Virus record (IMG/VR): IMGVR_UViG_3300025128_004292
Span: 1-23,178 of that record
Direction: 5' to 3' (one strand)
From: a virus
DNA: 23,178 nucleotides
In this document: piece by piece, positions 1 to 23,178 of the stretch
Layout of the letters: every line of letters starts with the position of its first letter
Position numbering within the stretch: position 1 is the stretch's first letter
The notes under the pieces: model-generated
Seen by the model: the letters and a program-made list of their open reading frames with translations, nothing else
Told to the model about the DNA's origin: nothing
The model's database searches: none
Made by a program: the position numbers and the translations under genes

Positions 1-1
1 A

Positions 2-3000
2 ATTGATCCTGCTAATGGGGAAGCTTTTAAAGAATATCTTGAGTCGGCTGTTGGGGGTGGTGTTGCTGGTTTTGTCTTTGGTGCTTTTGGTGGAGGTGGT
101 CGAGGTGTGCGCCGATATAGCCAACAGACTTCACTAGAAGAACAACAAAATGAAATAGATCGTGCTATTGCTGAAGGAAGCTTTCTTATTGATTCCCTTG
201 AAGAGGGTGGGGTAGCTCCTGCACCTGTACAAGTAGCTCCTACTCTGGAAGAATCAGCTACGGCAGCAACAAGTCCTATAGGAGAAGTTGAAACCGATGT
301 AGAAGTAGACGGGACTTCTCCGACGCTTGCCGATGCTAAATATCTAGAATGGAAACAAGAAAAAGATAAGGGTTCATTGCTTGATCTCCCTGAACCTAAA
401 CCTAAACCTAAACGTAAAGTTAAAGGTAAAACTACACCTGAAGTTAAGCCTGAAGAAACTAAAGGTAAACTAGGAACTACATTAGAACTAAATAAAAAAG
501 GTTTACCTAAAGAAGGGCAATCAAAAATAGGACCACTAACAGGAACAGCAACAAGACCAAAAATGACTGCTCGTTCTGCTGCAGAAATAGCAGAGTTAAA
601 TAAAAAAGGAAGGAAACAAGCAGCAAAGGACAAAGCACAAGCAGTAGCTTTAAGTGGAGGAGCTAGTGAAGAAGTAGTTAATCAAACTACTGCTACTATT
701 GAAGAGACTGATGCACCAGTAGATTCATTTGGTGGTCCCGATGTTAGTCAATCTGAAATAGCACGAGCAGAAGTAAAACAAAAACTAGATGAAGGGATTG
801 TAAAACAAGATCAAGGACAAACTCTTGATAGTGATGAAGAAAATCTTTTAAAAGAAGCCAATAAAAAAGCTGAAGAAGCTGCAAAGATTAAAGGAGAAAT
901 AAGAGAATTAAGAAAAGCTTTTCGTGAAGGAAACCTTACCGAAAAACAAGCAGATCGTGCGGTAGGGTTAGGTCTAAACGTACCTATAGATGACGATGGA
1001 AATATTGTATACCCTACTCAAAAACAAATAGAGGCTGCTAAGAAGAAACAAAAAAGAACTGCTCAAAGAAAAGACTTTGAAGGTGCAATAGAAGAAGGGC
1101 AAGTAGATTCTGAAGTAGTTACAGGGCTTACAGGAACTGAAGCAGATGTTACGGCTGAAACTGATAGAGAGGGTGATCCTTCTATTACATTAGCCGAAGC
1201 TTTAAAACCTACTTATCGTCAGACAATGGCAGAGATGGACAAGGATGATCTTGTTGAATTGTCTGAGGCAGAACAGGAAAAGGTTAGAGAATTTATAAGT
1301 GAGAAGCTTGGAGCTAGTGTTGATACTATCTTTATGGAACAAGCAAGTATTGCTGCAGAGTATGAAAAAGCAGGGGGTACAAATCCTAGTGACGTACTTG
1401 CTTTTACTGATCCTATTAAACGTATTATCTACGTAGCTACTAATCCTTCTTCTCTTACGGATGTAGAGTCTATGGTAGGTGAAGAAGTCTACCATATGGC
1501 TGAAGGATTAAATCTCTTTACTGAAGCTGAACGTAAAGCATTGCAAGATACTCTCACAGTAGAGACGGCAAGAGAGAATGGTCTTGGCCCAATGATAGAT
1601 GCTTACCCCGAAGCCCTACACGCAATGGAGGCTCGTGCTAAGTTAGCTGGTCTATGGTTGTCAGGTGCATCTGTTAAAGGATTACCTACCCGTACTCGTA
1701 GTCTCTTACAACGCTTTAAAGATTTTCTAAGACAGGTTGCTAACTTTATTACAAACAAAGAACCGACTGCAGTTGAGATACAGCGCAGGGCTTTACGAAG
1801 ATTGCAGGATGGTCAACTAGCTAGAGAGATAGGAGGACAACCTTCTGTTGATCTGTCAGGAGTTATGGCGAACAGGGGTATCTTCAAATCTCTTTCTAAT
1901 AAACGAGTTGTAGATGCTGCTAAAAAATCTTTAGCTGACATTAAAAAATCTCGACTAAAGAATGAGACAGGGGAAGTGTTGTCTACGTGGAATAACTGGA
2001 TGACGCATCTTTCCGGCTTGGCTGAAAAGTTTCCAAAGTTTAAACCATTCTACAATGCGTTGATGGATCAAACCCAAAAACGTAATGCTATTAAAAACGA
2101 AGCTTTAACTATTCTTAGACCTTATCTTGAAATGGTTAGCGCAGGTATACCTTTTACAAAGAAAGCCGAAGCAGCAAAGAAAGCGGCAAAAGATATAGAA
2201 CAGTTTGCAATTGCTGCCGATCATCTTCAAGTACCTAAAAGTGTAATTCTTAATGGTGGTAAATTTAAAGAGGACAGGAAAGGAGCAGTAGAAGAAGTAC
2301 TTCCTCCTTTTACTGTTCCTCTTCAAGCATTAAGAGAACGAGGGGGATCAACATGGGAAGCATTAGATGTTCCCGACACCCAAGAATACCTTACACTTGA
2401 TGAGGCATATAGAGAATCTTATCGTGCATCTTCAGATACATTTACTTATGTTTATAATCAAGTTCGGGAAGCTATGGAAAAATACTTAGCGGATCTTGGG
2501 CATACTTTCTTAAATAAAGCTGACTTTAAAGAAGAAACAGATCCGTTAGAAAGATCCAAAAAGATTATAAACTTTTTAAAACCATATCTTGAATTAAATA
2601 AAGAAGGTAAGGTAATACCTTTTGATAAACGAACAAAGAAAGCACTAACAAAAGAAGTGGCTGAAGCAGAGGGTTTGTTTAGAGAAGGAGACAAGGCTAA
2701 AAACGTACAGAAACTTTACGAAGAATTAGGAACTATCTACGATGTAATGGTATCGTTACGTGATGCTCAAGTATTTAGTTATCTACCCCGCATTAGAAAT
2801 GGTGAGTATGTTGTACAAGTTAAACGTATAAATAGAAAAAGTAAAAAAGGAAAAAAACTACCTGATGTAGTTGAAGAACTTATCTCTGTTCCCAATAGTG
2901 CGTTTAGTAAGTTTGGTTTTAGAGCTAAGAGTGCAGTAGCAGAAGATAAACTAGCAAGTCAAATTGAATCAGAAGCAAAAGAAATGTATCCTGATTCTGA

Positions 3001-5215
3001 TAAATATGAAATTAGTAGCTTTAGGTTAACCCGTAACGAGGTTTTAAAAGAAGGTAACCATTCTTTACGTGCAGCCCTTCCTATGATTGAAAGAGTAATG
3101 ATAGCTTTGGGAACAACCGAAGCTCCGTATAGTGGTATGGAACGAGATAAAGATAGTGCGGAAGCCTTTAAAAAAGTAACAGGAAAAGATAAAGCTTTTG
3201 CTGAAAGGGTTATGAAAGATTTAAAAACTGCACTGGGTATGAGGGACTTTGAAAGGTTCACTACTGTTCGGAAACGCCCTACTGTTCAAGGGTATTATAC
3301 TACAAGAAATAACAATGGTACTTATCTTAGTTCGGCCCTTGATCGTTATATAAACAGTGGTGCTAACCAAGCCTCAAGCATTTACTATCAAAATGATTTG
3401 CATACAGCACTTAACAATCTAGATAAACCTGATAGCAGGGATTTATATAGATACGCTAAAGACAGTTGGGAATATTTCAATACCTTTAAAGCAGGTCAAG
3501 AAGCTTTAAGAGCTTTTGCGTTTCATGCTTTTCTTGGTTTTAATATTTCATCTTCTGTTCTTAACCTATTACAAATTCCACAGTCAGCATGGCCTCAAAT
3601 GTCTTCTACCTATGGGGTTGGAGCAACCAGTAGAGAACTGGGTATTGCTTTAAAAGATGCAATAAAAATGGGTAAGCTGAAAGGCAGTCTAGGAAGATAC
3701 GGTTTTGATTTTACTGGAGAGAAACCTAAAGGAATAGCGCAAGCTGATTGGGATATTTTAGTTGACCTTAACAAACGAGGCATCATTCAACCTATTCAAA
3801 ACATAGATTTACAAGGTGAATATAATCAGGATAGTGGTTTAATAAACAGACTTGGTGTTCCTAATCAATTAATGTTCGCTTCTTCATACGCCTTTGGTTA
3901 CACAGAAAATGTTAACAGGGTTACCACAGCTTTAGCTGCCTCTCGTCTTGCACGGAAAGCTTCAACCAATAAGAAGATTGCTAAGAAAGTAAAACTCTTT
4001 GCTTCTCAAACAAGATTTAGTGAAAGGATGAATGAGCTTGTTAAAGATGATGGGACTATAGAAAATCAAAAAGAGTTTGAAAAGTTAGCATCTGAAATGT
4101 TTGTAGAGAAAACCCAGTTTATGATGGGTAAGGAAAATCGTGCAGGGGTTATGCGTAACTTGTTTGGTATGGGATCAGGAATGGGAGGAGTAGCTACTCA
4201 GTTTATGAGTTATCCTATGCAGATGATGAACCTCTACGCACAAGCTTTACGACGTTCTTTAGGAAGAGATGTTGATATTGAAACAAGGAAGATGGCAGCA
4301 GTACAGTTAGCACTGATGTCATTAGGGTTCTTTGCATTTGCTGGAGCTATGGGTCTTCCCTTTGCAGATGATAGTAAGGAAGTAATAAAACTTATCTCTC
4401 GTAACTTTGGAGATCAAGTAGAGTTTGATGTTGGGAAGTATGCCTACGATCTTGTGAAAGATCTTACTAGTGATGAAGCAGCAGAGCTTATAATGTACGG
4501 TCCTATTTCTCGTTCTCTTAATATGGATCTGTCACGCAGGGCAGGTATGGGAAGTCTTATTCCTTTCCTTAGATTAATGTCTGGTACAACGGCCCCTCAA
4601 ATAATGACAGGCCCAGCAGGTACACGCATCATTGACCATGTAGAAGATACACTCCTTACAATTAATGATCCTCTTGTATCCTTGCCTATGAAGATAGCAG
4701 CACCGCTTAGTCTTGCTGTGCCTGTTTCTTTACAACGATTATATAACGGTTTGGTAAAAGTTCCATCACAAGGCTTTATTAGTAAGAAAGGTCAAAGGGG
4801 TGTCTTAGGACCAAATGAAATAGACATAGGAGACAGGTTAACTCATCTTATAGGGTTTACTCCACGCAATCTTGCAAACGAATGGAGAGAAAGAGGAATA
4901 CATAATTACCTTAATTTTCGTAATAGAGGTGGCAAAGAAACGATGACCACAGCTTTAGCGTCTTTAATGACAAGAGTAGTTAGGGCTGAAAATGCTGTAG
5001 AAAGAGCCAGATTACGACAACAATTTAATGAGCTAATGATGCAGGTTCAGGAACATGACTTAGCAGCTATGAACCGTGGTGATGCCTCAGCCATGTATCT
5101 AATTAACATGGACACAATACGAGATAGAGTAAGAGCAAATCTTAATCCGCGAGCAGGTATGCTTAGAAGAACACGAAAAGCTTTAAGAGGAGAGCAAGCA
5201 GAAGAATTTCGTTGA
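2..5215 (+). CDS. Large polyvalent / internal-virion-like protein, 5'-truncated by the window edge
   Basis: The reading frame is open from base 2, so the gene very probably starts upstream. A GTG at 107 would give 1702 residues, but the codons before it encode a Gly/Ala-rich segment that reads as coding. The N-terminal third is Lys/Glu/Pro-rich and low complexity. Counting from GTG 107, residues about 435-480 resemble the metallopeptidase-like part of phage polyvalent proteins, but the expected HExxH reads EEVYH (459-463). The C-terminal half has hydrophobic stretches, including one near bases 4306-4365, and a Phe/Met/Pro-rich segment near 4195-4245 reminiscent of large polyvalent-associated domains. 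Such proteins are usually packaged in the capsid and ejected with the DNA; that role is inferred from size, composition and position before glycosylation and lysis genes. It could instead be a tail or peptidoglycan-acting protein, although I see no lysozyme motif. Confidence 0.75.
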   Translation: MDPANGEAFKEYLESAVGGGVAGFVFGAFGGGGRGVRRYSQQTSLEEQQNEIDRAIAEGSFLIDSLEEGGVAPAPVQVAPTLEESATAATSPIGEVETDVEVDGTSPTLADAKYLEWKQEKDKGSLLDLPEPKPKPKRKVKGKTTPEVKPEETKGKLGTTLELNKKGLPKEGQSKIGPLTGTATRPKMTARSAAEIAELNKKGRKQAAKDKAQAVALSGGASEEVVNQTTATIEETDAPVDSFGGPDVSQSEIARAEVKQKLDEGIVKQDQGQTLDSDEENLLKEANKKAEEAAKIKGEIRELRKAFREGNLTEKQADRAVGLGLNVPIDDDGNIVYPTQKQIEAAKKKQKRTAQRKDFEGAIEEGQVDSEVVTGLTGTEADVTAETDREGDPSITLAEALKPTYRQTMAEMDKDDLVELSEAEQEKVREFISEKLGASVDTIFMEQASIAAEYEKAGGTNPSDVLAFTDPIKRIIYVATNPSSLTDVESMVGEEVYHMAEGLNLFTEAERKALQDTLTVETARENGLGPMIDAYPEALHAMEARAKLAGLWLSGASVKGLPTRTRSLLQRFKDFLRQVANFITNKEPTAVEIQRRALRRLQDGQLAREIGGQPSVDLSGVMANRGIFKSLSNKRVVDAAKKSLADIKKSRLKNETGEVLSTWNNWMTHLSGLAEKFPKFKPFYNALMDQTQKRNAIKNEALTILRPYLEMVSAGIPFTKKAEAAKKAAKDIEQFAIAADHLQVPKSVILNGGKFKEDRKGAVEEVLPPFTVPLQALRERGGSTWEALDVPDTQEYLTLDEAYRESYRASSDTFTYVYNQVREAMEKYLADLGHTFLNKADFKEETDPLERSKKIINFLKPYLELNKEGKVIPFDKRTKKALTKEVAEAEGLFREGDKAKNVQKLYEELGTIYDVMVSLRDAQVFSYLPRIRNGEYVVQVKRINRKSKKGKKLPDVVEELISVPNSAFSKFGFRAKSAVAEDKLASQIESEAKEMYPDSDKYEISSFRLTRNEVLKEGNHSLRAALPMIERVMIALGTTEAPYSGMERDKDSAEAFKKVTGKDKAFAERVMKDLKTALGMRDFERFTTVRKRPTVQGYYTTRNNNGTYLSSALDRYINSGANQASSIYYQNDLHTALNNLDKPDSRDLYRYAKDSWEYFNTFKAGQEALRAFAFHAFLGFNISSSVLNLLQIPQSAWPQMSSTYGVGATSRELGIALKDAIKMGKLKGSLGRYGFDFTGEKPKGIAQADWDILVDLNKRGIIQPIQNIDLQGEYNQDSGLINRLGVPNQLMFASSYAFGYTENVNRVTTALAASRLARKASTNKKIAKKVKLFASQTRFSERMNELVKDDGTIENQKEFEKLASEMFVEKTQFMMGKENRAGVMRNLFGMGSGMGGVATQFMSYPMQMMNLYAQALRRSLGRDVDIETRKMAAVQLALMSLGFFAFAGAMGLPFADDSKEVIKLISRNFGDQVEFDVGKYAYDLVKDLTSDEAAELIMYGPISRSLNMDLSRRAGMGSLIPFLRLMSGTTAPQIMTGPAGTRIIDHVEDTLLTINDPLVSLPMKIAAPLSLAVPVSLQRLYNGLVKVPSQGFISKKGQRGVLGPNEIDIGDRLTHLIGFTPRNLANEWRERGIHNYLNFRNRGGKETMTTALASLMTRVVRAENAVERARLRQQFNELMMQVQEHDLAAMNRGDASAMYLINMDTIRDRVRANLNPRAGMLRRTRKALRGEQAEEFR
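395..430 (+). repeat. Six-unit hexanucleotide repeat (NNTAAA) coding for X-Lys dipeptides
   Basis: Six consecutive in-frame hexamers share the form NNTAAA: three exact CCTAAA copies, then CGTAAA, GTTAAA and GGTAAA. They encode Pro-Lys three times, then Arg-Lys, Val-Lys and Gly-Lys. This looks like slippage expansion followed by drift in the disordered N-terminal part of the large virion-type protein. Confidence 0.8.
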
Positions 5216-5240
5216 CAATATTATTTTTTTAATGTAGTAG
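5212..5240 (+). promoter_or_regulatory. Possible sigma70-type promoter overlapping the stop codon of the large gene
   Basis: A perfect -35 hexamer TTGACA (5212-5217) overlaps the TGA stop. After 17 bases, mostly A/T with a run of seven T, comes a weak -10 (TAGTAG, 5235-5240). The predicted start would fall on or next to the glycosyltransferase start codon at 5247, giving a nearly leaderless message. The T run might alternatively help end the upstream transcript, but no stem precedes it. Weak support because the -10 matches only three of six positions. Confidence 0.25.
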
Positions 5241-5246
5241 GTATTG

Positions 5247-5996
5247 ATGTCCAATACCATGCACATATTTGTAGGATATGACTCACGGGAAAGCGATGCT
5301 TACGATGTGTGTCTTAAGTCAATCAAACTGAACAATGCAGCCAATGTTTTTGTTCATCCTCTTAATCATTTAGAACTACGTAAACAAGGTCTTTTTAAAA
5401 GACGCTGGCTTGTTAATGAGGAAGGCCAGTATATTGATCTGGAAGATAACCTCCCCTTTTCTACAGAGTTTTCTCACTCTCGTTTTCTTACACCTATCAT
5501 TGCAAAACAGATGGGCATAGAAGGTTGGGTGTTGTTCTGTGATTGTGACTTTTTGTTTCTAAAAAGTGTAAGCTCTCTATGGGATGAGGTGAGTAATGAT
5601 AACAAAGCTGCTATTAAATGCGTTCAATTTGAAGAACAAAATCCTAAAGAAGGTCAGAAGAAGATGGATGGAATGGTACAATCCCCTTACTATCGAAAGC
5701 TCTGGTCTTCTTTTGTTATGTGGAATGTATCTCATCCATCAAATGATAAGCTCACTTTAGAGATGGTTAACACTGAGAAGGGTGGTAACCTGCATAAGTT
5801 TCAGTGGTTAAAAGATGAAGAGATAGGTAGCATAAATCCTATATGGAACTATATACCTACCGTCACTAGTCCCTACATAATACCAGCCGCTATTCATTTT
5901 TCAGAAGGTGGTCCGTGGTTTAAAGACTACAAGGACACAGAGTACGCTGATAATTGGCGTAAGTATTTTAAACAAACGATAGATAAATATGACTGA
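5247..5996 (+). CDS. GT8-like glycosyltransferase (GT-A fold, DCD motif)
   Basis: Predicted sugar transferase of 249 residues using a nucleotide-sugar donor. The N-terminus (HIFVGYDSRE) resembles the nucleotide-binding start of GT8-like enzymes. A D-C-D motif at 99-101, after a hydrophobic strand, is the likely metal-binding DxD. Near the C-terminus a His followed by Gly-Gly-Pro-Trp (AIHFSEGGPW) matches the second metal/diphosphate ligand region of GT8-type enzymes. There is no signal peptide or membrane segment, so it should act in the cytoplasm. ATG 5247 is chosen; a TTG lies at 5244 and another in-frame ATG at 5259, and a weak AGTAGG precedes. The last 8 bases overlap the next gene (ATGACTGA), implying translational coupling. 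Acceptor and donor are unknown; a virion protein, host surface glycan or modified base are all possible. Confidence 0.75.
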   Translation: MSNTMHIFVGYDSRESDAYDVCLKSIKLNNAANVFVHPLNHLELRKQGLFKRRWLVNEEGQYIDLEDNLPFSTEFSHSRFLTPIIAKQMGIEGWVLFCDCDFLFLKSVSSLWDEVSNDNKAAIKCVQFEEQNPKEGQKKMDGMVQSPYYRKLWSSFVMWNVSHPSNDKLTLEMVNTEKGGNLHKFQWLKDEEIGSINPIWNYIPTVTSPYIIPAAIHFSEGGPWFKDYKDTEYADNWRKYFKQTIDKYD

Positions 5997-8268
5997 CAAA
6001 GATAAAAAAGTTTTAGTAGTTTCTTCTTTCAATACATCCTCATGGGATCGTTACTCCAAAGAGTTTTTAGATACGTTACTAGACAACTGGAAGGATGTGG
6101 ATGTCGCTATCTATTATGACGGTGCGTCTAACGACATGCTCACTCCCTACAAAGATCGTTTAGATTATGTATTTAATTTAGATGAGAATGAGAACCTGCA
6201 GTTCTTTAAAAAGAATAACAAGGAGCGCAACGGTAAAGAAGATAATGGTGCTTACAACTATAGACAAGATGCTCTTAAGTTTTCTAATAAAGCTTTTGCT
6301 ATCATGGATGCTTATCTTGAAAAGGATTTTAAAAAGAAGTATGAGTGGATCGTTTGGATTGATGCAGATACTGTTACTAAGAAAGAGTTTCCTAAAGAAG
6401 AGTTATTAAAAATACTAGGTAACTGTGACGTAGCCCACTTAGGCAGGACTGCTATTGACTATAGCGAGACAGGTTTTGTTGGTCTTAACTTACAGAGTGT
6501 AAAGACATGGGATCTGATCATAGACTTTGAAGCATGTTATCTTTCTAATGAAATTTTTGGATATCGTGAGTGGACTGATGCGTTTGTCTTTACTCGCCTT
6601 ATTAACTTACATAGCTTGCATGGGCTAATTCTTAACAATCTAAGCTTTGGATGTGAAGACTTAGATGCGTTTGAAGCTTCTCCTTTAATTGAATATCTCT
6701 ATCATAAAAAAGGTAATCGTAAAGATGATCCTAAGATTGACAGTATTAAAATACCAAAAGCATTGGGACGCTACTCTGCGCTTGTAGGTTTAATAAAAGA
6801 GTACAAGAGTAAAAATATATTAGAGGTTGGTACATGGAACGGTGACCGTGCTATCCAGATGGCTATCACAGCTTTAAAGGAATCAAATAAAGTACACTAC
6901 ACTGGGTTTGATTTATTTGAAGAAGCAACTGATGCGACTGATCAAGAAGAGTTTAATGTTAAAAAACATTTCTCTGAAAAAGATGTCAACGAAAAGCTAA
7001 CAGCTTTTGCTAATAGCGTTAACGAAGCAGATGATGAAAAGCAATTTACTTTCTGTCTTATCAAAGGGAACACTCGACAAACTTTAAAAATTGTTTCCAA
7101 CACTGATGCGTGTAACAGTAAAAACATTAAGCCTGACTTTGCTTTTATAGATGGGGGTCACAGTCTTAAAACTATTGAGCATGACTACAATAAGTTAGCT
7201 CACGTTCCTATCGTTGTCTTTGATGACTACTACAGGCCGGATGAAGAGGGCAAGATACCTGATATAAAAAAGGTAGGGTGCAATATTTTATTTGAAGAGC
7301 TTGATGTAAAAGATTCTAAAAAGTTTTTAATAAGTTCTGATGATCATGTTGCTGATGGCGGCTGTGTAGGGTTTGGTGTAATAATACATGACCCAAAGAT
7401 TGATCTTCCTACCTTCTCCTCTGTACAGGCTAAGACACCTATAAAGGTTTTACCTAAAGATTGTATGCCTAATGAATACATACAAAATAATATTGAGATT
7501 AACACACCTAAGTTCACTAAGTGGTTAGATAAAAAAGGTAGTGTAAATAACGAAACGGTTTTCGTTGTGTCTGCTGGTCCTTCTCTTGAGAAGAATATAG
7601 CGAAACTTAAAGCTGAAAAAAGAAAGCATCCTCGCGCTAAAATCTTATGTGTTAAACATGCTCTTCCTATTCTTATAGAGAATGGTATTTTTCCGTGGGG
7701 TTGTATTGTTCTTGATCCTCGCCCTGTCGATGGTGTTAGTACACATGGGGTTGTGCGTAAAGATCTGTTTAAAAAGATTCCTAAACGCACTAACTTCTTT
7801 ATAGCTTCTATGTCTGACCCCACTATCGTAGATTTGCTTATAGAAAAAAGTAGTAATACTTATGGATGGCATGCTTACTCTAATGCTATTGATGACTATG
7901 AACCACTTAAAAATAAGATGTTAATTACAGGTGGTACTTGTGCAGCTATGCGTACACTAGGGTTAATGTATACGCTAGGGTTTAGATCTTTTAAACTCTT
8001 TGGCTTTGACTGTTCTTTAGAAGGTGAACCCGAAGATCAAAAAGATGCACAGCTATTTCAGGTAGGTATCGGAGATGAGAAGAAGGGTGGTCTTCACTGG
8101 ACTACAGGTGAGCTTCTTGCAATGGCTCAAGATTTTGAGCAGATGATTAACCGTCCTGATATAGATATGAATATAGAGGTGTATGGTGGTGGTCTTGTGC
8201 AGTCTATTTGGGAAGATGGTAAAGATAAATTTATGAGGCTTTCGTACAAGGAGATATTAGATGGATGA
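5989..8268 (+). CDS. Three-domain protein: glycosyltransferase-like, class I methyltransferase and MptE/DUF115-like
   Basis: A 759-residue protein in which I recognise three units. Residues about 5-230 resemble a GT-A glycosyltransferase, with a D-A-D-T motif at 125-128 after a hydrophobic strand (WIVWI). Residues about 255-425 resemble a class I SAM methyltransferase of the Methyltransf_24 kind: motif I EVGTWNGD at 279-286, an FIDGGH segment at 386-391 and a following VVFDDYY. Residues about 520-755 match the MptE-like/DUF115 family associated with flagellin-type glycosylation: VSAGPSLE at 527-534, TGGTCAAM at 647-654 and LFGFDC at 670-675. It overlaps the preceding glycosyltransferase gene by 8 bases and the next gene by 8, so it is co-translated with both. 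The likely job is building a methylated or otherwise decorated glycan; the target is unknown. Domain boundaries are estimates. Confidence 0.8.
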   Translation: MTDKDKKVLVVSSFNTSSWDRYSKEFLDTLLDNWKDVDVAIYYDGASNDMLTPYKDRLDYVFNLDENENLQFFKKNNKERNGKEDNGAYNYRQDALKFSNKAFAIMDAYLEKDFKKKYEWIVWIDADTVTKKEFPKEELLKILGNCDVAHLGRTAIDYSETGFVGLNLQSVKTWDLIIDFEACYLSNEIFGYREWTDAFVFTRLINLHSLHGLILNNLSFGCEDLDAFEASPLIEYLYHKKGNRKDDPKIDSIKIPKALGRYSALVGLIKEYKSKNILEVGTWNGDRAIQMAITALKESNKVHYTGFDLFEEATDATDQEEFNVKKHFSEKDVNEKLTAFANSVNEADDEKQFTFCLIKGNTRQTLKIVSNTDACNSKNIKPDFAFIDGGHSLKTIEHDYNKLAHVPIVVFDDYYRPDEEGKIPDIKKVGCNILFEELDVKDSKKFLISSDDHVADGGCVGFGVIIHDPKIDLPTFSSVQAKTPIKVLPKDCMPNEYIQNNIEINTPKFTKWLDKKGSVNNETVFVVSAGPSLEKNIAKLKAEKRKHPRAKILCVKHALPILIENGIFPWGCIVLDPRPVDGVSTHGVVRKDLFKKIPKRTNFFIASMSDPTIVDLLIEKSSNTYGWHAYSNAIDDYEPLKNKMLITGGTCAAMRTLGLMYTLGFRSFKLFGFDCSLEGEPEDQKDAQLFQVGIGDEKKGGLHWTTGELLAMAQDFEQMINRPDIDMNIEVYGGGLVQSIWEDGKDKFMRLSYKEILDG

Positions 8269-8590
8269 CACTGAAAATATTCTTGGATTTCCTAATAGTA
8301 AAATTGTAAGAAACTCTGATCAAGTTCGCCAAAGTAAAGGAGGCCATGAAGTAAACAAAGAATTTGTTAACGAGGCTTTGTTTACAGTTACTGAACATAT
8401 AAATAGTGTAGAGAATCTTAAGGGAGTAGTGATACTTGCTTTTGAAGAAGGCACCGATAAAACAATTCCTATATGCAGAGAATGGTTTGCCGGAGAGTTG
8501 TCTGTATCCGAAGTATATATTATGTTAGATAGGATAAAAAACGATCTACTCAATACGTTAGAAGATAAAGATCCAACAGGAGAACGATGA
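8261..8590 (+). CDS. Small protein of unknown function (109 aa)
   Basis: I do not recognise this protein. It is soluble, slightly acidic and has no membrane segment. The N-terminal 30 residues look unstructured and polar; residues about 32-100 read as a compact helix/strand mix (EALFTVTEHI, GVVILAFEEG, WFAGELSVSEVYIMLDRI). The start is well supported: AAGGAG at 8248-8253 lies 7 bases before the ATG, inside the end of the previous gene. The gene overlaps its upstream neighbour by 8 bases and its stop overlaps the holin start (ATGA). Its position between glycosylation and lysis genes is compatible with a small late-region accessory protein, but nothing in the sequence shows a function. Confidence 0.8.
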   Translation: MDDTENILGFPNSKIVRNSDQVRQSKGGHEVNKEFVNEALFTVTEHINSVENLKGVVILAFEEGTDKTIPICREWFAGELSVSEVYIMLDRIKNDLLNTLEDKDPTGER

Positions 8591-8997
8591 TGTTAGGAAT
8601 AGCAGATTCAATAGTAGGAGTAGCAGGTAAGGTTCTTGATAAGTTTGTAGCAGACAAAGACCTTAAGACTAAGTTAGATTTTGAACTACGTAAGGCATAC
8701 TCTAATGCTAACCTTGCTCAGATAGATGTCAATAAAGAACAAGCCAAGCATCCATCTATCTTTATAGCGGGGGCTAGGCCCAGCATCATGTGGATATGCG
8801 CCTTTGGTTTAGGGTGGCAGTTTGTATTTCTACCCATTGCTGCATGGTATATAGCTGTGACAGGACAGGTAATACCACTACCAGAAATTGAGACTGAAGG
8901 TTTAATGTCTCTGACACTTGCGTTACTAGGTCTTGGTGGTATGCGTACCTTTGAAAAGAAGAACGGTACACACAGAAATAATATGAAGCACAGGTAA
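8590..8997 (+). CDS. Three-helix holin, GTA_holin_3TM type
   Basis: Predicted holin that forms holes in the inner membrane at the end of infection. The first 60 residues are a soluble amphipathic region ending in an ARPSIMW box, which is the hallmark of the GTA-type 3TM holin family. Hydrophobic segments follow around WICAFGLGWQFVFLPIAAWYIAV and GLMSLTLALLGLGG; the first is long enough to form two passes, and the C-terminal tail is basic (KKNGTHRNN). There are tandem ATGs at 8587 and 8590. The AGGAG at 8578-8582 is 4 bases from the first and 7 from the second, so I prefer 8590. This family is common in alphaproteobacterial gene transfer agents and phages. No endolysin is visible in the window, so the matching lysozyme must be encoded elsewhere. 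Confidence 0.8.
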   Translation: MLGIADSIVGVAGKVLDKFVADKDLKTKLDFELRKAYSNANLAQIDVNKEQAKHPSIFIAGARPSIMWICAFGLGWQFVFLPIAAWYIAVTGQVIPLPEIETEGLMSLTLALLGLGGMRTFEKKNGTHRNNMKHR

Positions 8998-9001
8998 GAA
9001 C

Positions 9002-9289
9002 ATGGATAGTAAATTTTTTATAAGTTTGGGAGTTGGTCTGTTTGTACAGGCTGCTGGTGTTATCTGGTGGTTGGCTGGACTGCAAGCATCTGTACAACAC
9101 AATGACTTTCAAATACAGATGATTGCTAAAGATGTAAGTAAGAACTCAAACTTTGTCGAACTGTGGCCTGCAGGTAAGTGGGGATCAGGATCACTACCAT
9201 CAGATGTTAGACAAGATCTAAAGATTGGTAACCTTGAAATGCAAATGAATAAGGTAAACGACAAACTATTTAATGGTGGGAAAAAATGA
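9002..9289 (+). CDS. Small N-terminal-anchored membrane protein, paralogue of the next gene
   Basis: A 95-residue protein with one N-terminal hydrophobic segment (about residues 4-27, FFISLGVGLFVQAAGVIWWL) and a polar tail that would lie in the periplasm if the N-terminus is cytoplasmic. Its membrane part aligns with that of the next protein through the shared pattern VQAAGVIWW / LQAIGLIWY followed by L-x-x-x-V. A short helical C-terminus (NLEMQMNKVNDKL) may form a coiled coil. It lies 4 bases after the holin gene and overlaps its paralogue by the ATGA motif. This arrangement fits a lysis accessory such as an inner-membrane spanin or pinholin-like protein, but no lipobox partner is visible. 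Function is inferred from context only. Confidence 0.75.
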   Translation: MDSKFFISLGVGLFVQAAGVIWWLAGLQASVQHNDFQIQMIAKDVSKNSNFVELWPAGKWGSGSLPSDVRQDLKIGNLEMQMNKVNDKLFNGGKK

Positions 9290-9609
9290 ATAACATTAAA
9301 TTAAATTACGCGCTTATCTTTGCTATGGTCCTACAAGCTATAGGTCTGATATGGTATGTCTCTAAGTTGGATAGTAAAGTAGAAACTGTATACAAGTTCT
9401 ATGAAGAAGAATCTCAAAAGTCTGTTGTGGTTACACAGGCAAAGATGCAGTTTGATCTACAGCTTCTGATAAAAGAAATGGAAGAAGTTAGAAAAGAACT
9501 TTCTCAAGGAAGAGATAAATCTGAAGCAATAGTAAAACAGCATAACCGAATATTTAAAATGTTGAGAAATAAAAAGGGTGGTAAAGGCGTACAACAGTAC
9601 GGCTACTGA
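9286..9609 (+). CDS. Small membrane-anchored coiled-coil protein (i-spanin-like topology)
   Basis: A 107-residue protein with a single hydrophobic segment at about 8-26 (ALIFAMVLQAIGLIWYVSKL) and a strongly charged helical region at about 28-95 rich in Glu/Lys with heptad-like spacing. The tail is basic and Gly-rich. This is the topology expected of an inner-membrane spanin (Rz-like), which links inner and outer membranes during lysis of Gram-negative hosts. However, I see no outer-membrane lipoprotein partner nested in or next to it. It shares its membrane segment with the preceding gene, so the two probably arose by tandem duplication. Its start overlaps the previous stop by 4 bases. A tail-chaperone or superinfection role cannot be excluded. 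Confidence 0.75.
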   Translation: MNNIKLNYALIFAMVLQAIGLIWYVSKLDSKVETVYKFYEEESQKSVVVTQAKMQFDLQLLIKEMEEVRKELSQGRDKSEAIVKQHNRIFKMLRNKKGGKGVQQYGY

Positions 9610-9611
9610 CA

Positions 9612-9977
9612 ATGGAAATTGAAGGTAAAGTATGGGGAACAACCCGCCCCCTTATTGTTAATCCAATTATAGAAGTACACAGGATTACAGTAGAGCAAGA
9701 TGCCTATTGTTCTAAGCACCAACATCAATCAAAGATAAATGCTTTCTATGTCGAATCAGGAGAACTTCTTATTCGTAGATGGAAGAATGATTACGATCTG
9801 GTAGATGAAACTAATTTACTACAGGGTCAGATTTGTATCGTACCTGCTGGAGAAGTTCACCAGTTTAAAGGAATAACTCCTACAACCTTTGCTTTAGAGT
9901 TTTATTGGAGCCAACTAGATGCTAAAGACATAATTAGAGCAAATGTAGGGGGAGTTACAGAAAAAGTAGGGACATAG
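9612..9977 (+). CDS. Single-domain cupin
   Basis: A 121-residue protein with a cupin (double-stranded beta-helix) pattern: H36-x-H38 in motif 1, a Gly turn at 50, then motif 2 with PAGEVH and H83. This resembles sugar-phosphate isomerase or sugar-nucleotide cupins. The usual Glu between the HxH pair and the Gly is absent (Lys41 or Asn43, depending on the alignment), so metal binding may be weaker or altered. The ATG is 2 bases after the previous stop. It is the last gene of the plus-strand arm and faces, across the convergent junction, a minus-strand gene that also has a C-terminal cupin with the complete ligand set. A role in sugar metabolism is plausible from this context and from the glycosyltransferases upstream, but the substrate is unknown. 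Confidence 0.75.
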   Translation: MEIEGKVWGTTRPLIVNPIIEVHRITVEQDAYCSKHQHQSKINAFYVESGELLIRRWKNDYDLVDETNLLQGQICIVPAGEVHQFKGITPTTFALEFYWSQLDAKDIIRANVGGVTEKVGT

Positions 9978-10063
9978 AGAGCCACTGAGTAGCCATCTAC
10001 GGTGTTTCCCTACCTACCCTAGCCCAAAGGTACTGATTCTTCTGTATGGGGCTTCTACCCCCC
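9978..10063. terminator. Convergent junction with weak stem-loops; possible bidirectional terminator
   Basis: This 86-base gap separates the 3' ends of the two arms. An interrupted stem-loop at 9983-10004 has outer CAC/GTG and inner GTAG/CTAC around the loop CCAT. A second at 10048-10061 has GGGG/CCCC around CTTCTA. Neither is followed by a clear T run on either strand, so intrinsic termination is only suggested by the location. No gene or tRNA is visible here. Confidence 0.35.
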
Positions 10064-10261
10064 TTAGACACGACCTCGCATTTTATCAACCATATCCGAC
10101 TGCATATCTCCTACTCGTGCTTTTAAGGTGTTAATTGTAGTGTATATGTGTCCCATATCGTGATCATGTTCTGCCGCTTTCACCTCAAGAATTTTAATTT
10201 CTTTTAGTAAAGCGTTCATGTGATCCATCTCATCTGAGAATGTAGTAAACAAACTTTCCAT
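10064..10261 (-). CDS. Small coiled-coil protein of unknown function (65 aa)
   Basis: A 65-residue, highly helical, charged protein with hydrophobic residues at heptad-like spacing along most of its length. It has no membrane segment, cysteines or recognised motif. ATG 10261 is chosen because GGAG lies 7 bases upstream; the longer TTG start at 10276 would sit inside the previous gene and has no such site. It is the last gene of the minus-strand operon, starting 2 bases after the stop of the nucleotidyltransferase-cupin gene. Oligomerisation through the coiled coil is likely; the function is unknown. Confidence 0.65.
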   Translation of the reverse strand: MESLFTTFSDEMDHMNALLKEIKILEVKAAEHDHDMGHIYTTINTLKARVGDMQSDMVDKMRGRV

Positions 10262-10263
10262 AT

Positions 10264-11028
10264 CTAATCTCCGCAATCTATGGCAAAACGAATGATGTCT
10301 TCTTCTTCTACCTTCTCCCCATATTGAACCTCAACTAAGGTACAGGGTTCTTTATAATTATTTTTTACTTGGTGTACTTCGTTCTTATTAATAACGACAC
10401 TATCATGCAGATTTAATATACGAGCAGCAGGAAAGAGTAAGTCTGCTTTACCTTCTACAACAATCCAGTATTCGCTTCTATGTCTATGAGCTTGTAAACT
10501 AATACCCTTCTCAGGAAGAAGGTGAAGAGTTTTAACTTTATACCCAGTACCTTTATCTAGTACTCTGTAGTGACCCCACGATTTTTCAGTTATATCTTCA
10601 TCCCATTTCTGTAGAATAGTAGAGGAAGAGTTTTGTTTAGAACCGCCTACGTTAAACTCAAATTTAATACCTGCGTCAGTGGCAAAGCGATCTAGTTCAG
10701 GGATGTTCTGATCAGTGCGGTCACCCCCATTAGCAAAGACAATAAAAGCATTAGGATAAAAGTGTCTAACTTTTACAATAGCAGCTATTGCAGAATCATC
10801 TTCATCATCAAAGCTAATAACATTGTCCACAGCTTTTAAGTTAAGTAAGACTTGTTCCCTTTCGTAGTAAGGTAAAAATGATTTACCTTTCTTACGTCTG
10901 AGCCAATCATCTGAATTTAGACCTACAATTAATACGTCGCCTAATGTTTTAGCACACTTAAAATATTCTAAGTGTCCAGAATGTAGTGGATCAAAACCAC
11001 CTGTAACAATTACAATTTGCTGTTTCAT
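10264..11028 (-). CDS. Nucleotidyltransferase-cupin fusion (RfaE2/cytidylyltransferase-like + mannose-6-P isomerase-type cupin)
   Basis: A 254-residue two-domain enzyme. Residues 1-145 form a cytidylyltransferase-like domain: TGGFDPLHSGH (9-19) with the HxGH nucleotide-binding motif, GLNSD (36-40), ANGGDR (99-104) and SSSTIL (134-139). This pattern is closest to heptose-1-phosphate adenylyltransferase (RfaE2/HldE C-terminal) and related enzymes that join a nucleotide to a sugar or alcohol phosphate. Residues about 150-250 form a type II cupin like the C-terminal part of GDP-mannose pyrophosphorylase/mannose-6-P isomerase, with ligands H181, H183, E186 and H219 all present. The start is ATG 11028, whose A is shared with the nrdB stop (TGATG), so translation is coupled. 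It probably makes or conditions an activated sugar; the exact substrate cannot be read from the sequence. Confidence 0.8.
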   Translation of the reverse strand: MKQQIVIVTGGFDPLHSGHLEYFKCAKTLGDVLIVGLNSDDWLRRKKGKSFLPYYEREQVLLNLKAVDNVISFDDEDDSAIAAIVKVRHFYPNAFIVFANGGDRTDQNIPELDRFATDAGIKFEFNVGGSKQNSSSTILQKWDEDITEKSWGHYRVLDKGTGYKVKTLHLLPEKGISLQAHRHRSEYWIVVEGKADLLFPAARILNLHDSVVINKNEVHQVKNNYKEPCTLVEVQYGEKVEEEDIIRFAIDCGD

Positions 11029-11999
11029 CACGCCCACACTTCTGACCAGCTACCACTAAGCGCACCCTTGGCGTAATCAGTAGAGTGGTTCTCAAAGAAG
11101 TTAGTATGGGTAGGTGCATTAATCATAGTCTCTACCCAAGGTAGGGGGTTAGTCTTAACTTTAAAGATCCCCTTCATGCCCATAGAGATAAGCCTACGAT
11201 CTGCAATGTAGCGGATGTACTCTTTTACTTCAGTATCCCGTAGTCCTTCAACCTTACCCATCTTGAATGATAGATCAACAAACTTATCTTCAAGAGCAAC
11301 CATAGTTTCCGCTATGCTATAGATAGCTGACTTGGTTTCATCGTTCCACTCTTCCATGTTCTCTTCAATATAAGTTCTAAATAATTTAATCATACCTTCT
11401 GCGTGTTGTGTCTCATCTACGATAGACCATGTAACAATCTGCCCCATGCCTTTCATCTTACCGTGGCGTGGAAAGTTAAGCAGCATGATAAAGCTAGAGA
11501 ACAATGCCAGCCCTTCAGTGAAAGCAGAGATAGCTGCAATCTTAATAGGTAGTGAAATCTTTTTATTATTCACACTAGACAGAAAGTACTCATGCTTCTC
11601 ACGCATAGCGTCGTACTCTAAGAACTCATTGTAAGTGGAGTCAGGCATACCTAAAGATTCTATCAAGTGTGAGTACGCTGCAATGTGTAACGCTTCCCTA
11701 GCCGCAAAGCCTGAGAGCATCATGCGTACTTCAGGTTGTGGGAAGTTGGGAAGGTAGTTATCTATATACCCACCAGCTACATCAATGTCAGACTGTGTAA
11801 AGAACCTGAAGATATTAGTAAGAAAGTACTTCTCCTCTGTGGAGAGGTTGTTCTTCCAATCCTTGATGTCTTCAATCATAGGTACTTCAGTATGTAGCCA
11901 GTGAGATTGCTCATGCTTTAACCATAGGTCATAAGCCCAAGGGTAGTGAAAGGGCTTAAAGTAATTACGCTTATCCTGTAGTTTTAACTTATCCGTCAT
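11028..11999 (-). CDS. nrdB: Class I ribonucleotide reductase, small (beta) subunit
   Basis: Radical-generating subunit that works with NrdA to reduce ribonucleotides for phage DNA synthesis. Conserved ligands are in order: E38, E102-x-x-H105, E162, and E196-x-x-H199 for the di-metal site, with Tyr109 at the position of the stable radical tyrosine (E-x-x-H-x-x-x-Y). At 323 residues it is slightly shorter than bacterial NrdB. The start is ATG 11999: GAGGAG lies 9 bases upstream and homology begins right after it. A longer in-frame opening to 12107 would add 36 residues with no NrdB character, and that DNA is better explained by a small gene in another frame. The last bases overlap the next gene's start (TGATG). 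NrdA lies upstream, separated by two unrelated genes. Confidence 0.93.
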   Translation of the reverse strand: MTDKLKLQDKRNYFKPFHYPWAYDLWLKHEQSHWLHTEVPMIEDIKDWKNNLSTEEKYFLTNIFRFFTQSDIDVAGGYIDNYLPNFPQPEVRMMLSGFAAREALHIAAYSHLIESLGMPDSTYNEFLEYDAMREKHEYFLSSVNNKKISLPIKIAAISAFTEGLALFSSFIMLLNFPRHGKMKGMGQIVTWSIVDETQHAEGMIKLFRTYIEENMEEWNDETKSAIYSIAETMVALEDKFVDLSFKMGKVEGLRDTEVKEYIRYIADRRLISMGMKGIFKVKTNPLPWVETMINAPTHTNFFENHSTDYAKGALSGSWSEVWA

Positions 12000-12147
12000 A
12001 AGGTCTTGCTCCTCTGTTATCAATCCACCTACGGGGGATATCCTCTTCGTGCTCAAAATCATGCTTGCTGTTGGACACAGCGCAAATGAAGCTGGTGAAA
12101 ATTCCATAGCCTTTCTTTCTAAGATGACAGTACCATTTATAAATCAT
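11989..12147 (-). CDS. Small gene of 52 codons between the oxygenase and nrdB
   Basis: A complete reading frame of 52 codons fills the space between the 2OG oxygenase gene and nrdB. Its ATG is one base after the upstream TAA (TAATATG), and its TAA overlaps the nrdB start by 11 bases. The protein starts MIYKWYCHLRKKGYG and contains two Cys, three His and an acidic patch (FEHEEDIPRRW), ending RPYDG. Base composition (about 43-48% GC in the lines counted) matches the nrd genes rather than the AT-rich oxygenase gene. I see no clear Shine-Dalgarno, so expression would depend on coupling to the oxygenase gene. I do not recognise the family. The tight fit, start/stop coupling and composition are what argue for a real gene. 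Confidence 0.55.
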   Translation of the reverse strand: MIYKWYCHLRKKGYGIFTSFICAVSNSKHDFEHEEDIPRRWIDNRGARPYDG

Positions 12148-12148
12148 A

Positions 12149-12724
12149 TTACAAGGAATCTTTTAACCTTTGTAACAATAGTTCTTCATCTCTGATTGTC
12201 TTAAAAACAATGACTGATCTCAACTCATGGCACATACGAGATACTGGCATTGCCTGATGTTTGGTATCTGCGTGAAATACTAATAATCTATTACCAATGT
12301 AATTACAATATTTATGAATATTTTTTTCTTCCTTATCCCATAAAGCTGTCCCACCTAACCAATGAGGTTTCCAATCAAGACGAGGGTAATATATAAAAGT
12401 ATAATCCCCATCATCTGTATGTATATATGGTTCGACTCCAAAAGTATGGGCATTCATATAAACTCGTTTTAATTTTACAGGAACATGAAATTTATTTTTA
12501 GCTGCTTCAAGAAGAGGTAATAAATATTCATAATTATATGTTATTAAATCATCTTCACTACCTGCAATACGTATACCAAAATGAGGATATATTGTATCAC
12601 CATATATTTTTTTATTACTTTTTCTAATTGAATGTTTATTATATTCCCATGATAAATTTCTAACTCTATCATGTACATCTTCAGCAACACTGTCTCGTAG
12701 TAGATTATCATATACCCAAAACAT
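12149..12724 (-). CDS. 2OG-Fe(II) dioxygenase, prolyl-4-hydroxylase-like
   Basis: A predicted 191-residue Fe(II)/2-oxoglutarate oxygenase. The facial triad is visible: H102-x-D104 (IHTDDGDY) and a distal H156, with R169 in HELRSVIVF as the likely 2-oxoglutarate anchor. Supporting features are the YTFIYY strand and GGTALWD turn after the first ligands, and the FHADTKHQAMPVS segment around the distal His. ATG 12724 is preferred to GTG 12739 because GAGG lies 9 bases upstream, and the ATG falls 4 bases after the nrdA stop. It sits between nrdA and nrdB but is far more AT-rich than either (about 30% GC by hand count over 12181-12720). That composition suggests later acquisition. The substrate is unknown; phage homologues could hydroxylate protein, nucleic acid or small molecules. 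Confidence 0.85.
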   Translation of the reverse strand: MFWVYDNLLRDSVAEDVHDRVRNLSWEYNKHSIRKSNKKIYGDTIYPHFGIRIAGSEDDLITYNYEYLLPLLEAAKNKFHVPVKLKRVYMNAHTFGVEPYIHTDDGDYTFIYYPRLDWKPHWLGGTALWDKEEKNIHKYCNYIGNRLLVFHADTKHQAMPVSRMCHELRSVIVFKTIRDEELLLQRLKDSL

Positions 12725-12728
12725 ATCG

Positions 12729-14528
12729 TTAACCCTCACACGCTAGACAGTCTTCACCAATCACTAAAGACTCTATGTTAATCTCTTTAATAATCTGTCT
12801 CTCAATCTTACGACTAACCTTATCAGCTTTACCAATCTTTTCAGAACGACAGTAGTACATAGTCTTAACGCCCTTCTTCCATGCCATGAAGTGTACAGCA
12901 TGAAGGTACTTAATATCTACGTCTGGCCTAAAGAATACATTAAGGGATTGAGATTGGTCTATAGCTTTCTGTCTATCAGAAGCATGTTCTATTACCCACC
13001 GTTGATCTATCTCCATAGCGGTCTTAAACAATTCTTTCTCTTCAGCATCAAGACACCTTAGATGTTGCACTGATCCATCATTAGCTATGATTGAAGACCA
13101 GATACGATCATAGTTAAGCTTACTATCTTTATCACATTTTTCTAGAAGAAGTTTGTCTAAGAATTTATTCTTGTTTAGAAACGAACCACTAAGAGTATCT
13201 TGACGATAGGCGTTGGCTCTCCAAGGTTCAATTGATGGTGATGTATTACCCATGATAATTGAACTGCTGGCATTAGGCGCGATTGCCATAACGTGACTAC
13301 ATCTGAGTCCTGTTCCTGCTGCATCTGGAGCTTCGCCTCGTATCTTTCCCAAGTACTTATTGGCTTCGTTAAGTTTAATTCTAACGCTTTTAAAGATGTT
13401 ATTGTTGACGAGCTTGGCGACAAGATGATCAAAGGGGATCTTGCTTTTTTGGAGGTAGGCGTGGAAACCCAAGGCTCCAACTCCGACTGAGCGTTCACGC
13501 ATGGCACTGTACCTAGCGCGACTGATAGTATCAGGAGCATTGTCAATAAAGTTCTGGAGCACATTGTCCAGCATTTCCAATGTGTCCTGTAAAAATAGCG
13601 GGTCATTTTTCCACTCATCATAGTATTCTAGATTAAGTGAACTCAAACAGCAAACCGCAGTACGCTCTGAGTTAGTGGGAAGAATAATTTCTGAGCACAG
13701 ATTAGATTGGTTTATTTCTAATCCTTTTTCCTTAAGCCAAAAAGGTAACCGATCATTAGAGGTATCTATAAAATGTATATAAGGCTCACCTGTCTGCATA
13801 CGCATCTCTAGTATACGTTGCCATAGTTCTTTAGCACTTACTGTTTCTTTAACCTGCTTAGTGTGGGGATCTATTAGCTCCCAACTGTCATCATCTTCAG
13901 GGTTTGTCATACAGTTTTCTACAAGCTGCATAAACTTATCTGAGATATTAATACCATGATGCAAGTTAAGGCACCTAAAGTTTTGGTCACCTGTAGGTTT
14001 ACGCATCTCTAAGAATAATAAAATATCAGGGTGATCAATATTGAGGTAGGCTGCATAGCTACCTCTACGAGTTTTGCCCTGCCTGTACGCAAGGCTAGAC
14101 GCATCATACATCTTAAGGTGTGGCATCATGCCTGTAGACTTATCGTCTGCTGAACGAATACCAAAGCCTATGCCGACACCACCACCATACATAGACAACC
14201 AGTTAGTCTCTGATAGATTATCTACTAAACCTTCTGCGGTGTCTTCAATGTAATTAAGATAACAGGAGATAGGAAGACCCCGCTTAGAACGTCCGTAAGA
14301 TAAGACAGGGGTGGAATAAGATAGCCAATGCTTAGAGGAATACTCATACAATCTCTGAGCGTGTTCGCTGTTTGAAGAGAATGTTTTAGATACAAAAGCA
14401 AATCTTTCCTGTGGGGAAAGCTCACTGTCCAACATGTAAGATTCTTTAAGACGAGCAATCCCTAGCTCATCAAAAAGATTATCCCTACTTGGGTTAATAG
14501 TAATGCCATGATGACTTATCTGAGACAT
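12729..14528 (-). CDS. nrdA: Class I ribonucleotide reductase, large (alpha) subunit, no ATP cone
   Basis: Catalytic subunit that reduces ribonucleoside diphosphates, partner of the NrdB encoded downstream. Catalytic residues are all present: C89 (in the segment after STPVLS) and C293 (AVCCLSSLNL) as the redox pair, N276-x-C278-x-E280 (NLCSE) as the active-site triad, Y558-Y559 for the radical path and C594-x-x-C597 in the C-terminal shuttle tail. At 599 residues it is much shorter than the 761-residue E. coli enzyme, and the N-terminal ATP-cone domain is missing. It would therefore escape dATP shut-down, a common phage adaptation. The start is ATG 14528 with AAGGAG 9 bases upstream. A 69-base gap separates it from the preceding gene, one of the longer gaps in this operon. 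Confidence 0.93.
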   Translation of the reverse strand: MSQISHHGITINPSRDNLFDELGIARLKESYMLDSELSPQERFAFVSKTFSSNSEHAQRLYEYSSKHWLSYSTPVLSYGRSKRGLPISCYLNYIEDTAEGLVDNLSETNWLSMYGGGVGIGFGIRSADDKSTGMMPHLKMYDASSLAYRQGKTRRGSYAAYLNIDHPDILLFLEMRKPTGDQNFRCLNLHHGINISDKFMQLVENCMTNPEDDDSWELIDPHTKQVKETVSAKELWQRILEMRMQTGEPYIHFIDTSNDRLPFWLKEKGLEINQSNLCSEIILPTNSERTAVCCLSSLNLEYYDEWKNDPLFLQDTLEMLDNVLQNFIDNAPDTISRARYSAMRERSVGVGALGFHAYLQKSKIPFDHLVAKLVNNNIFKSVRIKLNEANKYLGKIRGEAPDAAGTGLRCSHVMAIAPNASSSIIMGNTSPSIEPWRANAYRQDTLSGSFLNKNKFLDKLLLEKCDKDSKLNYDRIWSSIIANDGSVQHLRCLDAEEKELFKTAMEIDQRWVIEHASDRQKAIDQSQSLNVFFRPDVDIKYLHAVHFMAWKKGVKTMYYCRSEKIGKADKVSRKIERQIIKEINIESLVIGEDCLACEG

Positions 14529-14597
14529 AAAATTTAGCTCCTTTCTGCTTCAGAAATAGATGTAATAACTAATACACTTAAGTTTATGGAGTATTAA

Positions 14598-14786
14598 CTA
14601 AGACGTTAGTTTAATATCACTCTTAACAACCCATACACTGTAGCCCTTTCTCACTTCCTCAGATTCTACCCATATTTTATAGGTCTTACCTCTCTTGCGC
14701 CAGTAGTTACGGATTGTATCAGCAAGCATTAGGGAATCTTTTTTATAAGCTAGGTAATTACGAGGGTTGTGAGTCTGGCGAGCCAT
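14598..14786 (-). CDS. Small basic protein of unknown function (62 aa)
   Basis: A 62-residue, strongly basic protein with aromatic residues throughout (NYLAYKK, NYWRKRGKTYKIWVE, GYSVWVVKSD) and no Cys or membrane segment. The second half reads as a small beta-rich unit. ATG 14786 is chosen, with AGGA 6 bases upstream; TTG 14801 is an alternative. The gene starts 20 bases after the DUF3310 gene stop. Charge and aromatic content would suit nucleic-acid binding, but I do not recognise a family and offer no function. Confidence 0.65.
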   Translation of the reverse strand: MARQTHNPRNYLAYKKDSLMLADTIRNYWRKRGKTYKIWVESEEVRKGYSVWVVKSDIKLTS

Positions 14787-14806
14787 GTTTAATCCTATCA
14801 ACTATA

Positions 14807-15130
14807 TTACTCTTCAGCAAGCTTGCTTTCTAACTTCTTAAATTGCTTAACAATTTTATCATCTCCCATTGAAGATGCTCTATCAATTAAGCGCGATAGA
14901 TACCATCTTGCTTTCTCTAAATCTTCTATAGGCTTTTCTTTGTAGCCATAACGCCACAAATATTTCTCTACATTCCCTTTAAGATAACCGAAAAACTCCA
15001 TCTCTGTCATGCTGGCTTCGATAGCATCAATAGCTTCTATACCATTACGATTGTAATGACGAGGCTTATTTACCGGATCAACTTTCTTATGATCCGTAGT
15101 GGGGTAACCAAATACATTAGGCTGGCTCAT
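14807..15130 (-). CDS. DUF3310 protein (related to the domain in T7 gp1.7)
   Basis: A 107-residue protein carrying the DUF3310 signature: V-N-K-P-R-H-Y at 20-26, G-I-E-A-I-D-A-I at 30-37, GYLKGNVEKYLWRYGYK at 48-64 and a following EDLEKARWYL helix. The same domain occurs in T7 gp1.7, a nucleotide kinase involved in dTMP metabolism, and in many phage proteins of unproven activity. Placement beside nrdA fits nucleotide metabolism, but kinase activity is not shown by the sequence: no P-loop is visible. AAGGG lies 8 bases before the ATG. The first 18 residues look like a disordered leader. Confidence 0.85.
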   Translation of the reverse strand: MSQPNVFGYPTTDHKKVDPVNKPRHYNRNGIEAIDAIEASMTEMEFFGYLKGNVEKYLWRYGYKEKPIEDLEKARWYLSRLIDRASSMGDDKIVKQFKKLESKLAEE

Positions 15131-15133
15131 TCT

Positions 15134-15565
15134 TTAATCCCTTATATTATTTAACAAAACATTAATACGTCTTCTTACAAACTCAATATCTTTATTCAGT
15201 ATCTGAGTAAAAAACTTTCTACCGTAAGATGGTTCGATACCTGCCAGTTCACATATAGGCTCATAAGTAGAAGCAGTGACACAGGCAGGTACTGTAAACC
15301 ACTTAATAGATGTGTGTCTATTTTTCTTAGAAGCTCTGCTCTCTTCTTTCGTTTCTGGTTTTGTTCCATCTAGTAACGCCTGTAAAAAAACTGATATAAA
15401 TAATACTCTTTGTGGACTAGAGATCTTGTTGATTAATAAAGATTCATAAATTTCTTTATCGTTCTCCTCATCAAAGTCCGTATCTAAATCGAAAGCATCG
15501 TTGCTTTTATACCACTCAATGCTACTTCTATTTCTTTCTTTTCTTTCTTCCCTGCTTTTTTTCAT
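15134..15565 (-). CDS. Conserved-looking protein of unknown function (143 aa)
   Basis: I do not recognise this protein. The first 40 residues are very charged (Lys/Arg then Asp/Glu). A helical core follows at about 40-70 (SSPQRVLFISVFLQALLDG). The C-terminal half has a WFTVPACVTASTYEPICELAGIEP segment, and the tail is basic. The layout of helix, basic linker and 'TYEPICELAGIEPSYGRKFF' is loosely HTH-like, so DNA binding is possible but unproven. The ATG lies inside the 3' end of the endonuclease I gene, a 38-base overlap that is longer than any other in this operon, and I see only a weak ribosome binding site. It starts in an A-rich stretch encoding the endonuclease's basic tail, so the true start could be a later codon. 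Confidence 0.7.
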   Translation of the reverse strand: MKKSREERKERNRSSIEWYKSNDAFDLDTDFDEENDKEIYESLLINKISSPQRVLFISVFLQALLDGTKPETKEESRASKKNRHTSIKWFTVPACVTASTYEPICELAGIEPSYGRKFFTQILNKDIEFVRRRINVLLNNIRD

Positions 15566-15944
15566 TATGTTTTTCTTTTATCCAAGCTTTAGGAATTACA
15601 TGACCCCACCACTTAAAATTATTTTTATCACACCACTCAGCTACTGTTGTCTTAGACTTAGGACCAATCTTTGTCTGGGGGTTTTGGAAAACAAACCGAA
15701 TATCCCATGAAGGTTCTTGATCTCTTATTAACATATGTTTCTTTCTATCTGGTGCTAAGAATCTTCCCTTAAGTTCTATGATAATACCGTTAGGTAAAAC
15801 AATATCAGGAAGATAAGTTCTATTAGTAGCGGGAACTATATAGTTTATCTTAAATGGCTCGTAAGAAAAGTCAACTGACCTCTCATCTAAGTCTTCACAG
15901 ACTTTCGCTTCAAACTTAGAGCGAAATCTATAAGAAGACTTCAT
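15528..15944 (-). CDS. T7-type endonuclease I (Holliday junction resolvase)
   Basis: Resolvase that cleaves branched DNA during recombination and before packaging. Counting from ATG 15944, E12, D47, E57 and K59 keep the same spacing as the T7 endonuclease I catalytic residues E20, D55, E65 and K67 (offset of 8 throughout): S-K-F-E near the N-terminus, then LPDIVLPNGIIIELKGR. Downstream, IRFVFQNP, KTTVAEWC and FKWWGH also match the family, and the C-terminal tail is Lys/Arg-rich as in T7. Length (138) is close to T7's 149. AGGAG is 10 bases before ATG 15944 but 7 before the adjacent in-frame TTG 15947, so the start may be either. The gene overlaps the upstream exonuclease by 17 bases and the downstream gene by 38. 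Confidence 0.93.
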   Translation of the reverse strand: MKSSYRFRSKFEAKVCEDLDERSVDFSYEPFKINYIVPATNRTYLPDIVLPNGIIIELKGRFLAPDRKKHMLIRDQEPSWDIRFVFQNPQTKIGPKSKTTVAEWCDKNNFKWWGHVIPKAWIKEKHNEKKQGRKKRKK

Positions 15945-16788
15945 CAACTCTTGGCTCCTGTCTAACCTCTGTCAAATACTTAATACCGTTAGAGTACTTA
16001 AACCCTCTTAATCCTTTACCGTTGTTCGCATCCTGCCAACAATTAAGTTTAAAGTTACAGTACTGACACCCTACAGCTAACTTCATGTTACCACTCTTAC
16101 CATCTGGTACAGCCTCATAACACTTAGGCGGTGGCTCACTAGCCTCTAAGGATGTTTTTAAATTAGTAATCCTATCCTCTACGTTAATCATTTCCATACC
16201 GTGTACAGGCATTACCGCTATCTCTCCAGACTGTTTATCAATAACAATGAACGCAGCCTTATCTACTTTGTTAGCGTAAGCATATGCTGATAGCTGTCCT
16301 ATGTAACCAAAGGGATCATTCTCAAAAAGAGTTTGATCTTTAAATTTCTTAAAACTAAATCCAGAAGCAGACTTAAAGTCCACCACCACATCATCTACTC
16401 TCGCATCTTGATGGCCCTTAACTCCCAATATGTTATGTTCTTTCTGTTGGTCTGTAACGCTATGACCTGCTGTCTTACAGATAAGAACTAGTAGCTCTTC
16501 TAAAATAGAACCATAAAGGAATTTAATTAATAAAGAATACGGTAGGTCTTCTACCTCATCATCAGTGCGATTAATTTCATACCATAACTGTCTATCAGGT
16601 TTCCCTATATTAGACATACGAAGCTTGTCTCTTTTCTCATCTAAAGAATTGTTGCGAGAAAACGTAGAGGTGACCGCCTCTCTTACGTTATCCAAAAATA
16701 TTTGGAGATCAGCTTCTGAGGGTTCAACAGTGGAGCGACTGCTGAACAGGGATTCAATATCAGAAATAAGATCATGTAAGTTTGGCAT
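15928..16788 (-). CDS. Cas4/RecB-like PD-(D/E)XK exonuclease, possible Fe-S cluster
   Basis: A 286-residue nuclease in the place where T7-like phages often carry a 5' exonuclease. Motifs in order: E98-E99 (GSILEELL), G-H-Q-D-A-R with D128, VVVDFKS with D137-x-K139, and GYIGQLSAYAY with Q165; together these are the RecB/Cas4 nuclease core. Near the C-terminus C241-x-x-C244 and C250 (GCQYCNFKLNCW), with C104 or C223 as the fourth ligand, resemble the iron-sulfur cluster of Cas4/AddB-type nucleases. It probably degrades host DNA and makes ends for recombination with the neighbouring SSB and resolvase. GAGG lies 6 bases before ATG 16788. A 63-base gap with a strong stem-loop precedes it. No CRISPR array or cas genes are present, so a CRISPR role is not supported. 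Confidence 0.85.
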   Translation of the reverse strand: MPNLHDLISDIESLFSSRSTVEPSEADLQIFLDNVREAVTSTFSRNNSLDEKRDKLRMSNIGKPDRQLWYEINRTDDEVEDLPYSLLIKFLYGSILEELLVLICKTAGHSVTDQQKEHNILGVKGHQDARVDDVVVDFKSASGFSFKKFKDQTLFENDPFGYIGQLSAYAYANKVDKAAFIVIDKQSGEIAVMPVHGMEMINVEDRITNLKTSLEASEPPPKCYEAVPDGKSGNMKLAVGCQYCNFKLNCWQDANNGKGLRGFKYSNGIKYLTEVRQEPRVDEVFL

Positions 16789-16802
16789 TGGTCACCTCTA
16801 CT

Positions 16803-16839
16803 AGCTGGCAAGGTGAAAGGAGCAAATTCCTCACCAGCT
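16803..16839 (-). other. Stem-loop between the SSB and exonuclease genes
   Basis: AGCTGG (16803-16808) and CCAGCT (16834-16839) form a six-base outer stem. On the minus-strand transcript the inner TGA/TCA and GGA/TCC segments can extend it with a bulge. It ends about 15 bases before the exonuclease start and after the SSB stop. There is no U run, so a processing or translation-control role is more likely than termination. Confidence 0.45.
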
Positions 16840-16851
16840 TATCACTTTACT

Positions 16852-17325
16852 TTACTCAAACGGTATCGAATCTTCTGATACATATCCGTCATCGACAGAT
16901 TGAAAATCCGAACCTGTTGAGTCAGCCCCACCTTCATAAGGAACTAACTCAACGACTTGAACACCTACTAATTCAAAGCCGTTCTTCCCTGCAACAGGGC
17001 CACGCTTGTACTCAAATGTTCTGAATGATGCGTTAACTTTAGAACCATTACCTACATTGGTTCCTGACATATCATTCATCTTACTATCAATGAGACGAGG
17101 TTTAGATTGTTCCTGTGCTTTAGGTCCAATCTGATTACGTTTTAACGTGACATAATCTCCACGGTCATCGTCTGCATTTTTAATAGACATCTTCTGTGAC
17201 TTTGCAATCTTAAGATTATCTTCATCAAGATTACATACATCAATTGACCACTGCTTCTTCTCAGGGTCAAAGTTATTAGAAGGCACTTCAAGCTTTGCCC
17301 ACTTAGCTGTTCCAGAAATAATCAT
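16852..17325 (-). CDS. Phage single-stranded DNA-binding protein
   Basis: A 157-residue protein resembling phage SSBs of the T7 gp2.5/DUF2815 kind: an OB-fold-like run of strands (GTAKWAKLEVPSN, KQWSIDVCNL, residues 80-120 with FRTFEYK) followed by VGVQVVELVPY. The last 27 residues are strongly acidic and end with an aromatic (EDSIPFE). This is the tail that in T7 gp2.5 and bacterial SSBs recruits the polymerase and primase-helicase. It should coat single strands at the replication fork and stimulate annealing. The ATG overlaps the stop of a mini reading frame by ATGA and has only a weak purine-rich site, AGGAAA 12 bases back, so coupling may matter. Nucleases on both sides fit a replication/recombination role. 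Exact family assignment is tentative. Confidence 0.8.
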   Translation of the reverse strand: MIISGTAKWAKLEVPSNNFDPEKKQWSIDVCNLDEDNLKIAKSQKMSIKNADDDRGDYVTLKRNQIGPKAQEQSKPRLIDSKMNDMSGTNVGNGSKVNASFRTFEYKRGPVAGKNGFELVGVQVVELVPYEGGADSTGSDFQSVDDGYVSEDSIPFE

Positions 17326-17405
17326 ATCTTTTCGTTTCCTGTTCTGTTCCGAGACGTAACGCCACCTTTTGTATCAACAATGAGTATGGGTAGCGGCATA
17401 CTCAT
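17322..17405 (-). CDS. Possible 25-27 codon leader peptide upstream of ssb
   Basis: In the 108-base gap upstream of ssb, a short frame runs from ATG 17405 (or ATG 17399) to a TGA that overlaps the ssb start as ATGA. AAGGA lies 8 bases before the second ATG. The peptide is about 25 residues (MPLPILIVDTKGG then a polar tail). Both start codons lie in the arms of a perfect 9-bp inverted repeat, so folding would hide them. The frame may be fortuitous, but spacing and overlap match the rest of the operon. Confidence 0.35.
   Translation of the reverse strand: MSMPLPILIVDTKGGVTSRNRTGNEKI
17380..17405 (-). other. Perfect 9-bp inverted repeat upstream of ssb
   Basis: ATGAGTATG (17380-17388) and CATACTCAT (17397-17405) are exact reverse complements around an 8-base loop. 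The hairpin lies between the stop of the nuclease gene and ssb. On the minus strand it is followed by TTGTTGATAC, not a U run. Candidate roles are an mRNA stability or processing element, a translation switch, or a protein-binding dyad. Confidence 0.6.
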
Positions 17406-17433
17406 ATTCCTTCTACTCTCTTGAAAAGCTGTG

Positions 17434-17916
17434 TCAAGAAAATAATTCATTAATTGGTTTGAGATCCCTTATAATCATATTATAGCAGTCAGCCTTGACG
17501 ATAAAACCGTTGTCCCCATTGGGGTCGCCCTTCTTAAGGAAGGTGGCTTGTTTAAAGTAATCTTTCTTAGGCATAGCTCCTAGTATCCAGCCCTTACTGT
17601 AGTCATTAAGTATACGTGTGAAGATATAATGGCTGCACTTTTGTTTAGGGTTACTGACTGAACACTCATAGTAATCTTTAGGTTTTACACTGGTGCGCTT
17701 AGTCTTAACATCTATTCTAAGATCGTCAAACTCAATATCATATTCATATGTATTATTGATACAACCTCTAGGCAAAGAGTTCATAACCATTATCTCACCC
17801 AAGAAGCCAGCCATATTACCTGCGCCTCGTGTAATAGAATTATTTATATGGCCCATGTCTGTAGACTTTTGATGAGCTTCTTTTACCCACTCCGATTTAA
17901 TTAATATATCTTCCAT
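17434..17916 (-). CDS. Putative PD-(D/E)XK-like endonuclease
   Basis: A 160-residue protein with a restriction-endonuclease-like pattern. A helix with G-N-M-A-G-F-L-G-E41 is followed by YEYDIEFDDLRIDVKTK, giving D69-x-K71 after a strand, with D60 or D64 as a further acidic candidate. A downstream SHYIFTRIL strand completes the usual core. This is the layout of small phage nucleases that degrade host DNA or process ends, but I cannot name a family. ATG 17916 is chosen because it is one base after the polymerase stop (TAGGATG), with AAGGA 11 bases upstream. A longer in-frame start at 17964 would run inside the polymerase gene. It sits between polymerase and SSB. Confidence 0.65.
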   Translation of the reverse strand: MEDILIKSEWVKEAHQKSTDMGHINNSITRGAGNMAGFLGEIMVMNSLPRGCINNTYEYDIEFDDLRIDVKTKRTSVKPKDYYECSVSNPKQKCSHYIFTRILNDYSKGWILGAMPKKDYFKQATFLKKGDPNGDNGFIVKADCYNMIIRDLKPINELFS

Positions 17917-17917
17917 C

Positions 17918-19582
17918 CTAATGGGTTTCCTTCCATGATGTACCAATCTTAGCTTCACTATCAAGTGGGCATTTTACATTAAGAACTTTTTCAGTAATCT
18001 TCATAGCTTCTTTTGTCAAGGAAGAAAATTTTCCAGCGTCCAGAATACTCACTTCAAATTGTACTTCATCGTGTATGTTAGCAACAGGGTGAGCGTTGAG
18101 CTTATGTTTTTCTGTGAGCTTACATATCTCTATCAACCACTGCTTACATATAATACTGCCAGCCCCTTGTAACAGTGTATTAAGGGCAGCGTGTTGGTGT
18201 CGTATGATTATCTGTCTACCATCAAGACCTATAATGTAGCCGTGATCTGTAGCTTGTTTAGTAATTCTTTCACGTAAGGTTGCAAGCTTGGGCAGGTTCT
18301 TAAGAAATCTTTTAATAAGTTTCTGTCCCTCTCTTGCACCACCATTAACAATCGAACCTATCTTTGCAGGGCCAGCCCCATAAAGAAAAGCATAGATGAA
18401 AGTCTTGGCTTGATCACGATCTGTTAAACCGGCTGCTCTCATGTTAGCTGTGTGTATGTCACCGCTTAAGACTTCGTTAGTAAAATCTTTATCGTTCATG
18501 TAGTGGGCAAGACAACGTAGTTCTAATCCAGAAGCATCAGCCCCTACAAGTTTGTATTTCTTTTTGTCTTCAATGCACCATAGCTCTCGACACTCCTTGC
18601 CATAAGGAGAATAAGAAGCAGGTACTTGGGCCATGTTGGGACTGTTGTGGCTCATGCGTCCCGTGATAGTTCCGATAGTTCTGACCTTGCCATGCACTCG
18701 ATTTGTAGCTGGGTCCATTGCTTCAATCCATGACTTAACCTGTGCTAACCTCTTATTAACTAAGAATAATTCTTGAAAATCTTTAGCTATAGGAACGTCA
18801 CATTCTTGAAGAGTCTTTTCATTTATGATTGGTAGATTGGTCTTCGCTGTAAACTGTGATGGCTTCCAACCCAACGCTAATAATTTCTCACCAATCTGCT
18901 GCCGACTGTTAGGATTAAACGGTTCGTACTTAGTCTTCGTTACCAGCTTTATTTCTTTCGGTGGAAACATATTAATTAATTTATTAGAGATGTCCGTAGA
19001 TTTTTCTTGGAGCGTAGCAAGAAGACTTGATGCCTTCATCTCATTAAAATAGAAACCATTTTTAATTTGTATGTTAATGAGATGAGCAACTAAATGTTCC
19101 ATCTCTATAGAGAACTTTGAGAACCCCTCAAGATCTTTTACAAGCTGAAGATATAGCTCGTGGGTTACATCTACATCTCTGATGCAATACTTAATCATCT
19201 TATTACTTAGACCAGAGAAGTCCTCAAAAAATATTTTAGGGTAGGATAGTTGTTCTCCCCACGCCGCAAGGCTATGCCCCTCTTCCCGTACAGGATTAGC
19301 TAACCTTGAATAGACAAGGGTATCAATAATTTTACTAATAGGTATCTCAATCTTTAGTAAATCGTAGAGGACAGGGACATCAAAGCCTATGCCGTTGTGC
19401 ATAATAATTTTATCATACTTACTTAGAAACTCTCCACACTCGTCAAGATTCTGATAAGTATCTGTAGTGTCGCATGTAAAGACAGTGATGAAGTGTGAAT
19501 CAATATCTTTACACGCAACTACAAATATCTTATCGGGATTGAACCCGTTAGTTTCTATGTCGAGAACAAGTTTCTTAGTCAT
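17918..19582 (-). CDS. Family A DNA polymerase with 3'-5' exonuclease, T7-like
   Basis: Replicative DNA polymerase of 554 residues. The exonuclease domain has D8-x-E10 (DIETNG), D68 (GIGFDVP) and Y132...D136 (YCIRDVD), so proofreading should be active. Polymerase motifs: TGRMSHNSPNMAQ at 307-319, motif A with D349 (DASGLELR), the O-helix R389-x3-K393-x3-Y397 (RDQAKTFIYAFLYG) and motif C H504-D505-E506. The residue at the E. coli Pol I 762 position is Tyr (Y397), as in T7, the form usually found in lytic phages. At 554 residues it is shorter than T7 gp5 (704); I cannot identify a thioredoxin-binding loop. The ATG overlaps the end of the GMD gene by 8 bases and lacks a clear ribosome site, so translation probably depends on coupling. 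Confidence 0.95.
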   Translation of the reverse strand: MTKKLVLDIETNGFNPDKIFVVACKDIDSHFITVFTCDTTDTYQNLDECGEFLSKYDKIIMHNGIGFDVPVLYDLLKIEIPISKIIDTLVYSRLANPVREEGHSLAAWGEQLSYPKIFFEDFSGLSNKMIKYCIRDVDVTHELYLQLVKDLEGFSKFSIEMEHLVAHLINIQIKNGFYFNEMKASSLLATLQEKSTDISNKLINMFPPKEIKLVTKTKYEPFNPNSRQQIGEKLLALGWKPSQFTAKTNLPIINEKTLQECDVPIAKDFQELFLVNKRLAQVKSWIEAMDPATNRVHGKVRTIGTITGRMSHNSPNMAQVPASYSPYGKECRELWCIEDKKKYKLVGADASGLELRCLAHYMNDKDFTNEVLSGDIHTANMRAAGLTDRDQAKTFIYAFLYGAGPAKIGSIVNGGAREGQKLIKRFLKNLPKLATLRERITKQATDHGYIIGLDGRQIIIRHQHAALNTLLQGAGSIICKQWLIEICKLTEKHKLNAHPVANIHDEVQFEVSILDAGKFSSLTKEAMKITEKVLNVKCPLDSEAKIGTSWKETH

Positions 19583-20636
19583 TAGACATCATGTCTGAAA
19601 CAATATCTTCTAAACTATGACGAGGTTCCCAACCTAATTTTTTTCTTGCTTTGGTAGGGTCACCTAATAGATAGTTAACTTCAGAAGGACGGTAAAATTC
19701 AGGGTTAACTTTTACTATTGTGTCTCCACTATCAGCAAAAGAAACTGTAAAATCTTCACCCTCTCCCTTAAAAGATATATCAGCAAACTCAGGATACCTT
19801 TCATGTATCCATAAAAAACTCTGTTGTAGAAAGTCTAACACACTATAAGATTCTCCTGTGGCAATAACATAATCATCACCCTTATCTTGTTGAAGCATTA
19901 AGTGCATTGCCCTGACGTAATCTTCAGCATGACCCCAATCACGCCGCGCATTTACGTTGCCTAACTCCAGAACAAAATTAGAACGTGTAGGAGGATACTC
20001 ATACTCATCAAGTATTCTATTTAAACCATTTGTAATTTTCTTAGTAACAAATTCATCACCTCGCAAAGGACTTTCATGGTTAAACAAAATACCGCATGAG
20101 ATGTGGAGATCATAAGCTTCCCTATAGTTAACACAACTATGATGAGCAAACGCTTTCGCTGTTCCGTAAGGACTGCGCGGATTAAATCTTGTTAGCTCTG
20201 ATTGAGGCGGCGTTGATTCACCAAACATTTCTGATGTAGATGCCTGATACATGCGACAACTGGTATCATAATTTCTTATATACTCTAGGAGATTAACAAC
20301 TGCTAATCCGTTTGTAAAAGCTGTGGTCATAGGTAGATCAAAGCTTGCTCCTACAAAACTCATAGCGGCAAGATTATATATTTCATCTGGTTTAACTTCT
20401 CTTAGGATACGCAGAGTAGTTTCCCATTCGTTTAAATCCCCTGTGTGTAGAGTAATTTCATTTATAATCGGAGGATAAAAATGATATAAACGGGAGGTAT
20501 TATCAACACTGCTCCGCTTAACAAGGCCATGCACTTCATAATTATTAAGTAGTAGAAAACGAGCAAGATACGCACCATCTTGTCCTGTTATTCCTGTTAT
20601 GAAAGCTACCTTCTTAACTTGCCATCTTGTTTTCAT
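19575..20636 (-). CDS. gmd: GDP-mannose 4,6-dehydratase
   Basis: Converts GDP-D-mannose to GDP-4-keto-6-deoxymannose, the precursor of GDP-fucose, GDP-rhamnose and GDP-perosamine. The Rossmann NADP site TGITGQDG is at 14-21, the NLAA segment at 88-91, the catalytic T134/E136 region in ASTSEMFG at 132-139, and Y157-x3-K161 (YGTAK). Conserved NHESPLRG and NARRDWGHAEDYV segments follow. Length (353) matches the family. The ATG overlaps the regulator stop by ATGA, and its own end overlaps the polymerase start by 8 bases, so it is fully built into the replication operon. The gene is somewhat more AT-rich than the polymerase (about 32-38% versus 45-52% GC in lines counted), hinting at acquisition. 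No reductase or epimerase follows, so the host or genes outside the window must finish the sugar. Confidence 0.93.
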   Translation of the reverse strand: MKTRWQVKKVAFITGITGQDGAYLARFLLLNNYEVHGLVKRSSVDNTSRLYHFYPPIINEITLHTGDLNEWETTLRILREVKPDEIYNLAAMSFVGASFDLPMTTAFTNGLAVVNLLEYIRNYDTSCRMYQASTSEMFGESTPPQSELTRFNPRSPYGTAKAFAHHSCVNYREAYDLHISCGILFNHESPLRGDEFVTKKITNGLNRILDEYEYPPTRSNFVLELGNVNARRDWGHAEDYVRAMHLMLQQDKGDDYVIATGESYSVLDFLQQSFLWIHERYPEFADISFKGEGEDFTVSFADSGDTIVKVNPEFYRPSEVNYLLGDPTKARKKLGWEPRHSLEDIVSDMMSND

Positions 20637-20983
20637 AATGTTCTATACACTCCTGTATCTGATTTGTATAGCGATGTGGACTTACAAGTTTCACATATTC
20701 TGAGATGCTTCTCAAGAATTTTTTCTTCTAAGCAACACAAACACTTACGTTTTTTTAATCCCTTACGGTCAAGCTCTTCATCACTAAGCTCGCTTTTATT
20801 TTTATTACGATGTCTAGACTTAGAGCCGTTGCACTTACCTGCTCTCCACTTGACACCTTGAACCATGTTCCTCGTTATCTCTTGGTTATATTTTTTACTG
20901 AGAAAGTCAGCTACTTCACGGCCCGTAAAACCTTTCTCCGACATATCAAGAATATCTTTCTTAAGAAGCTCAGTGCTTATCAT
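20633..20983 (-). CDS. Small HTH-zinc protein, GcrA-like putative regulator
   Basis: A 116-residue protein. Residues about 3-48 look like a helix-turn-helix (LLKKDILDMSEKGFTGREVADFLSKK, then ITRNMVQGVKWR), similar in pattern to the N-terminus of the alphaproteobacterial cell-cycle regulator GcrA. A basic, disordered linker (SKSRHRNKNK) follows. The C-terminal part is a cysteine cluster, C81-x-C83-C84 and H93-x3-C97-x2-C100, probably one zinc site. GcrA works with sigma70 at methylated promoters; a phage version could redirect host transcription or repress the operon's own promoter. Its start overlaps the primase-helicase stop and its stop overlaps the GMD start, both by ATGA. The GcrA relation is from pattern only. 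A general zinc-finger DNA-binding protein or a homing-type DNA-binding module is the alternative. Confidence 0.65.
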   Translation of the reverse strand: MISTELLKKDILDMSEKGFTGREVADFLSKKYNQEITRNMVQGVKWRAGKCNGSKSRHRNKNKSELSDEELDRKGLKKRKCLCCLEEKILEKHLRICETCKSTSLYKSDTGVYRTL

Positions 20984-22689
20984 GTCTCGCTCCTTAGAAA
21001 ATCGCTGGAGAATATATCAGCATCACTTGAACCCGTATCCATCACAGGTGTCTCGTCTTCCTCGTCTTCAAAAGGATTACTTGTTTCATAGATACGGCCT
21101 GTCCCTTCACGGTCATAGAAGAGATAAGCGCACGGTCCTGTGTCACCAGAGAACCTGTTCTTAAGCACACGCACTGTACTGGTGTTGCGTATGGTGAGAT
21201 CATCGTGCTGACTGTTACGTTCTACACCAATCACCATGTCACTAAGCTGACCAATACCCGCTGTTCCTCTGAGGTGAGAAAGAGATATATTAGAACCTTC
21301 TTCGTGACCGTTACCGCTTACACGTTTGAGGTGGGTAACGATTCCTAAATGGATATCTAATTCTTTTACAAGCTGTGTCAGCTTAGTCATAATCTCATCA
21401 AGAGCACGACGCTCATCACCATGTTCTTGAGAAGACACAATGATAGAGATGTGGTCGATGAATATAAACTTACAGTCCTCACCTTTGGCTAGGTGTCGGA
21501 CGTTGTAGAGTATCTTATCAATACCCCATGATCCAAAGTGATCAAGTAGGAAGAGCCTACGATTGTTCTTCAGACGATCAAAGGTAGACTGTAGTTCTTC
21601 TTCACTGCACTCAACATCAGGAAGATGTATGGGCCTGTTCATATCAAGACCACACAAAGCCATAGCAGTTTTCTTTGGTGTCTCCTCAAGAAACATCATA
21701 CCAATATTGTACTCAGTCTTTTGTAAAAGATCGTAAACAATCTCCCGTAAGATACTGCTCTTACCCTGACCACTGCCAGCCGTGTAGGTACATAGCTCAC
21801 CTACTCGCATACCGTAGGTCATGTCATTAAGACCTGCCCAAGGGTAAGGAACAGATAACACATCGTCCTTGGTGTTGAGGATATCCCACATGTCGGAGAA
21901 GCAGACAATACCATCAGGGGTATAGGTCTTCTGGTTCCACCATGTATCGGTAAAGAGTTTCTGCTTATTATTTTTTAAATAATCACTAGCGTCTTTGTAA
22001 TCTTCAAGCGTTACAAGTTTAGCTACGCCCGGTGGGAATAGATTAGCAACGTCATCTGTTGCTTTCTTCCCTGCTTTGTCATTATCAAAGCAAAGAACAA
22101 CATTCTCAAACTGAGATAGATAACTAATGTTTTTCTTACAGTCGCGTAATGCTGTGCTTGCAGACTTAACTGATACTACAGGCCACTTAGATCCTAACAT
22201 CTGATAAGCAGCAAGGGCATCAAGCTCACCCTCGACAATGGTAATAAACTTACCAGCCTGATTAAATAAGTTCTGTCCAAACAACAGTGCTGAGTTGATA
22301 TCCCCTTCAGTGCTGAAAGACTTGTCATCAACCACACGTATCTTGTTAGCGATGTGCTTATTATTTTTATCTACGTAATGATAGATATGCTTAGTAATTT
22401 TATCTTTAGTACTAAGACATTTCACTCCGTACTTACGACAGGTATCAACATTAATATTACGATCACTGATACCTATAAAATCTCCCTTGTCAGCCAAGGC
22501 AGTATTCCAATTATTTGTTGTGCTCACGGGTACAGTAGCTCCTTCCGTATGTGCATGGTTACTAGGAAAATATTTATTACAACTAAAACAATACCCATGA
22601 CCATCAGAGTAGGTAGTGTAGGCATCACTTGAATCCCTACAAGGACACGGTATATGTCTTTTAAGAACAGTCGAGGGTTCTCTATCCAA
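20980..22689 (-). CDS. T7 gp4-like primase-helicase
   Basis: A 569-residue bifunctional replication protein. The N-terminal zinc module has C15-x-C17 and C34-x-x-C37 (HIPCPC..., GYCFSC); the TOPRIM primase core has E153 (VEGELDA) and D202-x-D204 (CFDNDKAG). The DnaB-type helicase has Walker A GSGQGKSS at 305-312, Walker B IFIDH with D412, and LRGTAGIGQLSDMVIGVER near the end. The last 35 residues are acidic with aromatics (EDEEDE, DIFSSDF), like the T7 tail that binds polymerase. The start is TTG 22689: GGAGGG lies 8 bases upstream, the zinc motif follows at once, and no suitable ATG is nearby. It overlaps the upstream gene by 8 bases and the next by ATGA. It unwinds DNA and primes lagging strands for the polymerase encoded downstream. 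Confidence 0.95.
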   Translation of the reverse strand: MDREPSTVLKRHIPCPCRDSSDAYTTYSDGHGYCFSCNKYFPSNHAHTEGATVPVSTTNNWNTALADKGDFIGISDRNINVDTCRKYGVKCLSTKDKITKHIYHYVDKNNKHIANKIRVVDDKSFSTEGDINSALLFGQNLFNQAGKFITIVEGELDALAAYQMLGSKWPVVSVKSASTALRDCKKNISYLSQFENVVLCFDNDKAGKKATDDVANLFPPGVAKLVTLEDYKDASDYLKNNKQKLFTDTWWNQKTYTPDGIVCFSDMWDILNTKDDVLSVPYPWAGLNDMTYGMRVGELCTYTAGSGQGKSSILREIVYDLLQKTEYNIGMMFLEETPKKTAMALCGLDMNRPIHLPDVECSEEELQSTFDRLKNNRRLFLLDHFGSWGIDKILYNVRHLAKGEDCKFIFIDHISIIVSSQEHGDERRALDEIMTKLTQLVKELDIHLGIVTHLKRVSGNGHEEGSNISLSHLRGTAGIGQLSDMVIGVERNSQHDDLTIRNTSTVRVLKNRFSGDTGPCAYLFYDREGTGRIYETSNPFEDEEDETPVMDTGSSDADIFSSDFLRSET

Positions 22690-22945
22690 GTTTACATCCC
22701 TCCATTAACCTGTCTTTAATCCATAGAAAATCATATCCTAAATTATGAGGATGGGTAGGGATAGGAGACAAATAAAACTTGTAATCTTTTTCAAAAATAG
22801 TTTTCCACTCACCAGACTTTGTATCAAGATAAGCAATACAATCCCATTGCATTTCTATACAGTCTGCTTCAATCCAGTATTGGCGAACAGCAAGTTCTTC
22901 TTCAATAGAAGATAATTCATCTCGTAGGTGAATATATACACTCAT
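22682..22945 (-). CDS. First gene of the minus-strand operon, unknown (87 aa)
   Basis: An 87-residue acidic protein that I do not recognise. It opens with a helix (LRDELSSIEEELAVRQYWIEAD) followed by a beta-rich segment with many aromatics (MQWDCIAYL, WKTIFEKDYKFYL, YDFLWIKDRL). It is probably cytoplasmic, with no membrane segment. The ribosome site is strong: AAGGAG 6 bases before ATG 22945. It is the promoter-proximal gene, immediately after the operator/promoter region, a position where phages often keep host-takeover proteins or small early regulators; that is inference from position only. Its stop overlaps the primase-helicase start region by 8 bases. Confidence 0.8.
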   Translation of the reverse strand: MSVYIHLRDELSSIEEELAVRQYWIEADCIEMQWDCIAYLDTKSGEWKTIFEKDYKFYLSPIPTHPHNLGYDFLWIKDRLMEGCKLG

Positions 22946-22960
22946 TAATTGCTCCTTTTC

Positions 22961-22972
22961 TAACAGTTGTTA
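22961..22972. promoter_or_regulatory. Operator-like dyad 1 (TAACA-GT-TGTTA)
   Basis: A perfect five-base dyad around two central bases. It lies downstream of the predicted start (about +13 to +24), between the start and the first ribosome site, where a bound protein would block elongation. It has the same half-sites as the dyad at 23008-23019. Confidence 0.55.
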
Positions 22973-22976
22973 ACTG

Positions 22977-22992
22977 ATATTATTAATAATAT
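22977..22992. repeat. Perfect 16-bp AT-only palindrome
   Basis: ATATTATTAATAATAT is its own reverse complement. It spans the predicted transcription start and sits between the two operator-like dyads. It could be a protein site, a DNA-unwinding element, or a chance product of a very AT-rich stretch. Confidence 0.6.
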
Positions 22993-23020
22993 TTATAACA
23001 TTACTGCTAACAACTGTTAA
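22992..23020 (-). promoter_or_regulatory. Sigma70-type promoter for the minus-strand operon
   Basis: On the minus strand, -35 TTAACA (23015-23020, five of six consensus) and -10 TATAAA (22992-22997, five of six) are separated by exactly 17 bases, with an extended -10 TG (TGT before TATAAA). The predicted start is near 22985, about 40 bases before the first gene's ATG. It is the best promoter match I see in the window and faces about 12.9 kb of co-directional genes. Confidence 0.7.
23008..23019. promoter_or_regulatory. Operator-like dyad 2 (TAACA-AC-TGTTA)
   Basis: The same five-base half-sites as dyad 1, centre to centre 47 bp away. It overlaps the -35 box and the adjoining spacer of the promoter, where a bound repressor would exclude RNA polymerase. 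A partial copy (AACAACTG) follows at 23032-23039. Confidence 0.55.
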
Positions 23021-23045
23021 CAGTGTCGATCAACAACTGCCGACA

Positions 23046-23075
23046 TCTCTAGCATCCGGTCCTCGAAACGGTCAA
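23046..23075 (-). promoter_or_regulatory. Weak second promoter candidate upstream
   Basis: On the minus strand, TTGACC (23070-23075, preceded by GC so that it contains the CTTGAC form) is followed after 18 bases by TAGAGA (23046-23051) with a TG before it. The -35 is good and the -10 poor. It could be an auxiliary start for the same operon. Confidence 0.25.
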
Positions 23076-23083
23076 GCGTTTTT

Positions 23084-23146
23084 TTGGGGTGCGTCGGGCG
23101 GTGCGACGATTTGTCGCAGTGCGGGATGTTCTTGGGGTGCGTCGGG
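23084..23146. repeat. GC-rich 15-bp direct repeat pair with GTGCG iterons
   Basis: TTGGGGTGCGTCGGG occurs at 23084-23098 and again at 23132-23146, exactly 48 bases apart. Within the same span GTGCG occurs four times (23089, 23101, 23119, 23137), spaced 12, 18 and 18. Composition here is about 60% GC, against about 30-50% in the other lines I counted. An iteron-type origin, a packaging or terminal element, or a regulator site are all possible. Confidence 0.6.
23102..23118. other. Perfect 6-bp hairpin between the direct repeats
   Basis: TGCGAC (23102-23107) and GTCGCA (23113-23118) are exact reverse complements around the loop GATTT. The hairpin is centred in the interval between the two 15-bp repeats, which supports an organised element rather than random GC-rich DNA. 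Confidence 0.5.
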
Positions 23147-23157
23147 AGAAGGGGGGG
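23134..23157 (+). other. Potential G-quadruplex
   Basis: Four G tracts on the plus strand (GGGG 23134-23137, GGG 23144-23146, then a run of seven G at 23151-23157 that can supply two tracts) have loops of 6, 4 and 1 bases, satisfying the usual G3+N1-7 rule. Immediately after lie about 21 A/T-only bases to the window edge. Confidence 0.4.
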
Positions 23158-23178
23158 TATATAAAAATAAAAAAAATA

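Follow-up and report, generated by a model that had tools for sequence, protein, structure and literature searches.

Sets of sugar genes are already known from phages, for example from the cyanophage S-SCSM1, a T4-like phage of ~229 kb which carries MPI, GDP-mannose 4,6-dehydratase (GMD), fucose synthase and glycosyltransferases (PMC9602691). For the modification of proteins, the closest described enzymes are those of the Maf family, which transfer sugar to protein (O-glycosylation of flagellin) ahead of export (PMC11339370, PMC4065374), and whose PF01973 domain (Maf_flag10) has a Cst-II-like structure and occurs in enzymes using nonulosonic acids and KDO (PMC11339370). The window studied here, which at 23,178 bases spans an entire virus record and is itself a fragment of a genome, resembles S-SCSM1 in being marine phage DNA with a GMD, a PMI-type cupin and glycosyltransferases. 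However, it comes from a podovirus, and its sugar genes are centred on two neighbouring genes, one for a GT8-fold glycosyltransferase and one for a fusion of a glycosyltransferase, a methyltransferase and a PF01973 domain. These genes very probably form a phage glycosyltransferase module. In the papers searched, a partial set, we found neither such a pair nor its recurrence in three groups of phages described.

The polymerase of the window is 47-49% identical over its full length to those of the Pelagibacter phages HTVC103P, HTVC104P and HTVC115P, and its primase, exonuclease and SSB also match phages of the HTVC103P type, which places it among the HTVC103P-type podoviruses (HTVC103P/115P). 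On these protein matches, we take the window to be a piece of a podovirus with the replication genes of HTVC103P-type pelagiphages. Uncultured HTVC103P relatives of group IV have a GC content of 31.9-44.4% (PMC8528129), and the window, at ~38% GC and with the capsid and TerL genes outside the fragment, would fit this group; additional sugar or donor-supply genes may also sit beyond the 23,178 bases. Genes are on the plus strand up to ~10.0 kb and on the minus strand in the remainder, so the two arms converge at ~10.0-10.3 kb, where the GC skew flips. Because in the HTVC isolates the giant virion gene and the replication genes lie on opposite strands and converge, we read the plus strand as the late arm and the minus strand as the early arm. 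A scan for promoters and terminators around the transferase pair and the arm junction found such sites no more often than in shuffled sequences. All five sugar genes that the initial annotation had proposed are open reading frames, with starts and domains refined below. Relatives were compared at the protein level and the DNA level was skipped, because protein identity was only ~40-57%. A scan with the 759-aa fusion protein retrieved one locus and a two-sequence profile retrieved two, and profiles of the GT8-fold protein and the polymerase gave the main set.

The first gene of the pair (5247 to 5996, plus strand, starting at 5247 or later) matches PHROG 28018 at E 1e-70. Its AF2 model (pLDDT 88, pTM 0.89) is predicted to have a GT-A fold nearest to GT8 structures, with Foldseek matches to GlyE, LgtC, 3tzt, LARGE1 and glycogenin at E values of ~1e-9 to 1e-6, one of the matches being a GT8 protein from Anaerococcus. 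As in LgtC, GlyE and glycogenin, the fold comes with a DxD motif (D99-C-D101) and a C-terminal His/Gly/Pro motif (H217...G221-x-P223) that includes the metal-binding His of GT8 enzymes, and both motifs are invariant in 17 homologues. In contrast to these enzymes, the protein matched no Pfam family at E 0.1, Glyco_transf_8 included, and is only 10-16% identical to the solved members. Because the Pfam match is absent, we call it ‘GT8-fold’ rather than a member of the GT8 family.

The second gene (5989 to 8268, plus strand) encodes 759 amino acids in which Pfam searches, motifs and a structure model delimit three domains: a GT-A-like domain (residues ~1-250), Methyltransf_24 (~260-430; 31 bits, cutoff 26.3) and the MptE-like/DUF115 domain PF01973 (~498-677; 80.1 bits, cutoff 34.6). 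In structure comparison the first 240 residues look like GT-A enzymes and the middle part is COMT/TrmR-like; because the model is of low confidence overall (pLDDT 62), the Foldseek ranks were used for domain identity only. Domain searches and structure models together support the sugar-enzyme folds first proposed for these genes. The DxD motif (D125-A-D127), the methyltransferase motif and a GPS motif are invariant in eight homologues, and some early-arm homologues lack the string patterns for the N-terminal DxD and for DUF115. In one relative (G038) the fusion is shorter, at 543 aa, and lacks the methyltransferase motif; therefore, the domains are modular. What the protein has in common with Maf/PseD flagellin glycosyltransferases is the PF01973 domain, which in Maf is the central one; it differs in that its GT-A and methyltransferase domains precede PF01973 in one chain, and the whole-protein model NF050051 (PseD/Maf) gave 37 bits against a cutoff of 670, and the N-terminal domains differ. 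We found no nonulosonate synthase in the window. The PF01973 family also includes pterin diphosphokinases.

Wherever the sequence beyond the GT8 gene could be read, in ~30 records, the fusion gene comes next, usually after a gap of <210 bases. The genes co-occur in related and in unrelated phages rather than being carried independently. Such a set had been considered unusual for a small phage, which is true of isolates and fails for the uncultured relatives. Across relatives the pair occupies two genome positions on opposite arms. In the clade of the window (G001, G002, G003, G005-G008, G012, L040 and G038) it follows the giant virion protein on the late strand, and in ~20 other relatives it lies on the early strand, that of the polymerase, after ribonucleotide reductase and, in many cases, after a gene of the Hsp20 type as well. 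Late-arm and early-arm copies fall into separate clades of the GT8 tree, and the late-arm clade also contains the Caulobacter copy; when all podovirus copies were forced into one clade the tree was worse and was not rejected (p-AU 0.058). This topology suggests that the podovirus lineage may have acquired the pair twice. The initial annotation had described a glycan pathway split between the arms, with the sugar made early and transferred late. The split is seen in the window, and it is not conserved, since the location and the arm of the pair, of the cupin and of GMD all vary from one relative to the next; with the pair on the early arm in ~20 of them, and GMD just downstream of it there in four, the early/late split is a local arrangement.

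Homologues of the GT8-fold protein and of the GT-A N domain, with a methyltransferase beside them, are also found in T4-like marine phages (the 155-kb record G010, which shares the nucleotidyltransferase-cupin and the small cupin with the window as well, and Mosig EXVC030M), but here they are separate genes instead of one fusion, and the cassette is sited by uvsX/uvsY, away from the structural genes. In Mosig EXVC030M the methyltransferase, the N-domain homologue and the GT8 gene are adjacent, a split form of the fusion. The Caulobacter jumbo phage CcrColossus encodes a PF01973 protein (a match of 34 residues at 31.8 bits, under the cutoff of 34.6) and a GT8 homologue two genes on, with a tail gene before them and endolysin and holin genes after.

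GMD lies on the minus strand (19575 to 20636) between polymerase and primase. The enzyme is full-length: it matches PF16363 at E 7e-116, has the catalytic motifs of the SDR enzymes, and shares conserved SEMFG and YGTAK with its relatives; against the equivalog TIGR01472 it scores 403 bits (cutoff 415), and the homologue in L203 passes with 464.6. A GMD was found in 8 of the ~30 pair-bearing records, at four different places: between polymerase and primase in the window, at the end of the early arm beside the holin in G001 and G002, just downstream of the pair on the same, early strand in G014, G015, G016 and G026, and between SSB and exonuclease in G032, where it adjoins a DegT aminotransferase. 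None of the DegT proteins reached a specific cutoff. GMD had been proposed as the source of the donor sugar, and it turns out to be optional, since the remaining records with the pair lack it, among them group-2 contigs which cover the whole stretch from primase to pair. On the other hand, the pair is present in each of the eight records that have GMD. Apart from the window, G001 and G002, GMD is present in 5/23 pair-bearing and 0/6 pair-lacking relatives, a contrast which alone is not significant; the repeated adjacency of GMD and pair is better evidence. KDO synthesis was also considered as a donor pathway, with KdsA/KdsB near GT8 in S-SCSM2R and CTP_transf_3 in G010, and was rejected as a general one because a KdsB-like gene was present in just one further locus and KdsA-like genes were present in three.

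The minus-strand frame from 11037 to 10264 (its first start is a GTG at 11037, and an ATG follows at 11028) encodes an HxGH-family nucleotidyltransferase fused to a mannose-6-phosphate-isomerase-type cupin, with PF01467 and PF01050 (94 bits) well above cutoff. A heptose-type sugar had been suggested from its RfaE2-like domain; this domain reaches 75.5 bits against the heptose-1-phosphate adenylyltransferase model TIGR02199 (cutoff 181.5) and has further matches to cytidylyltransferases for glycerol-3-phosphate and ethanolamine-phosphate, so the suggestion is not supported. The C-terminal PMI cupin is shared with type II PMI/GMP enzymes (ManC/AlgA), whereas the N-terminal half is of the HxGH family (RfaE2/TagD-like) and not an NTP_transferase domain, and only the cupin part matches the bifunctional model TIGR01479, which needs both halves (82.6 bits against 373). 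The type II motif QxHxH...E is present as QAHRHRSE, and the second cupin His, lost from most phage homologues, is retained.

The nucleotidyltransferase-cupin fusion is encoded in ~58 viral loci, most of them T4-like by their neighbours, which we take from reading the sequences to be UvsX-, UvsY- and gp32-like. After dereplication at 80% identity into 27 clusters, GT8 was near the gene in 16 and adjacent in 15, a homologue of the GT-A N domain was present in 12 and the small cupin in seven. Loci with the PMI cupin only, a control of non-dereplicated loci, some of them short, had GT8 in 0/24 (Fisher p 2e-6). The gene is also chromosomal, directly after polA in >30 genomes of SAR11, and in SAR86 and other gammaproteobacteria. 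In two loci (L280 and L284) it is surrounded by polysaccharide-type genes, among them, presumably, a nonulosonate synthase and a CMP-sugar cytidylyltransferase, as read from their sequences. Recent capture from a SAR11 host was rejected, as the tree places the window copy within a phage-rich clade (99/96) and the SAR11 copies outside it.

Two smaller genes accompany the module on the plus strand. An ORF of 109 aa (8261 to 8590) between the pair and the holin is kept in the closest relatives, with homologues at the same position in L001, L032 and G038. The small cupin (9612 to 9977; Cupin_2 25.1 bits, just below the cutoff of 27.2) has a 64% identical copy between polymerase and primase in G001, and is also found upstream of primase in seven relatives (L160, L164, L171, L177, L178, L187 and L199) and downstream of the transferase pair in L244.

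From these folds, motifs, linkage and recurrence we infer the enzyme activities, the sugar and the acceptor as follows. The fixed core would be the two enzymes of the adjacent genes, the GT8-fold glycosyltransferase and the GT-A/O-methyltransferase/PF01973 fusion, which are probably cytoplasmic and together would assemble a short oligosaccharide, probably a methylated one, and attach it. The GT8-fold enzyme and the GT-A domain would add sugars and the methyltransferase domain would methylate them, while the PF01973 domain may add another (possibly CMP-activated) sugar or, in the manner of Maf enzymes, link the glycan to protein. Donors would be supplied by a swappable set of genes, namely GMD with or without DegT, providing GDP-4-keto-6-deoxymannose or its 4-amino derivative, the nucleotidyltransferase-PMI-cupin or the PMI-cupin alone, and the small cupin; phages without donor genes presumably draw on the host pool. 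The case for this reading as a whole, a glycan-transfer module with exchangeable donor genes and a virion protein as the most likely acceptor, is about evenly balanced.

Taken alone, the proposal that the acceptor is a virion protein, maybe a tail component, is plausible, if somewhat short of probable. It is weakly favoured over the host envelope, and DNA comes last, because the enzymes have no export or membrane domain, because PF01973 forms the central part of Maf enzymes, which O-glycosylate flagellin prior to export, and because the genes lie between a virion or tail gene and the lysis genes in the window clade and in the Caulobacter jumbo phage. This argument from position is weakened by the ~20 early-strand pairs and by the T4-like cassettes beside uvsX/uvsY.

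Host-envelope modification is possible though rather unlikely. LPS/O-antigen or capsule would be capped or altered during infection, for instance with a methylated deoxy- or amino-sugar cap, blocking superinfection or changing the surface, and cyanophage sugar genes are usually interpreted as serving surface modification (PMC9602691). Moreover, O-antigen sugars such as perosamine are made by the chemistry of GMD and DegT (L001, L203), the nucleotidyltransferase-cupin is found in polysaccharide-type loci of SAR86 and gammaproteobacteria, and many relatives have the pair on the early strand. However, a small lytic phage would gain little from a late change of surface, and in the window clade the pair is sited on the late arm beside lysis genes. 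Phage seroconversion cassettes carry flippase, polymerase or acyltransferase genes, and none of this type was found among the scanned proteins of the window.

A further alternative, which we consider improbable, is that the genes are not linked in function: GMD, the cupins and the nucleotidyltransferase would be auxiliary metabolic genes for host carbon or nucleotide metabolism, and the pair would have a separate function. It would account for GMD and the nucleotidyltransferase-cupin being optional relative to the pair, and a role in steering central carbon metabolism was proposed for the MPI of S-SCSM1 (PMC9602691); against it, GMD is confined, in the records compared, to pair-bearing relatives, in four of them just downstream of the pair, and the nucleotidyltransferase-cupin adjoins GT8 in 15/27 clusters. 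Glycosylation of modified bases in phage DNA is highly improbable, even though T4-like phages are known for DNA glucosylation and the window encodes a 2OG-Fe(II) oxygenase (12149-12739), since the window proteins that were scanned include no hydroxymethylase and no C5-methyltransferase, the GT8 fold is similar to that of enzymes acting on proteins and glycolipids, and a methyltransferase/PF01973 partner is not known from DNA-glycosylation systems.

Returning to the virion as acceptor, a wider and more tentative proposal is that HTVC103P-like podoviruses, T4-like marine phages and Caulobacter jumbo phages might share a mobile virion-glycosylation module, in which the GT8-fold enzyme and the Maf-type PF01973/GT-A/methyltransferase enzyme would O-glycosylate and methyl-cap tail proteins, and swappable donor pathways would diversify the phage surface. 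Cultured carriers exist in Mosig on Candidatus Pelagibacter ubique HTCC1062 and in the Ccr phages on Caulobacter CB15. If the reading is true, small phages would carry a compact glycan system, and Maf-type enzymes would be tied to phage biology. If virions are indeed glycosylated, abundant ocean phages would have in this module a widespread means, apparently undescribed so far, of altering their surface, which would have consequences for adsorption, host range and resistance.

The gene pair that encodes the GT8-fold glycosyltransferase and the GT-A/methyltransferase/PF01973 fusion lies downstream of a gene for a giant virion-type protein on the plus strand (2-5215), which is truncated at the end of the window. 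This protein is also encoded in relatives (L001 340-9201 and L032 1144-9957), and among close relatives its length differs, from at least 1,737 aa in the window, where it is incomplete, to 2,953 aa. In some podoviruses the pair is followed by a small methyltransferase gene (L197 8945-9640; L244 8104-8790), a homologue of which is present in the glycan cluster of the T4-like marine phage record G010, in the L077 region.

On the minus strand, a 2OG-Fe(II) oxygenase gene (12149-12739) is flanked by both ribonucleotide reductase subunit genes; its match to the FlmC family was weak (38.8 bits against a cutoff of 240), and PHROG 274 was also matched weakly. An N6/N4 DNA methylase encoded between the cupin and primase genes of the close relative G001 (L031 3565-4614) has no counterpart in the window.

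Two diverged GT8-GTD units (GT8 genes at 43560-44261 and 98727-99446) and two NrdJ-like genes were found in one 107-kb viral record, G032, which may represent two phage genomes fused during assembly, or adjacent proviruses.

The nucleotidyltransferase-cupin fusion also occurs in bacterial genomes: in SAR11 the nucleotidyltransferase-PMI-cupin gene is chromosomal and conserved immediately 3′ of polA (L264 5004-5780; other Pelagibacteraceae loci, L247-L283), and divergent copies are carried by several Patescibacteria genomes (L300-L325), in Kaiserbacteria, Nomurabacteria and relatives. Two protein families without a Pfam match, encoded in L077 of G010 (13108-13950 and 16114-17130), were found in approximately 30 of the T4-like nucleotidyltransferase-cupin loci, and are probably members of the same cluster.
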